The position numbers were made by a program, and so were the translations under genes. From the NCBI GenBank assembly GCA_949292785.1, contig CASFBK010000005.1:1-64000 (forward strand): 64,000 nucleotides of DNA, in the 5' to 3' direction. Below, piece after piece: positions 1-64,000 of the stretch (position 1 is its first letter; every line of letters starts with the position of its first letter). The notes below the pieces were generated by a model. The model saw only the letters and a program-made list of their open reading frames with translations, was not told the DNA's origin and did not search any database. This DNA comes from an uncultured Eubacteriales bacterium (lineage in GTDB: Bacteria > Bacillota > Clostridia > Lachnospirales > Lachnospiraceae).

Positions 1-392
1 TCTGTGCCATAGATTTTTCTCCTGTTCTCGTATTGATTATGATTATATATCAAAATCCTTGAGAATAGGGTGTCAACTTTTATGATACAACACCATTCCT
101 TTATCACCACTTTCCTCGTAACACTACCCTGCACGCAAGGCAACCTGATATCAAACTAAATTGGCGATAGGCAGGTCTGCAAAATACCATGTATTCTGTA
201 CCCTGTATAGAACTGTCATAACATCTCCTTTTAACGTTGCTAAACAGCACCCTGATATATTTATAAATGTATAGGCCATGAATGACTGCTTCTATCTGAA
301 GCCTCTTTTTTTAAATCATAAACTGATTCTCTTTTCATTGCTCTATACACTTTAATTATAAAAAATCCAGTTCTATAAATAACAATTCTTGC

Positions 393-423
393 AGATAGTA
401 TTTTATGCAGCAAAATACTATCT
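393..423. repeat. Inverted repeat, copy 1 of 2 (12-bp arms, 7-nt loop)
   Basis: Perfect arms AGATAGTATTTT and AAAATACTATCT flank the loop ATGCAGC. The same arms with loop ATCCTGC occur at 4290-4320. No T-run follows, so it is not an ordinary terminator. Both copies lie 100-250 nt before an element gene on the plus strand, which suggests a shared operator or RNA control element. Confidence 0.8.
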
Positions 424-577
424 TCCACTTCTGCTATCAGAAAAAGAAATCCATATAGAATATAACAAACAACTATTTTGGCGAATAGCAGGTTTTAAGA
501 AGTATCACAACTGTATCTGCTGATTCTTCTGAGTCAGCACAGGTCTCCCATGCGGAACCTGAAACTATATGAGACTG

Positions 578-610
578 GCAGACATCATTCAAAATGTGTC
601 TGCTTTTTTT
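578..610 (+). terminator. Rho-independent terminator
   Basis: Arms GCAGACA (578-584) and TGTCTGC (597-603) are followed by seven T residues. It sits just before the gene at 640, so it ends an upstream transcript or acts as a leader attenuator for that gene. Confidence 0.6.
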
Positions 611-639
611 GTTCAAAACAAATCGAAAGTAGAAAAAAC

Positions 640-1518
640 ATGAACAAAGAAGCAATGCAGCAATTAATCGCGGATTCACTTTCTAAGAGATTAGTAGAAG
701 ATTTCCACATTAGTATCCATGAGGTACTCAAAACAAACCTCAAACTGGATGGACTGATTATCCTCAAAAAGGGAGAGAACATCTCTCCTACCATCTATCT
801 GGATTCTTTTTATAAAGATTTGGAAAATGGCGCATTTCTCGATGGTGTCGTAGACGAAATTTTGCATACATATTTTGATGCAAGAATTGATCCATCACAT
901 TTTAACGCTACATCCATCCTGGACTTTGATTATGTCAAAGACAAATTGTACGTAAAACTTATTAACAGGCACTTTAATAAAGAACTGTTACAAAACGTAC
1001 CACATTTACTATTTCTTGACGATTTTGCCATTATTATTCGCTGCCTTCTTGAAACATCAGCGAAAGGAAATGCAAGTTTTCTAATACATAACGAGCATTT
1101 AAATATGTGGCATATGGATCAGAAAGCGCTTATGTCTCTTGCAATTAAAAACGCCAGAAAAGTATTAGGCTTAAGTCTTCAGAATATAAAAAATGTTTTA
1201 CAAGAACTAAATCCTAATCTGATAACAGATGACAGCCCTGACATTCCCATGTGGGTGATGACAAATAATCAAAAACTGGCAGGTGCAGCTACCATTCTGT
1301 TTAATGATATCCTAAAAGATTTTGCAGATATTTATGGCGATTTTTATGTAATCTTTTCCTCTGTCCATGAGGTTTTATTGATACCAGCATCCAGCAATGC
1401 TGATATTAGCTTTTTGACAGAAGTGAACCAGATGGTAAATGCAACGGATGTTCAACAAGATGAGCTTTTAGGCACGAAAGCCTATTTCTACTCAAAAGAA
1501 AGAGGTTTTGTTTTATGA
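640..1518 (+). CDS. DUF5688-like element protein
   Basis: The 292-residue protein from the ATG at 640 resembles, from memory, DUF5688 proteins found in Lachnospiraceae mobile elements: a conserved PMWVMTNN...GAATILF stretch near residues 205-225 and a C-terminal YVIFSSVHEVLLIP segment. The biochemical role of that family is not known to me. No signal peptide or membrane segment is seen. The frame is open upstream to 550, but that part overlaps the terminator at 578-610, so the ATG at 640 (MNKEAMQQ) is preferred although its ribosome site is weak. It lies 78 nt upstream of ssb and is probably part of the same element module. Confidence 0.7.
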   Translation: MNKEAMQQLIADSLSKRLVEDFHISIHEVLKTNLKLDGLIILKKGENISPTIYLDSFYKDLENGAFLDGVVDEILHTYFDARIDPSHFNATSILDFDYVKDKLYVKLINRHFNKELLQNVPHLLFLDDFAIIIRCLLETSAKGNASFLIHNEHLNMWHMDQKALMSLAIKNARKVLGLSLQNIKNVLQELNPNLITDDSPDIPMWVMTNNQKLAGAATILFNDILKDFADIYGDFYVIFSSVHEVLLIPASSNADISFLTEVNQMVNATDVQQDELLGTKAYFYSKERGFVL

Positions 1519-1595
1519 CCATAAGGCAAATGTAACTTATTAACACATTTTATTAAGAAAGGACAAGCACACCAAAGGGCGTGCAGGTATTAAGT

Positions 1596-1955
1596 ATGAA
1601 TCAGATTATATTTACAGGCAGATTAACAGATGAACCCAAAGTGACTTATAGTGCAGGTAGTGAACCTGTCGCACATGCAACATTCAATTTTGCAGTTCCT
1701 GATATGTCCATGAGAAGGGATGAACAGGGCAACTACCCTACAGACTTTTTCAGATGCTCCTGTTGGGGAAAGCTGGCAGAGACTATAGAAAAACACTGTA
1801 TCAAGGGAACTAAACTTCTCATTGTTGGCAGATTAAAGAACAACAATTATGAAAAGAATGGACAGAAAATCTATTCCAATGAAATCTTAATCGACTCACT
1901 GGAATTTCTGGAAACAAAAAAATCTGATGCAAAAGCGAAAGGAGAACAGTTATGA
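1596..1955 (+). CDS. ssb: Single-stranded DNA-binding protein (element-encoded)
   Basis: The 119-residue protein has an OB-fold of the SSB family: it begins MNQIIFTGRLTDEPKV, has the core stretch FFRCSCWGKLAETI near residues 50-63, and continues with GTKLLIVGRL. It lacks the long acidic-tipped tail of housekeeping SSB, typical of short ICE and plasmid copies that protect single-stranded DNA during transfer or replication. The frame is open back to a GTG at 1581, but the ATG at 1596 matches the SSB N-terminus and has AGG about 8 nt upstream. The end overlaps the next gene by 4 nt (ATGA), so the two are translationally coupled. Confidence 0.88.
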   Translation: MNQIIFTGRLTDEPKVTYSAGSEPVAHATFNFAVPDMSMRRDEQGNYPTDFFRCSCWGKLAETIEKHCIKGTKLLIVGRLKNNNYEKNGQKIYSNEILIDSLEFLETKKSDAKAKGEQL

Positions 1956-3304
1956 TCCGTACAACACTGAACTGGACAGTCAAAAATCTCAAATCCATGA
2001 ATGACAGTAAACATACGCTTGATTTTTCACATCCCATTCAAAGGCAAAGTGGACAATGGGATGGTGATAAGCTGAAAAAGAGTCTGCTGATACACAGCAT
2101 ACTCGCCAATTATCCAGTTCCTCCCATCTATTGTCTGAAAGAACCTGTTGGGGAAAAAGACTTCTGCTATTCTATCCTTGATGGCAAGCAGAGACTTACT
2201 ACCATTTTTGATTTCATAGATGGCAGATACTGTCTGGATGAGGAAACACCTTCTGTTACTCTGGATGATGTGACCTACGAATTAGAAAACAAGTATTTTT
2301 CAGACCTTGATGCAGAGTGCCAACAGGAAATTTTGCGTTTTAAATTTACAATCTATGGTGTTGAGGATGCTGATGATGATTTGATAGAAGAAATCTTCTT
2401 CAGGCTCAACAACAGCAGCCCCTTATCCAAACCACAGAAAGCTATGCCACTTTGCGGTGTTGAAAACGCAAAGTTCATCAAATCCATTCTTTCTGACAAG
2501 TTCTTTATGGAAATTTGTAAATTCTCTGCCATGCAGAGAAGGAAGTCTGATGATATGTGCACGCTGTTGCAGTCCATGATGCTCCTTGACAACAGATATT
2601 ATGGGTACGAATACGCTTCTATTTCTGCTGATGAGATTATGACGTATGCTTCACACATCAAAAACAATTATTCAGAAGAACAGAAAGAACGATTGTTTGA
2701 CATCATTGACTATCTGGAAAAGGTATTTCCTACACAGGATAAAATGCTTAAAAAGGTCAATATTCCAATGGTAATCCTTGCTGCTGATACTGCAATGGGC
2801 AAAGACTACAATCCAACCAAAAATATCTATCGAGTAGGCCCCATGTATTTCAGACAATGGTTTTCTTATTTCTTTGCAGAATGTTATGAAAACTATAAGC
2901 AGTACTGCTCTTCTGGCAGTATCAAGAAAGAGAAAACATTAAAAAGGATTGAGATTATGGCACAGTCACTGAAAGAATATTTTGAACTGGAAGAACTCCC
3001 AACATTAGAGCAGCAGGGTGATTCCACTATGCAGGAGGAGGATTCTGTACAAGATGATAAACCATTACAGGAAGGCAATTTTGTACAGAGTGATGACACA
3101 ATGCAGGAAAATGATGCCATGCAGGAAAATGAGCAATCTGAGAACGCTGATAATTCTGAGATACAGGCAGAGGAAGGTATTGACACACTCGCTTCTGACA
3201 GTCTCATTCCAAGTAATGAATCTGTCCTGAATGAATTTGTTGAAACAGGCCAGCCTGAAAAACCTCCTGAAGAAATTCCTACATACAATGGCGAAACAAT
3301 ATAG
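1952..3304 (+). CDS. DUF262 (ParB/Srx-fold) protein
   Basis: The 450-residue protein carries the DUF262 signature DGKQRLTTIFDFIDG near residues 74-88, preceded by the typical FSHPIQRQSGQW motif near 25-36. DUF262 has a ParB/Srx-like nucleotide-handling fold and is best known as the N-terminal half of GmrSD type IV restriction enzymes. Here the C-terminal nuclease half (DUF1524) is absent. The last ~90 residues are a low-complexity Q/E/D/M/S-rich tail with repeated MQEN/VQ(S)DD units, probably disordered. Coupled to ssb by a 4-nt overlap. The restriction role is only family-based; a transfer or regulatory role in the element is equally possible. Confidence 0.75.
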   Translation: MIRTTLNWTVKNLKSMNDSKHTLDFSHPIQRQSGQWDGDKLKKSLLIHSILANYPVPPIYCLKEPVGEKDFCYSILDGKQRLTTIFDFIDGRYCLDEETPSVTLDDVTYELENKYFSDLDAECQQEILRFKFTIYGVEDADDDLIEEIFFRLNNSSPLSKPQKAMPLCGVENAKFIKSILSDKFFMEICKFSAMQRRKSDDMCTLLQSMMLLDNRYYGYEYASISADEIMTYASHIKNNYSEEQKERLFDIIDYLEKVFPTQDKMLKKVNIPMVILAADTAMGKDYNPTKNIYRVGPMYFRQWFSYFFAECYENYKQYCSSGSIKKEKTLKRIEIMAQSLKEYFELEELPTLEQQGDSTMQEEDSVQDDKPLQEGNFVQSDDTMQENDAMQENEQSENADNSEIQAEEGIDTLASDSLIPSNESVLNEFVETGQPEKPPEEIPTYNGETI

Positions 3305-3316
3305 TAAAGGTTTGTG

Positions 3317-3347
3317 AGGGTGTTACTTTTACAGCGGCACCCTTTTT
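3317..3347 (+). terminator. Probable terminator after the DUF262 gene
   Basis: Short arms AGGGTG and CACCCT are followed by a T-run. It lies 13 nt after the DUF262 stop codon. The stem is only 6 bp, so strength is uncertain. Confidence 0.5.
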
Positions 3348-3414
3348 GAAAGAATTGATTAAATATGGCAAAAATAAAATTTCTTAATATTTTAAAAGAT
3401 TGGAGGCTTTGATT

Positions 3415-3717
3415 ATGCAGGGATTAATAGGAACAGTTCTTATGAATGAACTGGAAAATGAAGGTACTCTTTCCTTCTTTGGTACGCAAACATATATGAC
3501 TAAAAATTTTTCAAATACTTTTGGGGAAGAATCTTCTGCTATTGTATTTACTGCTGTATCTATGATTATGGAAGCCCACCCTGATGGTGCTGATTATTTC
3601 CAGACCTTCTGCTATGAGTGGGCGGATGGGCACAAGACCAAGTTCTGGCTGATTATTGATGAAACTGAAAATAATCAACCAAACATCCTTACTGCCCTCC
3701 TGCCAGAAGATTATTAG
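3415..3717 (+). CDS. DUF960-like small protein
   Basis: A 100-residue protein that resembles DUF960 proteins by its overall plan: a short N-terminal strand region, a central F.Y.WADGHKTKFWLIID segment, and a C-terminus ending ILTALLPEDY, compared with the TMLLPEEY-like ending recalled for the family. Function unknown; the family is frequent in Firmicutes phages and conjugative elements. The ATG at 3415 is chosen because GGAGG lies about 10 nt upstream; the frame also allows a TTG at 3400 but without a ribosome site. It is followed 13 nt later by the J-domain gene, so they form one small transcription unit. Confidence 0.6.
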   Translation: MQGLIGTVLMNELENEGTLSFFGTQTYMTKNFSNTFGEESSAIVFTAVSMIMEAHPDGADYFQTFCYEWADGHKTKFWLIIDETENNQPNILTALLPEDY

Positions 3718-3730
3718 GAGTGTGATTATT

Positions 3731-4207
3731 ATGAAATGGTTTGACAATATAACAACCATAGACTCCCTAAGGCAGCGATACAAGGAACTCCTGATGAAAT
3801 ATCACCCTGACAATAACCCTGAGACAGATACCACCAAAATCATGCAAAGCATCAACAGTGAGTATGACAGTATTTTAAAAACTTTAAAAGGTGTAAAAGA
3901 CCATGAGGAAACTGCTGATTTCTCTGAAGATGAATTGAAGAACGTCTTAAATGAGCTTGTCAGTCTAAGAGCCAATATCACTATTGAACTCATAGGGCGT
4001 TGGATCTGGGTATATGGTCCTGACACAAGAGTCATTAAAAAACATCTCAAGGAATTAGGTTTCAGATGGGCTCCCAAAAAGGAAAAGTGGCATTGGGGAA
4101 CCTCTGCCCATAAATTCACAAAACCTATGGATATGGATTTTATCCGTTCAAAATACGGAAGCACAGTCTATAATCCCATAAAGGAAGAACACAAAGCAAT
4201 CCATTAA
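3731..4207 (+). CDS. J-domain-like protein
   Basis: The 158-residue protein starts with a DnaJ-type J domain: helix II leads into KYHPDNNPETD with the HPD motif near residues 23-25, followed by helix III (QSINSEYDSILKTL). The C-terminal part contains WIWVYGPDTR...LGFRWAPKKEKWHWG, a tryptophan-rich segment I recall from phage and ICE proteins with J-like domains. A J domain would stimulate the ATPase of a host Hsp70 (DnaK), for example to remodel a replication or transfer complex. The ATG at 3731 has AGGAG 10 nt upstream and was chosen over the longer frame from 3656, which overlaps the previous gene. Confidence 0.7.
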   Translation: MKWFDNITTIDSLRQRYKELLMKYHPDNNPETDTTKIMQSINSEYDSILKTLKGVKDHEETADFSEDELKNVLNELVSLRANITIELIGRWIWVYGPDTRVIKKHLKELGFRWAPKKEKWHWGTSAHKFTKPMDMDFIRSKYGSTVYNPIKEEHKAIH

Positions 4208-4213
4208 GTATCT

Positions 4214-4246
4214 GACACTCTCATGTAATCATGAGGGTGTCTTTTT
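4214..4246 (+). terminator. Rho-independent terminator
   Basis: Arms GACACTCTCATG (4214-4225) and CATGAGGGTGTC (4230-4241) form a 12-bp stem with one wobble pair, a TAAT loop, and five T residues after it. It ends the 3415-4207 unit. Confidence 0.85.
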
Positions 4247-4289
4247 ATATAAAAATTCTTTATGGCCATCAGACAGCACTCTGTTTTCC

Positions 4290-4320
4290 AGATAGTATTT
4301 TATCCTGCAAAATACTATCT
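4290..4320. repeat. Inverted repeat, copy 2 of 2 (12-bp arms, 7-nt loop)
   Basis: Arms AGATAGTATTTT (4290-4301) and AAAATACTATCT (4309-4320) are identical to those at 393-423; only the loop differs (ATCCTGC). It lies 84 nt before the ATG at 4404, downstream of a terminator, so it is in the promoter or leader region of the next gene. Confidence 0.8.
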
Positions 4321-4403
4321 GAGAACTTTGTTATCCTATCCCCTGCATCTTATACAATATAAAGTAAGCCACAGGACTTACAGAAATACAAAGGAGTGTG
4401 ATA

Positions 4404-5534
4404 ATGCACATGTATAAAAGTAAGAATATTTCTTCCAGAACCAAAAGCAGAACAGCAAAAGAGAAATGTTTTAATCGAAATATACCAATATTAAATATAC
4501 TGTTCTATATTGGCAAAGGTTTTATGCTGAAAAAACAGCTCACTACGTTAGTCAGAATTTTTTACAATGTAAATGAACATAAAGCAAATGATATGATTGC
4601 AGACCTGCTTTCCCATGGTCTTATCATAAAAAAGCAGGCTACAGATACAAGAACCTACATTTATATTCTGACCAAGTTTCCTCTTGCCATATATTACGAA
4701 TGCAGCACAAGAGATTCCTGTTCCATCAAACTGAACAACAGAAAAATATGGAACAACATCTACAGAACTGAATTTGTCATCAGACAGGCAGTTCCCTTTA
4801 TGGAACAGCTTAATATAGAACTGAACCTTGAAAATCTGATGAATTTCCTGACAGATTACTGTATTTCCATTTTTACTACAGAAAACCAAATATCTGTCTA
4901 TCAGTTATACCAGAATCTCTACGAAAAGTTCCCTATCAAAGATAAAGAACTTCTCCACACTGGTTTTCCAAAAACATCTGATTTTATGAATGACTTTTAT
5001 AAAGTCACAGCAGATCTTTACAATTATCAACGTAATTTTCTGGGTTACAGAATAGATGATGATTTCTCTGCTTATCTGAATGTAAAGGATAAACTGGAAC
5101 GAGAGAAAGATTTCATCTCTTCCCCAAAGGAGCTTAAGAAAAACTACTATTCTCTCTCCAATATGGTATCAGCAGGCTTCTTCTTTATTGGGAAGCCAAA
5201 TGGGGAACACCTTACAATTGGCATCTTCGATAAATGCAACAATATGTACCTGAAAAAGATTTATGAGAACATTATCTGTATTTTTCTTATGTTGGAAAGA
5301 TACTTAGGATTTTATCCCCATATTACTTTACAGGTTTATATGTGTGATGCTGATAATATGTATGCTCTCCATACCAAAGAATCTGAACCTGGCTTTGATT
5401 ACTCCAGACAGGAAAGCTCTGATTCCAATAAGAGAGATACCTTCTTCCAAAATATGAAAATTCCACGCCAGTATTGGGATTATATCACCGTGGATTATAT
5501 TTTCTATCCTTTGAGAGAAAGATATCATTTATGA
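4404..5534 (+). CDS. Unrecognised element protein, possible winged-helix N-terminus
   Basis: A 376-residue protein I do not recognise. Residues ~25-90 (NILFYIGKGFMLKKQLTTL...ADLLSHGLIIKK) look like a helix-turn-helix or winged-helix unit followed by a beta-hairpin wing, so DNA binding is plausible. The rest is mixed alpha/beta with many Tyr and Phe residues and no obvious catalytic motif or membrane span. Start: the ATG at 4404 has AAGGAG 7 nt upstream; the GTG at 4398 is inside that spacing. A strong terminator follows at 5633. The matched inverted repeat at 4290 lies upstream and may control it. Confidence 0.6.
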   Translation: MHMYKSKNISSRTKSRTAKEKCFNRNIPILNILFYIGKGFMLKKQLTTLVRIFYNVNEHKANDMIADLLSHGLIIKKQATDTRTYIYILTKFPLAIYYECSTRDSCSIKLNNRKIWNNIYRTEFVIRQAVPFMEQLNIELNLENLMNFLTDYCISIFTTENQISVYQLYQNLYEKFPIKDKELLHTGFPKTSDFMNDFYKVTADLYNYQRNFLGYRIDDDFSAYLNVKDKLEREKDFISSPKELKKNYYSLSNMVSAGFFFIGKPNGEHLTIGIFDKCNNMYLKKIYENIICIFLMLERYLGFYPHITLQVYMCDADNMYALHTKESEPGFDYSRQESSDSNKRDTFFQNMKIPRQYWDYITVDYIFYPLRERYHL

Positions 5535-5632
5535 TCTGCCCTAGCAAGAGATATAATTTGTTGCCTTGTTTTAATATTTTGATCCTTTTTATGTATATAT
5601 ATTACAGCTTTTTTACTGAATGAAAAGAGCAG

Positions 5633-5663
5633 GACTGACTGTTTTTTGCAGTCAGTCTTTTTT
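5633..5663 (+). terminator. Strong rho-independent terminator
   Basis: Perfect 9-bp arms GACTGACTG (5633-5641) and CAGTCAGTC (5649-5657), a 7-nt loop, then six T residues. It ends the 4404-5534 gene. Confidence 0.9.
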
Positions 5664-5828
5664 GCCATTTTAAGGCTGATTTCTTCCATACCCATAAGAA
5701 ATAAATTACCCATTGCCATAAAAGTCTGAATTTGGGCATTTCAGAAGCATCTGAAGCCATTCTGACAGGACAATTTTCCTGTGTTCCAGCATTATGATTT
5801 TGGGACCTACATCCCCAAGCCCCTGTGT

Positions 5829-5877
5829 ACTTTGCAGTTGCAGAAACCTAAAGGGCAGCTTCCTGCAACTGCAAAGT
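5829..5877. repeat. Perfect inverted repeat with 15-bp arms
   Basis: Arms ACTTTGCAGTTGCAG (5829-5843) and CTGCAACTGCAAAGT (5863-5877) are separated by 19 nt. No T-run follows on either strand, so it is not a simple terminator. It lies ~100 nt upstream of the ATG at 5976. It may be a relaxase or regulator binding site or a structured RNA. Confidence 0.8.
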
Positions 5878-5975
5878 TTAAGTTTGCCTTCTTCCACACT
5901 TCTTAGAATAATTAAATGAACTGCACCTTTTATCTTTTACTTCAAATTGTTATAATACTCTCTGAGGTGATTACA

Positions 5976-7100
5976 ATGACAGACACATTATCTAAAGTTA
6001 CTGATACACTATCCTACAGGCAGTTATTCAATGAATTGGAAGATTTAAATGTTTCCGCCTATGACATGATTATTCAGGGTGATTTTGAGGGATTTACAGA
6101 CCTTCTGGAAACATTTGCAGGCAAAGGAATTACAGAACAGGAAAACTTCCCTTATGCCAGAGCAGCATACAGGTTTTCTGCTATGCCCTTTACCCTAAAT
6201 CATATGTGGATTGGTCCAGATCAAAGAAATATGTTAAGCGACTATATCTTTGGCAGCATTACAGAAGGGTGGACAATCAAGGACATCCAGGAAAGAGACC
6301 TTTACCCTGTCTATGTGAATATGGCAAACTCCCTTACATTTACTGATGAAGAAAAAGCACAGGCAAAGCAGGAACGCATGGAAAGCAGACTTTCAAAGAA
6401 AAGATGGGAGGCTTATGAGACTTTCATTGACAAATATAGTGGACTTTATAAGCAGCTTGGGAATGTATCTGTTTTTGGAGTCCCACTGATTGACGACGTG
6501 GAAACACACCAAATGTCCTACATACAAAGAGTTGTTGAGCTTGCAGAAATAAGAAGCAGGTTTCATCTTACTTTTGATTTTACATGTACCACTGTTGACA
6601 ATACAGCGCTTGAAGGCATGAATCTTACTCAAAAGATAAAATACCTCACCAGTAATCTTCCTGACTTATACCAAAAAGGGACACAGAAATTCAACCCAAA
6701 TATACAGGATTTTCTTACTGTCAAAAAAGATGATGAGCGCATCCTTGCCAGCAATTATATTCAAGGCAAAGGAATTGACCGTAAGAATTGGAAAAACTAT
6801 ACACACGGGCACCTTCCAAACATACCATTATTCTATCTGGAGCTTGCTTTCTATTTAGCGATTCCATCTTCTGATGAGGTGGAAAAATTCATGAACCTGC
6901 ATGGCTATTCCATCAAAGGACCAATGACACATTTCCATGATATTTACTGTGGCAAGAATGTCTACCACATATTGCACAGGGATTTATGCAGATGGATAGA
7001 CGCTGGAATCGACTACAACCTGATCAATGAAATGTGTGGGATGAAATTGTCAGTCACGGAAAAAGAGCAGAGGCTGCTTGCATCCAAGAGGAAGAAATAA
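5976..7100 (+). CDS. Unrecognised element protein
   Basis: A 374-residue soluble protein with no motif I can name. The middle (residues ~115-150) is a charged helical stretch rich in K/E/R. The C-terminal ~90 residues (LELAFYLAIPSSDEVEKFMNLHGYS...CRWIDAGIDYNLINEM) resemble a small helical module I recall at the end of several Firmicutes mobile-element and XRE-type proteins, where a short helix pair follows LxLAxxLxLxxxExxxLLxxxGY. The start at 5976 is supported by GAGGTG 7 nt upstream; TATAAT lies at 5951-5956, giving a short leader. It stands alone between the palindrome region and the defence pair. Confidence 0.55.
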   Translation: MTDTLSKVTDTLSYRQLFNELEDLNVSAYDMIIQGDFEGFTDLLETFAGKGITEQENFPYARAAYRFSAMPFTLNHMWIGPDQRNMLSDYIFGSITEGWTIKDIQERDLYPVYVNMANSLTFTDEEKAQAKQERMESRLSKKRWEAYETFIDKYSGLYKQLGNVSVFGVPLIDDVETHQMSYIQRVVELAEIRSRFHLTFDFTCTTVDNTALEGMNLTQKIKYLTSNLPDLYQKGTQKFNPNIQDFLTVKKDDERILASNYIQGKGIDRKNWKNYTHGHLPNIPLFYLELAFYLAIPSSDEVEKFMNLHGYSIKGPMTHFHDIYCGKNVYHILHRDLCRWIDAGIDYNLINEMCGMKLSVTEKEQRLLASKRKK

Positions 7101-7449
7101 AGCAAATAGTCAGAAGTGCTATTTTATAATTTATTTTCTAAATCTTATCATACATTTTTTTATGATATCTTTTTAATGTAATGTCTATATTATAGTGTAA
7201 AAACAAATGAGTTTTTACACTTTCATTAATTTATTTTTTGTTTTCATTAGGGGCTTTGTAATGCAAAGTCCCCTTTTTCTTTTTAATGATTTTGTGTCAA
7301 AAAATAAGGATAAAATTATCTTTCAAGGAAAAGGACTGCGAAAACGCTTGCTGCTCAAAAAAGAAAACATGGTCAAATTGACGTTCCATTCCTATGATTT
7401 TTAAAAATCTGGAAATGGGCAGACTAAAACCAAAATTATGTGACACTAT
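7101..7449. other. 349-nt gap between convergent genes
   Basis: It separates the plus-strand gene ending at 7100 from the minus-strand defence pair ending at 7450. Apart from the terminator-like hairpin at 7250-7278 nothing is supported. A 65-codon plus-strand open frame at 7207-7404 lacks a ribosome site and runs through the hairpin, so it is not called. Confidence 0.5.
7250..7278 (+). terminator. Rho-independent terminator
   Basis: GGGGCTTTG and CAAAGTCCCC arms (one mismatch) enclose a short TAATG loop and are followed by five T residues, then a further T-rich stretch. Confidence 0.7.
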
Positions 7450-8361
7450 CTAATCCTTAGTATTTTTAAATTCGTTCATTATATCCAAATTAAACTTCGA
7501 TAAAACTCTATTCAAATGATTTTCACTATATCCAAAAATGTATGAATTTAATTCATCATTACTTAATGAAAATTCCTCTTGCAATTGTTTTTGATATATT
7601 CCATCATACGCCTTAGATTTTATAATAATTTCTTGTGCATTTTGTTTTAATTGTTTATATCTATTTTTTAAATCAAATAACTCTATTTCTTCTTTGTCCT
7701 CCTTCGTTAGCTGTTCTTCATCAATTACTATATTGAAATTTTGTGATTTCCCTTGTAAATAATCTAAATCAAATTCATCATCAAACTCAGTTTTAAATTT
7801 GATATTACTTTTCTTTCCCAAGTTATATGGATTGGCAATTATTCTTTTCTGAGATGATTTCAACTGATTGCAAACCTTACATACTGGAATCAAATTATAT
7901 AAACAAATAGCCAATTCAGGATATTCGTCTTTACTATAGAAATGATCCAAATCGCCCCAATATCGAATTTTTTCATCTTTATATACTATATTTATGTGAT
8001 TTTGATTACAATATGGACAAACTGTAATTTCAAGGACATTAACAATTTTTGCAGCCTGAGAATCTCTATAATTCACATATCTGTCCTTCAAATATCCTTC
8101 AGTAATTTTATTAATATGTTTATTTCTTATTCTCAATCTATCAAGTTTCGATTTCAAATTATCCAACTCATCACAATTGGATAAAAGAAAACTTTTTAAT
8201 GCTGTAGCTAAATCCTTTTTTCCATTAAAAATAAGGTCTTTCAATATATCATCATTATTTATAATATCTATAAAATTTTGTAAATGATACTTGCTTATCC
8301 AATTCCAATATATCTTTTCAATTTCTTCTTTCTGTCTTTTTGATATAGGTATTTTAATCAT
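7450..8361 (-). CDS. ptuB: Septu-like HNH endonuclease (PtuB)
   Basis: The 303-residue protein has a zinc-stabilised HNH nuclease centre of the type in Septu PtuB (TIGR02646-like): CPYC near residues 115-118, then LDHFYSKDEYPELA with the catalytic-type His, then NLIPVCKVCN with the second Cys pair. The N-terminal ~100 residues are helical and the C-terminal part is an alpha-helical K/E-rich region. It would cleave nucleic acid when released or activated by its ATPase partner. The ATG at 8361 overlaps the stop codon of the ATPase gene by 8 nt, so the pair is translationally coupled; the TTG at 8370 is an alternative. The DNA is very AT-rich compared with rlmD, a sign of transfer. Confidence 0.78.
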   Translation of the reverse strand: MIKIPISKRQKEEIEKIYWNWISKYHLQNFIDIINNDDILKDLIFNGKKDLATALKSFLLSNCDELDNLKSKLDRLRIRNKHINKITEGYLKDRYVNYRDSQAAKIVNVLEITVCPYCNQNHINIVYKDEKIRYWGDLDHFYSKDEYPELAICLYNLIPVCKVCNQLKSSQKRIIANPYNLGKKSNIKFKTEFDDEFDLDYLQGKSQNFNIVIDEEQLTKEDKEEIELFDLKNRYKQLKQNAQEIIIKSKAYDGIYQKQLQEEFSLSNDELNSYIFGYSENHLNRVLSKFNLDIMNEFKNTKD

Positions 8362-10408
8362 TATCCTCAAGTATTTCCTTTATTTTTTTTAGTTTTATTT
8401 CATCAGTTTCGCTTGTCAATTGTTCAATGAGCCTTGACTTAAAATCATCATGCTTTTTATATAACTGTAACATTTTCTTTTTTACAGTTTTCTCGCCAAT
8501 TCTATCAATAATCCTTTTTATCCATTCCAACTTCTCCGTTTCAATTTCTTCTGGTTTATTTAAAAGTTCTAATATATATTGTAATTGCTTATACGAATAT
8601 TCTCCAAAAGTATTTTTAAGCATAAACGAATCCATCAACAAATAATAAATATTGGTCGCATATGTATCTTTATTGTTTCTGATTTTTCTCCTGCCATTAT
8701 CCATATCAAGTGCATATACATTTTCTGGAAGAATATCCGTAACAATAAATGGAGAATGACTTGTTAATACTATTTGAATTTGCCTGTCTTTGCACTTGTT
8801 AATACTATCCACCAATGTATCTAAAAAATGTCTTGCCAATTCAGGATGCAACGCTCTGTCTGGTTCATCAATTAACAATACCAAATTATCCCCTGGTTCT
8901 ATTGTATATATGGCACAAACACATTTTGAAATTATATCCAAAAATGTTCTTTGGCCCTCAGACATCTTTTGTATTTCGATATTTAAAATTCTAAATATAT
9001 TATTACTTCCATCTTCATCATTTCTTATTCTGTAATAATAATCGTACAATCTCAGTAATTCTGTTACCTTTTCGTCTTCTGCCACATCACATTTAACATC
9101 TATACTTTTCTTGCTTTTAAAATAATCATCAGGAAATTCTTCCATCAAAGCTAACATTTTTAGTACAGATTCCCTGTCCAAAATATTTATTGTATTTTGG
9201 ACCGCAATTACTACCCTGTTTAAAACATATTCCAGAACTTTTTTAAAATTAATATTCTCTTTAGAATCTGTATTTGCATGTATCACATACAATAAGTGGA
9301 CATACTCATTTTGAAAATTCATAATATGCTCCAAACCATTCATACAAGATTCTTTTTCTTCCTGACTTAAAGTGTTTATTTCCTGCTCTAAATCATTCAC
9401 ATCTGGAACTGGTGTCTCAACATCTATTTCCAATCCATCTGTTTCACTCCAACCTACAAACTGCACAAAAAAATAATATTCAATTAATTCAGCATAAAAT
9501 GTATGTAAAAATGTGTTCTTTATACTTTGCATATCATCTTTCTGTTTTATACCCAAGAATTTTTCTTCCATTTGAATTTGTATATTACTTTTCAGTCCAA
9601 AAAGTTTATCTATTTCCTTTTTCTTTTCCTCCAAGTAATCTTGAACTTCTTTTTTTCTGTCATACCTGTCAAAATGAACTTCAATGCTATTTTTAATGGT
9701 TATTCTCTTATCTGGTAATAATTCATCATTCATTTCCTTCAAATAAATAAAATATTTATATAAAAATTCATAATTATTTTCCTCTAAATAATATTTTCTT
9801 TCCATCATGTAGTCTTCATATGATTTTCTATACTTATTGCTGATTCTATTGTTATATCTATCAGAAGTAATATAAGCATATTCTACTTTACTTTTTAAAT
9901 CCTGTTTCCTTAACCATTGAGACATTACATTATCACAATATTTGAATAATCCATTTTCCAATTTAAAAATAGTACCCATTGGTAACTTATATAAAGCACT
10001 TTCAACTTTTTCATACATCATATCAACATTACTAATTTTTTCTTCTCCGTTCAGGAAACTATCATCCACAAATTCAAACCCAAAATAATCGCCATACAAA
10101 TGATACAACATAAAGTATGAAGATTTTATTTTTCGTTTTCTCTCTTGCCTTGTATAATTATCCTCAATCCTATCATCTCTTATCATTCCTAATATATCTA
10201 ACAAAGTAGATTTTCCAACTCCATTTTTTCCCAAAAATAAAACTACATTATTTACATTTTCTCCATAATATTGCTTTACTGAATTCCTATTTTCCTCAAC
10301 TGTCAAATAGTTATTCTTAAAAGCAGCCACATAATTAGAAGAAAAATTAAATTCCATATCCTCAAAAACGTTTTCATATTTCCTAACATATAAATATATA
10401 AGTTCCAT
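8354..10408 (-). CDS. ptuA: Septu-like AAA/ABC-type ATPase (PtuA)
   Basis: A 684-residue ATPase of the OLD/RecF/PtuA type: Walker A GKNGVGKST near residue 60, ABC-like signature QKMSEGQRTFLDI and Walker B LVLLIDEPDRALHPE in the last third, then a switch His in LTSHSPFIVTD. The ~400-residue middle insert is helical and charged, making it longer than the short PtuA proteins I recall. With the downstream HNH gene it forms a two-gene Septu-like anti-phage module. The start codon is the ATG at 10408 (GGGTG upstream); a GTG three codons earlier is possible. It lies 163 nt downstream of the altered rlmD end, so it is cargo at the element edge and could be read from the rlmD transcript. Confidence 0.78.
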   Translation of the reverse strand: MELIYLYVRKYENVFEDMEFNFSSNYVAAFKNNYLTVEENRNSVKQYYGENVNNVVLFLGKNGVGKSTLLDILGMIRDDRIEDNYTRQERKRKIKSSYFMLYHLYGDYFGFEFVDDSFLNGEEKISNVDMMYEKVESALYKLPMGTIFKLENGLFKYCDNVMSQWLRKQDLKSKVEYAYITSDRYNNRISNKYRKSYEDYMMERKYYLEENNYEFLYKYFIYLKEMNDELLPDKRITIKNSIEVHFDRYDRKKEVQDYLEEKKKEIDKLFGLKSNIQIQMEEKFLGIKQKDDMQSIKNTFLHTFYAELIEYYFFVQFVGWSETDGLEIDVETPVPDVNDLEQEINTLSQEEKESCMNGLEHIMNFQNEYVHLLYVIHANTDSKENINFKKVLEYVLNRVVIAVQNTINILDRESVLKMLALMEEFPDDYFKSKKSIDVKCDVAEDEKVTELLRLYDYYYRIRNDEDGSNNIFRILNIEIQKMSEGQRTFLDIISKCVCAIYTIEPGDNLVLLIDEPDRALHPELARHFLDTLVDSINKCKDRQIQIVLTSHSPFIVTDILPENVYALDMDNGRRKIRNNKDTYATNIYYLLMDSFMLKNTFGEYSYKQLQYILELLNKPEEIETEKLEWIKRIIDRIGEKTVKKKMLQLYKKHDDFKSRLIEQLTSETDEIKLKKIKEILEDND

Positions 10409-10570
10409 GATTTTCACCCAAACTTTCTCTATTCGTTATAACACCATAAGTATAGTAAGTTGCTTTATATGTTTCAACCAAAAACTTTCAAGAGCACTCT
10501 TAAAATAAATAAAGCACCTATCTATACAAACAGCTTTCTAAAAAATTTTGCATAAATAAGTGCTTTCATA

Positions 10571-12304
10571 TCAATTACTATCTTCTCTCATCATCCCAAA
10601 ATATTTTAATGCCTCTTTAATCATCTCCTCTTTTTCTTTCGTACATTGTTTTGCTACATAATCATCCTTTTTAGATTTATTGTAATTATCTCTCATATCA
10701 AGACCACACTTTTTCTTGACTTGTGCAATATAGGATGTATGAACTTTTACTCCATACTTTTCCATAATATAGTCTTTAATCTCCTGATACGTAGCTGTCC
10801 CAATACATTCTCTTTTATCAGCTTCATCAAGGTCAATTTCTATCTCTATCCTGGTGGATTTGTTTCCACCATTTTTACGCGACAAAAGGACACACGTCTC
10901 CACATTCGCCGTCGCCGGAAACATATCCACGCAGCAAATCCGCTCTGCCCGATACCCTCTTGCCTGCAACACTTCCAAGTCCCTCGCCAGACTGGTTGGC
11001 TTACAGGAAATATACACCAGCCTGTCCACACCATAAGCAATAATCTTTTCCAATGCCTTTGGATGAATTCCATCTCTCGGCGGGTCCAGAACGATAAAAT
11101 CCGGCTTTTCTTCAATTTCATCCAAAACCTTCAGTACATCTCCTGCCAAAAATTCACAGTTATGTAAACCATTCAGTTCTGCATTCTCCTTTGCGGCTTC
11201 CACCGCTTCCTCCACGATTTCCACACCAATGACTTTTTTTGCCACAGGTGCCAGAATCTGTGCAATGGTTCCCGTTCCACTATACAGGTCATATACGGTC
11301 TTTCCCTTCCCCGCATCCGCTACATATTCCCGTGCAGTCTCATAAAGCACTTCTGCTCCAAGAGAATTGGTCTGGAAAAAGGAAAACGGAGAAATCCGAA
11401 ACCGAAGTCCTAACAACTCCTCGTAAAAATAATCCTGTCCGTACAATACGCTTGTCCCCTCATTGATGACAGCATCTGCCAGACTGTCATTATGAGTATT
11501 CAATATTCCCACAATGCTTCCTTCCAGCTCCAATGCGTTCAACACTTCCACAAAGCCCCTCAGCAATTCCTGCTCTTCTTCTCCTGCTATCTGGGTGGTC
11601 GTCACCAAATCTACCAATATCTCCCCGGTCTTTACTGCTTTACGCACCAGTAAATGACGCAGATAACCGGTATGACGCATTTTATGATAATATGGAATCC
11701 CTCTTCCTATTTCTTCGCTATTTCCCACCATGAGACTCGGCTGATTCTGAAAATACTGTAACACCGCAGACAGAATCTTAGAATAATCCTCATCTACAAT
11801 CTTACATCCCGTTACCGTCACAATATCATGGAAACTGCCCCTTTTGTGCATTCCAAGTGACAGCGGACCATCCTTTACCATATCTCCAAAGGAAAATTCC
11901 ATCTTGTTACGGTAAGCCAGTTGTCTTGGACTTTCCTTGATTCCCTCAAAAATCCCCTCGCTAATATCATAATAAGGAGCACAGACCGGCTCTAACAATT
12001 CCTTTACTTGTTTTTCCTTTAATTTTAACTGGTTTTCATAATCCAAGCTCAGAAACGTACAACCGCCGCAGATGCCAAAGTGTTCACAGGGCGCCTGCTC
12101 CATTTCCAGCGGAGATTTTTCCAATACTTCTAAAAGCCTGCCTTCCCCCTTCCCTTTTCTTACTTTATTTATGGAAAAAGATATTTTTTGTCCGGGAATT
12201 ACATTCTTTACTACTGCTGTTTTTCCTTCTTCTAAACGTACAATTCCTTTATTCGGAAAAGCTACCCTTTCTACGATTCCCTGGCAAATCTGTCCTTTTT
12301 TCAT
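10571..12304 (-). CDS. rlmD: 23S rRNA (uracil-1939-C5)-methyltransferase with foreign C-terminal extension
   Basis: Residues 1-~470 are a standard RlmD/RumA enzyme: TRAM-like N-terminus (GIVERVAFPNKGIVRL), iron-sulfur cysteines in CEHFGICGGCTFLSL, SAM-binding YDLYSGTGTIAQILA, LDPPRDGIHP, and the catalytic Cys in VYISCKPTSLARDL. It would add the C5 methyl of m5U to 23S rRNA. The body ends near VETCVLLSRK. The following ~107 residues (…TATYQEIKDYIMEKYGVKV…) are not part of the methyltransferase fold, are AT-rich in DNA, and match a helix-rich segment I recall on ICE-associated proteins. This suggests that element insertion swapped the natural 3' end. Total 577 residues against about 450-470 for the family. 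Confidence 0.92.
   Translation of the reverse strand: MKKGQICQGIVERVAFPNKGIVRLEEGKTAVVKNVIPGQKISFSINKVRKGKGEGRLLEVLEKSPLEMEQAPCEHFGICGGCTFLSLDYENQLKLKEKQVKELLEPVCAPYYDISEGIFEGIKESPRQLAYRNKMEFSFGDMVKDGPLSLGMHKRGSFHDIVTVTGCKIVDEDYSKILSAVLQYFQNQPSLMVGNSEEIGRGIPYYHKMRHTGYLRHLLVRKAVKTGEILVDLVTTTQIAGEEEQELLRGFVEVLNALELEGSIVGILNTHNDSLADAVINEGTSVLYGQDYFYEELLGLRFRISPFSFFQTNSLGAEVLYETAREYVADAGKGKTVYDLYSGTGTIAQILAPVAKKVIGVEIVEEAVEAAKENAELNGLHNCEFLAGDVLKVLDEIEEKPDFIVLDPPRDGIHPKALEKIIAYGVDRLVYISCKPTSLARDLEVLQARGYRAERICCVDMFPATANVETCVLLSRKNGGNKSTRIEIEIDLDEADKRECIGTATYQEIKDYIMEKYGVKVHTSYIAQVKKKCGLDMRDNYNKSKKDDYVAKQCTKEKEEMIKEALKYFGMMREDSN
10853..10905. other. Putative element attachment junction in rlmD
   Basis: Coding changes here from family-conserved sequence (VETCVLLSRK, about 10,877-10,905) to AT-rich extension. 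A short inverted repeat GGTGGA...TCCACC (10,853-10,870) lies at the change. From memory, streptococcal ICEs that use this gene recombine in the codons for the HVECV-like motif, which is the equivalent place. The exact core cannot be fixed without the other end. Confidence 0.5.
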
Positions 12305-12369
12305 AACTTGATTCGTTCCTTTCTTCCATCCTTCATTTCTGTTCTCTTATAAGAGTTATATACAAACAA

Positions 12370-12396
12370 ACTCCCGCATCACAATAATGCGGGAGT
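12370..12396 (-). terminator. Terminator-like hairpin
   Basis: Perfect arms ACTCCCGCAT and ATGCGGGAGT with a 7-nt loop; on the minus strand it is followed by TTGTTTGT. It lies between the 84-residue protein gene and rlmD, so it would separate the two transcripts. Confidence 0.7.
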
Positions 12397-12455
12397 CCTC
12401 ACTGAACACAGGCACCTTCACGATTTGCCAAAAAGTACCTGATACTTCTTACATT

Positions 12456-12710
12456 TTATTCTTCGGTCTCATCCTCGTCATCAAAGAAATCATCTTCAAA
12501 ATCATCCTCGAAGTCATCCTCGAAATCGTCTAAATAATCTGGTGTAAAGAAACGGTATACACCATATGCGATTGCTGCTACGGCTGCTACTCCGCCAATA
12601 ATAGCAAATATCCAAAGCGCCTTCGACTTCTTCTCTTCCTTTTCTTTCTTGTGCAATAATTCATTCAACTTTACTGTGCTTAATAAATCATCTAATTTGT
12701 CTTTATTCAT
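12456..12710 (-). CDS. Small single-span membrane protein with acidic tail
   Basis: An 84-residue protein: a basic, helical N-terminal part, one membrane segment near residues 32-50 (ALWIFAIIGGVAAVAAIAYGVY), then a strongly acidic C-terminus built of DDFE repeats, visible in DNA as 12-bp units near 12,480-12,530. It resembles, from memory, small DUF4366-like proteins of Lachnospiraceae; function unknown. The N-terminus is probably cytoplasmic and the acidic tail outside by the positive-inside rule. A ribosome site (GGAGCGG) lies before the ATG. It is downstream of pcrA with a 106-nt gap, so it may be separately transcribed. Confidence 0.7.
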   Translation of the reverse strand: MNKDKLDDLLSTVKLNELLHKKEKEEKKSKALWIFAIIGGVAAVAAIAYGVYRFFTPDYLDDFEDDFEDDFEDDFFDDEDETEE

Positions 12711-12816
12711 GATTACCGCTCCTTTTTCGCTTTATTCTTTGTTGAAATTTCCCAACATATTAGTTGCTTTTAGTATACCACATCTTTGTCGGTTAGCATA
12801 CCAATTTTTACAAATT

Positions 12817-15066
12817 TTATACTTTTTTTAGTTTTGCAAAAGAGGCGAACATTTTTTTAGTTCCTACCTTGTCAAAGTCTACGGTTACCTCGTAATCCCG
12901 TCCGCCCTCTACAATCTGAGTCACGGTTCCCTCTCCAAACTTCATGTGCTTCACACGGTCACCATTTCCATAGCTTAAGGAAATCTTGCTGGTGGCATTA
13001 CTGGAAAAGGATGCACTCTGATATGGCTTTGTTTCATAGGTATTTCTCGTACTGAAAATCGGATTTACCTTGGAATTTGCCTGACGGAAGGACTGTGCCG
13101 GCGCCTCTGATAATGTCTTTGTAACGGAGGCATTACGCACTGCACCGGTTAAAAGATTCCTTGGAATCTCTTTTACAAACCTTGACACTTTATTATATTG
13201 CGTTTCTCCTCGAATCATACGTTGTTTCGCACAACTAATTGTCAAATCTTTCATGGCACGGGTAATTCCCACATAGCACAAACGGCGCTCTTCTTCAATT
13301 TCTGCCGGGTCATCTGCCGTAATGGTCATGTAGCTTGGGAAAATGCCATCCTCCATTCCTACTAAATACACATTCGGAAATTCCAGCCCCTTGGCACTAT
13401 GTAAGGTCATCAGCACCACGTAGTCATTGCCTTCCTGAAGGTCATCAATATCAGCAACCAATGCTACTTCCTCCAAAAAACCGCTTAACGTAGGATTTTC
13501 TTCTCCCTCTTCGTAGGCAACTACCTTACTGATTAATTCGTCGATATTTTCAATACGCACCTGAGCTTCTTCTGTATTCTCTGCCTCTAATTCTGCCACA
13601 TATCCGGTTTCTTCAATGATATCCTGCAACAACTGTGATGGTCCTAAATATTCCACCTTGCTTCGCATCGATTGAATAAATGTTACAAATGGCTTTATCT
13701 TGACACCAGCCTTTCCGATGGATGGAATATCATCTGCTAACTTCAAAGCATTGTAAAAGCTCAAATCATTTTCTTCCGCGTAGGTCTGCACTCTTCCCAA
13801 TGTTGTGGCTCCGATTCCACGTTTCGGCACATTGATGATTCTGCGTACTGCCAGGTCATCCCGTCCATTGTCAATGGTCTTAAGGTATGCCAGCAAATCC
13901 TTGATTTCCTTTCTGGCATAGAAGTTTACACCGCCCACAATCTTATATGGCGTATTATTTACCACGAACCGCTCTTCAAATAAACGGGACTGGGCATTGG
14001 TACGATAAAGGATTGCGCAGTCGCCATAGTTATAAGTGCCCTCTTTTACTTTCTTTTGAATATCACGTATGATGTAGTCTGCTTCCTCATAAGCCGTATC
14101 AAACTGCTGGAAATTGATTTTTTCCCCTTCATCATTATCTGTCCAGAGCACCTTGGACTTTCTGCCTATGTTATTGGCAATGACACCGTTTGCCGCTTCC
14201 AAAATATTTTGAGTAGAACGATAATTCTGCTCTAACTTAATCACCTTGGCATTGGGATAAACCTCTTCAAAGTTCAAAATATTCTTAATATTGGCGCCAC
14301 GGAACTTGTAAATCGACTGGTCATCATCACCTACTACACACAGATTCTGATATTTTCCTGCCAGCAGCTTAATCAGCTGGAACTGTGCCGTATTGGTATC
14401 CTGATACTCGTCCACCATGATATACTTAAAACGCTCCTGATAATAGTCAAGCACCTCTGCATCCGTCTGAAATAATTCCACTGTCTTGACAATCAAATCA
14501 TCAAAATCCAGTGCATTATTTTTGCGCAGCTCTGCCTGATATTCCCGGTAAACCGCCGCCTGCTTTTCTCTTGCAAAATCCCCTGCTGCACGTAACGTAA
14601 ATTCCTCTGGTGAAATCAGTTCATCCTTCGCCGAAGAAATCACAGCCATAAAGCTCTTTTCCTTATATATCTTCGTATCAATCTGCAATCGCTTACAGAT
14701 ATCCTTCATCAAAGTCTTCTGGTCATCCGTATCATAAATGGTAAAATTCGTATCATACCCAAGACGGTCAATATGACGTCTTAAAATTCTCACACATGTG
14801 GAATGGAAGGTAGACACCCAGATACTTTCGGAGCCGAATCCCACCAGATTATCAATACGTTCCCGCATCTCTCCTGCCGCTTTATTGGTGAAGGTAATCG
14901 CCATAATATTGTAAGGATTGACCTTTTTTTCCTCTATCAGATATACGGTTCTGTGGGTCAGCACCCTGGTCTTTCCGGAGCCTGCGCCCGCCAGAATCAG
15001 TACCGGTCCCTCCGTATGGAATACAGCCTCCTGCTGCATGGAATTTAATGTGTCGTACATGCTCAT
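12817..15066 (-). CDS. pcrA: ATP-dependent DNA helicase PcrA (UvrD family)
   Basis: A 749-residue SF1 3'-5' helicase: Walker A AGAGSGKTRVLTHR near residue 25, motif II VDEYQDTN, motif III GDDDQSIYKFRGA, motif V LMTLHSAKGLEFPNV and motif VI RLCYVGITRA. The last ~50 residues (GDRVKHMKFGEGTVTQI...DFDKVGTKKMFASFAKLKKV) form the Tudor-like domain that contacts RNA polymerase in PcrA. It unwinds DNA in repair, removes recombinase and RNA polymerase obstacles, and initiates plasmid replication. The frame reaches a TTG at 15,093, but the ATG at 15,066 has GAGAGG 8 nt upstream; ATG 15,060 is a close alternative. Confidence 0.95.
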   Translation of the reverse strand: MSMYDTLNSMQQEAVFHTEGPVLILAGAGSGKTRVLTHRTVYLIEEKKVNPYNIMAITFTNKAAGEMRERIDNLVGFGSESIWVSTFHSTCVRILRRHIDRLGYDTNFTIYDTDDQKTLMKDICKRLQIDTKIYKEKSFMAVISSAKDELISPEEFTLRAAGDFAREKQAAVYREYQAELRKNNALDFDDLIVKTVELFQTDAEVLDYYQERFKYIMVDEYQDTNTAQFQLIKLLAGKYQNLCVVGDDDQSIYKFRGANIKNILNFEEVYPNAKVIKLEQNYRSTQNILEAANGVIANNIGRKSKVLWTDNDEGEKINFQQFDTAYEEADYIIRDIQKKVKEGTYNYGDCAILYRTNAQSRLFEERFVVNNTPYKIVGGVNFYARKEIKDLLAYLKTIDNGRDDLAVRRIINVPKRGIGATTLGRVQTYAEENDLSFYNALKLADDIPSIGKAGVKIKPFVTFIQSMRSKVEYLGPSQLLQDIIEETGYVAELEAENTEEAQVRIENIDELISKVVAYEEGEENPTLSGFLEEVALVADIDDLQEGNDYVVLMTLHSAKGLEFPNVYLVGMEDGIFPSYMTITADDPAEIEEERRLCYVGITRAMKDLTISCAKQRMIRGETQYNKVSRFVKEIPRNLLTGAVRNASVTKTLSEAPAQSFRQANSKVNPIFSTRNTYETKPYQSASFSSNATSKISLSYGNGDRVKHMKFGEGTVTQIVEGGRDYEVTVDFDKVGTKKMFASFAKLKKV

Positions 15067-15094
15067 ATCTTTATCCTCTCCAAAATTACTCAAA

Positions 15095-15130
15095 AAAAAC
15101 TATGAGAAACCCAATATAATGAGTTTCTCA
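15095..15130 (-). terminator. Rho-independent terminator after the zinc-ribbon gene
   Basis: Arms TGAGAAAC and GTTTCTCA; on the minus strand the stem is followed by a run of eight T residues. It lies between the zinc-ribbon/PH gene and pcrA. Confidence 0.8.
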
Positions 15131-15207
15131 AATCAAACATATGTTTATTATAAAGGATAGTGAAAGAGATTTCAACTACTTTTACCTTTTTTCTATATAT
15201 GTGTTAT

Positions 15208-15840
15208 TTAGTGTGATTCTATTAATTCTTTCAGATAAAGGGCAGACTGTTCACCAATCACATTCCAATAAGCCATATTTCCTTTTCTCTGTAACCCCAG
15301 TTTACCAGAATAAATACCAGTCCTCTTCTCTACTATAACATTCCCAATTTCTTGATATGGTATACTAATTGTTCTATGAAACGGCGGAATGTGATTTAAA
15401 ATCAAATCCTTGATTCCTTCTACATAAATTATACGTTGATTGGTACATACCATATACTCTCTGCCATATCTCCCCAATAACACTCTAAATCCTGTTAATA
15501 CAGATGCCTTTTTCGCATATACTAAAGAAATTATCTTCTCATTATCTTTTAAAACACCAATTAAATCCTTTGCAATATTAGAGGCTCCATCTGTCCAGAT
15601 AACATTTCCCGCATTTTCTTCTCCAGCCATATCCAGTAATTCCTGCTTTAATGACTTTTTGGTACGCTGAATACTGAAATTTTCGTATGTCTCTACTGCT
15701 ATATTCTTTTCATTTTTGAAAGTCTGACTATTATTCTGGCTTTCTTTGGGAGTATTCGCTACTCCAGCCATTGGTTTTCCACAATGTTCGCAAAATCTTG
15801 CTCCTTCTTCATTTTTATATCCACAATTTACACAAAATAT
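15208..15840 (-). CDS. Zinc-ribbon + PH-like domain protein with apparent ATA start
   Basis: In frame with the clear downstream protein, the codons from 15,840 read (I/M)FCVNCGYKNEEGARFCEHCGKPM, a double-CxxC zinc ribbon almost identical in plan to the N-terminus of the neighbouring gene (MFCRNCGHENEEGVKFC...). Its first codon is ATA where the neighbour has ATG, and a good AAAGGAG site sits at normal distance; a TAA lies just upstream, so no earlier start exists. The first ATG (15,771) would remove the ribbon. Residues ~90-210 resemble a bacterial PH-like domain (CTNQRIIYVEG...PYQEIGNVIVEKRTG). Either ATA is used as a rare start or this copy is a recent start-loss mutant. Function unknown. 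Confidence 0.65.
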   Translation of the reverse strand: MFCVNCGYKNEEGARFCEHCGKPMAGVANTPKESQNNSQTFKNEKNIAVETYENFSIQRTKKSLKQELLDMAGEENAGNVIWTDGASNIAKDLIGVLKDNEKIISLVYAKKASVLTGFRVLLGRYGREYMVCTNQRIIYVEGIKDLILNHIPPFHRTISIPYQEIGNVIVEKRTGIYSGKLGLQRKGNMAYWNVIGEQSALYLKELIESH

Positions 15841-15898
15841 TTCTTTTTCTCCTTTATGTATCTCTTATTTCTATTAAAGTTTTAGTTTTCTACCATTG

Positions 15899-16492
15899 TT
15901 ACTTCATATGCTTCAGATTAACCAAATTCAAAATTCCACTTACCAAACCGGGAACTCCTGCTACTAGTCCAATCAGTCCCCAATCAAACTCAATACACAC
16001 TAAAGCAAGTAACAACAATACTCCACTGAGCACAATTTCAACAATACCAATTACTTTTATTGATTTCTTTAAAATAATTAAAATTCCGGTTACAAGTAAA
16101 ACACTTCCAATTAAGATTCCTATGTAGCCCCAATCATAATTCAAATCACAAATCATTCCAAACAAAATCGAAAGTGCTCCAAATACAATTCCAATGATTC
16201 CTACCGTCCTTTGTCTTTTCTTCATCAGCTGTAATATTCCCATTACCAGAATTCCACTTCCACTTATCAATGAAATCCACCCCCAATCCCAATCTATGTC
16301 TGCAAATCCTATCAACAATAAAACTGCTCCTGCAATCGTACTAATAATGCCAGTTATCCTTTGTATCTTTAACTGCTGATTAACCCCAGATACTTCTTGC
16401 AAACTTCCAGATACACCTTGCATCGGTCTCCCACAACTTCTACAAAACTTCACTCCTTCTTCATTCTCATGTCCACAATTTCTACAAAACAT
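15899..16492 (-). CDS. Zinc-ribbon membrane protein
   Basis: A 197-residue protein starting with a zinc ribbon (MFCRNCGHENEEGVKFCRSCG) followed by a short linker and about six hydrophobic segments in three repeated pairs (GIISTIAGAVLLLIGFADIDWDWGWISLISGSGILVMGIL; GIIGIVFGALSIL...; GIVEIVLSGVLLL...). Each pair has the pattern GI(I/V)xxxxGxxxL...DWG.I.L..G..L, suggesting internal duplication. No enzymatic motif; function unknown. GGAGG lies before the ATG. It is 58 nt upstream of the zinc-ribbon/PH gene on the same strand and shares its N-terminal module, so the two probably work together at the membrane. Confidence 0.75.
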   Translation of the reverse strand: MFCRNCGHENEEGVKFCRSCGRPMQGVSGSLQEVSGVNQQLKIQRITGIISTIAGAVLLLIGFADIDWDWGWISLISGSGILVMGILQLMKKRQRTVGIIGIVFGALSILFGMICDLNYDWGYIGILIGSVLLVTGILIILKKSIKVIGIVEIVLSGVLLLLALVCIEFDWGLIGLVAGVPGLVSGILNLVNLKHMK

Positions 16493-16580
16493 TTCTTTTT
16501 CCTCCTTGGTCTTTTAAATTTATATCTTACAGCAATATTTTATCATGTTTTGTCGCTTATGGCTAGTTTATTTTTGTAGC

Positions 16581-16610
16581 TTGTAGCTATATTCTCAAAT
16601 TACATATAAT
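16581..16610 (+). promoter_or_regulatory. Probable sigma-A promoter of the XRE gene
   Basis: TTGTAG (16,581-16,586) and TATAAT (16,605-16,610) are 18 nt apart, 20 nt before the ATG's ribosome-site region. The -35 box lies within a direct repeat TTGTAGC-TTGTAGC (16,574-16,587), a possible regulator site shared with the divergent membrane-protein gene. Confidence 0.65.
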
Positions 16611-16629
16611 ATATATAGGAGGAATTGAA

Positions 16630-16968
16630 ATGAACCAGATTGAACTAGGGCTTAGAATTAAACAAAGACGAAAAATGAAAAAGCTTACACAAGAAAATCT
16701 GGCTGAATTAATTAATGTATCACCGCATTATGTCTATGAGATAGAAAAAGGATTAAAAACTATGTCACTCTCTACATTAGTAGATGTATCTACTGCCCTT
16801 AATATTTCAACTGATTATCTGCTTTTTGGTACACAACCGGTTTCTGCCTCTTCTACTACAGAAATAATACCTTCTGATAAGCTAAATTCAATTTTACAAA
16901 ACCTTTCTCCTCAAAAACGTGATGATATTGCAAATATTTTGAGTGTCTTATTGCAATATCTAAAATAA
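16630..16968 (+). CDS. XRE-family HTH transcriptional regulator
   Basis: A 112-residue protein. Residues 5-60 are a Cro/cI-type helix-turn-helix (LGLRIKQRRKMKKLTQENLAELINVSPHYVYEIEKG), followed by the usual DYLLFG end of the domain. The C-terminal ~40 residues (LNSILQNLSPQKRDDIANILSVLLQYLK) form a short helical dimerisation-like tail. Likely controls itself or the divergent zinc-ribbon genes; the shared intergenic region is 137 nt. AGGAGG lies before the ATG. Confidence 0.88.
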   Translation: MNQIELGLRIKQRRKMKKLTQENLAELINVSPHYVYEIEKGLKTMSLSTLVDVSTALNISTDYLLFGTQPVSASSTTEIIPSDKLNSILQNLSPQKRDDIANILSVLLQYLK

Positions 16969-17099
16969 GTTGAGTTGGTTATGTGACAGATGCGCATACA
17001 GAAGAATAAGATAAAATCAAAATATGAGTAAAATAGAATAACACAAAATACTTGTCATCTAGTTTCAAAAACTATATAATAGATATTGAGGTGAAACAA

Positions 17100-17822
17100 A
17101 TGACAATAGACGCTAAAGATTTGCTCAACAGTATCTTAGAAAGTCTTTCCCGCATTGATTACGTGAAGCCGGAAGACCTTCCAAATATAGATTTATACAT
17201 GGATCAGGTGACTACCTTCATGGATTCCCAGCTTGCTGTATCCAAACGTCATCCGGAGGATAAGGTACTTACTAAGACCATGATTAACAATTACGCGAAG
17301 AACAATCTTCTTCCACCACCGGTAAAGAAGAAATATTCCAAGGAACATCTTCTTGCTCTTATTTTTATCTATTATTTTAAGAATATTCTGAGCATTGGAG
17401 ATATTCAGGAGATTTTAAATCCTATCACAGATAAGTATTTTGCTTCTGACCTGAACTTTAACCTGGAAGATATTTACTCTGAAGTATTTCGTCTGGAAAA
17501 AGCTGAGGTATTGAATCTTCAAAAGGATATTACAAAAAAATACAATACCAGCCGTCAGACTTTTCTGGACATTCCGGAAGATATTTCCGAAGAGGACAAG
17601 GCTGACTTGCAACAATTTGCCTTTATCTGTATGCTGAGCTTTGATGTATATGTAAAAAAGCAGTTGATTGAAAAACTCATTGACTTAAAGGCAGCAGACC
17701 GTGAAAAAAAAGAAGAACAGAAAAAAGCTGAGGAACAGGCTGCTTCTAAGTCTGGAAAAGACAAATCCAAGGAAAAGGATGTCAAAAAGAAATCGGAAAA
17801 AGAAGAAGCAAGAGATAAATAG
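17100..17822 (+). CDS. DUF1836 domain protein
   Basis: A 240-residue protein with a DUF1836 core: the stretch DKVLTKTMINNYAKNNLLPPPVKKKYSKEH near residues 57-86 is the family hallmark and resembles a MerR-type winged helix, followed by LIFIYYFKNILSIGDIQ. DUF1836 proteins are putative DNA-binding regulators of Firmicutes, with no target known to me. The last ~40 residues are a K/E/A-rich, probably disordered tail. The ATG at 17,100 is preferred because GAGGTG lies 7 nt upstream; the frame is open to 17,052. It converges on the amino-acid transporter operon, separated by a shared terminator. Confidence 0.8.
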   Translation: MTIDAKDLLNSILESLSRIDYVKPEDLPNIDLYMDQVTTFMDSQLAVSKRHPEDKVLTKTMINNYAKNNLLPPPVKKKYSKEHLLALIFIYYFKNILSIGDIQEILNPITDKYFASDLNFNLEDIYSEVFRLEKAEVLNLQKDITKKYNTSRQTFLDIPEDISEEDKADLQQFAFICMLSFDVYVKKQLIEKLIDLKAADREKKEEQKKAEEQAASKSGKDKSKEKDVKKKSEKEEARDK

Positions 17823-17837
17823 TATCTGAAAAGAACT

Positions 17838-17870
17838 GCCGCGCTAATGATTTTTTATCGTTAGCGCGGC
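17838..17870. terminator. Bidirectional terminator between convergent genes
   Basis: Arms GCCGCGCTAATGA and TCGTTAGCGCGGC (13 bp with one wobble) and an 8-nt T-rich loop. The plus strand continues AAACTTTTTA; the minus side has AGTTCTTTTC. It lies between the DUF1836 gene and the ABC ATPase gene. Confidence 0.85.
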
Positions 17871-17892
17871 AAACTTTTTATCATCCATCTAA

Positions 17893-18630
17893 CTATAACA
17901 CTTTGGATAAAAATTCTTGTAGTCTTGGATTCTTCGGTTGGGCAAAGAATTCCTGAGGCGTGTTTTCTTCCCGAATCACGCCCTCATCAATGAACATGAC
18001 TCTGGAAGCTACCTCCCTTGCAAATCCCATTTCATGAGTTACTACTACCATAGTCATACCGTCACGTGCAAGTTCTTTCATAATGCCAAGTACCTCGCCT
18101 ACCATTTCCGGGTCCAGCGCTGAAGTCGGCTCGTCGAAAAGCATCACATCCGGATTCATTGCAAGTGCTCTTGCAATGGCAACACGCTGTTTTTGTCCAC
18201 CGGAAAGCATCGCCGGATATGCATCTGCCTTATCCGGAAGCCCTACCCTCTCTAACAGTTCCTTTGCTCTTTTCTCTGCCTCTTCCTTTGTCATTAAGCC
18301 AAGCTTTACGGGTGCCAGCGTAATGTTATCCCGAATGTTCATATTGGCAAACAGATTGAACTGCTGAAATACCATACCAATTTTCTGTCTTATCCGGTCT
18401 ACATCTGTACCCGGCGCTGTAATTTCTTTTCCTTCAAAAATCACACTTCCGCTGGTTGGCTGCTCCAACAGATTCAGGGAGCGTAAAAAAGTTGATTTTC
18501 CACATCCGGAAGGACCAATAATCGCTACTACCTCACCCTGACAGATTTTGGTATCAATTCCCTTTAACACCTGGTGTTCACCGAAGCCTTTATGTAAATC
18601 TCTTACTTCTATTAATACATTATCGTTCAT
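17893..18630 (-). CDS. Polar amino-acid ABC transporter, ATP-binding protein
   Basis: A 245-residue ATPase of the GlnQ/ArtP/HisP class: Walker [13 protein letters not shown] near residues 38-49, Q-loop [11 protein letters not shown], signature [16 protein letters not shown], Walker [15 protein letters not shown] and switch H in [11 protein letters not shown]. Powers uptake of a polar amino acid such as glutamine, cystine or arginine; the substrate cannot be fixed. It is the last gene of binding protein-permease-ATPase and overlaps the permease gene by 11 nt. Confidence 0.93.
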
Positions 18631-19309
18631 TGACTCTCAGTCTCCTTTCCAGTCTTTCCATACAATAAGAAAGTCCCATAACCAGAATCAGATAAATCAA
18701 TGCAACTGCTAGTAAGGGCATCATTGCTGAAAAAGTAATTCCACGAATGATATCTCCGCCATGGGTCAGGTCTGTCAGACCAATATAACCACTGATAGAG
18801 GTTTCCTTTAACAATACGATAAATTCATTTCCAAGGGCGGGAAGCACATTTTTAAATGCCTGGGGCATAATAATGTAACGCATGGTCTGCTTATAGTTCA
18901 GTCCAAGGCTTCTTCCGGCCTCGAACTGTCCGTGGTCTACAGCCATAATACCGGAGCGGACAATTTCTGCCACATACGCACCGGAGTTTAATCCAAAAGC
19001 GATAAATGCTACCACAAGCTTTGGAACATTTACGGATGCAAAAATTACATAGTAAATAATTAACAGCTGTATCATGGTGGGGGTTCCGCGTATTACGGTA
19101 AGATATACCTTACACAATGCATTGGCTATCTTCATATGCCCTGTTTTGTCGTGATTCGAACGGATAATTGCTACCAGAAAACCTATGGCAATTCCCACTA
19201 CAACTGCCAACAGGGAAATAATAATCGTATTCTTTAGTCCCTCTAAAATATACTGATACCGATTTTGATCTATAAAATTTAGTTTAAACTCATCTATGAA
19301 CTGCTGCAA
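18620..19309 (-). CDS. Polar amino-acid ABC transporter, permease
   Basis: A 229-residue inner-membrane permease of the HisM/GlnP class with about five membrane segments. It begins with the usual cytoplasmic helix, then [23 protein letters not shown], the proline-containing [14 protein letters not shown] motif, and the EAA loop [29 protein letters not shown] that couples to the ATPase. Homodimer expected since only one permease gene is present. 19 nt downstream of the binding-protein gene. Confidence 0.93.
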
Positions 19310-19328
19310 GCTTCTTCCTCCATCCGGT

Positions 19329-20129
19329 TTATTTTGCTCTTACAATAATCACCTGTTTTGATTTTGCATAGGTATCTGTAAAGTCAATACTCTGCAGTCT
19401 TTCTTCTGTTACTGTCATACCTGCTACACCAATATCTGCTTTTCCAGACTGTACTGCATTGATAATCGCATCAAAGTCCATATCTACAATCTCAAGCTCC
19501 ATACCCAGCTTATCTGCGATTGCCTGTGCCATTTCTGCATCAAGACCTACGATTTCTCCATTTTCATAATATTCATACGGCTTAAATGCTGCATTCGTCG
19601 CCATTACAAGCTTCCCATTTGAACGGTCTACATCTGCCGGAGATTCATAAGGACAGGTTCCCTGGGTATCGCCACTATAATTTGCAACTATCTGATCCAG
19701 AACGCCTTCTTCCTTTAACTCTGCCAGCGCAACATTAATTTTTTCCTTTAATTCGGTGTTATTTTTAGAAATTGCAATGGCATAATCTTCGTCTGCATAT
19801 TCTGTATCCAGAATTTTTAAATCCTTATTATCCGCTACAAATGCCTCAGCCGGTTCCGAATCAATGACCACACAGTCAATCTTTCCCTGCTTTAAGGACT
19901 GTACGGCATCGGCTCCTTTTTTGTAACGCTCAATCTTAGTTCCTGCGTCGTCTCCTTCGTAGTCATCGGTCACATAAGTATCACCTGTGGTTCCAAGTTG
20001 TACACCAATGGTCTTTCCTTCCATATCGTCTACCGAAAATACTTCATTTGCCTTTACTCCACAACCAGTTAAGGACAGAGTCATCGCTCCTGTCAGCAGT
20101 AATGCTGCAATTTTCATTCTTTTTTTCAT
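19329..20129 (-). CDS. Amino-acid ABC transporter binding lipoprotein, apparently circularly permuted
   Basis: A 266-residue lipoprotein with a signal peptide and lipobox LSLTGCG (Cys near residue 23). Usual family-3 binding proteins run lobe 1a - lobe 2 - lobe 1b. Here the first half (DDMEGKTIGVQLGTTGD ... INVALAELKEEGVLDQIVANY, residues ~35-155) is what normally forms the C-terminal half, and the second half (KLVMATNAAFKPYEYY ... GVAGMTVTEERLQSIDFTDTYAKSKQVIIV, residues ~174-264) is what normally follows the signal peptide. The two join through a short SGDTQGTCPYESPADVDRSNG linker. No frameshift is involved, and the reading frame and operon are intact. Binds the transported amino acid outside the membrane. 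Confidence 0.88.
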   Translation of the reverse strand: MKKRMKIAALLLTGAMTLSLTGCGVKANEVFSVDDMEGKTIGVQLGTTGDTYVTDDYEGDDAGTKIERYKKGADAVQSLKQGKIDCVVIDSEPAEAFVADNKDLKILDTEYADEDYAIAISKNNTELKEKINVALAELKEEGVLDQIVANYSGDTQGTCPYESPADVDRSNGKLVMATNAAFKPYEYYENGEIVGLDAEMAQAIADKLGMELEIVDMDFDAIINAVQSGKADIGVAGMTVTEERLQSIDFTDTYAKSKQVIIVRAK

Positions 20130-20193
20130 AAATAATTCCTCCTAAATTTTATTTCTTCCCTTTTGGGGCATTTTTATGGTTATTCCTGCATAA

Positions 20194-20214
20194 ATATACA
20201 CGAAGTATATTATA
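20194..20214 (-). promoter_or_regulatory. -10 box and dyad before the amino-acid transporter
   Basis: On the minus strand TATAAT (20,209-20,214) lies ~80 nt before the start codon. Directly downstream and overlapping its end is the dyad ATATAC-ACGAA-GTATAT (20,194-20,210), covering the expected transcription start. The -35 box is less clear (GTTGTA-like). A repressor site is likely; which regulator is unknown. Confidence 0.55.
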
Positions 20215-20293
20215 ACATATTTTTTTCAATTACAACTATTTGTTACGTTATTTTTTATTATTTTTTGTCAAATCCTTATTGCTTTTTACCTAT

Positions 20294-20322
20294 TGTACTG
20301 TTACAATAATACAGTAGATAAT
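20294..20322 (+). promoter_or_regulatory. Promoter with spacer dyad before the CPBP gene
   Basis: TTGTAC (20,294-20,299) and GATAAT (20,317-20,322) are 17 nt apart. The dyad TACTGT-N9-ACAGTA (20,296-20,316) fills the spacer between the two hexamers, the placement expected for an operator that controls polymerase access. The AAAGGAAG ribosome site follows at ~20,333. Confidence 0.6.
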
Positions 20323-20346
20323 GAAAAAAGTGAAAGGAAGAATGAT

Positions 20347-21207
20347 ATGAAGAAAATATTAAAAAAAACCGGCAGTATTCTGTTCTGTCTCCTTCCGGTT
20401 TTACTGGCACTGGCAATCCAGTTTGCCGTTTCCATCCCGGCAGTCATACTGAAAATTATTACTTTGATTGCAGAAAATCCAGATATCTTATCTGATATGG
20501 ACCTCTATTTGAATACTATTCTCACCTCTATGGATGGGGTTTTTCTTTCTGCTGTTTCCGCTATTTATGCTGTGATTGCAGCTCTTATCATGGGCTTTTG
20601 GTACTGGAAGAAATTCGCTCCTAAGAAAGTCCCAAAACGCAAGGTCGGACAGATTATTAATCTTAAAATGTTCGCTGGACTGCTGGCACTGATGATTGGG
20701 ATGCAGTACCTTTCTACCTATATTGTAAATCTGGTTTATCTCATCAATCCGGCATGGTATGAAACCTATGAGAAACTGATGGACAATATGGGATTTTCAG
20801 ATGTATCATGGGTTCTTGTCATTTACTCTGTCATCATTGCGCCTATCAGTGAGGAACTGATTTTCCGCGGTGTCACAATGCACTATGCCCAGAAAGCCAT
20901 GCCATTGTGGATTGCAAACATCTTTCAGGCAATTCTCTTCGGTGCCTTCCACGGAAATGTGGTGCAGGGTACTTATGCCTTTGTGGTAGGATTGTTCTGC
21001 GGATATGTGTGCTATCGCGGTGGCAGCATTTATTTATCTATCCTCTTCCATATGTTGTTTAATATCTGGGGTACTTTTGTTCCCGGAAACTTCTTTTATA
21101 CCGGTGATTCTGTCCTGATACACATTCTTATGTTCCTGGTGACAGTTGCCGTTGCTTTCCTTGGTTTCTTTTTATATCACCGGGGAGCAGCCGAGAGAGA
21201 ATCTTAA
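20347..21207 (+). CDS. CPBP-family intramembrane metalloprotease
   Basis: A 286-residue polytopic membrane protein with the Abi/CPBP (Rce1-like) motifs: SEELIFRGV (EExxxR) near residues 177-185, FGAFHGN (FxxxH) near 213-219, and the third motif ILFHMLFNIWG (HxxxN). Seven to eight membrane segments are visible. Such proteases cleave prenylated or membrane-bound peptides and in Gram-positives are often tied to bacteriocin maturation or immunity; no bacteriocin gene was seen nearby. The ATG at 20,347 has AAAGGAAG upstream; the frame extends to 20,293 but that part overlaps the promoter. Confidence 0.88.
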   Translation: MKKILKKTGSILFCLLPVLLALAIQFAVSIPAVILKIITLIAENPDILSDMDLYLNTILTSMDGVFLSAVSAIYAVIAALIMGFWYWKKFAPKKVPKRKVGQIINLKMFAGLLALMIGMQYLSTYIVNLVYLINPAWYETYEKLMDNMGFSDVSWVLVIYSVIIAPISEELIFRGVTMHYAQKAMPLWIANIFQAILFGAFHGNVVQGTYAFVVGLFCGYVCYRGGSIYLSILFHMLFNIWGTFVPGNFFYTGDSVLIHILMFLVTVAVAFLGFFLYHRGAAERES

Positions 21208-21215
21208 ACAAAATA

Positions 21216-21250
21216 AGGCAGCTCCAACTACCGATTGGATGCTACCTTTT
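21216..21250. terminator. Terminator between convergent CPBP and ychF genes
   Basis: Imperfect arms AGGCAGC-TCCAA and TTGGATGCTACCT form a stem followed by TTTTCTTT on the plus strand. It lies directly after the CPBP stop codon. Confidence 0.6.
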
Positions 21251-21280
21251 CTTTCAATCAAACGATTTCCAACAAAACTC

Positions 21281-22381
21281 TTATACATTGAAACGGAACA
21301 AAATAACATCTCCGTCTTTTACCACATACTCTTTTCCTTCCAGTCCTACCAGTCCCTTTTCCTTTGCTGCTGCAATGGAGCCGCAGTCCAGTAAGTCCTG
21401 ATAATTCACAACCTCTGCACGAATAAATCCACGCTCAAAATCTGTATGAATCTTTCCTGCTGCCTGCGGTGCTTTTGTCCCTTTCTTAATGGTCCATGCT
21501 CTTGTCTCGTCTTCTCCGGAGGTAAGATAACTGATTAAGCCGAGCAGACTGTAGCTTGCCTTAATTAACTTCTCAAGACCGGATTCCTTTAATCCGAGTT
21601 CTTCTAAGAACATTGCCTTTTCATCGTCTTCTAACTCCGCCATTTCCTGCTCAATCTGGGCACAGATAACAAATACCTCACTGTTTTCTTTTGATGCCAG
21701 TGCTTTTACATTCTGCACATGAGCATTATCGGCTCCGTCGTTTGCCAAATCATCTTCTGCAACATTCGCTGCATAAATTACCGGCTTTGCAGTTAAGAGA
21801 TTATAGGATTTAAACCATTCTACTTCATCCTCATCTTCGGATAATTCAAACGCCTTTGCCATATTTCCTTCTTCCAGATGTGCTTTTAGCGCCTCTAACA
21901 ATTTCAACTCTTTTGCCAGCGTTTTGTCCATTCTTGCCTGTTTTGCTACCTTTGCAATACGACGCTCTAAAATCTCGATATCAGAAAAAATAAGCTCCAG
22001 ATTAATGGTCTCAATATCTCTTGCCGGGTCCACGCTTCCGTCCACATGCACTACGTTGGTGTCCTCAAAGCATCTTACTACGTGTACAATAGCATCTACT
22101 TCTCTGATGTTGGCAAGGAACTGGTTTCCCAGACCCTCTCCCTTGCTGGCACCTTTTACAAGACCTGCAATATCTACGAATTCAATGACAGCCGGTGTTA
22201 CCTTTTTGGAGTGATATAAGTCACCCAGCTTCTTTAAACGTTCATCCGGAACCGTTACGATTCCCACATTGGGGTCTATGGTACAGAAAGGATAATTCGC
22301 CGATTCTGCTCCTGCCTTTGTCAAAGAGTTAAATAATGTACTTTTTCCTACGTTTGGTAATCCTACAATACCTAATTTCAT
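21281..22381 (-). CDS. ychF: Redox-regulated ATPase YchF (Obg-like)
   Basis: A 366-residue YchF/OLA1-type P-loop protein: G1 [15 protein letters not shown] near residues 7-21, G3-like [18 protein letters not shown] near 69-86, coiled insert in the middle, and the C-terminal TGS domain ([31 protein letters not shown]...). The G4 position reads AANV rather than the classic NKxD, which fits the ATP preference of this family. It associates with ribosomes and takes part in stress responses. It stands downstream of thiN, 25 nt away, and may be the last gene of the long minus-strand operon. Confidence 0.95.
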
Positions 22382-22406
22382 GTTCTTTCCTCCAGATTGT
22401 TTCCAT

Positions 22407-23063
22407 CTATTTTTTATCCTTTGATTCCACCATCAGTAAAATGCCGTCTTCAAAAGAAATTTCTGCCTCATCCTCGCTAATCTCGTTGCTGACTCCTAAT
22501 GAATGATAACACGGAAGATTATAACTTTGCAAGGGATATTTCACTCCCTTAAGGGTCAGCCCCTTCACCTCCGGCGTAAAGGGAAACAGCGATACATAGT
22601 CCCCATACTGCTCCTCTCTTTTTAACCGGATTCCCTTGTTCAACATGCGGATACGGTTATAGCGGTCCACCATGATACATTCACAATTTCGTTCCATCGC
22701 CATACCCAGGAGATGAATATTGCCAAGCACATGGTCAAGCCTTGTTCCGGTTGCCCCTAACAACCATATTTTTTCACATCCTGCCTCGATGGCAGTACGC
22801 AGTGCAAGCTCTGTGTCGGTCTCATCCTTTTCCGGCTGAAACTTCAAAATCTCAATATCGGGATTATTTTCTTTGAAAAAATCTAATACCTCTTTTTTGA
22901 CCGAATCAAAATCTCCTACGATTTCGTCCGGAACCAATCCATTCCGATAAAAAAATTCCATGCCGCTGTCTGCCGCTATGACGAAATCACAGGTATTCTT
23001 TTTTATAAAATCTAAGGCGAAAGCATCCTCGATACTCCCACCTGTTACAATCAATGCCTGCAT
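22407..23063 (-). CDS. thiN: Thiamine pyrophosphokinase
   Basis: A 218-residue protein of the TPK family: FVIAADSGMEFFYRNGLVPDEIVGDFDS at residues ~27-55 with the substrate-binding D and GDFDS motif, KDETDTELALRTAIE near 79-93, and GATGTRLDHVLGNIHLL near 104-120. It converts thiamine to thiamine diphosphate with ATP. The 9-nt spacing to rpe and the rsgA-rpe-thiN order are standard for Firmicutes. Confidence 0.93.
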   Translation of the reverse strand: MQALIVTGGSIEDAFALDFIKKNTCDFVIAADSGMEFFYRNGLVPDEIVGDFDSVKKEVLDFFKENNPDIEILKFQPEKDETDTELALRTAIEAGCEKIWLLGATGTRLDHVLGNIHLLGMAMERNCECIMVDRYNRIRMLNKGIRLKREEQYGDYVSLFPFTPEVKGLTLKGVKYPLQSYNLPCYHSLGVSNEISEDEAEISFEDGILLMVESKDKK

Positions 23064-23072
23064 TCCCTTGTC

Positions 23073-23726
23073 CTATCCCTGCATCGCAGATAAAAAGTCT
23101 CTTACGTTCTTCTGAATATCTCCATGAAAAACCGCACTTCCTGCTACAATAATATTAGCTCCTGCTTCCATCACAGTTTTTACATTAGAAAGGTTAATAC
23201 CGCCATCTACCTCAATATCTGTTTTCAGACCTCTTTCCTCAATCATCCGTCTGAGTTTTTGAATCTTTTCCGTAGTATATTCAATATATTTCTGTCCTCC
23301 AAACCCCGGATTGACAGACATAAGGAGTACCATATCGAGCTTGGGCAGTACATACTCGAGTACACTTAAGTCCGTGGAGGGATTCAGCGCTACAGAAGCT
23401 AAAATCCCCTTTTCCTTGATGGCTTCGATGGTACGGTCCAGATGAACACAGCTTTCTGCGTGAACAGAAATAATATCTGCGCCACAATTCACAAAATCAT
23501 CAATATACCGTATCGGTTCGTCAATCATAAGATGCACATCAAAAATACGGTCCGTGTAGGGACGTATGGACTGAATCACCGGCATGCCATAGGAAATACT
23601 TGGCACAAAGCTTCCATCCATGACATCAATATGAACATATTCGGCTCCTGCTTCGTCAATGAGCTGTACCTGCTCTCCTAGTTTTGCAAAATCTGCAGAT
23701 AATATAGACGGTGATAAACAATTCAT
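23073..23726 (-). CDS. rpe: Ribulose-phosphate 3-epimerase
   Basis: A 217-residue TIM-barrel enzyme: LSPSILSADFAKLGEQ at the N-terminus, metal-binding HIDVMDGSFVPSISYG near residues 33-48, HLMI, VNPGFGGQKYIE and the final DGGINLSNVKTVMEAGANIIVAGSAVF phosphate site. It interconverts ribulose-5-phosphate and xylulose-5-phosphate in the pentose phosphate pathway. It follows rsgA by 9 nt. Confidence 0.96.
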   Translation of the reverse strand: MNCLSPSILSADFAKLGEQVQLIDEAGAEYVHIDVMDGSFVPSISYGMPVIQSIRPYTDRIFDVHLMIDEPIRYIDDFVNCGADIISVHAESCVHLDRTIEAIKEKGILASVALNPSTDLSVLEYVLPKLDMVLLMSVNPGFGGQKYIEYTTEKIQKLRRMIEERGLKTDIEVDGGINLSNVKTVMEAGANIIVAGSAVFHGDIQKNVRDFLSAMQG

Positions 23727-23735
23727 AACTTCCTC

Positions 23736-24614
23736 CTAATATTTCTTTACGTTTTTTAATTCCTCGTACATTGCCACGTAATTTTCATACCGTATCCGGC
23801 TGATTTTTCCTTCCTCTAATGCCTGCTTTACGCCGCAATCCGGCTCATGAATATGACTGCATCCCAAAAAGCGGCACTCCGGCTCGTACTCCTTAAACTC
23901 CTTAAAATATTCCTTTAGCTCTTCTTTTTCAAATCCCATAAGATACAGAGAACTGAATCCCGGTGTATCCATGATATAAGTATTATCCTTAATATGAATC
24001 AACTGGGAATGACGGGTCGTATGCTTACCTCTCTCAATTTTTTCACTGATATTCCCGGTTTCCATCTCAATTTCCGGCTGGAGCAGATTAATCAAAGAAG
24101 ACTTGCCTACTCCGGAAGGTCCTGCTACTGTAGTAGTCTTTCCTTCCAGCACTTTTTTTACCGCTTCCAGGCCTTCTTCCTTTCTGGCACTGGTAAAGAG
24201 AATATGATACCCACATTTCTGGTAAGTCTCTTCTAACTTTTGAAGCTCTTCTTCTGTAGCTAAATCCTGCTTATTAAAGCAGATTACCGTCTCTACCTGC
24301 TGCTGCTCCATCATAATCAAAAAACGGTCCAGCAGATTGAAGTTAGGCTTTGGCTTTGCCGCCGCAAAAATCACCATTGCCTGGTCGATATTTGCCACTG
24401 CCGGACGAATCAGTTCGTTCTTCCGTTCCAGAATACGACTGATATTTCCGGTCTTTTCTTCTTCACTTATAATATCAATCTCTACATTGTCTCCAACCAG
24501 AGGCTTTATTTTCTCTTTTCGGAAAATTCCTTTTGCCTTACATTCATAAACCCCGGCTCCTATTACGTGCACATAATAGAAGCCGGCGATTCCTTTGATA
24601 ATTTTTCCCTGCAT
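23736..24614 (-). CDS. rsgA: Ribosome small subunit-dependent GTPase A
   Basis: A 292-residue circularly permuted GTPase: OB-fold N-terminus (KIIKGIAGFYYVHV), then G4 CFNKQDLA, G5, G1 GPSGVGKSSLINLL near residues 168-181, and G3 DTPGFSSLYL; the C-terminal zinc site is CRFLGCSHIHEPDCGVKQAL. It releases maturation factors during late 30S assembly. The ATG at 24,614 fits the AGGA site better than the GTG at 24,620. Confidence 0.95.
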   Translation of the reverse strand: MQGKIIKGIAGFYYVHVIGAGVYECKAKGIFRKEKIKPLVGDNVEIDIISEEEKTGNISRILERKNELIRPAVANIDQAMVIFAAAKPKPNFNLLDRFLIMMEQQQVETVICFNKQDLATEEELQKLEETYQKCGYHILFTSARKEEGLEAVKKVLEGKTTTVAGPSGVGKSSLINLLQPEIEMETGNISEKIERGKHTTRHSQLIHIKDNTYIMDTPGFSSLYLMGFEKEELKEYFKEFKEYEPECRFLGCSHIHEPDCGVKQALEEGKISRIRYENYVAMYEELKNVKKY

Positions 24615-24638
24615 ACACACTTCCTGTTTTCTGGAATT

Positions 24639-26693
24639 CTAATTCTTTGTAAACTTCACACCTTCAATCGTGGTCTGCTTTGTCTCGTTCTTCACATTGC
24701 CACTTTCATCGGTCACAGTCCAGGACCAGTCAATCACAAAATATCCTTCACTGCAGTTTTCAATATTTCCCTGGCTTACACTGAATGGGAAGTAGGTTGC
24801 AGTCCAGGAATTAATTCGGTCTTCTCCTTCAGACTTATACAACGCAATGGTAGCGGAAATACCGGTCGCATTCTCTGGAATTTCACTTAGCTTTTCAATG
24901 GTATAGTTATTGAGAGAATAGGTTTCTACCTTCTTGCCCAGACTTATCGTCAACGTTATTGTTGTTCCCGGATTTACAAAGGTTCCCTCTGAAATACTCT
25001 GTGAAATGACACAGCCTTCCGGAACATCATCACTGTAATCCGAGTTTGTACTGGACACGGTAACATTGATTCCTGCCAAAGCATCTCTTGCAGCCTGTTC
25101 GGTCAAGCCCAGAACATTTATCATCTTCTGCTGCTGCGGTCCTCGGCTCACGACAATAGTAATGGTATCATCCTTCTTCGCCTTAGAGTCTCCGCCCGGT
25201 GTCTGGGAAATAACATCTCCTGCCGGAACATCACTGCTATATTCATATTCCGTCTTAACCTTAAAACCAGCTGCCTTAATGGCAGACTCTGCTGCATCCT
25301 TATCCAATCCTACTACGCTTGGTACATCAATCTCTCCGGCGCCGCTGCTTAAGTTGACGGTGATGGTAGTATTTTTCTCTACCATATCCCCTTCTTTTTC
25401 GCTCTGACCTACCACCAGTCCCTCTTCGTATTTGTCAGAAGACATGGAATCTCCTTTTGTAATACCAAGACCAATTCCGTTTAATTCTTTTTTCGCTTCA
25501 TCATAAGTCATTCCTGTCAGGTCTATCATTTCAACCAGATTGCTTGCCTCTTCTGTCTGAGTATCATCCTTATCCTTCGTTTTGTCCTTGAACTTAAATA
25601 CACCTGTGATGCTGATTGCAATATAAGCAATAATCAAAACGATAATTACCGCAGCTATAATTCCCATAATCGTAACTGCCTTTTCCATCTTGGAATTCAG
25701 GAGTCCGCCTTCTTCCTCGTCGTCTTCCTCATCCTCTTCTCCCTCTTCTTCCTCGTCAGGCTCTTCATAGTATACCTTGCCGGTCTGCTCTTTGATGGAT
25801 TCTATTTCTTCCGGCTTCATTACTCTGGTCTTTTCCTGCTGTCCTAGCGGAACCATTACTACAAAGTCTTCATCCGGGCTGATTAATGCTTTCTTTAAAT
25901 CCAGCAGCAGGTCACTGATGCTGTCATAACGGCGGTCGGGACTTTTCTGGGTACATTTTAAGATAATCTTTTCCATGCTGATAGGAAGCTCCGGTGCATA
26001 GGCACTTGGCACTACCATCTCTTCCTGCAGATGCTGAATCGCAACTGCTACGGTAGATTCCCCATCAAAAGGAACTCTTCCGGTTACCATTTCATACATC
26101 ACGATTCCAAGAGAATAAATATCGCTCTTTCCATCTACAAATCCATTTCTCGCCTGCTCCGGTGATGCATAATGCACTGAGCCCATCACATCTGAATTAA
26201 TAGTATTGGTACTGGCAACTCTTGCAATTCCAAAGTCTGTTACCTTAACCTTTCCTTCTGTGGATATGATAATATTCTGCGGCTTTATATCACGATGGAT
26301 GATATGCTTATTATGGGCTGCTTCAATTCCTCTTCCCACCTGAATAGCGATGCTTACTGCCTCTTTAAAGGACAGCTGTCCTTTTTTCTCGATATAAGTC
26401 TTTAAGGTAATTCCTTCCACATATTCCATTACGATGTAATATAGTCCGTTTTCACTTCCTACATCATAGATATTTACAATGTTAGGATGCTCCAAGCCCG
26501 CTGCGGACTGCGCCTCTGTACGGAACTTTGTTACAAAATTAACATCCTCTGAAAATTCCTGCTTTAATACCTTGATTGCCACAAAGCGTCCCAGCGTATG
26601 GTCCTTTGCCTTATATACATCGGACATTCCGCCTGCGCCAACTTTTCCTACTATTTCATATCTGTCTGCCAGATACATTCCCTCTTTTAACAT
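24639..26693 (-). CDS. prkC: PASTA-domain Ser/Thr protein kinase
   Basis: A 684-residue membrane kinase. Residues 10-270 form a Hanks-type kinase: GAGGMSDVYKA, VAIKVLK, catalytic HRDIKPQN, DFGIAR, and SVHYASPEQARNG. An acidic linker (EEEEGEEDEEDDEEEGG) leads to one membrane span near residues 337-360. Outside are three PASTA repeats (MIDLTGMTYDEAKKEL..., VPSVVGLDKDAAESAI..., MINVLGLTEQAARDAL...) and a ~90-residue C-terminal beta-sandwich-like part. PASTA units sense peptidoglycan or lipid II, coupling wall state to growth, dormancy exit and division. It pairs with the phosphatase gene, overlapping it by 7 nt. Confidence 0.95.
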   Translation of the reverse strand: MLKEGMYLADRYEIVGKVGAGGMSDVYKAKDHTLGRFVAIKVLKQEFSEDVNFVTKFRTEAQSAAGLEHPNIVNIYDVGSENGLYYIVMEYVEGITLKTYIEKKGQLSFKEAVSIAIQVGRGIEAAHNKHIIHRDIKPQNIIISTEGKVKVTDFGIARVASTNTINSDVMGSVHYASPEQARNGFVDGKSDIYSLGIVMYEMVTGRVPFDGESTVAVAIQHLQEEMVVPSAYAPELPISMEKIILKCTQKSPDRRYDSISDLLLDLKKALISPDEDFVVMVPLGQQEKTRVMKPEEIESIKEQTGKVYYEEPDEEEEGEEDEEDDEEEGGLLNSKMEKAVTIMGIIAAVIIVLIIAYIAISITGVFKFKDKTKDKDDTQTEEASNLVEMIDLTGMTYDEAKKELNGIGLGITKGDSMSSDKYEEGLVVGQSEKEGDMVEKNTTITVNLSSGAGEIDVPSVVGLDKDAAESAIKAAGFKVKTEYEYSSDVPAGDVISQTPGGDSKAKKDDTITIVVSRGPQQQKMINVLGLTEQAARDALAGINVTVSSTNSDYSDDVPEGCVISQSISEGTFVNPGTTITLTISLGKKVETYSLNNYTIEKLSEIPENATGISATIALYKSEGEDRINSWTATYFPFSVSQGNIENCSEGYFVIDWSWTVTDESGNVKNETKQTTIEGVKFTKN

Positions 26694-27430
26694 GTTTTCA
26701 CCTCGTCTGAAAATGGTTCTATCACGACTACCGTAATATTATCATTACCGCCGTTTTCATTGGCTGTTTCTATTAAACATTCAATTCCTTCTTCTGTGCT
26801 TTCTTTTTCTTTTAATATTCTAAAAATCTCTTCATCCTCTATCATATCCGTCAATCCGTCGGAACACATCAGTATTCTGTCTGATTCCTTCAGCTCTACT
26901 TCGAAGAAATCTACCTCCAACAGACTTCCGCCTCCAATGGCTCTGGTTATGATATTTCGGTCCGGATGTACTCTTGCATCCTTTTCGTCCAGTTCACCTC
27001 TGCGGACCATTTCCTGCACGTAGGAATGGTCTTTGGTAATCTGCCGTATTTTATCTCCAATCACATACAGACGGCTGTCTCCTACATTAGCCACACATAA
27101 TTCGCTGCCAATGACCGTAGCAGCCACCACGGTAGTCCCCATCCCCTCTAAATCAATATCTGTCCTTGCTTTTTCCAGGATTGCGCGGTTTGCTTCCTGT
27201 ATCGCATTCCTGATAATACTTACCGGTTCTACATTATTATCTTTCTCAATCACAGCAACAATTGTTTCTACCGTATATCTGGAGGCATAATCACCTGCAT
27301 TATGCCCGCCCATTCCATCTGCTAAAATACACAGATTCGGGAGATTCCCAATCCGACTCTGAGAGGTATATACATAGTCCTGATTCATTTCTCGTCTTCT
27401 CCCTGTATCCGTTTTGGAAAATGCTTTCAT
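26687..27430 (-). CDS. stp: PP2C-type protein phosphatase (PrkC partner)
   Basis: A 247-residue PPM/PP2C phosphatase with all metal motifs: RREMNQDYVY, ILADGMGGHNAGDYAS near residues 35-50, GMGTTVVAA, VANVGDSRLYVI, ITRAIGG, MCSDGLTDMI and GGNDNITVVVIE near the end. It removes phosphate from PrkC and its substrates. It overlaps prkC by 7 nt and lies 9 nt after rlmN, the standard Clostridia arrangement. Confidence 0.95.
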   Translation of the reverse strand: MKAFSKTDTGRRREMNQDYVYTSQSRIGNLPNLCILADGMGGHNAGDYASRYTVETIVAVIEKDNNVEPVSIIRNAIQEANRAILEKARTDIDLEGMGTTVVAATVIGSELCVANVGDSRLYVIGDKIRQITKDHSYVQEMVRRGELDEKDARVHPDRNIITRAIGGGSLLEVDFFEVELKESDRILMCSDGLTDMIEDEEIFRILKEKESTEEGIECLIETANENGGNDNITVVVIEPFSDEVKTC

Positions 27431-27439
27431 GATTATCGC

Positions 27440-28483
27440 CTACCTTTCCTCATGAGCTAAAAAACGCTTCCGTAATTGTCCACAGGCTCCGTCAATATCT
27501 CTGCCCATTTCCCTTCTAATAGTAACATTTATTCCATATTTTTCAAGTTTATTTTTAAAATTGGAAATTACCTGGGGGTTCGACTGCACATAATCCCTTT
27601 CTTTTATGGGGTTTACCGGAATGAGATTTACGTGGCAGTTAAGCCCTTTTATCAGCCCTGCTAACCGCTTTGCATCCTCATCCGTATCATTGACGCCACC
27701 CACCAGGCTATATTCAAAGGTAATTCTTCTTCCGGTCTGTTCAAAATAATATTTACAGGCATCTATCACTTCCTGAATCTGATACTTATTTGCGACCGGC
27801 ATTAATTCCAACCGCTTCTCCTGAGAAGAGGCATGCAGGGATAACGCCAGTGTAATCTGCAATTTCTCATCCGCAAGACGCCGCATATTTGGTACAATAC
27901 CGCAGGTAGATACCGTAAGATTACGCTGGCTTACATTCAGTCCGTTTTCATCTGTTAAAAGAGAGACAAACTTAAGAAAATTATCGTAATTATCCAACGG
28001 CTCGCCGGTTCCCATAACCACTACATTGGACACCCGCTCTCCAATATCCTCCTGAATACGGTAAATCTGCTCTAACATCTCGGAGGGCTTTAGTCCCCGC
28101 ACCAGTCCATCTAAGGTAGACGCACAAAAACGGCATCCCATCCGACAGCCCACCTGGGAAGAAATACAGACACTGTTTCCATGCTTATATTTCATCAATA
28201 CGCTTTCTACCATATTGCCGTCTGCTAACGCAAACAGGTATTTTCGGGTACCGTCCAGCTTCGACTCCTGCATCTCCACCTTCTGTAATGCGGTCAGTTC
28301 ACATCTTTCCTTAAGCTGTTCTCTTAGTTTTTTTGAAATGTCTGTCATATCCTCCCAGGAGGTCACATGCCTTACATGCAGCCAGGAATAAATCTGTTTT
28401 GCCCGGAACTTTTTTTCGCCCAAAGACACCAGTAATTCTTCCAGTTCCCTAAGATTCAATGACTTAATATCTGTTTTTTCCAT
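27440..28483 (-). CDS. rlmN: Dual-specificity RNA (adenine-C2) methyltransferase
   Basis: A 347-residue radical-SAM methyltransferase: N-terminal accessory domain (LNLRELEELLVSLGEKKFRAKQIYSWLH), the [4Fe-4S] motif SSQVGCRMGCRFCAST (CxxxCxxC) near residues 109-124, GTGEPLDNYDNFLKF, and the conserved C-terminal Cys in MGRDIDGACGQLR. It methylates A2503 of 23S rRNA and A37 of some tRNAs. Downstream of rsmB by 12 nt. Confidence 0.96.
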   Translation of the reverse strand: MEKTDIKSLNLRELEELLVSLGEKKFRAKQIYSWLHVRHVTSWEDMTDISKKLREQLKERCELTALQKVEMQESKLDGTRKYLFALADGNMVESVLMKYKHGNSVCISSQVGCRMGCRFCASTLDGLVRGLKPSEMLEQIYRIQEDIGERVSNVVVMGTGEPLDNYDNFLKFVSLLTDENGLNVSQRNLTVSTCGIVPNMRRLADEKLQITLALSLHASSQEKRLELMPVANKYQIQEVIDACKYYFEQTGRRITFEYSLVGGVNDTDEDAKRLAGLIKGLNCHVNLIPVNPIKERDYVQSNPQVISNFKNKLEKYGINVTIRREMGRDIDGACGQLRKRFLAHEER

Positions 28484-28495
28484 ACAACTTTCCTA

Positions 28496-29800
28496 TCAGC
28501 TCCGCACCAGTCTTGCCAGGAAAAATCCATCGTTTTTTCCTTTCTTTGGCAATATCTGCTGCTGTCTTTCTAATACAAATTCCGGGTGTTCCTTTAAAAA
28601 CACGCGGACATTGTCTTCGTTTTCCTGTGGATTTATCGTACAGGTGCTGTACATCAGCACTCCGCCAGCCTTTACATAATGCTGTACCGTATGTAAGATT
28701 TCTCTTTGCAGTTCTGCCAGTTCCTGACACTTTTCTTCCGTCATTTTATATTTGATATCAGGCTTTTTGCCAATGACACCAAGCCCGGAACAGGGCAGGT
28801 CTGCAATGACAATATCTATTTTTCCGACCTTGTCTTTCTCTAGGATTCTGGCGTCTGCCTGTTTGGCACAAATATTTTTAAGTCCACAGCGTTCTATATT
28901 TTCCTCTATCAGGGACACCTTGTATTTGGTTAAATCTCTCGCCTCAACCATACCGGTTCCATGAAGAAGCTCTGCCATGTGAATGCTCTTTCCGCCGGGC
29001 GCTGCACATACATCTAAGACCTGCGCCCCTGCCTTTGGTTCCGCCCACAGTGATACCAGCATAGAGCTTACATCCTGTACATAGAACTTTCCTTCCACAA
29101 AGGCAGGAATCCCTGCTAAAAAGTCATAACCATCGATATACAAAGCATCCGGTATTTCCTCATTTTCTGTTACGATAATCTGTTCCGCTTCCAGTTCCTT
29201 GATTAATGCTTCTTTTGTGGTGGCTTCGGTGTTTACCCGAATCGAGGTTGCACTTTTTTCTAAAAATGCCTGAAAAATTTCTTCCAGCTGAGGCACTTCA
29301 TATAGGTTCTTCCACTTTTCTACCAGCCACTCCGGCACCGAGTAGGTGACGGAAAGCCATGCTGCTGTCTCTTTTTCCTTATCCGGCATGGAAATGTTCT
29401 CTAAATTCCTGCTGATATTGCGAAGAACCCCGTTTACAAAGCCTTTCAGGTTATGAAATCCCTTTTTCTGTGCCAGCTTTACCGCTTCATTGCAGGTAGC
29501 GGACACCGGAACGGAATCCATATATTTCATCTCATATACACTGCTTCGTAAAATGCACCGGATGACCGGCTTCATTTTATTTACTTTTACCTTGGAGAAC
29601 TGGTTAATGATATAGTCAATTAATATCATATTCTCCAGGGTTCCTTCACATACCCGGGTAAAAAAACTGCGTTCCTGTTTCTCCAGATACTGATATTTGT
29701 CCAGCGTATTTTTGATTGCAATATGACTATATTCTCCGTCTCTTGTTACTTCCAAGAGCACCTGCAATATCAGTTCACGGACATTGATGCCATTAGTCAT
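28496..29800 (-). CDS. rsmB: 16S rRNA (cytosine-967-C5)-methyltransferase
   Basis: A 434-residue protein: NusB-like RNA-binding N-terminus (residues ~1-140) followed by a SAM-dependent m5C methyltransferase with VLDVCAAPGGKSIHMAE, IADLPCSGLGVI (PC motif) and MYSTCTINPQENEDNV (TC nucleophile motif). The frame extends to a TTG at 29,821, but the ATG at 29,800 overlaps the end of the peptidase gene by 8 nt with a GAGGA site at normal distance, so it is preferred. Confidence 0.94.
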   Translation of the reverse strand: MTNGINVRELILQVLLEVTRDGEYSHIAIKNTLDKYQYLEKQERSFFTRVCEGTLENMILIDYIINQFSKVKVNKMKPVIRCILRSSVYEMKYMDSVPVSATCNEAVKLAQKKGFHNLKGFVNGVLRNISRNLENISMPDKEKETAAWLSVTYSVPEWLVEKWKNLYEVPQLEEIFQAFLEKSATSIRVNTEATTKEALIKELEAEQIIVTENEEIPDALYIDGYDFLAGIPAFVEGKFYVQDVSSMLVSLWAEPKAGAQVLDVCAAPGGKSIHMAELLHGTGMVEARDLTKYKVSLIEENIERCGLKNICAKQADARILEKDKVGKIDIVIADLPCSGLGVIGKKPDIKYKMTEEKCQELAELQREILHTVQHYVKAGGVLMYSTCTINPQENEDNVRVFLKEHPEFVLERQQQILPKKGKNDGFFLARLVRS

Positions 29801-30515
29801 CGTTTCTTCCTCTTCCTCCAAACAAGATTACCAGACGCAGCAGCTGCAAAATCGCAGAGGCTGCTCCTGCCACATAGGTAAGGGCTGCGGCTCCTAAGAC
29901 CTTTCTGGTTCCTTTTAGTTCCTCCTGACCAAGAATTCCTGTGCTCTCTAATATTTTTACGGCACGGCTTGACGCATTAAATTCTACCGGAAGTGTAACT
30001 AACTGGAATAATACTGCCAGGGAAAAACAAATGATTCCAAGGTTAATAAAAAGCATTCCCGTACTGCTGTTAAAGAACAGACCAATAATAATCAACGGCC
30101 ATGCAATAGTGGAACCGAAATTCGCTACCGGCACAATGGCACTTCGTATATTAAGCGGTGCATAGCTTGTCTGATGCTGAATGGCATGACCACATTCATG
30201 GGCTGCCACCCCTATCGCCGCTACCGATGCCGAACCATAGGTGCTGTCGGAAAGACTTAACACCTTGTTTCTTGGGTCATAGTGATCTGTAAGATTCCCG
30301 GAAATATGCTGCACTGTCACATCATAGATTCCTGCTGAATTTAAAATACGTTCTGCCGCCTGCGCCCCGGTCATGCCTGACATGCTTCTTACTCTGTTGT
30401 ATTTATTAAATGTAGATTTAACTTTTGCAGATGCCGCAAGACAAATCACAGCTCCAATAATTACTAAAATGTAAGTAGGATCAAAATAAAATCCGTATCC
30501 ATATCCGTATGGCAT
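29793..30515 (-). CDS. Membrane zinc metallopeptidase (YugP-like)
   Basis: A 240-residue membrane protein of the COG2738/YugP type: a glycine/tyrosine-rich start (PYGYGYGFYFDPTY), an N-terminal membrane span, the zinc motif VAAHECGHAIQHQ (HExxH variant HECGH) near residues 114-126, and three further membrane segments. Putative membrane protease of unknown substrate; its place between fmt and rsmB is conserved in many Clostridia. The ATG at 30,515 has GGAG 8 nt upstream; the frame is open to 30,560. Confidence 0.88.
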   Translation of the reverse strand: MPYGYGYGFYFDPTYILVIIGAVICLAASAKVKSTFNKYNRVRSMSGMTGAQAAERILNSAGIYDVTVQHISGNLTDHYDPRNKVLSLSDSTYGSASVAAIGVAAHECGHAIQHQTSYAPLNIRSAIVPVANFGSTIAWPLIIIGLFFNSSTGMLFINLGIICFSLAVLFQLVTLPVEFNASSRAVKILESTGILGQEELKGTRKVLGAAALTYVAGAASAILQLLRLVILFGGRGRNDD

Positions 30516-30546
30516 AGTTATCACTCCTTCTATTGATTCCTTGACT

Positions 30547-31488
30547 CTATTCGTTTCCAAGTATCATTCCTGTTTCCAGGTTTACTCCCCGTAAGAATGC
30601 ATCTGTCTGCATCCGTTTCTTTCCTTCTAACTGGACTTCTTCTAATCGCAGTCTTCCTTTTCCGGTCTGAACTGTTATGGTGTCTTTTCCCACCGCTATG
30701 GTTCCCGGACTGCCTGCGCTTTCACCGGCTTCTTCTGTCTCTACAGAAGATTTCCATATTTTTAAGGTTTTCCCATTCAGGCGAGTATATGCACTGGGCC
30801 ATGGATTTAATCCCCGCACCAGACGTTCTAATTCTATTGCAGGCTTTGTCCAGTCCATCTCTCCTAACTGTTTTTTTATCATGGTGGTGTGGGTGGCTTC
30901 TTCGTGATTTTGCGGGGTATAGGTTGCTGTTCCCTCTTCTATGGCTTTTAAGGTTTTCACGCAAAGCTCTGCTCCTGTTTTTGCTAAACGCTCAAAAAGA
31001 CTTCCTCCGGTCTCTTCCTTGTGAAGCACCACTTCTTCCTTTAAAATCATATCCCCGGTATCAATGCCTTCCGCCATACGCTGAATGGTAACTCCCGTTC
31101 TCTTTTCTCCGTTAATTACCGCCCATTGAATCGGGGCAGCTCCGCGATATTTCGGAAGCAGGGAAGCATGCACATTGATGCAGCCGTATTTTGGCATTTC
31201 CAAAATCTCTTTGGGAAGTATCTGTCCAAATGCTACCACTACAATAATATCTACTTCGTATTTTCTCAGGTTTTCGACACATTCCGGCTCCCTGATTCGT
31301 GTAGGCTGATACACTTCGATTCCGTGTGCCAACGCCGCCTCCTTTACCGGAGGGTACTGCATGGACTTTCCGCGCCCTTTGGGCTTATCCGGCTGTGTCA
31401 CTGCAAGCGTAATCTCATGACCTGCGGCAATCAAGGCTTCCAGCGTTCCCACGGAAAAATCCGGGGTTCCCATAAAAATCACTTTCAT
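30547..31488 (-). CDS. fmt: Methionyl-tRNA formyltransferase
   Basis: A 313-residue enzyme: MKVIFMGTPDFSVGTLEALI at the N-terminus, the formyl-folate site HASLLPKYRGAAPIQWAVINGE near residues 107-128, TGVTIQRMAEGIDTGDMI, and a C-terminal OB-like tRNA-binding domain (residues ~210-313). It formylates Met-tRNAi for translation start. It lies next to def, whose product removes the formyl group. Confidence 0.97.
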   Translation of the reverse strand: MKVIFMGTPDFSVGTLEALIAAGHEITLAVTQPDKPKGRGKSMQYPPVKEAALAHGIEVYQPTRIREPECVENLRKYEVDIIVVVAFGQILPKEILEMPKYGCINVHASLLPKYRGAAPIQWAVINGEKRTGVTIQRMAEGIDTGDMILKEEVVLHKEETGGSLFERLAKTGAELCVKTLKAIEEGTATYTPQNHEEATHTTMIKKQLGEMDWTKPAIELERLVRGLNPWPSAYTRLNGKTLKIWKSSVETEEAGESAGSPGTIAVGKDTITVQTGKGRLRLEEVQLEGKKRMQTDAFLRGVNLETGMILGNE

Positions 31489-31517
31489 TCTGCAAAGCTC
31501 CTTTCCCTCTGTCTCAT

Positions 31518-31997
31518 CTACTCTTCCTCGTCCTCCTCATATACTACGTCATGAAGCTCGCCCTCTACCTTTTCTACATACATGTGTCCGTCTAAATGGT
31601 CGATTTCATGACAAAAGGCACGTGCTAACAGTTCCGTTCCTTCTGCTTCAAATTCCTGCATATTTTCGTCAAAGGCTCTTACCTTCACATAATTTGGTCT
31701 GGTTACCACGCCGGACTTGCCCGGAAGACTTAAGCATCCCTCTTCTCCGGTCTGGCTTCCGTCTGTTTCTAAAATCACCGGGTTAATGAGAACAATCGGT
31801 CCTTCTCCTATATCAATCACTACCAGACGTTTTAAGATTCCAACCTGAGGCGCTGCAAGCCCTACCCCGTTTGCCTCATACATGGTTTCTAACATATCTC
31901 CGATTAACTCTTTGATTCTTGGCGTAACTTCTTTGATTTCTCTGCATTTCTTAGTCAAAACTTCGTCGCCCATTTCACGAATCGTTCTTAATGCCAT
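31518..31997 (-). CDS. def: Peptide deformylase
   Basis: A 159-residue iron/zinc peptidase with the three hallmarks GVGLAAPQVGI (motif 1, ~residue 45), EEGCLSLPGKSG (motif 2, metal Cys) and CHEIDHLDGHMYVEKV (motif 3, HExxH). It removes the N-formyl group of new proteins. The ATG at 31,997 follows AGGAGG; the frame is open to 32,033 but that part lacks similarity. The acidic tail VVYEEDEEE is unremarkable for Clostridia. Confidence 0.96.
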   Translation of the reverse strand: MALRTIREMGDEVLTKKCREIKEVTPRIKELIGDMLETMYEANGVGLAAPQVGILKRLVVIDIGEGPIVLINPVILETDGSQTGEEGCLSLPGKSGVVTRPNYVKVRAFDENMQEFEAEGTELLARAFCHEIDHLDGHMYVEKVEGELHDVVYEEDEEE

Positions 31998-32022
31998 TTT
32001 ATTTTCCTCCTGCTTCCTATTC

Positions 32023-34266
32023 TTAGAATCCATTCATGGGATTAAAATCAAATTGTATCACTACATTGGCAAATTCCCGATGCCTGTTTACGAATAATTC
32101 CAAGGCATCCTTAATCTTCACCAGCTGACTATAATCTCCAGACTTGAAATAAATTACTTTTTTATAAATATCTTTTACCTTTGCCACGGCTGCATCTGCC
32201 GGACCTATGGTCTTTATTCCTGTTATTTTTCCGTTTTCTGCGGATTGCTGTATCTTTTTTGCCAGTAATTCCGCACTTAAGGCTGCGGTCATCTCATCCT
32301 TTGATGCCACCAGCATCACCATCATATGTCCTACCGGCGGATACTGCATCAACTGCCGATATGCGATTTCTGTTTCATAAAAGCCCTTGTAATCCTGCTC
32401 CCGGGCGAAAAGAATACTGTAATTATCCGGGCTGTAGGTCTGAATCACTACTTCACCGGGCAGTTTTCCACGCCCTGCCCTGCCGGCTGCCTGAGTTATC
32501 AACTGAAAGGTTCGCTCCGGCGCATGATAGTCACTGACATACAGGGATAAATCCGCTGCCAGCACGCCCACCAGGGTCACGTTTGGAAAATCGTGTCCCT
32601 TTACAATCATCTGGGTTCCGATAAGGACATCCGCCTCCTGATTGGCAAAGGCGGACAGGATTTTCTCATAGCTGTCCTTATTTCTGGTGGTATCAAAGTC
32701 CATGCGAAGCACTTTTGCCTCAGGGAAACGTTTCTTTACGATTTCTTCTATCTTCTGGGTCCCTGCCTTAAAGCCGCTGATATATTTAGAACCACACTCA
32801 GGACATTCCTTTGGCGCAGGCTCCTCATAACCACAGTAATGGCATACCATCCTGCCGTTATTATGCTGGCTTAAGGACACATCGCAATGGGGACATTTCA
32901 ATACATGCCCGCAGGCGCGGCAGGAAACAAAGCCTGCCATTCCTCTTCGGTTGATAAATAACATGGTCTGCTGTCCCTGTTCTAACCGTTCCTCCATCAA
33001 TTCCTGCAACTTTTCACTTAAGATGGAGCGGTTTCCATGTTTTAATTCTTCCCTTAAATCTATGGTATAACACTGTGGCAGTGGTTTTTCTTCAATTCTT
33101 TTTGTAAGCTCCAGTAAGACATATTCCCCTGTCTGCGCCTTATAGAAACTATCAATGGAAGGCGTTGCAGAGCCCAGTACCACCGAAGCTCCTGCCATCC
33201 TTGCCCGCTCTACTGCGGTTTCTCTGGCATGATACCTTGGTATGGTCTCGCTTTTATAGCTGGTCTCGTGTTCTTCATCTATAATGATAAGCCCTAAGTT
33301 TGAAAAAGGTGTGAACAGTGCAGACCTTGGACCTATCATTACATCCAGTGCCCCACTCTTTGCCCGCTCAAACTGGTCGAACCGCTCTCCCGGTGACATC
33401 TTGGAATTTAGAATAGAAACCCGTTCTCCAAACTGTTGATAAAAGCGTACCACCGTCTGGTAGGTCAGTGCAATCTCCGGTATCAGTACGATTGCCTGTT
33501 TTCCTGCCTTTACCACCTTTTCAATCAGTTCTATGTAAACGGCAGTCTTGCCGCTTCCGGTCACACCATGTAACAGATAGGTGTGGTACTGATTTTTGGT
33601 AAAATCCTGCCAGATACGTTCTACTACGCCGCTTTGTTCTGTATTCAGCACCACGCGCTTTTCTTCCTGCTTCATACGCTTAAGCGGATTGCGGTAGCTG
33701 CGGCTGGTTTCTACTTTCAGGATTCCCAGTTCTTCCATGGCGCGTATCACCGCTGCTGTAATATTGAGCTTACGCGTTACCACTTCATAAGGCAGCGTAT
33801 GCTCTTCCAGTAAAGCCTCTAACAGTCTGGCTCTTGCGGTGCTGTGTTTTTTTTCAAAGACCGCAAGCTGCTGCCTGGCCTCTTCCTCTGATAAGAGCAG
33901 ATGCAGAGTACGCTGCTGTTTTTCCGTCGTCTTTTGCTTTACAGGCAGTACGGTTTTCAGCGCGTGATTCATGGTTCCGCCATAATTCTTCCGCATCCAG
34001 CCTGCCAGTGCAATGAGCTGAGATTCAATGGCAATACTTCCTTCTGCTGCCCCATGAACTTCCTTGAGCTTTTCTACTTCATATTCCGGCGTATCCGTCA
34101 GTTCTACAATATACCCGGTGGTCCTGCGGCTGCCCTTTCCAAAGGGAATCTCCACCTGCATACCGATTTCCAGAACATCCTTTAGCTGGTTTGGTATCTT
34201 ATATTGAAAGGTCTTATCCAGTTTTTCATGAGAAATATCAACTATGATATTGGCATATTCTGCCAT
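32023..34266 (-). CDS. priA: Primosomal replication restart helicase PriA
   Basis: A 747-residue PriA: N-terminal 3'-DNA-binding domain (ANIIVDISHEKLDKTFQYKIP), winged-helix, Walker A HGVTGSGKTAVYIELIEK near residue 235, DEEH box IIIDEEHETSYKS, two zinc-binding Cys clusters (SCRACGHVLKCPHC and CHYCGYEEPAPKECPECG), motif V/VI QLITQAAGRAGRG. It reloads the replicative helicase at stalled forks. It lies immediately upstream of def in the operon. Confidence 0.97.
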   Translation of the reverse strand: MAEYANIIVDISHEKLDKTFQYKIPNQLKDVLEIGMQVEIPFGKGSRRTTGYIVELTDTPEYEVEKLKEVHGAAEGSIAIESQLIALAGWMRKNYGGTMNHALKTVLPVKQKTTEKQQRTLHLLLSEEEARQQLAVFEKKHSTARARLLEALLEEHTLPYEVVTRKLNITAAVIRAMEELGILKVETSRSYRNPLKRMKQEEKRVVLNTEQSGVVERIWQDFTKNQYHTYLLHGVTGSGKTAVYIELIEKVVKAGKQAIVLIPEIALTYQTVVRFYQQFGERVSILNSKMSPGERFDQFERAKSGALDVMIGPRSALFTPFSNLGLIIIDEEHETSYKSETIPRYHARETAVERARMAGASVVLGSATPSIDSFYKAQTGEYVLLELTKRIEEKPLPQCYTIDLREELKHGNRSILSEKLQELMEERLEQGQQTMLFINRRGMAGFVSCRACGHVLKCPHCDVSLSQHNNGRMVCHYCGYEEPAPKECPECGSKYISGFKAGTQKIEEIVKKRFPEAKVLRMDFDTTRNKDSYEKILSAFANQEADVLIGTQMIVKGHDFPNVTLVGVLAADLSLYVSDYHAPERTFQLITQAAGRAGRGKLPGEVVIQTYSPDNYSILFAREQDYKGFYETEIAYRQLMQYPPVGHMMVMLVASKDEMTAALSAELLAKKIQQSAENGKITGIKTIGPADAAVAKVKDIYKKVIYFKSGDYSQLVKIKDALELFVNRHREFANVVIQFDFNPMNGF

Positions 34267-34293
34267 CTTCCCACCACCTGTCAGTTTATCCTA

Positions 34294-35760
34294 CTATCTT
34301 CCTAATTCCTGTAATACTTCCTGAATCAGCACCCGCTCATCCATTGGGTACTTTTTGCCCTTAATTTCCTGATAATCCTCGTGTCCTTTTCCGGCAAGTA
34401 CAATAACATCCCCCGGCTTGCCATGCTCAATGGCATATTTGATGGCTTCCTTACGGTCTATGATTTCTACATAGTTTCCATCTGTCTTGGCGATACCAAT
34501 TTTAATATCATCAATAATCGCCTGCGGCTCTTCAAATCTTGGATTGTCAGAAGTAATAATGGTTAAGTCTGCCATTTTGCCGGAAACCTCGCCCATCTCA
34601 TAACGGCGCAGCTTAGAACGGTTGCCGCCGCATCCAAAGAGACATACCAGACGCTTTGGACGGTACTCTCTTAAAGAGGATAATAAGCTTTCTAAGCTCA
34701 TGGCATTGTGGGCATAGTCAATCATCAACGTAAAGTCATCCGATACCTTAATCATTTCAATTCTGCCCTTGACCTTTGCGACCTTTAATGCCTTTTTCAT
34801 GTCTTCTTCCGTTACCTTAAAATGACGGCAGATTGCAATGGCGGTCAGAGAATTGTATACACTGAATTTGCCCGGTACATCAATTTCTACGTCCATATTG
34901 ACCAGTCCTCTCGCCTGATAGGACACGCCAAGGTAGCCCGGCTTACTTACAAGTTCTGTATTTACCGCACGTAAGTCTGCCTTTTCGGAAAAACCAAAGG
35001 TCTCAATGGTACAGGTATGACCCTCAATGACATTTTCACAATGCGCATCGTCTATGTTTACAATCCCAATCTTACACTGCTTGAATAATAAGCCTTTGCA
35101 CGCCATATATTCTTCAAAGGATGCATGTTCATTCGGTCCGATATGGTCCGGTTCGATATTGGTGAAAATTCCCATCTCAAAGGTGAAGCCTGCGGTACGG
35201 TGCATCATCAGTCCCTGAGAGGAAACCTCCATTACCACGCACTGACAGCCTGCCTCTACCATTTTCCGAAAATACTGCTGAATCACATAGGACTCCGGTG
35301 TGGTGTTACTTGCGGGAATCACTTCGTCTCCTATAATGGCTTCGATGGTTCCGATCAGTCCTACCTTATATCCTGCATTTTCCAGAATGGACTTTACCAT
35401 ATAAGTGGTAGTTGTCTTTCCCTTTGTTCCGGTGACACCAATGACTTTTAATTCTTCTGCCGGATGATGGAACCATGCAGCAGATACCAATGCAAGACCG
35501 TAGCGGGTATCTTTGGTGCGGATTACGGTAAGTGTGTCCGGTGCCTCCACTTCATCCTGTACCAAAACGGCGGCTGCACCTTTCCGGGCTGCTTCTGCCA
35601 CAAAAGTATGTCCGTCTACCACGGTTCCTTTGATACATACAAACAGACAGCCTTTCGTGATTTTTCTGGAATCATATACTAAATCTGTAATCTCTATCTC
35701 TGTGTCGCCCTGTACGGTTTCATAGTCCAGACGCTCCAACAGGCTTGTCAACTTCTCCAT
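34294..35760 (-). CDS. murE: UDP-MurNAc-tripeptide ligase (DAP-type)
   Basis: A 488-residue Mur ligase: N-terminal MurNAc-binding domain (DTEIEITDLVYDSRKITKGCLFVC), ATP site VTGTKGKTTTTYMVKSIL near residues 110-127, central HIGPNEHASFEEY, and the C-terminal substrate motif SDNPRFEEPQ. From family knowledge, DNPR marks meso-diaminopimelate rather than lysine as the added residue, so the organism has DAP-type peptidoglycan. ATG 35,760 fits GAGGA better than ATG 35,766. First gene of the priA operon side, 27 nt before priA. Confidence 0.95.
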   Translation of the reverse strand: MEKLTSLLERLDYETVQGDTEIEITDLVYDSRKITKGCLFVCIKGTVVDGHTFVAEAARKGAAAVLVQDEVEAPDTLTVIRTKDTRYGLALVSAAWFHHPAEELKVIGVTGTKGKTTTTYMVKSILENAGYKVGLIGTIEAIIGDEVIPASNTTPESYVIQQYFRKMVEAGCQCVVMEVSSQGLMMHRTAGFTFEMGIFTNIEPDHIGPNEHASFEEYMACKGLLFKQCKIGIVNIDDAHCENVIEGHTCTIETFGFSEKADLRAVNTELVSKPGYLGVSYQARGLVNMDVEIDVPGKFSVYNSLTAIAICRHFKVTEEDMKKALKVAKVKGRIEMIKVSDDFTLMIDYAHNAMSLESLLSSLREYRPKRLVCLFGCGGNRSKLRRYEMGEVSGKMADLTIITSDNPRFEEPQAIIDDIKIGIAKTDGNYVEIIDRKEAIKYAIEHGKPGDVIVLAGKGHEDYQEIKGKKYPMDERVLIQEVLQELGR

Positions 35761-35854
35761 TTTCATTCCTCTTTTCCAAAAAGCATATTCGTTTTATTAT
35801 ATGATATATACGGGAATTTTGCAAGTAAAGAGGTTTTTCTTTCATGATACCAAA

Positions 35855-35896
35855 AGACAGAGTACCCCGGGTGCTCTCACCTTAGATACTCTGTCT
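35855..35896 (-). terminator. Terminator after the GH87 gene
   Basis: Arms AGACAGAGTA and TACTCTGTCT (10 bp) with a ~22-nt inner part; on the minus strand it is followed by TTTT. It isolates the glucanase transcript from murE. Confidence 0.75.
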
Positions 35897-35905
35897 GTTT
35901 AAAAT

Positions 35906-38900
35906 TTACCAGTTGTTTCCTTCGCCGCGTATTACCTTAAAGTCTGTACTCTGCTTTTCTCCATAGACAGAAGCAATTCCGGCATTATTGATTTTAACAT
36001 TTTCGAAAGAAGCTTCCCCAATACAGCTTCCCTGTCCCTGCTCTGCACAAAGAACGAACTTGATTCCGTAACGTGTCGGATTATTTACTGTAACATTTTC
36101 CAGACGGATATTGCTCATGCTGATTTTATTCGGATACATGGTCTGGAATTGTACTCCAAAGTATACCGGCTCGTTAATGTCTACATTTTTAATCACAATA
36201 TTTTGCAGCGCTCTGTCTCCGGCATAAATCCAGATAGCTCCAAAGTTCTGATAATCATTAATCTTATCATCTGCTCCCACACTGGTCCAGAAATCTCCAC
36301 CACAGCGTTCCAATGTCACACCGTCATATACGGTATCCTTATCTCCAAATCCCATTGTATTATAACCAAAGCTATAACTGCTTATTGTGATACCCGGATA
36401 GGTCAGCGTATCGGCTCCGTAAAGATTCTTGAACACATTGTCTGAACCACCGTAAACAGCAAATGCTGCTGCACGTCGTGTACACACTGCGGTAAGGTTC
36501 GAATACTCATTTCCTACGTTATAGGAGCCTCCTGCATCTGCTGCACTAAATAATGCAAACGCATCGTCTCCGGTTCCTCTTGCGTAACAGTTTGTAATCA
36601 GATTGTAGCTAGAGCCATTTGTCATATTTATACCGTCTGCAAAGGTATTCTTAATTCTACAATCCTTAAACGTATTATAGGAAGAATTGACGCCCCAATA
36701 CAAGCAGATAAAATGCTCTGCCCAGATGTTTTCTACGGTTACATTCTGCATTCCATTTCCATCAATGAATTTTCCCGGTCCGTCAATACGGTACTGATAG
36801 TTGCCCCAGGCAGACAGATTCTTAATGGTACTTCCATTTGCGGAAGAAGCAATATTAAATCCTACATCTGTGTTAGAACGATCCTGAGGTGCCACAAGCT
36901 TCGTGTACCATGGACCTGCGCCAATGATTTCCGTTGCACGTCCATACAGGAAAATCTTATTATCAATGGTCCATTCTCCTGCGGGAATAAAAATACCCGC
37001 TTTGGTATCATCCTGACGGAACTCGTTTAATGCCTGTTCGATTGACTTACTTTCTGAAACTTCTACATAGCGGTCTGGATCCGGATTTTCTGCTGCCGGC
37101 GCCACCGCTTCTGCCTCCAGCATATCTACATAAATCCAGGAAACATCTCCTGCATCCATCTGGATTCTAATCTTTGTTCCTGCCGGAAGTACCTCATCCA
37201 GCAAAAGATTTGCATCTTCATAAAGCCAATATGCCTTTTCCCCGGAATTATCATATCCCAGTCTCGTTAAAGTGGACGGTGTCGCATATACATAAGAATA
37301 TTTGGTACTTACATCAAAGGTTCCTTTTTTCACACCATCTGCATACATACTGATGGTTCCGGAGGTTCCCTCCTCAATCGCATTTCGCAGTACAAAGCCA
37401 TTGGCTGGTGCGCTTAATGTAAATTCTACATATTCACCTTCCCTATCCAAAAGTACCGCTGAACGTCCGGAAGCCTCTCCCGCATAATCTCCTAATACAT
37501 AATTTTTTTCTAAGGTAGTACCATTGGTCTTGTTTGCCTTATCTTCTGCTTCCATTACCGTAAACGGAAGATTTGCTCCCCGTCCGGAATAGATTGCAGT
37601 TGTCATTGTATTATTTGCCCGTTTTACTTCTACTTCATTCTCGTCTTCGGAAACACTACAAACCAGGGTATAATTTCCGTCCTGCGCTGTCCAGGTTCCC
37701 ATAGTCAGACTTTCCGCAGCGCCTGCTTCTAAGCTTCCGTTATAGGAAGCATGGTAGCTTTCCACTGTGTTTCCGGATGCATCCTTTAAGATAAGTGTTA
37801 CTGCATGTTCTCCTTCCTTTGATGCAATATTTCCCTGGTTTTTCAGATTAACGGTAAATGTTACTGTGTCTCCTGCGCTTGGATTGGATGGCAGATAGGA
37901 AACATACGGAACCAAATCAGCACTTTCCGTTTCCTCTACAGGTAAATCCGGACTTGGAGCCTTCACCCCATATACCTCCATCTCTGCGACCTGCCCGTTG
38001 GTGGCACCGCTGTTTGCTGTAAAGCGCAGCTGTACCTCATTTACTTTACCACTTACCGGAATGGTTACCTGATTTCCGGCAGCCGGATCAAATGTATAGT
38101 CTGCTGCTTCTTTTAACTGCTTATATTCGTTTTCTCCTTCCACACGTCCAAGTATCTCTATCCGCTGTGTACGTGCAGACCATACGCTGTCCGGGTTCAG
38201 CTTCAACACGATTTTTGTTAAATCAGCGTTTATCCCAAGATTCATGGTAAGAGTTCCCGGATAAGCTCCCGGCGCTCCCTCCCAATAGGTACTGGTATCA
38301 CCATCATTTACATTTTCTGCTTTGAAAATATGTACATAAGAGCTGGCAGAAACACTTTTTCCATCAGAAAGCTTTTCTTCCGTACCACTTTCCGTTCCGG
38401 TTTCGTCTCCATTTCCTTCGGTTTCTCCTTCATTTCCTCCGGTTTCTCCTTCGTTTCCTCCGGTTTCTCCTTCATTTCCTCCGGTTTCTCCTTCATTTCC
38501 TCCGGTTTCTCCAGTCTCTCCACCCTGATTATCATTATTGTATTTTCCCCCGGTGCTCGCATCCAGTTCACTGGTATCTCTTCTGCTTCCGTCACCGGTT
38601 TCCACTGTTACATCCTGCATATCCAACTGGAATCCGTTCTGCACCAGATACGGTTCCTGCTCTGTCATATTCTGAAGCTTCAGCCCATCTACCGACACAC
38701 TTCCGTTTCTGGTATAAACCATGATTGCCTTACCCGTATGCGGCTCAGTAAATCTTGATGTAGTCACTCCATCCAGACCTACTGTGTTAATCAAGGTATT
38801 ATGAAACTTAATTCCACTGAAACCACCACCATATCCAAGCTGAATTGCGCTTCTTTGGGTATTGTAAATCTGATTGTTTTCAAAGGTAATATTGCGGATT

Positions 38901-40945
38901 TCTCCAGTAGACGCCTCAAGGTCAATGGCTCCGCGCTCTCCACCGTAGCAGTCATTACTGGTACCACAGTTGACAATCACATTGTTAAAGAACTTAATTT
39001 CTTTTGTATTCTCAAAATGATATCCCGGGAATGTGGTATTTAAACGAATTCCGGAACCTTTAAATCCATCTTTGATATAGTTATTATAAATCTGATGTCC
39101 GTCTCCGCCGAAAATAGCAATTCCGCCTGCACGCCAGTTATTTTCAATCGTGTTATAACGGAACGTGTTATTTACTCCCATGGCGGCTCCCATGGTACTG
39201 TCCGGCCACACTGCTAAGCCATCATCCCCATTATTTCTGACACTACAATTCTGTACCGTAGAATTACTGGTTCCCTGACAGAAATTAACGCCATCTGCCA
39301 GATTATTGCGGATACGTCCATTTGCGATTACAAGCCCTGTGGTTGCCGTAATTGGTTCATGATAATCTCCAATCCAAAAGCCACACTCAAAGTGCTCTTC
39401 CCAAAAATCATGAATATATGTATTTGTTCCAAAGGTATCCATAAAACACTTATAGACTGCCTCCTGTCCGTAGCGGGAACGAAGCATAGAGCTGATATAT
39501 ACATTACAGAACTCTACATTTTCCCAATTATCAGTACCTGAGATACCACCGCTCTGTTTCTGGTCAGAGGTAAAGTGGATATTGGTGTGCCAGATACCGG
39601 CGCCTGTTATCAACATATTTTGAGCATCAATTCTCCAGATAGCTCCAAGGTCGAACTGACCTTCCGGAATATAAACATCCTTTCCATCTGTGTTTGCTTT
39701 CTCTACACATGCTTCAAATGCCGCCAAATCATCCTTTCCGTCATCCGCAACTGCTCCAAATTCTGTAACAGAATACGCGTTTTCAGGCTTTGTGATTGCT
39801 TCTGGTACCTCTTCTGTTTCAATAAAATCGACACCATATTCTAATGCGTCTCCTTTATTTTTTTGTATCTTAATGGTATCTCCTGCTTTTAAAGACTGAT
39901 TTAACTTAAAATGTACCTCATCAAAGCGAAATCTCGGCGCTCCTCCTGGTGCATCAGAAGGCTGGTCTCCATTAAAATACTGCCATGACCAATAGGAAGA
40001 AAGTGATACGGTCTGATCCTTTACCCCATTTACATAGACATCTAAAGAACCGTTCAATCCCATACCATCTGCAGAATCCGGCATAGTAAAGCGCATGGTG
40101 ACTCCATCTGCCGCTTCCTTTACGGTCCATTCCACATAAGCCCCATTGGATGGAAGTGCAACATATTGCTGGTTAGATGCTTCTGCTGCCGTCTTATTTA
40201 CATCGAAATCAAAGGCTTCACAAAGACGTGCATCTCCACCTCTTGCTGCATTTTCAGACTCATATCTGGTATAAGGAACCGTTGCTCCAAGTGTACCCTC
40301 TACCGGTTCTGGCACCACAATCTCATGTCCCGGCTTCTCTATCGGGTCTACCGGGTCTATTGGGTCTACCGGGTCCACCGGGTCCACTGGGTCTACCGGA
40401 TCCACCGGGTCTACCGGGTCTACCGGGTCTACCGGATCGGTAGTCCCTTCGGATTCAATTACCCATTTCGCACTATCCCATGCATCATAAATTGTGGAAC
40501 ACTCTACGTATTCATTCTGATTTTCTACATTCAGGTATCTGTCCCCCTGCCAGGAATTGCGAATCCGGCTCATACCTGCACCTGCATCTTCAATATACCA
40601 TCTTGCACTGTACCAGGTATCCTGAATAGAAGAACTTTCCACGTATTCCTTGAGATTTTCTATATTCAGATAATTTCCGGACTCCTGATTCTTAATTCTT
40701 ACAGAACCATCGCCTGCCTCTACCAGTTCCCACTTTGCACTCTCACCGACAGAATCCTTATCTGCATACTTCAGTTGTCCGTTTTCCTCATAGAGATACA
40801 TCTGCTTCCAGACATTCTTAATCATAACAGCAGAAGCTGCTGCTCTTACCTGAGGTACATCCAGACAAAACATTTGAAAAACCATTGCCACTGCCAACAC
40901 AATGGCAAAGCTTCTTCGTCCACACCCTTTTACATTCTTATTCAT
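35906..40945 (-). CDS. Secreted two-domain GH87 alpha-1,3-glucanase
   Basis: A 1679-residue secreted enzyme. Order: signal peptide (1-~37); fascin-like beta-trefoil (~40-165); PVD repeat linker (~168-203); CBM35/6-like sandwich (~220-385); GH87 parallel beta-helix 1 (~392-800); EG-rich linker (~805-850); F5/8 discoidin-like domain (~855-1000); CARDB-like domain (~1010-1115); CBM35/6-like sandwich (~1125-1275); beta-helix 2 (~1285-1679). Both helices keep ADG(V/I)N followed by GDD: D551, D574, D575 in the first and D1437, D1460, D1461 in the second. The +23/+24 spacing equals the three-Asp arrangement I recall for GH87. GH87 cuts alpha-1,3-glucan (mutan, fungal wall glucan) or nigeran. No LPxTG or SLH anchor is visible. 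No LacI operator is seen before it; it follows pgmB by 109 nt. Confidence 0.85.
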   Translation of the reverse strand: MNKNVKGCGRRSFAIVLAVAMVFQMFCLDVPQVRAAASAVMIKNVWKQMYLYEENGQLKYADKDSVGESAKWELVEAGDGSVRIKNQESGNYLNIENLKEYVESSSIQDTWYSARWYIEDAGAGMSRIRNSWQGDRYLNVENQNEYVECSTIYDAWDSAKWVIESEGTTDPVDPVDPVDPVDPVDPVDPVDPVDPIDPVDPIEKPGHEIVVPEPVEGTLGATVPYTRYESENAARGGDARLCEAFDFDVNKTAAEASNQQYVALPSNGAYVEWTVKEAADGVTMRFTMPDSADGMGLNGSLDVYVNGVKDQTVSLSSYWSWQYFNGDQPSDAPGGAPRFRFDEVHFKLNQSLKAGDTIKIQKNKGDALEYGVDFIETEEVPEAITKPENAYSVTEFGAVADDGKDDLAAFEACVEKANTDGKDVYIPEGQFDLGAIWRIDAQNMLITGAGIWHTNIHFTSDQKQSGGISGTDNWENVEFCNVYISSMLRSRYGQEAVYKCFMDTFGTNTYIHDFWEEHFECGFWIGDYHEPITATTGLVIANGRIRNNLADGVNFCQGTSNSTVQNCSVRNNGDDGLAVWPDSTMGAAMGVNNTFRYNTIENNWRAGGIAIFGGDGHQIYNNYIKDGFKGSGIRLNTTFPGYHFENTKEIKFFNNVIVNCGTSNDCYGGERGAIDLEASTGEIRNITFENNQIYNTQRSAIQLGYGGGFSGIKFHNTLINTVGLDGVTTSRFTEPHTGKAIMVYTRNGSVSVDGLKLQNMTEQEPYLVQNGFQLDMQDVTVETGDGSRRDTSELDASTGGKYNNDNQGGETGETGGNEGETGGNEGETGGNEGETGGNEGETEGNGDETGTESGTEEKLSDGKSVSASSYVHIFKAENVNDGDTSTYWEGAPGAYPGTLTMNLGINADLTKIVLKLNPDSVWSARTQRIEILGRVEGENEYKQLKEAADYTFDPAAGNQVTIPVSGKVNEVQLRFTANSGATNGQVAEMEVYGVKAPSPDLPVEETESADLVPYVSYLPSNPSAGDTVTFTVNLKNQGNIASKEGEHAVTLILKDASGNTVESYHASYNGSLEAGAAESLTMGTWTAQDGNYTLVCSVSEDENEVEVKRANNTMTTAIYSGRGANLPFTVMEAEDKANKTNGTTLEKNYVLGDYAGEASGRSAVLLDREGEYVEFTLSAPANGFVLRNAIEEGTSGTISMYADGVKKGTFDVSTKYSYVYATPSTLTRLGYDNSGEKAYWLYEDANLLLDEVLPAGTKIRIQMDAGDVSWIYVDMLEAEAVAPAAENPDPDRYVEVSESKSIEQALNEFRQDDTKAGIFIPAGEWTIDNKIFLYGRATEIIGAGPWYTKLVAPQDRSNTDVGFNIASSANGSTIKNLSAWGNYQYRIDGPGKFIDGNGMQNVTVENIWAEHFICLYWGVNSSYNTFKDCRIKNTFADGINMTNGSSYNLITNCYARGTGDDAFALFSAADAGGSYNVGNEYSNLTAVCTRRAAAFAVYGGSDNVFKNLYGADTLTYPGITISSYSFGYNTMGFGDKDTVYDGVTLERCGGDFWTSVGADDKINDYQNFGAIWIYAGDRALQNIVIKNVDINEPVYFGVQFQTMYPNKISMSNIRLENVTVNNPTRYGIKFVLCAEQGQGSCIGEASFENVKINNAGIASVYGEKQSTDFKVIRGEGNNW
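38400..38520. repeat. 21-bp tandem repeat coding the EG-rich linker
   Basis: About five copies of a 21-bp unit (plus strand TTCATTTCCTCCGGTTTCTCC) encode GGNEGET repeats joining the first catalytic domain to the discoidin-like domain. Near-identical units suggest copy-number change by slippage. Confidence 0.85.
40341..40440. repeat. 9-bp tandem repeat coding the PVD linker
   Basis: About eleven copies of a 9-bp unit (TCTACCGGG and variants) encode a (Pro-Val-Asp)n linker with a few Ile changes, between the beta-trefoil and the first CBM-like domain. Confidence 0.9.
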
Positions 40946-41054
40946 TTTTTACAACCCTTTCCTTTTTACATTTTTTGCTGCTACATCATTTCCTTTCTTT
41001 TTTTATTCACCCCCTTCTCCATATTAATTAAGTCTTTTCCTTCCTCTATTCCCC

Positions 41055-41705
41055 TTAAGCTTCTATGATTGTCTGCCAGTCAATGGCTTCATCGAGCCCT
41101 CTGGCTTCATATACCGCTTCTAAGGATTGATAATAGGGACCTACCCCCAAAGACTTCATGCCTGCTGCCTTAGCTGCTACAATTCCCGCCGCGGAATCTT
41201 CTACTACTACACACTCCTCCGGCGCTAATTCTAATTTTTTTGCCGCTACCAGAAATACCTCCGGGTCCGGCTTTGATTTGGTAATATCCAGCCCACAGCT
41301 TACTTTATCGATGAAATCTGCCAGTCCTGTTTTTTCAAGAATGACCGGTGTATTCTTGCTTACGGAGCCTACTGCAATTTTAAGCCCCCGTTTTCTCAAA
41401 TCAGCCAGGGTGTCAAAAGCTCCCGGCAGAACTGCGCTCTTATCCAGTTCCTGTAACAGTTCCTTGTAATAGTCATTTTTTCTTTCTGCCAGCGCTTCTT
41501 TTTCTTCCTGAGAATAGTTCTTACTGCCCTTTTGCAATACTACCTCCAAAGACTCCATACGGCTTACACCACGCTGTTTTTCATTATCCTCTTTGTTAAA
41601 CGCGGTAATGCCAAGCTCATCTGCAAGCTTTTTCCACGCTTTATAGTGAAGTTCATCTGTTGATACTAAAACACCATCCAAATCAAATATAATTCCTTTT
41701 ATCAT
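41055..41705 (-). CDS. pgmB: Beta-phosphoglucomutase
   Basis: A 216-residue HAD-superfamily enzyme: nucleophile motif IIFDLDGVLVSTDELHY at residues 4-20, cap residues EDNEKQRGVSRMESLE, motif II VGSVSKN, motif III Lys in SKPDPEVF and motif IV CVVVEDSAAGIVAAKAAGM. It converts beta-glucose-1-phosphate, the product of inverting GH65 phosphorylases, to glucose-6-phosphate. The ATG at 41,705 has GGAG 9 nt upstream; the frame extends to 41,756 through an Asn/Lys-rich leader that is not conserved. It diverges from lacI, with an operator between them. Confidence 0.93.
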   Translation of the reverse strand: MIKGIIFDLDGVLVSTDELHYKAWKKLADELGITAFNKEDNEKQRGVSRMESLEVVLQKGSKNYSQEEKEALAERKNDYYKELLQELDKSAVLPGAFDTLADLRKRGLKIAVGSVSKNTPVILEKTGLADFIDKVSCGLDITKSKPDPEVFLVAAKKLELAPEECVVVEDSAAGIVAAKAAGMKSLGVGPYYQSLEAVYEARGLDEAIDWQTIIEA

Positions 41706-41761
41706 TTCTTTTTTCTCCTTTTTGTTGTTATTATTTTTAATTATTTTTCTTCTCATTTTTA

Positions 41762-41813
41762 TTGTAAAAACTTATAAATCGTGTTATCTTTATAAGTAGT
41801 TTAACCTTAAACT
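41762..41813 (+). promoter_or_regulatory. lacI promoter with glucan-locus operator
   Basis: TTGTAA (41,762-41,767) and TATCTT (41,785-41,790) are 17 nt apart. The operator AGTTTAACCTTAAACT (41,798-41,813) covers the expected start site; it equals the importer operators except for one centre base. A second dyad CTTATAA...TTATAAG spans 41,771-41,796. The site can control both lacI and divergent pgmB. Confidence 0.75.
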
Positions 41814-41832
41814 TTTGGAAAGGAGTTTTCCC

Positions 41833-42846
41833 ATGGCTACGATTAAAGATATTGCCACACTCACCGGTGTAAGCTGTACTACCGTCTCTAATGTGATACA
41901 TGGAAAACCGGGGCGGGTATCTGCGGAAACCGTTGCAAAAATAGAACGTGCCATTCAGGAGCTGGGCTATGTACCTAATATGTCTGCCCGTTCTCTGGTA
42001 TCTAATTCCTCTAAAGTGATAGCACTTATCAATCATACCGTAACACGCAAGGATTCCAACTTTATGGATGACCCTTTTCAGGCATCCTTTGTTGGTATTA
42101 TTGAATCCATTTTACGTGAACATGGATATTACTTAATGGTCCGTACTGTAGATACTGCGAATGAACTGCTTACCTTTTTGCGGAACTGGAATATCGACGG
42201 ACTGTTCATTACAGGTATTTTCCGTGACAGCTTCTTTGATTCCCTTTTTTCATTGACGCTTCCCATTGTCTTTATTGACAGTTATGTACACCACCCTAAC
42301 TTCTGTAACGTAGGGTTAGAGGACTTTCAGGGCAGCTATACCGCTACCAAACACCTGATTGAAAAAGGTCATAAAAAAATTGCCTTTGCTTCTCCAAGCA
42401 TCCGTGACGGCGGCGTGTTACAGGAACGCTTTCTTGGATACCGCGCAGCATTGACGGAATACTCCATTCCCTTTGATCAAAACCTGGTCTTTGAATACGA
42501 AATGGACTTGGAATCCTGCAAAGCTCTTACTGCACAGCTTATACAGATTCCGGAGCTTACTGCTGTAGTCACCACTGCCGATATTATGGCTGCCGGCGTA
42601 ATGACCGGTCTGCGTGATGCCGGTGTCCGGGTACCGGATGACCTCTCCATTGTAGGCTTTGATGACCTGAACATCTCCCAGATGCTGACACCACCGCTTA
42701 CTACGATTCATCAGGATATGATGGAAAAGGGTCGGCTTGCCGTAAATTTTATGATACAAAAATTAGAAGGCAAGACACTTTCCCAAACAGAAATCGCCTT
42801 GCCCATACATCTGGTAGAGCGACAAAGTGTTAAATCGTTACTGTAA
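41833..42846 (+). CDS. LacI-family regulator of the alpha-glucan locus
   Basis: A 337-residue regulator: LacI-type helix-turn-helix and hinge (ATIKDIATLTGVSCTTVSNVIHGK...ARSLVSNSSKVIAL) at residues 2-65, then a periplasmic-binding-protein-like sensor domain with SIVGFDDLNISQMLTPPLTTI near the C-terminus. It is expected to bind the GTTTAACGTTAAAC-type sites and release them on binding a nigerose-type sugar or phosphosugar. The ATG at 41,833 has AAAGGAG 7 nt upstream; the operator lies just before that. Its stop overlaps the convergent phosphorylase gene by 9 nt. Confidence 0.9.
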   Translation: MATIKDIATLTGVSCTTVSNVIHGKPGRVSAETVAKIERAIQELGYVPNMSARSLVSNSSKVIALINHTVTRKDSNFMDDPFQASFVGIIESILREHGYYLMVRTVDTANELLTFLRNWNIDGLFITGIFRDSFFDSLFSLTLPIVFIDSYVHHPNFCNVGLEDFQGSYTATKHLIEKGHKKIAFASPSIRDGGVLQERFLGYRAALTEYSIPFDQNLVFEYEMDLESCKALTAQLIQIPELTAVVTTADIMAAGVMTGLRDAGVRVPDDLSIVGFDDLNISQMLTPPLTTIHQDMMEKGRLAVNFMIQKLEGKTLSQTEIALPIHLVERQSVKSLL

Positions 42847-45018
42847 ACACTCTACGTTAACAGAATCCTTTGTCTCTGTTATCTGATATAATTTATTCTG
42901 GTATCTTATATGGAATCTTAACTTTTTCCAGCTTTCCGGCAGTTTCGGATTCACTGTCACCTTACCATCTTTTAGCACGACACCGCCAAATCCGCTGACT
43001 GCCGTCATATAAGCTCCGCCAGCTGCAGCAGGATGTGTTCCTCCTATGTAGACGCTTCCTGCCCATTCTTTTCCACCGCCTGCCAGGTCTGCTTTGGCAG
43101 ATTTTAAAAAGAAGGGATATGCACATTCCGGTCTGCCGCATTTACAGAACAGTAAAGCATACATGCAGGCACTTAAGGAAGAGCCATGCTCCGTTCTCGG
43201 TTCATAATAATCCAGATTCTTTTGTAAAATCTCCTGCGAAAACTCTTCCGCAAACATTACCATCCACGTAACTACATCTGCCTGTTTGATTACCTGCGTA
43301 TGGGCAGCTACGCCGTAAGCGCCTCCCCAATATTCCTTTTCATGCAGAAGCCGGCTTCGTACCGTATCTACAGATACGTCTTCTAACTTTCGATATCCGT
43401 CGAACTGCTCCACAACACCATCTTTTTCCGGCTGGGGAAGATAGAGTCTGTCAGCATCCTCCTGATACCGCTTTGCTAATTCTTCCACCGGATAAGCGTT
43501 TGAAATCCTTTGTAACGTCTCTTCCTCTGCTTCCCGCAAAATCTTTACTGCTGTTTCAAAGGTAAACTTTGCCATCCGGTTGGTATAACCGTTATTGTTG
43601 ACACGCTCATGATATTCATCCGGTCCGATGACATCGTGAAGCTCATATACCTGGGTATGCGCTTTCTGTAACAGAAGAGAATCATAAAAAGCTGCACATT
43701 CTAAGATGGTCTCGATTCCGCCTTCCTTTAAAAGGCTGTCATCCCCTGTTACATTGGTATAACGCATAATGCCATACACAACGGCTGAAGAGATATGTAT
43801 CTGCTTATCTTTGAAGTAAGTACGCATCGGTCTTCCGGTAAAGACATCCGTTACATTGTAATCGGTACATGCATCATAGCCGCCTTCCTGGCTTTCCCAT
43901 GCATAAAATGCTCCCTTATGTCCATAGGCACGTGCCTTTTCCTGGGCTCCTGACAAGGTATCAATCCGGTATTTTAATAACGTTCTGGCTGTCTCCGGCT
44001 GTGTATACAGGAAATATTCCAGCATGAACATCTCGGTATCCCAGAACACTGCCCCCTTATAGGTCTGTCCTGACAGCCCTCTTGCACCGATAGACAGACT
44101 CTCCACATGTCTTGGTGCAATGCTTTGCAGCTGATAAAGGGAATAGTTCAATGCCTCCATGGCTTCCTTGTCGCCTTCGATTTCTACTTCGGCAGTTTTC
44201 CAATGCTCTTCCCATGCTTCTATCTGCTCTTTTTTACATGCCCCGTAACCCTTCTTAAAAGCGTTTCTTACTTCTTCTAACGCTGCCTTTTCCGGTGCGG
44301 TAACATCCTGAGTGGTATAAACTGCTGCTATCTTTTCTATTTTTACTTCTTTTTCCTTTTCTGATATAAAGGAGATATGATGAAGTATTTTTTTCTCCTG
44401 AACATCGACCCGCTGTTCATTGAAGAAGCTGACACCACACTGCTCTGCAACCGCCACCGTTTCGCCCTTTTCATGGGTCACTGCACCAGCAAGGATACAT
44501 TCCCCGCTTTCTGAAAGCGTAATCTCATCATAATGGGGTCCATGAATATCCCATACATCTGCATCAATTCCTGTGTATACCTCCACCTCTGCATGGAACG
44601 TGGTTTGTATTGTATACTGCATACAATATATATGTGGGCAAGTATAATGAGCAAAATGCTCGGAAATTACGGTCACTTCTCCGCGTCCTGTCTTCCATGT
44701 AGTGCTTCTTTTCACAATTCCGTGGCGGTAATCCAGTACCTGTTCATGCTTAGAGGCTTCTACCTCCGGCAGGATATAGTCCCTGCCGTCTACCCGTATT
44801 CGGGTATATAGAGCATTCGGGGCATTGAGCGGCTCACGCCACCCATCGCCCACTTTATCATAGATTCCTGCCAGATTGACTGCCGGCAGATGTTCCTTTT
44901 CATATTCTTCTAAGGTTCCCCGAATCCCCATATAACCATTTCCACAGATAAACTTGTTGCCATTGAGCGTAATATGCTCTTTAGAAAAGCCTTTCTCTCT
45001 GATTATCCAGTCTTTCAT
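42838..45018 (-). CDS. GH65 glycoside phosphorylase (nigerose/kojibiose type)
   Basis: A 726-residue cytosolic GH65 enzyme: N-terminal beta-sandwich (FICGNGYMGIRGTLEE), helical (alpha/alpha)6 barrel with the GAVFWDTEMFMLEYFLY motif, general acid E468 in HDVIGPDEYHERVNNNGYTN and the phosphate loop HGSSLSACMYALLF. It would split an alpha-glucosyl disaccharide with phosphate to beta-glucose-1-phosphate. The GH87 and pgmB context suggests an alpha-1,3 substrate (nigerose); the exact linkage cannot be read from sequence. The ATG at 45,018 has GAGAGG 6 nt upstream, inside the end of the previous gene, 2 nt after its stop. Confidence 0.85.
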   Translation of the reverse strand: MKDWIIREKGFSKEHITLNGNKFICGNGYMGIRGTLEEYEKEHLPAVNLAGIYDKVGDGWREPLNAPNALYTRIRVDGRDYILPEVEASKHEQVLDYRHGIVKRSTTWKTGRGEVTVISEHFAHYTCPHIYCMQYTIQTTFHAEVEVYTGIDADVWDIHGPHYDEITLSESGECILAGAVTHEKGETVAVAEQCGVSFFNEQRVDVQEKKILHHISFISEKEKEVKIEKIAAVYTTQDVTAPEKAALEEVRNAFKKGYGACKKEQIEAWEEHWKTAEVEIEGDKEAMEALNYSLYQLQSIAPRHVESLSIGARGLSGQTYKGAVFWDTEMFMLEYFLYTQPETARTLLKYRIDTLSGAQEKARAYGHKGAFYAWESQEGGYDACTDYNVTDVFTGRPMRTYFKDKQIHISSAVVYGIMRYTNVTGDDSLLKEGGIETILECAAFYDSLLLQKAHTQVYELHDVIGPDEYHERVNNNGYTNRMAKFTFETAVKILREAEEETLQRISNAYPVEELAKRYQEDADRLYLPQPEKDGVVEQFDGYRKLEDVSVDTVRSRLLHEKEYWGGAYGVAAHTQVIKQADVVTWMVMFAEEFSQEILQKNLDYYEPRTEHGSSLSACMYALLFCKCGRPECAYPFFLKSAKADLAGGGKEWAGSVYIGGTHPAAAGGAYMTAVSGFGGVVLKDGKVTVNPKLPESWKKLRFHIRYQNKLYQITETKDSVNVECLQ

Positions 45019-45020
45019 TG

Positions 45021-47330
45021 CTATCCTCTCCATTCCTGCGGGATTGTAATAGTTAATGGCGCCTGACTCAGCACATAGTCTTCTCCATATATTTTTACCG
45101 GAATTTCCTTATCTTCCATGGTGTAGAACTCAACCGTATTCTTTTTCACTGTCACAACGATTACATTATCCTCGTAACCGATACGGAAAGAATATCCCTG
45201 CCATCTTCCCGGAATCGAAGGATGGAATTCCAGCACTTCGGCATCAGAACGCATTCCGCCAAATCCATATACAATATTCATCCATGCTGCTGCAATGGAT
45301 GTGGTATGAATTCCCTCGCCGCTATTGCGGTTATAGTTATCCAAATCCATACGGGTGGCAAATCCGAAGAACTGATATGCCTCATCATGCTTTTTCAACT
45401 GAGACGCCAATATAGAGTGTACCGAAGGTGACAGGGAGCTTTCATGAATACATTTTGGTTCATAATATTCATAGTTTGCCTTCAGCTCTTCTTCTGTAAA
45501 TTCATGATTGAACAACAGCATCAGCATTAAAACATCCGGCTGTTTAATCATGTCGTTACGATAAATCCGGTCATAGGTCCAATGACTGTACAACGGGAAT
45601 TCCTCTGTTGGAATATCATCCACTTCCACATGAGGAAGATCGAAAAATCCTTCATGCTGTTCATACAGCTTCTTTTCCTCATCCTTTGGAATATACATAG
45701 CTTTTGCTATTTTCTTCCACTCTTCCCGCTCTGCATAGGTAAAATGCATTTCCTCTACGACACGTTGATACAGCGCTGCATTTTCCTTCTGCAGTTTTTC
45801 TAATACCTCTTCTGTATAGTTTAATGTAAACTGTCCCATGTAGTTGGTATAACAGTTGTTGTTTACCATCATCTGGAATTCATCCGGTCCCATGACTCCA
45901 TAATAGCCATATCTGCTCTTATCCGCAGACCAGTCGCCTCTGGTCGCCAGCATACGGCAGATTTCCACCAGCATGAAAACTCCATCGCTCTCTAAAAATT
46001 CTCTGTCCCTTGTAATCTTTTCATAGAGCCAGATTCCATATGCCACTGCAGTAGATGCCTGTAACTGTAAGCTGGCATGCTGCCAGAGATTACAGCATTC
46101 TTTTCCGCTGATGGTGGCAATGGGATAAAATGCTCCTTTGCAGTCTAATGCCTTTGCCCGTTCCTTTGCTTCCGGCAAGGTCATAGAACGGAACAACAGC
46201 AGATTCTTTGCTGCCTTGATATCATTGAAAAGGAAGAACGGAAGACAGTAGGTTTCCGTATCCCAAAAGGCATTTCCATTATATGCCTCTCCGGTCAGTC
46301 CTTTCGCTCCAATGTTATCGCCCACCTTTGCTCCGTGATAGGTCTGGAACATCTGGAAGATACAGAAACGGATTCCCTGCTGGTTTTCCTCATCTCCGTC
46401 AATTACAATATCCGAATGGTTCCAGACCCGCTGCCACCAGGCTTGATTTTCCTTTAACAAGGATTCGTAAGAAAAGCTTCGGCTCTTCTCTTTCTCCAAT
46501 CTTCCTGTTTCTAAGAAGCTGTCGGTCTGTTCTGCCACCTTGCCCTTACCGGACACATTAACTGCAATACGCACTGCCTCTTTGGGCTGATTTTTCGCTA
46601 ATTTTAATATAAATTTCTTGGTAACGTCCTGTTCTCCAAGGGAAACGTCCTCTTCGGATTCTGCATCCACCTGAAATCTACCGGAAGAATATACCAGCTG
46701 TTTTGTATTTTTTGTTCTTCCAAGCATTTCTATCTCATGCTCTGTGGCTCTGCTGCTTAAGCATTCCCAGTATGCCGTCTTATACATCTTATGAACTGTT
46801 CCGAAGTCTTCTCCCATGCACAGTTCTATCTCGCCATCAAAGTTCAGAGCTTCCATTGTAATTTTCTGAACACCTATCATGGAATGTTCCATGGACAGGA
46901 AACGTTCAAAGGTAAGCTTTATCTCTTTTTTCTGCTTTGTCTGCCATACGAAGCTTCTGGTAAGCAGTCCGCTTCGCATATCCAGCCGCCGGGTAAAATC
47001 TCGAATATCGCAAGCATTGATATCCAGCTGCTCACCATCTATAGAGATTCTGGTAAATAACCAGTCAACGGAATTTACCATGAACTGTGTGCAATCGGTA
47101 ACTCCCTTATAGGAGGAACCAACCTGCTTTTCCTGTTCATAGATACCGTTGAAATAGCTTCCTAACAGCGTATTTCCTCCGTATCCTTCTTCAAAGTATC
47201 CACGCACTCCCATATATTCATTTCCTAAAGAATATATGGATTCTGCTACTGTGCTGTAATCTTTATTAAATCCACATTCTATAATTTCCCAGGGGTCTAC
47301 CTGAAAATATTTATCTGCTATCTTTGCCAT
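45021..47330 (-). CDS. Second GH65 glycoside phosphorylase (alpha-glucan type)
   Basis: A 769-residue GH65 paralogue with the same fold: YSLGNEYMGVRGYFEEGYGG near residues 30-50, NAFWDTETYCLPFFLF, general acid E484 in YGVMGPDEFQMMVNNNCYTNY and phosphate loop HESSLSPSVHSILA. It shares only the motifs with the downstream 726-residue enzyme, so they are not recent copies. From memory, Clostridium phytofermentans has a pair of GH65 enzymes acting on nigerose and on longer alpha-1,3-oligoglucans; a similar division of labour is likely here. It follows the permease gene by 9 nt. Confidence 0.85.
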   Translation of the reverse strand: MAKIADKYFQVDPWEIIECGFNKDYSTVAESIYSLGNEYMGVRGYFEEGYGGNTLLGSYFNGIYEQEKQVGSSYKGVTDCTQFMVNSVDWLFTRISIDGEQLDINACDIRDFTRRLDMRSGLLTRSFVWQTKQKKEIKLTFERFLSMEHSMIGVQKITMEALNFDGEIELCMGEDFGTVHKMYKTAYWECLSSRATEHEIEMLGRTKNTKQLVYSSGRFQVDAESEEDVSLGEQDVTKKFILKLAKNQPKEAVRIAVNVSGKGKVAEQTDSFLETGRLEKEKSRSFSYESLLKENQAWWQRVWNHSDIVIDGDEENQQGIRFCIFQMFQTYHGAKVGDNIGAKGLTGEAYNGNAFWDTETYCLPFFLFNDIKAAKNLLLFRSMTLPEAKERAKALDCKGAFYPIATISGKECCNLWQHASLQLQASTAVAYGIWLYEKITRDREFLESDGVFMLVEICRMLATRGDWSADKSRYGYYGVMGPDEFQMMVNNNCYTNYMGQFTLNYTEEVLEKLQKENAALYQRVVEEMHFTYAEREEWKKIAKAMYIPKDEEKKLYEQHEGFFDLPHVEVDDIPTEEFPLYSHWTYDRIYRNDMIKQPDVLMLMLLFNHEFTEEELKANYEYYEPKCIHESSLSPSVHSILASQLKKHDEAYQFFGFATRMDLDNYNRNSGEGIHTTSIAAAWMNIVYGFGGMRSDAEVLEFHPSIPGRWQGYSFRIGYEDNVIVVTVKKNTVEFYTMEDKEIPVKIYGEDYVLSQAPLTITIPQEWRG

Positions 47331-47339
47331 GTTGTTCTC

Positions 47340-48275
47340 CTATCCTTTTACAGCTCCTGCCGCTGCGCCATCTGTAATCTGTTTCTGGAAGAATATAAAT
47401 AAAATAGTCGGTGGAATAATTGCAAATAATGCCGCTCTTAAGACGCTGACTGCATCTGTCGGTGTATCCTTAAATGAGAACAGCTTCACCATAACCGTCT
47501 CCATGCTGCTTCCATTCGGCCATTTTGCTCCATTCAATACCAGATATGGAAGCAGGAAATCAGACCATGCTGCTGTGATTGCGAAAATAACAACTACCAT
47601 GATAATTGGTTTTGATAATGGCAGCATGATTTTCGCAAATATCTGCAATACTCCTGCACCATCCAGTTTCGCTGCCTCCAACAGCTCCTTCGGTATATCC
47701 TCAAAGAATTCCTTAAATAACACCACATAAAAGGCATTGGCTCCAAATGCCAGCCACAATGGCAGGAAGCTCCGGTTCATTCCAATCAGGTTGATGTTAC
47801 GGAATACCGCAACAATCGAGGTGGTAGCCGGAATCATAAGACTCCACATAACCAGTACATTTGCTGCTTTATATCCCTTTGGCTTTAATACGGCAAAGCC
47901 ATATGCCAGTAAGCCATTGAAAATAACGGCACAAATTACACTGCCTGCTACAGAAATCAATGAGTTCATATAGTATTGTGTAAAGTGTAAGCTGTCCCAT
48001 GTAGTCTTAATCTTAGAAAAATCAAATTCACTTGGAAAAATCGTTACATTTCTTGTAAATTCCCGAATATCCTTAAAACTTGCCAAAAATACCCACAGAA
48101 CCGGAAATACACTGATAATTACAAAGATTGCACACACCAGCATAATCAGAATACAGGCAATCTTAACACTTGGTGACTTTACATCGTATCCTCTGATAGC
48201 TCCGTCTTTTTTGGCATCATATTTTCCAAAGAAGCCTACTCTTCGTCCTGTAGATTTTTTCTTTTCCTTTGCCAT
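47340..48275 (-). CDS. Sugar ABC transporter permease (MsmG/MalG type)
   Basis: A 311-residue permease with six membrane segments and an N-terminal cytosolic K/R-rich extension. The EAA motif reads EDIPKELLEAAKLDGAGVLQIFAKIMLPLSKPI near residues 195-227. It forms the second half of the oligosaccharide channel. It starts 14 nt after the other permease gene (GGAGGTG site). Confidence 0.93.
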   Translation of the reverse strand: MAKEKKKSTGRRVGFFGKYDAKKDGAIRGYDVKSPSVKIACILIMLVCAIFVIISVFPVLWVFLASFKDIREFTRNVTIFPSEFDFSKIKTTWDSLHFTQYYMNSLISVAGSVICAVIFNGLLAYGFAVLKPKGYKAANVLVMWSLMIPATTSIVAVFRNINLIGMNRSFLPLWLAFGANAFYVVLFKEFFEDIPKELLEAAKLDGAGVLQIFAKIMLPLSKPIIMVVVIFAITAAWSDFLLPYLVLNGAKWPNGSSMETVMVKLFSFKDTPTDAVSVLRAALFAIIPPTILFIFFQKQITDGAAAGAVKG

Positions 48276-48289
48276 ACTTCACGCACCTC

Positions 48290-49168
48290 CTACTCTTCCC
48301 TGGACTTTGTAAGTTTATTATATAAGCCGCTTAAAATAATCAGAATAGCACAAATCATAACCGACAATGCCGCCGCGTTCGGGAAGTTATAATCCCTGAA
48401 TGCATATGTATACATCTGCATCATCAAAGAGGTACTTGCACCATTTGGTCCGCCGTTTGTCATAACCATTGGTTCATATAAAATCTGGAACACGGATATC
48501 ACCTGTAAAATCAACATTGTCTTTGTAATACTTCCAATACTCGGCAATGTAATGTGACGAATTCGTTTCCAAATGCCTGCCCCGTCAATGGTTGCTGCTT
48601 CATAAAGGTCCGGACTGATTCCACTGATATTTGCCATATAAATCAAAGCAGTAGAACCGGCTCCTTTCCAGGTCAGCGCCACAACAATCAAAGGGATGGT
48701 CCATTTTGGATTGTTCAGCCATACCTGTGGCTCAATCCCAATCTTAGATAATAATATATTTAAAACACCAGTTTTTCCCGGAGTAAAGAAATAACTAAAA
48801 ATCCATATAGTAGCAAGACCAGGTACAATATTCGGGAAATAAACACCGGTTCTGAAAAGTCCTTTTAAGTGAACGGTTTCTGAAATCAAAGTACCCATAA
48901 TAATCGGAACTATAAATCCGATAACCAGAGACCACAATGTATATGCAATTGTATTTTTTAATGTTTGGAAAAACATTGGATGATTAATGACTGATTTGTA
49001 GTTTTCGAATCCCACAAATTTTACAAGTTCATAGCCTTTTGCGCTATAAAGCGAAATTCTGATATTTTCTAATAATGGTTCCCATACAAAAAAAGCAAAC
49101 AGGACAAGGGTCGGCAGCATTACTAACCAGCCTACCATATCGCTTTTTTTCCATTTCTTCTTTCCCAT
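48290..49168 (-). CDS. Sugar ABC transporter permease (MsmF/MalF type)
   Basis: A 292-residue permease with six membrane segments (WLVMLPTLVLFAFFVWEPLLENIRISLY at the N-terminus) and the EAA loop SPDLYEAATIDGAGIWKRIRHITLPSIG near residues 195-223. It pairs with the following permease. Start: ATG 49,168 has AAGGGGG at normal distance; ATG 49,174 is too close to that site. It is separated from the binding-protein gene by a long stem-loop. Confidence 0.92.
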   Translation of the reverse strand: MGKKKWKKSDMVGWLVMLPTLVLFAFFVWEPLLENIRISLYSAKGYELVKFVGFENYKSVINHPMFFQTLKNTIAYTLWSLVIGFIVPIIMGTLISETVHLKGLFRTGVYFPNIVPGLATIWIFSYFFTPGKTGVLNILLSKIGIEPQVWLNNPKWTIPLIVVALTWKGAGSTALIYMANISGISPDLYEAATIDGAGIWKRIRHITLPSIGSITKTMLILQVISVFQILYEPMVMTNGGPNGASTSLMMQMYTYAFRDYNFPNAAALSVMICAILIILSGLYNKLTKSREE

Positions 49169-49214
49169 TTCCATGCCCCCTTGTTTCTGCCTTTCGATAA
49201 TTCATCATATTTTA

Positions 49215-49280
49215 GGCCGCTGATTATAAGCATGCAAATATATGTATTAAATCCTTACTTGCCTTTTTATATCAGCGGCC
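49215..49280 (-). promoter_or_regulatory. Intercistronic stem-loop between binding-protein and permease genes
   Basis: Perfect arms GGCCGCTGAT (49,215-49,224) and ATCAGCGGCC (49,271-49,280) enclose 46 nt. No T-run follows on the minus strand. Such hairpins after binding-protein genes typically protect the upstream mRNA or partly stop transcription, giving more binding protein than permease. Confidence 0.75.
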
Positions 49281-49309
49281 ATCATTTGTCACTTTTTTCC
49301 TAACTCTGA

Positions 49310-50770
49310 TTAGTTGTAAGTTCCATCCAGCAATGCCTGATAGTTCTCATTTGCAGTATTCATAAGCTCTGTTACATCTGCATTTTCATCTGTAATAACT
49401 GCCTGTAATACCTTTGTAAGTTCAGCATACATATCCTGTGTTAATCCCGGTTCCTCCGCTCTTAAGTTACCTTCTACTTCGGTTGCATCAAAGTAAGACT
49501 GGAACATCTTCGGGTCAACGTTGGTGTATTCATCTACCACTTGCTGGTTTGCTTCTACAAACTCAGGAACATCCCATGCAGTCAATGATTTAATTACAGG
49601 AACGCCGTTGTCAACTCTGTTCTGAGCATCTGACTTCATACCTGCAACAGAAGCATCTGATACGACCGGAGCTTTCCCCATGATTTCAAGGTAATCCAAT
49701 GCGGCATTAATCTGCTCTGGTGTTGCATCTTTAGAGAACATATATGGTGTACCTCCATATAAGGAGTACTGTCCACCATCCCCTGCCGGGATTGGGCACA
49801 TTGCTAATTTGTCAACCGGTAATCCGTTTACCTGTGTTGGCTGATTCACAGCATCGTTTGCTGCAATATACATTGCTGCTGCACCAGTTCCTAATTTTGT
49901 AAATCCGGTACCCCAGTCTTCACTCATTGGGTCATCCGTTAATACCTTATAATCCCACTTTAAGGATTTTACATATTCCATTGCCGCAATCGCTTCCGGA
50001 GAATTCAGGTTGGAGGTATAGGTTCCATCCCCATTGTCAGTTACAAGGTTTGCACCAAATGCCCATGCAATGTTGGAGAAATGCCATCCGCCAGAATTAT
50101 CTTTTGCTAAGAGACAAAGACCTGCAGAACCTGTTTTGTCTTTAATTGTCTTACATGTCTCAGCCAGTTCATCCCATGTCTTAGGATAAATCGGATAACC
50201 ATCTTCATCTACGAGTCCTGCTTCTTCAAACAATTCTACGTTCATCATAAGACCTAATGCATATCCATCTCTAGGAATACCGTAGATTCTTCCATTCTCA
50301 TCAGAAAGAAGGTCTTTTACAGTCGGATTCATATCTGTCCAGCCTCTTTCCTCAAGATAATCTGTAATATCTGCTACCGCACCAGCTTTGATTAACTTCT
50401 GCGGTTCTGTATACCATGATTCAAAAATAGTCGGGCAGTTACCGGACTCTACCATTGGCATAAATGTATCTGTAGAATACTTATAGTATGCAGGTACACA
50501 ATCTACTTCCGGATGTAATTTTCCCATTTCCTCAACAAATCCCTTGTGCATCTCAATATCTTCGGTCAATGTGTCTTCCGGCCAGATACCAAGTGTCAGT
50601 GTAACTGTCTTATCCGTTTTCTCGCTGCCTTCATCTCCCTGCTCTGTTCCCTGGTTTCCATTATCTGATGTCTGGGCGTTATTTCCACCGCCGCAACCAG
50701 TCAGTAAGGATGCTGTCATAGTCATTCCAAGCAACAGGCTGAAAAATCTTTTCATTGTTTTCGTTTTCAT
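49310..50770 (-). CDS. Oligosaccharide ABC transporter binding lipoprotein
   Basis: A 486-residue family-1 binding lipoprotein: signal peptide with lipobox SLLTGCG (Cys near residue 26), a GNNAQTSDNGNQGTEQ spacer, then the mature domain with LTLGIWPEDTLTED, FESWYTEPQKLIKAGAVADI and GRIYGIPRDGYALGLMMNVELF. It captures oligosaccharides released by the GH87 enzyme. The ATG at 50,770 has GGGAG 8 nt upstream. It heads the importer-phosphorylase operon; no ATP-binding gene is included. Confidence 0.92.
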   Translation of the reverse strand: MKTKTMKRFFSLLLGMTMTASLLTGCGGGNNAQTSDNGNQGTEQGDEGSEKTDKTVTLTLGIWPEDTLTEDIEMHKGFVEEMGKLHPEVDCVPAYYKYSTDTFMPMVESGNCPTIFESWYTEPQKLIKAGAVADITDYLEERGWTDMNPTVKDLLSDENGRIYGIPRDGYALGLMMNVELFEEAGLVDEDGYPIYPKTWDELAETCKTIKDKTGSAGLCLLAKDNSGGWHFSNIAWAFGANLVTDNGDGTYTSNLNSPEAIAAMEYVKSLKWDYKVLTDDPMSEDWGTGFTKLGTGAAAMYIAANDAVNQPTQVNGLPVDKLAMCPIPAGDGGQYSLYGGTPYMFSKDATPEQINAALDYLEIMGKAPVVSDASVAGMKSDAQNRVDNGVPVIKSLTAWDVPEFVEANQQVVDEYTNVDPKMFQSYFDATEVEGNLRAEEPGLTQDMYAELTKVLQAVITDENADVTELMNTANENYQALLDGTYN

Positions 50771-50804
50771 AGTTTCTTCTCCCTTCTGAAAATAAAAATT
50801 TTTA

Positions 50805-50818
50805 GGTTTAACGTTAAA
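50805..50818. promoter_or_regulatory. Operator O2 in the importer leader
   Basis: Perfect 14-bp palindrome GTTTAACGTTAAAC, 35 nt upstream of the binding-protein start codon and 109 bp (centre to centre) from O1. Binding here could block elongation or allow looping with O1. Confidence 0.8.
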
Positions 50819-50913
50819 CTTCCTATAAAAAAATATGCACGTTTTTCCTATATAAACATACCATTTTTCGCCGTTTTCTCCTGCTTTTCTTCGCTTCCGT
50901 CTTTTTGTATCAC

Positions 50914-50958
50914 GTTTAACGTTAAACTTATATTAGCATTTATACCTTTTGTTGTCAA
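50914..50958 (-). promoter_or_regulatory. Importer promoter with operator O1
   Basis: On the minus strand TTGACA (50,953-50,958) and TAATAT (50,930-50,935) are exactly 17 nt apart. The perfect palindrome GTTTAACGTTAAAC (50,914-50,927) begins 2 nt after the -10 box and covers the start site. This is a textbook repressor-controlled promoter, matching the site before lacI. Confidence 0.88.
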
Positions 50959-51049
50959 TATTATTTCTTTCATTTTTTATTTATGGTCATTTTGCACATT
51001 TTCGCATTCTATTTTTGTATATTTTTTACACCCATTCACAAATTCTGTC

Positions 51050-53902
51050 TTAAATCAACTCCAAACGTTTCAACAGTTTTTCATACTCCTGCATCATCTT
51101 GTCATGATGTTCCCGGATAAAAGAAAGGTTTTCCTCTTTTACAGCCTGTTCTAATTGTTTTGCCTGCTCTGAAAGCTGGATTGCACCAATGGAAAGGGAG
51201 GTACTCTTTAAGCCATGCACCTGAATACGATAATTTTTCCAATCCTGCTTCTCGTATAACTCTTTCAAAAGGTCAAGCCGCCCACTATCACAATAAGTAT
51301 GCAGCATTTCCAGATAGAATTCCTCGCTGTCACAACAATAAGAAAGACCTGTCTTTGTATCTAAAAAATCTAATTTATCCAGAACAGAACCTTCTGTTCC
51401 GTTGTCTTCTGTTTGATTGTCCTCAGTTTCCCCCGCAGACTCTTCTTTTCCAGACTTGTCTAAGATTAATTCCCGGGGAAGGTATTTCATTATCATCTCT
51501 TCCAGCTGCACTTCACGAATGGGCTTTGACAGATAATCGCAAAATCCTTCCCTTATATACTCTTCTTTGGCGCCAATAATCGCATTTGCAGTCAACATAA
51601 TAATCGGAGTCTCTTTATTCGGATTGTTTTCCAGCTTTTGCATATTATGTAACGTCTCTACTCCATCCATATCCGGCATCATGTGATCTAAAAATATCAG
51701 ATGATACGGTTTCGCCGCTGCCATCTGTATACATTCTTCTCCACTTTCTGCCGTTTCTATCTGCAATTTGGTATTTTTCAACAATCCTTTCATTACCTTA
51801 AGATTCATTAGAACATCATCTACAATTAAGATTCTTCCCTCCGGCGCCTGGAACTTTTCGTGATATGTTTCTATATCACTGATATTTTTTACATAACGTT
51901 CTGAAAAATTGCCCAGCTGCTCTTCGGAGAGAATTTTCTGTGGAATCTCTATACGGAAAATCGAGCCTTTTCCGTATTCACTCTCTACAAAAATACTTCC
52001 ATCCATCATTTCCAACAACTGCTTTGTAATCTTAAGTCCCAGCCCTGTTCCTTCAATATTACGGTTTCTTTTCTCCTCAATGCGCTGAAAAGAATGAAAC
52101 AGTTTTTTCTGGTCTGCCTCCGTAATTCCGATTCCTGTATCTTTAACAGATATTTTCAATAACAGCTTATCGTCTCCGATTCTCTCCCAATCCAGGGAAA
52201 GGGTAACGCTTCCTTCTCTGGTATATTTTATAGCATTCGTCAGAAGATTCACCATAATCTGCCGAATACGAACTTCATCTCCAAACAACCGCTTTGGAAT
52301 GGTACTGTTATTCTCGATTGTCACACCTAAGTTTTTCTCCCTTGCCCGCATAACAACCATATTGTAGCTGTCGTTCAAAAGAGAAGCCACCTCGTAATCA
52401 ACCGGAATAATCTCCATTTTGCCGGATTCAATTTTGGAAAAATCTAAAATATCATTAATCAGCGACAACAGATTCTGCCCTGCGCTTTGGATATCCGCCG
52501 CATATTCTATCACGTTCTGCTCCTTTGCCTCCCGCAGAATCATAGCGTCCAATCCAAGCACCGCATTGATTGGCGTACGGATTTCATGTGACATGTTGGC
52601 AAGAAAGTTGCTTTTTGCAGCATTTGCCTCTATTGCTTCTATTTTTGCATTTTCTGCTTCTTCCTTGGCTATAATAAGCTGTCTGTTCTGTCTTTCTGCA
52701 TTTTCTACTTCTCTCTGTAAAAGTCTTGCATTTTCCTCTACGCTGTCCGAATAACTTCTAATCACCTTTCTGATGTGAATTACAACCATTATCATACAAA
52801 ATACGGTTATACTGTATCTGCTATATTTTCCAAAGTCTCCTACTTTTATAATATAAAAACGAGCCACATCTACAACGGTGCCTAATCCCATGAAAAATAA
52901 AGCGATGTATTCCGGCCATACCTTCGCTTTCCTTTTCTTATAAACGTCATAATAACATTTCTGCATGGTAATGATTGTTACAAAAATTATTACATGTGAA
53001 ATAGATACCATTTCCATGAAATCTACAATGTTCAGTACCTGAAGCAGTATCTGTACTATATTATTGGCAAAAGAAATATACAATAGTACAGAAATCTTCT
53101 TTCCACATTCCGGCGGCAGATTTTCCCCACAATACAGTAATAAAAGTATGGGCATTCTCATCAGAATCAGAAATACCATGGTAGAATAGAAGGTCTGATT
53201 TCCGAAAAAGACACTAAGGGTTTTTGTTTCTATAATCTGATAGAAACAACATTCCATACAAAACCAGCCCAGATATACCATTCCCTCCATACTCTTCTTG
53301 GATATTTTCTGCATCAAAGCCAGAATCCCCAGAACTGTGCCCGCAAACAAGACTATCACACCGCACAGGATATTAAGTATATTATTCTTTATCAAGTATA
53401 AAATGGCGATATCCCTCTTTGCGATTATCATGGTACTGATATTTGCCGCATAATCATCATAAGGAGATACCATTTCTATCCGGATTTTTCCCTGCTCCAG
53501 CTCAGAGGGAATGTCAATAAAATTGATAACACTTCCGGGAGTATGTCCAAACGTTCTTTCATCCGTTGTGCCAAACTCATACATCATTTCCCCATCTATA
53601 TATACCTCCAGCACTTTGTCCGCTGAAAGAAAAGACAGGGTCAGCCCCCAATATTCTTCTGGTATGGTATTTTCAAGCACTACCATTTCTTCTGCCTTAC
53701 ATTTACCGGCAAAAGGCAGCGCATCAATCTCCTGGCGTGTATCGTTTTCCCACAAAATGGTCCAATTTTCATTAAAATCATAGACCTCCCCCTTTGACAG
53801 CGTCATATCCTGTATCTGAAATCTGACCAACGTAAAGATAATTATGAGAACCTGAATCACCACTACCGCGTATGCGAAATTTCGCATTGTCTTTTTGTTC
53901 AT
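51050..53902 (-). CDS. Hybrid histidine kinase with extracytoplasmic sensor and HPt
   Basis: A 950-residue membrane kinase. Residues ~8-28 are a membrane anchor; ~30-170 form an extracytoplasmic beta-rich domain (W.LTLSFLSADKVLEVYIDGEMMYEFG) resembling 7TMR-DISM/galactose-binding-like sensor domains; ~175-385 hold seven membrane segments; then a coiled coil, HisKA with H439 in FLANMSHEIRTPINAV, HATPase (DTGIGITEADQKKLFHSF, GTGLGLKITKQLL), a receiver (LIFLDHMMPDMDGVETL) and a C-terminal HPt (YRIQVHGLKSTSLSIGA). It starts 2 nt after the receiver-protein gene and sits 280 nt upstream of the glucan importer on the same strand. A role in sensing glycans is a guess from the domain type and location. 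Confidence 0.9.
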   Translation of the reverse strand: MNKKTMRNFAYAVVVIQVLIIIFTLVRFQIQDMTLSKGEVYDFNENWTILWENDTRQEIDALPFAGKCKAEEMVVLENTIPEEYWGLTLSFLSADKVLEVYIDGEMMYEFGTTDERTFGHTPGSVINFIDIPSELEQGKIRIEMVSPYDDYAANISTMIIAKRDIAILYLIKNNILNILCGVIVLFAGTVLGILALMQKISKKSMEGMVYLGWFCMECCFYQIIETKTLSVFFGNQTFYSTMVFLILMRMPILLLLYCGENLPPECGKKISVLLYISFANNIVQILLQVLNIVDFMEMVSISHVIIFVTIITMQKCYYDVYKKRKAKVWPEYIALFFMGLGTVVDVARFYIIKVGDFGKYSRYSITVFCMIMVVIHIRKVIRSYSDSVEENARLLQREVENAERQNRQLIIAKEEAENAKIEAIEANAAKSNFLANMSHEIRTPINAVLGLDAMILREAKEQNVIEYAADIQSAGQNLLSLINDILDFSKIESGKMEIIPVDYEVASLLNDSYNMVVMRAREKNLGVTIENNSTIPKRLFGDEVRIRQIMVNLLTNAIKYTREGSVTLSLDWERIGDDKLLLKISVKDTGIGITEADQKKLFHSFQRIEEKRNRNIEGTGLGLKITKQLLEMMDGSIFVESEYGKGSIFRIEIPQKILSEEQLGNFSERYVKNISDIETYHEKFQAPEGRILIVDDVLMNLKVMKGLLKNTKLQIETAESGEECIQMAAAKPYHLIFLDHMMPDMDGVETLHNMQKLENNPNKETPIIMLTANAIIGAKEEYIREGFCDYLSKPIREVQLEEMIMKYLPRELILDKSGKEESAGETEDNQTEDNGTEGSVLDKLDFLDTKTGLSYCCDSEEFYLEMLHTYCDSGRLDLLKELYEKQDWKNYRIQVHGLKSTSLSIGAIQLSEQAKQLEQAVKEENLSFIREHHDKMMQEYEKLLKRLELI

Positions 53903-53904
53903 AC

Positions 53905-54303
53905 TTATTCACCACCCAGTATGCGGCTCACACATCCAAGCACAGTATCCTTCACAAATGGTTTCGTAATAAAGTCCAATGCCCCTTTTTCCATTCCCTG
54001 CTTCTCCACCTCCGGGTCATCTTCCCCTGTAAGAAATACAACGGGTATCTTTTGGTATGCTTCCTCTGCTTTTAACCGTTCTATCACTTCAAAGCCATCC
54101 ATTTCCGGCATACGCAAATCAAGTAAAATCAAATCTATCCTGCTTTTTTTCAAAAACTCCAGTGCTTCCGCTCCCGAGGTCACACAGCTTACCTGAAATA
54201 TCTTTCCTAATATCATTTCCACAATCCGAAGATTCATAAAATCATCATCCACTACAAGAATATGCGCCGGTGTCTTATCACAATCATTCGATACAAAAGA
54301 CAT
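53905..54303 (-). CDS. Single-domain response regulator
   Basis: A 132-residue receiver domain: ILVVDDDFMNLRIVE with the acidic pair, phospho-acceptor Asp in LILLDLRMPEMDGFEVIERL, conserved Thr in VVFLTGEDD and Lys in FITKPF. No output domain, so it would relay phosphate or act by protein contact (CheY/Spo0F-like), likely to or from the adjacent hybrid kinase. The ATG at 54,303 follows GGAGGGAG; the frame is open to 54,339. Confidence 0.92.
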   Translation of the reverse strand: MSFVSNDCDKTPAHILVVDDDFMNLRIVEMILGKIFQVSCVTSGAEALEFLKKSRIDLILLDLRMPEMDGFEVIERLKAEEAYQKIPVVFLTGEDDPEVEKQGMEKGALDFITKPFVKDTVLGCVSRILGGE

Positions 54304-54413
54304 ATTTCTCCCTCCTCTATAAGTCTTAAAATATTTCATCCATCGTTTTTTATTTTCAGCATTATTTATTATTTTACCAAAAACATAACCAAAAAGAAAC
54401 TACTTAATAGACG

Positions 54414-54462
54414 AAAAAAGCTCTGAACCATACACAATTATGTATCATCCAAAGCTTTTTTT
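54414..54462 (-). terminator. Terminator after lysC
   Basis: An imperfect stem GCTCTGAACCATACA / TGTATCATCCAAAGC with A-run before and T-run after, so it can act on both strands. It lies 13 nt after the lysC stop codon. Confidence 0.8.
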
Positions 54463-54474
54463 ATAATACCTGTC

Positions 54475-55794
54475 TTAAATTTGTGTCACAACAAAAATGT
54501 CATAAATCGCTTTTACTGCTGACTCGAAGTCTTCGTTTCTAACACCGATAATAACATTCAGCTCACTAGAACCCTGGTCAATCATCTTGACATTGACATT
54601 GGCATGTGCCAGTGCAGAAAAGATTCTTCCTGCTGTTCCACGTGTTGACTTCATACCACGGCCAACGACTGCAATCAGACCTAAGTTTGATTCGATTTCG
54701 ATGGAATCCGGCTTTGCCAGACGATGGATGGCTGCCAGAACCTCTTGTTCTTTTCCTTCAAACTCTTCCTGATGAACGAATACAGTCATGGTGTCAATAC
54801 CGGATGGCACGTGTTCAAAGGAAATGCCCTGCTCTTCAAATGCTTCCAGCACCTTTCTTCCAAATCCTACCTCGGAGTTCATCATAGCCTTTTCAATGTT
54901 AACCGCCACGAAGCCTTTCTTTCCGGCGATTCCGGTAATCGTATACGCGGACTGGCGGCAGGTGCTTTCTACAATCAATGTACCTTCGTCTTCCGGCGCA
55001 TTGGTGTTACGGATGTTGATTGGAATACCTTCCTTACGAACAGGGAATACGGCATCTTCATGAAGTACGGTTGCACCCATGTAAGAAAGCTCGCGAAGCT
55101 CTCTGTATGTAATTACCTTGATAGACTCCGGATTCTCAATGATTCTTGGGTCAGCTACCAGGAAACCGGAAACATCTGTCCAGTTCTCATACATATCTGC
55201 ATGAGCAGCCTTTGCCACGATAGAACCGGTAATATCGGAACCACCTCTGGAGAAAGTTTTAACCGTTCCATCTTCCTTGGCACCATAGAAGCCAGGTACA
55301 ACGGCACGTTCACACTTGCTCAGACGTTCTGATAAAATCTTGTTGGTCTTTTCTGCCTCAAATTCGCCGTCTTCATCAAATACGATGACTTCTGCTGCAT
55401 CAATGAATTCATATCCAAGATACTCAGCCATGACAATACCGTTTAAGTATTCTCCTCTGGATGCTGCGTAATCACTTCCTGCCTTTTTCTTAAAGTTCTC
55501 TGCGATGGTCTTGAACTGGTCGTCCAGGGATAAATTCAAATTCAATCCGTTGATAATGGAATTATAACGTTCCTGAATTTTCTTTAAAGAAGCGCTGAAG
55601 TCCTTCTCTGCCTCTGCCAATGCATAACATTCATAAAGCATATCTGTGACTTTCGTATCCTTGGAATTTCTTTTTCCAGGTGCACTTGGCACTACATATT
55701 TACGTGATTCATCGGAACGGATAATATTTCCAACTTTTACAAACTGCTGGGCGCTGGCTAATGAGCTTCCGCCAAATTTAACTACTTTAATCAT
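54475..55794 (-). CDS. lysC: Aspartate kinase
   Basis: A 439-residue monofunctional aspartokinase: KFGGSSLASAQQF at residues 5-17, SAPGKRNSKDTKVTD, substrate site FSRGGSDITGSIVAKAAHADMYENWTDVSGFLVADPRI, and two C-terminal ACT domains (ITGIAGKKGFVAVNIEK..., LIAVVGRGMKSTRGTAGRIF). First step of lysine, threonine, methionine and DAP synthesis; ACT domains suggest feedback by amino acids. The ATG at 55,794 begins the conserved MIKVVKFGG; the frame to 55,863 is basic and not conserved. No lysine riboswitch was recognised upstream; a short hairpin (GCAGGACA...TGTTCCTGC, 55,808-55,833) precedes the start. Confidence 0.94.
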   Translation of the reverse strand: MIKVVKFGGSSLASAQQFVKVGNIIRSDESRKYVVPSAPGKRNSKDTKVTDMLYECYALAEAEKDFSASLKKIQERYNSIINGLNLNLSLDDQFKTIAENFKKKAGSDYAASRGEYLNGIVMAEYLGYEFIDAAEVIVFDEDGEFEAEKTNKILSERLSKCERAVVPGFYGAKEDGTVKTFSRGGSDITGSIVAKAAHADMYENWTDVSGFLVADPRIIENPESIKVITYRELRELSYMGATVLHEDAVFPVRKEGIPINIRNTNAPEDEGTLIVESTCRQSAYTITGIAGKKGFVAVNIEKAMMNSEVGFGRKVLEAFEEQGISFEHVPSGIDTMTVFVHQEEFEGKEQEVLAAIHRLAKPDSIEIESNLGLIAVVGRGMKSTRGTAGRIFSALAHANVNVKMIDQGSSELNVIIGVRNEDFESAVKAIYDIFVVTQI

Positions 55795-55920
55795 ATTCTC
55801 TTCCCTGCAGGACAATTCTGGGATGTTCCTGCCTCTCCTTCTTCTTTTATGTCTAACATGCATTTTATCATAAGATTTCCTGTATAGAAACCCATTTTTT
55901 TATTTTTTCTTAATTTTTCT

Positions 55921-55938
55921 ACTGTACCGCGTTACAGT
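55921..55938. promoter_or_regulatory. 18-bp dyad upstream of lysC
   Basis: ACTGTA-CCGCGT-TACAGT: perfect 6-bp half-sites with a CGCG centre. It lies between lysC and the small membrane gene of the Fic operon, ~130 nt before lysC. No T-run follows, so an operator is more likely than a terminator. Confidence 0.5.
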
Positions 55939-55983
55939 GGTGTATTTTTAGGCAGAATGTACATAAATTGAGGAGCAATTTCC

Positions 55984-56136
55984 CTAGTGCAACTTTACAC
56001 TGATTTCCTTTAATTCTTTTCTCCAATTACTTCTTTCATTTGTAATATACTGTAATTTATTATTTTTGTTTTGCATTATCATATTAATAACTGCTACAAC
56101 TACCGCTGATGATAATATAATTTCTAAAAAGTCCAT
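55984..56136 (-). CDS. 50-residue membrane protein downstream of Fic
   Basis: A 50-residue protein: a hydrophobic N-terminal segment (residues 3-21, FLEIILSSAVVVAVINMIM) followed by a polar, charged tail with YITNERSNWRKELKEI. From memory that motif occurs in longer small membrane proteins of Firmicutes mobile elements, so this could be a truncated copy. GAGGGAG lies ~8 nt before the ATG. It starts 28 nt after the Fic stop codon on the same strand, so it is probably the third gene of the toxin operon. Confidence 0.65.
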   Translation of the reverse strand: MDFLEIILSSAVVVAVINMIMQNKNNKLQYITNERSNWRKELKEISVKLH

Positions 56137-56164
56137 TACAATCTCCCTCTCTTTGGTTAATATT

Positions 56165-56734
56165 TTAATTTAATGCTTTCTCAAACAACCGTTCCATCTT
56201 TTCATATCGGCAGACAAAAGAATCTATACTGGCTTCCAGCATTTCTTCCCGACTTATCCTCGCAAAATGAATCACATATCCCTGATGTAATGCCAGCTCT
56301 CTTATAAACTCCCGCTGTGCTCTGCCGTTTCCTTCCCGAAATGGATGCAGGGCATTTATCTCTGCGAAATAATAAGCAATTTTTTTAATGAATTCTTTTT
56401 CAGATAATCCATACAGGTATTTATCTACCTTTAGATTAGTAAATATTTCTTTTGCTTGTATATTTATATACTTTACCTTACAAAACATGTTTGATTTTGC
56501 AATATCAACTGTCCTGACTTTTCCTGCCCAGAAATATATATCCTGGAAAATATATTGATGAATACTCTGCAGATGCCTGAAATCAAATTTTCCTTCCAAT
56601 GGTTTATCAATTAAATCACTCAGTCGAAGCATGGTTATTCTGCGTTCTGCTTCATACAGCTTTTGCTTATCATGAATATTAAGTTTATTAATTAAAACCT
56701 CTGAATTCGGATAACAATAAATTCTGTCCCCCAT
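56165..56734 (-). CDS. Fic-family toxin (AMP transferase)
   Basis: A 189-residue Fic/DOC protein. The catalytic motif HPFREGNGRAQREF near residues 132-145 contains the His, the anion-binding residues and the Arg needed for AMP transfer from ATP to a target hydroxyl. FDFRHLQSIHQYIFQDIYFWAGKVR near residues 50-75 is the usual beta-flap and helix part. No clear (S/T)xxxE(G/N) inhibitory helix is visible, so inhibition must come from a partner. It begins exactly where the antitoxin gene stops. Confidence 0.9.
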   Translation of the reverse strand: MGDRIYCYPNSEVLINKLNIHDKQKLYEAERRITMLRLSDLIDKPLEGKFDFRHLQSIHQYIFQDIYFWAGKVRTVDIAKSNMFCKVKYINIQAKEIFTNLKVDKYLYGLSEKEFIKKIAYYFAEINALHPFREGNGRAQREFIRELALHQGYVIHFARISREEMLEASIDSFVCRYEKMERLFEKALN

Positions 56735-57058
56735 TTATTCCTCCCTATATTCAGCCAATAATTGTTTTCGGATTTCTTCCTTATCCGATGCCTTTCTATA
56801 TTCTTTTAAATATTGTATATCCTCAGCAGCCAATGACATATCCTCCATTTCCATAGTTGCCTTTACTTCTGACAATATTTCTTCTTGCGTATAAGGCTGT
56901 GGTATTTTTATTTCAAACGGAATACTCTTTGTCATAATAATCTGCTTCAACAACATATTTACCACAGATGATAAATTTGTTCCCAGATTTTCTAGGATTT
57001 CGCTTGCCTGTTCTTTATCCTTTTCATCCGTTCTTACCTGTAAAAATGTTTTTGACAT
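56735..57058 (-). CDS. RelB/DinJ-like antitoxin
   Basis: A 107-residue protein with the ribbon-helix-helix start of RelB/DinJ antitoxins (FLQVRTDEKDKEQASEILENLGTNLSSVVNMLLKQII) and the family's SIPFEIKIPQPYT. The C-terminal ~50 residues are acidic and helical, long enough to wrap a toxin. It is expected to bind its own promoter and neutralise the Fic protein. RelB-type antitoxins usually pair with RelE/YafQ toxins; here the partner is Fic with zero spacing. Confidence 0.85.
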   Translation of the reverse strand: MSKTFLQVRTDEKDKEQASEILENLGTNLSSVVNMLLKQIIMTKSIPFEIKIPQPYTQEEILSEVKATMEMEDMSLAAEDIQYLKEYRKASDKEEIRKQLLAEYREE

Positions 57059-57183
57059 AGCAATTACCTCCTTTATTAATATAATTATACCTCATAGTAT
57101 TGATAATGTAAATACATTGTCATTCGCATAAAGACTCAAAACCCAAAAACTCCTTTGTTTATCGACAACGTTTTTATCATATA

Positions 57184-57231
57184 AACACCTCATTCCACAT
57201 ATAATAATGGTAATACATGAAATGAGGTGTT
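57184..57231 (+). promoter_or_regulatory. Inverted repeat hiding the ribosome site of the 29-residue gene
   Basis: Perfect 11-bp arms AACACCTCATT (57,184-57,194) and AATGAGGTGTT (57,221-57,231) with a 26-nt loop. The right arm contains the Shine-Dalgarno GAGGTG of the ATG at 57,236, so in mRNA the site would be paired. A TATAAT hexamer lies at 57,200-57,205 in the loop, so an operator reading is also possible. Confidence 0.65.
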
Positions 57232-57235
57232 GTAT

Positions 57236-57325
57236 ATGTTACCTATTTTAATTTTTTTACTGGTATGTCTTTTTTCCTTCAAATACTTCTTAGTCTACTA
57301 CTGGTGGAACAAGGAACTGAATTAA
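57236..57325 (+). CDS. 29-residue hydrophobic peptide
   Basis: A 29-residue peptide: a single hydrophobic helix (LPILIFLLVCLFSFKYFLVYYWW) ending in a short polar tail NKELN. Good GAGGTG site 6 nt before the ATG. It could be a small membrane regulator or a type I toxin-like peptide; no antisense RNA was identified. Its stop codon overlaps that of the convergent kinase gene (57,322-57,325). Too short for firm calling, but codon boundaries, ribosome site and hairpin agree. Confidence 0.55.
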   Translation: MLPILIFLLVCLFSFKYFLVYYWWNKELN

Positions 57326-58236
57326 GCGCGTGGAAACTGCAGTTCAAACCGAAGCTCCTCTGTCTCCAGCTTTGCAGTCATATCTCCGCCCATGGACTCC
57401 ATCAGCATTTTTGCGATGGTAAGACCAAGTCCGGAGCCGCCAACTGTTCTGGACTGCTCCTGCATATAAAACCGCTCGAACAGATGAGATACTTCCTCCT
57501 CTGTAAGACCGTTCGCGGGATTTTGAAATATCATCTTGACTGTACTATTTGTATTTTCGATTTCTATCTTCCAATAGTCTTTGCCATATTTCAGGGCATT
57601 TCCAATCATGTTTGCAAATATCCGCTCTAAAGCCTGCTTATCTGCCAGCACTTCGCACTGCTGCTCATTGGGAAGCTGTACCTGTATTCCTTTTGTTTCA
57701 AAATCATGATAGTAATTCAGTATCTGATTGCAGAAAAATCCGTACAGTTCTGTTTTTTCCAAACACAACGGTTCTACTTTGTCCTTTAAATTCGTATACT
57801 CATACAACTGTTCCACCAGATATTGAAGCTGTTCTGTCTTTTTCACCGTAATTGCAAGATACTGCTTCCACTCTTCATCCTTCTTAGGATTTTCCGTTAC
57901 ATTTACTTCCTCTAAAAGCCTTAAGTAACCTTTCATAGATGTCAGAGGTGTCCGCAGGTCATGGGAAATGTTCGTTATCTCATCCTTTAATTTCTGTTCT
58001 TTTTTCTGCACCGCAAGCTGACTTTCCCTCATTTTTTCCAGATACGCATTGAATACTTCCAAAAACTTCTCTACATCAGAAGAAGGAGAGCCCAGATGAA
58101 GCTCCCCGTTTCCCTCTTCTGTCATAAGCATTTCAAATTCCTTCGTCAATGCTCGCAAATTTCTTTTATTCCATATTATTTTTCCAACAGCCGCCAGTAA
58201 CAGGACAGCCAGAATTACTATTATCACGGTTTTCAT
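57322..58236 (-). CDS. Sensor histidine kinase, one-span type
   Basis: A 304-residue kinase with one N-terminal membrane segment (residues 3-22), a short linker, HisKA ITNISHDLRTPLTSMKGYL near residues 88-106 and HATPase (NMIGNALKYGKDYW, FYMQEQSRTVGGSGLGLTIAKMLM). No large external sensor domain, as in kinases that read the state of a partner ABC transporter. It is the last gene of regulator-ATPase-permease-kinase. Confidence 0.92.
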   Translation of the reverse strand: MKTVIIVILAVLLLAAVGKIIWNKRNLRALTKEFEMLMTEEGNGELHLGSPSSDVEKFLEVFNAYLEKMRESQLAVQKKEQKLKDEITNISHDLRTPLTSMKGYLRLLEEVNVTENPKKDEEWKQYLAITVKKTEQLQYLVEQLYEYTNLKDKVEPLCLEKTELYGFFCNQILNYYHDFETKGIQVQLPNEQQCEVLADKQALERIFANMIGNALKYGKDYWKIEIENTNSTVKMIFQNPANGLTEEEVSHLFERFYMQEQSRTVGGSGLGLTIAKMLMESMGGDMTAKLETEELRFELQFPRA

Positions 58237-58243
58237 ATTCCCA

Positions 58244-58288
58244 CCTTAACGTACTTCCTCTCAACGTACTTCTTCTTAACGTATTTCC
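58244..58288. repeat. Three tandem 15-bp units spanning the permease stop codon
   Basis: On the minus strand: GGAAATACGTTAAGA, AGAAGTACGTTGAGA, GGAAGTACGTTAAGG. Each unit, read in the permease frame, gives E-(I/V)-R-stop, so the stop codon has been triplicated. They fill the gap before the kinase start. Confidence 0.8.
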
Positions 58289-59052
58289 TTTTTCTGAAAA
58301 TATTTCATACCAACCAGCGAAAAAATCAAAATAGCGCAGATTCCTGCAATGATACACTTTACGATTCCAGCCGTAGTATCCCAGGTAAACACCCGCAGAT
58401 ACCCCTCTGCTGTTTCTACATATTCTACCTGCATCAGATTATACATTAACATATCACTGATTTTTTTCACTCCGGATAGCTTATATCCTAAAATATTCAT
58501 TCCCATAGGCACAACAGCGAGCAGAATAATCATAATTGCGGCAGAAGAAATTGCGTTCTTATTCAGGAATATGCAGCAATGATAAGCCGCAACTACGCCA
58601 AGAAACATTGGAATACATACAATCGCACTTCGTATAAATATCCGGGCTGCTTCTCTTCCGCTGTCTTCTAACAGCAATTTTCCAAGAAAAAGATGAAGTC
58701 CCATCAAATACAAATACATTACGATACAGATGATACTCTGTGTCACCATTCTTCCAAAATAAATTATCTTTCGGTCCACGCCAAAGGCTGCAGAATTTTT
58801 CATATTTCGCATGCTGCTTCCATCTAACATGCTGCATATTACAATGATGATATATATAAATGTACTCATTGCAGTGTCAATGGCACCATAAGTAAACGCC
58901 GTGTTCCCATATTGAAATCCCGGTAAATATTGTATACAAAAATAATGTATTAGATTAAATATGGTAATCAAAGCTGTAAATATTGCCGTAAGAATATAAA
59001 CTTCCTTAGAATGAAAAATCCGATAGCACTCACTTTTTATATAATTTAACAT
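58276..59052 (-). CDS. ABC transporter permease (lantibiotic-export/immunity type)
   Basis: A 258-residue membrane protein with six predicted spans (VYILTAIFTALITIFNLIHYF, TFIYIIIVICSML, IICIVMYLYLMGLHLFLG, and others). Its plan fits the ABC-2 permeases next to NatA/LanF-like ATPases, used for peptide antibiotic export or self-protection. It overlaps the ATPase gene by 7 nt, so the two are coupled. The frame ends in the triplicated stop repeat. Confidence 0.82.
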   Translation of the reverse strand: MLNYIKSECYRIFHSKEVYILTAIFTALITIFNLIHYFCIQYLPGFQYGNTAFTYGAIDTAMSTFIYIIIVICSMLDGSSMRNMKNSAAFGVDRKIIYFGRMVTQSIICIVMYLYLMGLHLFLGKLLLEDSGREAARIFIRSAIVCIPMFLGVVAAYHCCIFLNKNAISSAAIMIILLAVVPMGMNILGYKLSGVKKISDMLMYNLMQVEYVETAEGYLRVFTWDTTAGIVKCIIAGICAILIFSLVGMKYFQKKEIR

Positions 59053-59990
59053 GCTATATTCCCCCTTTTTGCTTCTCCTTTTTCGTCTACGAGATTCATA
59101 TAATAATTTTCCAGATTCATATTCTTTTGCGTTACTCCCATTAAACCAATTCCATTTTGTACTGCCAGTTGGCTGATTTCCTGTGCTTTATCCAAAATTC
59201 CGTAGATATGAATGACATTCTGAGGGTACACACGATATCTTATTTGCGGAAAATGCTGTTCTAACAGCACTGCCATTTTTTCTCCATCGGATATTTTTAA
59301 TTCCAGATAGGTCTGACATTTTTCTTCCAATGCTTCTTTGCTGATTTCTTCCAACACCTTTCCCCTGTCCATAAAACAGAAGTGAGTTGCAATGTTCGTC
59401 AGCTCTGCCAGAATATGACTGGAAATCAAAATCGTCACTCCCTTTTCCTCCCTCAGTTTTAAAAGAATCGTTCGAATTTCAATAATTCCCTTAGGGTCCA
59501 GTCCATTGATTGGTTCATCTAAAATTAAGAAGTCAGGATGATTTAACAGCGCCAAGGCAATTCCAAGACGCTGTTTCATTCCAAGTGAATATCCCTTTAC
59601 TTTCTTTTCTGCCGCATCTTGAAGCCCCATCTGTAACAATAAATCTTCCACGCACTTTTTTCCCGGTATTCCCAGCTGGATGCGGTAATATTCCAGATTC
59701 TGTCTTCCTGTCATATTTTCAAAAAAAGCCGGGGTTTCCAATAAAGACCCCAGTCTTTTTCGTTCTCTTCCCATTTTCTCTGATTGTTCCACACCAAACA
59801 GCACAAGGCTTCCCTCATCCCAAAAGGCTGTTCCGGTAATCATCCGCATTAATGTGGTCTTTCCCGCTCCATTATTTCCTACCAGTCCATAAATCTGTCC
59901 CTGCTTAATCGAAATCGATACATGATTTAGCGCGGCTTTTCCCTGATATAGCTTGGTCAGACCCGAAATCCTTAAAATCTCTTTTTCCAT
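59046..59990 (-). CDS. ABC transporter ATPase (lantibiotic/drug type)
   Basis: A 314-residue ATPase: Walker A GNNGAGKTTLMRMI near residues 38-51, Q-loop, signature YSLGMKQRLGIALALL, Walker B FLILDEPINGLDPKG and switch ISSHILAEL. The ~90-residue C-terminal domain (LELKISDGEKMAVLLEQHF...) is typical of bacitracin/lantibiotic BcrA/LanF-like ATPases. Works with the 258-residue permease. Confidence 0.92.
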   Translation of the reverse strand: MEKEILRISGLTKLYQGKAALNHVSISIKQGQIYGLVGNNGAGKTTLMRMITGTAFWDEGSLVLFGVEQSEKMGRERKRLGSLLETPAFFENMTGRQNLEYYRIQLGIPGKKCVEDLLLQMGLQDAAEKKVKGYSLGMKQRLGIALALLNHPDFLILDEPINGLDPKGIIEIRTILLKLREEKGVTILISSHILAELTNIATHFCFMDRGKVLEEISKEALEEKCQTYLELKISDGEKMAVLLEQHFPQIRYRVYPQNVIHIYGILDKAQEISQLAVQNGIGLMGVTQKNMNLENYYMNLVDEKGEAKRGNIAC

Positions 59991-60109
59991 TTTCCGTTCC
60001 CTTTCTTCCTTTTTCCTTATGGGTTACTATCCTGTAATCACTTTTCTCCCTCATTATAGGGAAATGGTTTTCAGAAGTCATAAATAAAATTTAAAGAAAG
60101 TTTAAAGAT

Positions 60110-60814
60110 TTACTTTGCCAGCTTAAAACCAATGCTCCATACGGTTTTGATATATTCTTCCTCATCCGCAACAGCTATTTTTTTACGGATATTGCTGATA
60201 TGTACGCTAACGGTGCTGTCTTCCCCGATATAATTGTCCTTCCAGACCGCCTGGTAAATGTTTTCCTTGGAGTATACCTTGTCAGGGTGTTCTAAAAGCA
60301 GAGCCAGAATATCAAATTCCAGCACCGTAAGAGAGATTTCCTGCTCTTTTACCATACAGGTTCTTGCCTCTTTATCCAATACCAGATTCTTAAAAAGAAG
60401 CTTCCCGTTATTGCTGCTTTCCGCCTCATTTTCCGTCCGGCTTTTCCGAAAACGGCGCAGTCTGGCATTGACCCTTGCCACCACCTCTTCATTTTCAAAG
60501 GGCTTGGTAAGATAATCATCTGCCCCAAGATTCAGCACAGAAACCTTATCTTCCAGAGCTGCCTTAGCTGTCAATACCAAAACCGGAATTTCATTCTCTT
60601 TTTCCCGAAGCTGTCTGATTACTTCTTCTCCTGTCATTCCGGGAAGCCTTAAATCCAGCAGCAGCATATCGAAGGCTTCCCGTTCAAGCCGCAGCAATGC
60701 TTCACTCCCTGACCAGGCACTTATCGTCTCATATCCCGCTTTGTCCAGAATTCTACACAACAATCCATTAATATCACTGTCATCTTCCACAACCAGTATT
60801 CTTTCCTTTTCCAT
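60110..60814 (-). CDS. OmpR-family response regulator
   Basis: A 234-residue regulator: receiver with VVEDDSDINGLL, phospho-acceptor Asp in MLLLDLRLPGMTGEEVI, Thr in VLTAKA, Lys in DDYLTKPFENEEV; C-terminal winged helix (FKNLVLDKEARTCMV...LTVLEFDILALLLEHPDKVYSKENIYQAVW...VSVHISNIRKKI). Expected to be phosphorylated by the 304-residue kinase and to control the ABC genes. ATG 60,814 has GGAG 6 nt upstream; the preceding GTG is less likely. Confidence 0.93.
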   Translation of the reverse strand: MEKERILVVEDDSDINGLLCRILDKAGYETISAWSGSEALLRLEREAFDMLLLDLRLPGMTGEEVIRQLREKENEIPVLVLTAKAALEDKVSVLNLGADDYLTKPFENEEVVARVNARLRRFRKSRTENEAESSNNGKLLFKNLVLDKEARTCMVKEQEISLTVLEFDILALLLEHPDKVYSKENIYQAVWKDNYIGEDSTVSVHISNIRKKIAVADEEEYIKTVWSIGFKLAK

Positions 60815-60876
60815 CACTTGCTCCTATGTATTTTCTGGTTCTTATTCTAGCATAGGAACTATATTTTTTCCAGATT

Positions 60877-61497
60877 TTACTGATTCATTTTTTCTCTTAT
60901 TACAATGCCCGCTGCCAGCAAAATCACCGCTCCTGCCATCATCCATGGCATAAAAGTGAAATCGCCCTTCATCATCTGAAACAGCGCCAGCTTTCCAAAA
61001 TATTTGCTGCCTCCGATATTCCCAACAAAGTATAAAACAGATACCATATAGCCAAGTACCACCTGATTGGTAATACCGCTTACAAAAAAGCCTACTGCTC
61101 CCAAAAACAATATCTCTGCAAAAGAGCCAAGCCACAGTTTTCCAGCTTCAAACTCACTGTTCCCCAGAGAAAGAACACCAATAAATACCGTTACAATCAC
61201 CGCAAGCAATACCAACGCCTCAAGAATCCGCACCAGATACAGCTGCCATAAGGATGTCTGTTTTGACTTTTCCAACAGCCAGATTTCCCGGTTCTGCTCC
61301 GGCATAAACAGTGGTGTAAACAGCAAGATTCCCGTAAATATCACAAACATTTCCATTACCTTTGCCGCCTGTTCCGGTGACAGATTCTGAAAGCTTACAA
61401 AAAATCCTGACATAATGCAAAGCAGCAGCGTAATCAGAAGATGGGGCAGGTATTGTCTCCGAAGAAAGTTACTTCCTACGCTTAAATATCTTTCCAT
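60877..61497 (-). CDS. ABC-2 type membrane protein
   Basis: A 206-residue protein with about six membrane segments (LLITLLLCIMSGFFVSF, MFVIFTGILLFTPLF, ILEALVLLAVIVTVFIGVL, FLGAVGFFVSGITNQVVLGYMVSVLYFVG, WMMAGAVILLAAGIVI). Probably a second permease of the adjacent transporter; no substrate can be named. The ATG at 61,497 has AGGAG 9 nt upstream and overlaps the preceding gene by 29 nt; the frame extends to 61,530 further inside that gene. Confidence 0.75.
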   Translation of the reverse strand: MERYLSVGSNFLRRQYLPHLLITLLLCIMSGFFVSFQNLSPEQAAKVMEMFVIFTGILLFTPLFMPEQNREIWLLEKSKQTSLWQLYLVRILEALVLLAVIVTVFIGVLSLGNSEFEAGKLWLGSFAEILFLGAVGFFVSGITNQVVLGYMVSVLYFVGNIGGSKYFGKLALFQMMKGDFTFMPWMMAGAVILLAAGIVIREKMNQ

Positions 61498-62716
61498 AAA
61501 CACTTTCTCCTTCCTTTCTCTTTTTCTCATATACCAGACAGGTCAGCACAACCAAAACCAGTGACAGCACAAAGTAAAATCCTCTGTTACAATAAAGCTG
61601 TGATTTTTGTTGTTCATATAGGGCTGACCCTCCCAACTCGTTCCAACGGGTTACCAGCTTGAGTCCAAACCCCCCCACAAGTCCTGCAACACTAAACAGA
61701 CTTACAACTGCCCAAACTACCTGTACAAAAATAGAAATCACATTTTCTGTCAGCTCCGTAATGAAAAACGCTACTGCAAGCACAATCATGATTTCCGGCA
61801 GCAGCCAGATTACGTCATATTTCAAAAACGCCAGCACATCTGCCTTGACCCCCAGCGTCTGTGCCTGATACTGCCACGGCATCTGAAGCACAAAGGATAT
61901 TATCAACACCGGTAAAAATGCCATACACACATTTGCCAGATATCTGCTTCCCTGAATCACCCCTGCGCCGGCATTTCTTGCATAAATCACCTGTGCAACC
62001 TGAGAACGCTTATCCCTTAAGCCTCTGGTTACTCCCAGGAAGATAGGAAGTACCGCTAATATAATTCCGGCATAGTCGCAGAACAGCCGCATATAGGCTC
62101 CTGTAACCCTATCTTTTTCAACAATTCCGTTATATTCTTCTAATGCCTTCTCATACGTACTTGGAACATCTACTCCGTAATCCAGACGTTTCTTTTCATA
62201 AGAGGAACCTTTTCCTATGATTTTACATACCCGCTCCATTTTCTCGCAGAAGGTGTCATACGAAATATCTTTTTTTACTTCTATCCGGTCCTCCATCATT
62301 GCCTGCATCGCACCTTCTATGGTGCTTTGGTCTGCGGCTTCATAATATTCCAGCATTTCTTTTTCCAGCGTATCCCAGTCTTTTCCGGAACAGTCTTCTA
62401 TGATTTCTTTTATCTCATCTAATTCTGCATCGTTTAAAATGACCTGCTTATAGAATCCCATCGGATACGTGGAAAAGGAATTTTGGTAAACCTCTTGCAA
62501 TAAATCTGCCAGCGTCCGCTCCATAATATCAGTCTTGTCGGTAGAAACCGTCATTCCATAATAGTCCAGCCCTTTTTTCGGCTTTTGTAAATCATTTACG
62601 CTGTCTCCACTCATCTGGCTGGTCAAAAACAAAATTAAAACAATCACATAAATATAGTACACCAGACTTCTCAGTATCTGCTTACATTCTTTTATAAATA
62701 AAGTCCCAAACATCAT
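61469..62716 (-). CDS. ABC-2 type permease with large extracytoplasmic loop
   Basis: A 415-residue membrane protein: one N-terminal span (ILRSLVYYIYVIVLILFLTSQ), a ~180-residue charged external loop, then five to six spans from residue ~215 (DYAGIILAVLPIFLGVTRGLRDKRSQVAQVIY onward). This plan, N-terminal span-big loop-multi-span, is typical of ABC-2 exporter permeases. It lies 12 nt after the ATPase gene. ATG 62,713 is as plausible as 62,716. Confidence 0.78.
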   Translation of the reverse strand: MMFGTLFIKECKQILRSLVYYIYVIVLILFLTSQMSGDSVNDLQKPKKGLDYYGMTVSTDKTDIMERTLADLLQEVYQNSFSTYPMGFYKQVILNDAELDEIKEIIEDCSGKDWDTLEKEMLEYYEAADQSTIEGAMQAMMEDRIEVKKDISYDTFCEKMERVCKIIGKGSSYEKKRLDYGVDVPSTYEKALEEYNGIVEKDRVTGAYMRLFCDYAGIILAVLPIFLGVTRGLRDKRSQVAQVIYARNAGAGVIQGSRYLANVCMAFLPVLIISFVLQMPWQYQAQTLGVKADVLAFLKYDVIWLLPEIMIVLAVAFFITELTENVISIFVQVVWAVVSLFSVAGLVGGFGLKLVTRWNELGGSALYEQQKSQLYCNRGFYFVLSLVLVVLTCLVYEKKRKEGESVYGKIFKRRK

Positions 62717-62728
62717 ACCACCTCCCGC

Positions 62729-63649
62729 CTAAAACTCACGTTCCGGAGTTTGAACGCCCATATTCCGGCATTTCTTCGGGTCATGGTACTGGTGCATCAG
62801 ATACATATACGCATCTTCCACATCACCGTTACACAAAATGGCATCTTTCATGGGGGATTCCTCAGATACGATTTTTATGGTAGAAGTGCTGCCATTGGTA
62901 AGAATTCCCGTTACCAGAAAGGTATCTTTTATCATAGGAAGCTCCATGGTGGATACTTCTGCTTTGTAGACCTTGCCTTCCACCATATGTAACAGCTCCG
63001 ACACTGTTCCACGGAATAATATCTTTCCTTCATTTAAAACAGCAATCTCCTCGCAGGTAGCCTCAATATCTCCTACAATATGGGTAGACAAAATAACGAT
63101 TCTGTCTCTTGCAATTTCACACAGTAGATTCCGGAAACGCACCCGTTCTTCCGGGTCCAGTCCTGCCGTAGGCTCATCTACCACAATTACCTTCGGGTCA
63201 TGGATAATTGCCTGTGCAATCCCCAGTCTTCTACGCATACCGCCAGACATTGCCTTTACCTTTACTTTTTGCTGATGCTCCAGATTTACCTTTTCTAACA
63301 TCTGTGGTACTTTCTTTTGTCTCTCCTTTTTCTCCATACCGGATAATACTGCCAGATAATCCAATGCTTCATAGGCACTCATATTGCCATACATGGAAAA
63401 ATCCTGTGGAAGATATCCAATCATGCCTCTGACCTGCTTACAGTTTTCCACCGGAATCCCACAGATATTTACCTCTCCACTACTTTTCTTTAACAGTGTC
63501 GTCAACACCTTCATTAACGTAGTCTTTCCGGCTCCGTTTGGTCCCAGCAAACCGAACATTCCCTGTTTAATTGTTAAATCTACATTTAATAATGCTTGTT
63601 TCTTCCCAAAATTCTTAGAAAGCTGTTTGATTTCAATTTCTGTATTCAT
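62729..63649 (-). CDS. ABC transporter ATPase
   Basis: A 306-residue ATPase: Walker A GPNGAGKTTLMKVLTT near residues 36-51, Q-loop GYLPQDFSMYG, signature MSGGMRRRLGIAQAII, Walker B VIVVDEPTAGLDPEERV, switch ILSTHIVGDIEA. The C-terminal ~90 residues form a regulatory domain (VEGKVYKAEVSTMELPMIKD...). It pairs with the two membrane proteins downstream. The ATG at 63,649 has AAAGGA 8 nt upstream; the frame is open to 63,685. Confidence 0.92.
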   Translation of the reverse strand: MNTEIEIKQLSKNFGKKQALLNVDLTIKQGMFGLLGPNGAGKTTLMKVLTTLLKKSSGEVNICGIPVENCKQVRGMIGYLPQDFSMYGNMSAYEALDYLAVLSGMEKKERQKKVPQMLEKVNLEHQQKVKVKAMSGGMRRRLGIAQAIIHDPKVIVVDEPTAGLDPEERVRFRNLLCEIARDRIVILSTHIVGDIEATCEEIAVLNEGKILFRGTVSELLHMVEGKVYKAEVSTMELPMIKDTFLVTGILTNGSTSTIKIVSEESPMKDAILCNGDVEDAYMYLMHQYHDPKKCRNMGVQTPEREF

Positions 63650-63715
63650 ATTTTGTATCCTTTCTTTTATGGTTTTCTTTATCATAAAAGAACTTTTCCT
63701 ACATTCTTCCTATCC

Positions 63716-64000
63716 TTAATTAAAAAAAATAGAATTATTTCCAATTCCAAAAGTGGCTGCTGCAATCGCACCGTCCTCCACACTGTTTCGGAAGGTAATA
63801 CGTCCATTATGATTTTCGCAAAGCATTTTACAGATGGACAAACCGATACCAAAATGTTCACTGTTCCCTTCCCTTCCATTATTTTTCTCTTCACTATAAT
63901 AAGCATCTGCTGCTGCCCGCAGTGCCTTTTGAGAGAATCCCGGACCATCATCCTTGACATATATGGTTAATTCATTTTTATCGATTCCTAACTGCACTAC
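63716..64000 (-). CDS. Sensor histidine kinase, C-terminal part (cut by window edge)
   Basis: The last ~94 residues of a histidine kinase: ATP-binding G1 box IYVKDDGPGFSQKAL and G2 box SEHFGIGLSICKMLCENHNG. The frame stays open to position 64,000, so the rest lies outside the window. It precedes the second ABC module by 66 nt and probably regulates it together with a response regulator further right. Confidence 0.85.
   Translation of the reverse strand, partial: VVQLGIDKNELTIYVKDDGPGFSQKALRAAADAYYSEEKNNGREGNSEHFGIGLSICKMLCENHNGRITFRNSVEDGAIAAATFGIGNNSIFFN

Follow-up and report, generated by a model that had tools for sequence, protein, structure and literature searches.

A predicted LacI-controlled regulon for alpha-1,3-glucan utilisation in an uncultured bacterium of the family Lachnospiraceae

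A gene cluster within the 64,000-nucleotide stretch of DNA that we analysed (hereafter the window), part of a Lachnospiraceae genome of 3.65 Mb in 30 contigs, is very probably, as judged from sequence comparison, the central part of a LacI-controlled regulon for the use of alpha-1,3-glucan, a polymer of fungal walls and dental plaque. The decisive result for this predicted regulon is that GH87 genes outside the importer/GH65 operon share its operator. The alpha-1,3-glucan function proposed in the initial annotation is supported by this sharing, by the occurrence of GH87 in 7 of the 10 family genomes that carry the GH65 pair versus 2 of the 387 others, and by the match of GH65a to the fingerprint FAITQA at four residues (F, A, I and Q). 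What was a guess from one gene cluster becomes a regulon that can be tested and whose operator is defined, common to Lachnospiraceae and relatives from several habitats, and the operator sequence can assign unlinked depolymerases to a pathway. If true, the regulon would account for anaerobic Clostridia living on fungal-wall or plaque alpha-1,3-glucan, and would correct the annotation 'GH28 pectinase' and add new enzymes and binding modules for alpha-1,3-glucan breakdown.

Gene content of the locus and the proposed pathway

All the genes named in the initial annotation were recovered as intact open reading frames by an ORF check and profile searches (Table 1). The view that the locus is self-contained was not upheld, because one of the four operators is on a different contig and the Pfam annotation of the locus includes no ABC ATPase gene. 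For GH65 and GH87, the Pfam models matched no further gene genome-wide at E <= 0.001. The possible importer promoter beside the distal operator came from a scan that gave a total of 29 matches against a shuffle mean of 36.6, i.e. below the chance level.

Table 1. Features of the predicted alpha-1,3-glucan locus (positions within the window)
Feature	Position	Strand	Evidence
ABC solute-binding lipoprotein (oligosaccharide)	49310..50770	-	SBP_bac_1 E 4e-32; orthologues lead the same operon in relatives
ABC permease, MalF/UgpA type	48290..49174	-	BPD_transp_1 E 2.3e-14
ABC permease, MalG/UgpE type	47340..48275	-	BPD_transp_1 E 5.4e-10
GH65a, predicted alpha-1,3-oligoglucan phosphorylase; Cphy_3314 counterpart by gene order	45021..47330	-	Glyco_hydro_65m E 1e-112; fingerprint
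GH65b, predicted nigerose phosphorylase; Cphy_3313 counterpart by gene order	42838..45033	-	Glyco_hydro_65m E 2.7e-98
LacI-family regulator, divergent; likely start ATG 41833	41815..42846	+	LacI HTH E 1.4e-17, Peripla_BP_3 E 1.3e-32
beta-Phosphoglucomutase (bPGM)	41055..41756	-	TIGR01990, 245 bits vs cut-off 189.4
Secreted tandem GH87 alpha-1,3-glucanase (predicted)	35906..40945	-	Pfam and PDB-chain matches
GH87 catalytic unit 1, aa 218-777, Agl-KA type	38615..40294	-	5zru E 1.6e-225; D551, D574, D575
GH87 catalytic unit 2, aa 1113-1679, 6k0m type	35909..37609	-	6k0m E 2.5e-296; D1437, D1460, D1461
Predicted LacI operator GTTTAACGTTAAAC, importer promoter, distal	50914..50927	.	exact palindrome
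Predicted LacI operator GTTTAACGTTAAAC, importer promoter, proximal	50806..50819	.	exact palindrome
Predicted LacI operator GTTTAACCTTAAAC, between bPGM and LacI	41799..41812	.	1 mismatch
Possible importer promoter TTGACA-17-TAATAT with TG, beside distal operator	50930..50958	-	consensus match only

The GH87 gene product, a predicted alpha-1,3-glucanase by homology, has 1679 residues and carries two catalytic units in one chain, in the order signal peptide (recognised by eye), ricin B, GH87 of the Agl-KA type, discoidin, CARDB and GH87 of the 6k0m type. Of the secreted enzyme described in the initial annotation, the gene and its signal-peptide-like start stood, but a single catalytic unit had been noticed. 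The homology spans the full length of each unit (Pfam CatAgl_D1 and D2 matching two stretches each), one being covered by Agl-KA (5zru) and the other by the 6k0m enzyme, which we take to be P. glycanilyticus Agl-FH1, and the catalytic Asp triad is kept in both (aligned to D1067/D1090/D1091 of Agl-KA). Unlike these two enzymes, the window's protein joins both types in one chain, the units being 27% identical to each other across 440 aa. The roles of the Agl-KA triad are treated in PMC6814745. The layout GH87, discoidin, CARDB and GH87 was found in one other genome (G402; 1859 aa, ricin match absent). The GH87 gene starts 109 bp beyond bPGM; since it has no operator of its own and the gap holds no terminator-like stem (one stem lies at 40908-40885, just within the GH87 reading frame), we assume its expression by read-through from bPGM.

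From the enzyme families we infer a route of extracellular cutting, import, stepwise phosphorolysis and a mutase step. The tandem GH87 enzyme, held to the insoluble polymer by its ricin-type and discoidin modules, would cut alpha-1,3-glucan outside the cell, a step proposed from the presence of two complete GH87 units, each with its Asp triad preserved. At the surface, the product may be captured and trimmed further by CBM-like proteins anchored to the wall, a GH49-like enzyme anchored in the membrane, and a discoidin protein, and the ABC importer, its ATPase presumably encoded elsewhere, would bring in nigero-oligosaccharides. Judging from fingerprint and gene order, GH65a would shorten alpha-1,3-oligosaccharides and GH65b would split nigerose, giving beta-Glc1P and one glucose per chain, after which beta-phosphoglucomutase would form glucose-6-phosphate. 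The LacI protein would repress via GTTTAACGTTAAAC, a conserved palindrome, until an oligosaccharide signal is present. The claim that no ATP is spent on sugar phosphorylation is too strong by pathway logic, for an n-mer would yield n-1 beta-Glc1P and, in addition, a single free glucose, which a kinase would have to phosphorylate. ABC import, by the same logic, costs ATP.

Operator sites and distribution of the predicted regulon

Allowing up to one mismatch, GTTTAACGTTAAAC was found at four places in the 3.65 Mb of the source genome: twice ahead of the importer, once ahead of LacI/bPGM and once on contig C12. The reversed control gave none. The chance expectation under a first-order model from the window is 0.012 exact sites and 0.60 sites at up to one mismatch, as compared with 3 and 4 observed. 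The C12 site is an exact copy 91 bp ahead of P0007 (the search for which spanned 387 genomes), the head of a run on one strand of P0007, the GH49-like enzyme P0008, a discoidin gene and P0010; its products are the membrane-anchored P0008, the discoidin protein and sortase-tailed surface proteins. Across the best 80 of 276 loci with GH65a relatives, we detected a total of 111 sites in 43 loci, many of them at the importer or LacI promoter, again with none for the reversed control. In general, some operator matches fall within ORFs. From its gene position, the LacI-family regulator is the presumed binder of GTTTAACGTTAAAC, both the binding and the inducer being putative.

In six other genomes, exact operators precede GH87 genes or operons that are not part of the importer/GH65 operon. 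Their distance to the GH87 ORF is 461 and 548 bp in L. phytofermentans KNHs2131 (G127), 98 and 190 bp in G206, 96 bp in G099 and 142 bp in G156. In G297 the operator lies 144 bp ahead of a run of surface protein, 482 aa protein and GH87, and in G402 it lies 99 bp ahead of the second tandem GH87. A one-mismatch operator precedes GH87 in G403/L105. All 13 exact sites of G099, G127, G156, G206 and G297 precede a solute-binding gene or a GH87 gene/operon; in G127 several one-mismatch sites, and in G297 a single one (C3), are without an assigned target, and the reversed operator gave 1-4 matches in 4 of 7 relatives. Near the distant-type GH87 genes (about 33% identity; L073, L075 and L078), the stretches examined contain no operator. 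In G007, which has both the GH65 pair and GH87, no LacI match was found next to the GH65 genes, the stretches examined lack an operator, and one one-mismatch site lies elsewhere.

In a sample of 397 genomes from a larger family, relatives of GH65a with more than 50% identity were present in 10, and those of GH65b in the same 10. GH87 passed the Pfam cut-off in 9 of these genomes, a match in G249 below it being left out of the count, and its co-occurrence with the GH65 pair gave a Fisher value of 1.5e-11, or 4.5e-10 without the source genome, with genomes treated as independent and kinship uncorrected. GH87 was found without the pair in G178 and G366, and the pair without GH87 in G024, G241 and G355.

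Gene neighbourhoods were tallied in the best 80 of the 276 GH65a relatives with analyst-chosen bit-score cut-offs, and the tallies are lower bounds, because many loci are cut by contig ends and GH65a is masked by longer opposite-strand ORFs in L097 and L126. The same genomes apparently occur in both surveys (L061/G241 with L089, L062/G024 with L109, L066/G127 with L111, L064/G297 with L115, and L067/G206 with L124), and therefore the 397-genome and 80-locus surveys are not independent. Among these best 80 loci, GH65b was near GH65a in at least 75, and the orthologous importer together with the GH65 pair was present in at least 40, of which at least 34 had LacI and at least 28 had bPGM nearby; 15 of the 40 had neither GH87 nor a GH28-annotated gene nearby. 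GH87 next to GH65, an arrangement that the initial annotation had suggested searching for, was indeed found, within 10 kb of GH65a, in at least 8 of the 80 loci, including Planctomycetes and Actinomycetota MAGs. The order of solute-binding protein, permease F, permease G, GH65a, GH65b, LacI (oppositely oriented) and bPGM was observed in Kineothrix (L087), Anaerocolumna (L094, L109), L. phytofermentans KNHs2131 (L111) and many MAGs, and GH87 occupies the slot behind bPGM in L123 (Caproiciproducens) and that behind LacI in L105 (Pseudobutyrivibrio MAG).

Specificity of the GH65 pair and of the GH28-annotated enzyme

GH65a is a GH65 family member with the catalytic acid in GPDE. The verified alpha-1,3-oligoglucan phosphorylase has the fingerprint FAITQA (PMC8537180); at positions 64/392/394/402/416/585 of CsKP, GH65a reads F-A-I-N-Q-T (416 being alignment-dependent), differing at 402 (N) and 585 (T), and the pattern over 9 orthologues is [FY]-A-[IL]-x-Q-[TSA]. 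GH65b reads E-E-Q-T-Y-A, and its nearest PDB chain is 4ktr, a glucosylglycerol phosphorylase according to a table in PMC8950772, which makes its assignment the weaker of the two. In the same table, nigerose phosphorylase is the entry for Cphy_3313 and alpha-1,3-oligoglucan phosphorylase that for Cphy_3314. In L. phytofermentans KNHs2131 (L111), the order discoidin, GH28-annotated gene, bPGM, LacI, GH65b and GH65a fits Cphy 3309-3314; with the GH28-annotated gene as Cphy_3310, GH65b would therefore correspond to Cphy_3313 and GH65a to Cphy_3314, a mapping drawn from KNHs2131 gene order and locus-tag spacing, not from the ISDg sequences. Like the window, the Cphy locus has an adjacent GH65 pair, with a spacing to Cphy_3310 that matches the KNHs2131 order; unlike it, the window's genome has the 'GH28'/discoidin pair on another contig and a tandem GH87 behind bPGM.

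It is quite unlikely, in our estimation, that the operon serves another alpha-glucoside (kojibiose, glucosylglycerol, glucosyl-rhamnose, or a mixed alpha-1,3/1,4 or alpha-1,3/1,6 glucan such as nigeran or alternan), for which GH87 would be one feeder among several. Such a role would suit the relation of GH65b to 4ktr and its E at 64 and 392, as in the kojibiose phosphorylase motif EEAPxx, and also the presence of the GH28-annotated GH49-like gene near 28 of the best 80 of 276 loci as compared with 8 for GH87 (both lower bounds), given that dextran or pullulan is the substrate of GH49 enzymes by their structure names and that the characterised GH87 enzymes are mutanases or mycodextranases (PMC13421300). 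However, the operator with up to one mismatch lies on GH87 genes of seven other genomes, the GH65a fingerprint is closest to that of alpha-1,3-oligoglucan phosphorylase among the fingerprints named in the literature text, and the L. phytofermentans pair is listed for nigerose and alpha-1,3-oligoglucan (table in PMC8950772), all of which speaks against such a role. GH87 enzymes are reported to hydrolyse fungal-wall alpha-1,3-glucan (PMC10696023 and PMC6814745), as a weapon of fungal antagonism or biofilm clearing would; but that GH87 here has no nutritional role and stands beside sugar genes incidentally is highly improbable, since the operator is common to GH87, importer and phosphorylases across genomes.

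A further alternative, which we also consider unlikely, is that the operon of the GH28-annotated enzyme and discoidin protein is a homogalacturonan (pectin) system sharing the operator by chance, the regulon then being a broader plant-wall response. Pfam GH28 matched all 22 aligned relatives of P0008 at E <= 0.1 (best 3.8e-15; P0008 itself, 59-60% identical to L124, is outside this set), as pectin would predict, and Pfam GH49 matched one of the 22 (E 0.063). By structure Z alone, GH28 3jur (33.8) and 5olp (33.1) are level with GH49. In contrast, Foldseek ranked GH49 first for the modelled P0008-type fold, which has the N-terminal beta-sandwich plus beta-helix of isopullulanase/dextranase-like GH49 enzymes, and the GH49 matches span 424-428 residues over both domains, as compared with 295 and 302 for 3jur and 5olp. 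In the 22-relative profile against 8ikx, the three Asp are retained, but the positions of the GHG His and the RIK Arg/Lys, which we take to be functional residues of GH28, read 'dlaqs' and 'visv' (gapped, and for GHG alignment-dependent). From isopullulanase (3wwg/1wmr) and dextranases (6nzs, 1ogm), presumably GH49 enzymes, the P0008 type differs by its identity of 19-22% as well as by the single Pfam match. The GH28-annotated gene was found in 9 of 397 family genomes, each of them with the GH65 pair, which also speaks against a pectin system. On the other side, Cphy3310, the predicted counterpart of P0008, is reported to be active on homogalacturonan and boosted by an esterase (PMC4230839), and is listed as rhamnogalacturonase in PMC3557285.

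Relation to described systems

The idea of the pathway and the GH87-GH65 neighbourhood are already published: according to PMC9061262, GH87, ABC and LacI genes lie in the neighbourhood of a GH65 nigerose phosphorylase gene in L. phytofermentans, a cluster for which a role in nigerose degradation was proposed. The statement that the combination looks new is therefore not supported, the more so as importer and GH65 pair recur among relatives as counted above. That cluster (Cphy_1874, Cphy_1877 GH31) resembles the window in having GH87 near a GH65 alpha-1,3 phosphorylase, an ABC importer and LacI; it differs in its GH31_u1, whereas the window has paired GH65 enzymes, bPGM, a tandem GH87 and the operator. 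The putative PUL of Prevotella melaninogenica (GH87, GH97 and GH99; PMC13421300) is likewise an operon-level system for alpha-1,3-glucan with GH87, but is TonB-dependent, and 'GH65' and 'phosphorylase' are absent from the main text of that paper. A literature search that covered few subscription journals gave no description of a tandem GH87, of the operator, or of a GH49-like enzyme with such operons.

Relative to what is in print, the regulon with its shared operator, the tandem GH87, the GH49-like reassignment and the surface modules appear undescribed. Our judgement is evenly divided on the wider proposal of an undescribed surface apparatus for alpha-1,3-glucan, in which the membrane-anchored GH49-like 'GH28' enzymes would form a separate GH family acting on alpha-1,3-glucan or nigero-oligosaccharides, a new sortase-anchored CBM-like family of the P0007/P0010 type would bind the same polymer, the tandem GH87 would be the secreted counterpart, and the one LacI operator could serve for a blind search for alpha-1,3-glucan genes.

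Surface proteins and enzymes outside the window

The surface proteins P0007 and P0010, encoded on contig C12 of the same genome, both carry sortase-type tails and an unassigned CBM-like domain of approximately 115 residues, which was detected in 3 of the 387 family genomes searched, all 3 of them also carrying the GH65 pair. The GH13 gene on this contig has no operator (the predicted LacI-binding palindrome) of its own among the four predicted sites of the genome. At locus L072 of a relative, the gene for a 920-residue protein with a GH28/GH49-like domain is adjoined by a GH87 gene, and this arrangement, as judged from sequence, is an independent link between the two predicted enzyme types.

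Features of the predicted regulon and its neighbourhood
Feature	Coordinates	Setting
P0007 and P0010 flanking GH49-like/discoidin pair	L162:7691-11989	own genome, C12, outside window; behind predicted regulon operator
Pullulanase-like GH13 protein with PUD, CBM48	L162:2600-5236	C12, few genes from GH49-like gene
920-residue protein, ricin and CARDB modules joined to GH28/GH49-like domain	L072:10665-13427	genome G007
~215-residue secreted-looking family, distinct from P0007/P0010	L091:5814-6464; L096:5471-6142; L103:5508-6143
692-residue gene	L093:4161-6239	goat-gut MAG; upstream of importer, exact predicted operator 58 bp before gene
Hybrid sensor kinase (HisKA, receiver, Hpt)	window 51050-53902	just upstream of importer
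Separate receiver protein	window 53905-54339	upstream of importer, beside sensor kinase gene

Genes beside the importer

The sensor kinase and receiver genes of the window are probably unrelated to the regulon, because no predicted operator was found in front of them. At these three loci, the genes of the ~215-residue family directly precede the importer gene behind the same predicted operator; Pfam comparison of this family gave no convincing match, and a PKTG tail was noted in the L091 member.

Predicted operator in Enterococcus

In four Enterococcus loci (L134, L143, L150 and L160), exact, paired copies of the predicted operator precede the gene for a different solute-binding protein, located upstream of the GH65 pair. 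Despite these exact copies, the LacI near the Enterococcus GH65 loci is only 32-35% identical.
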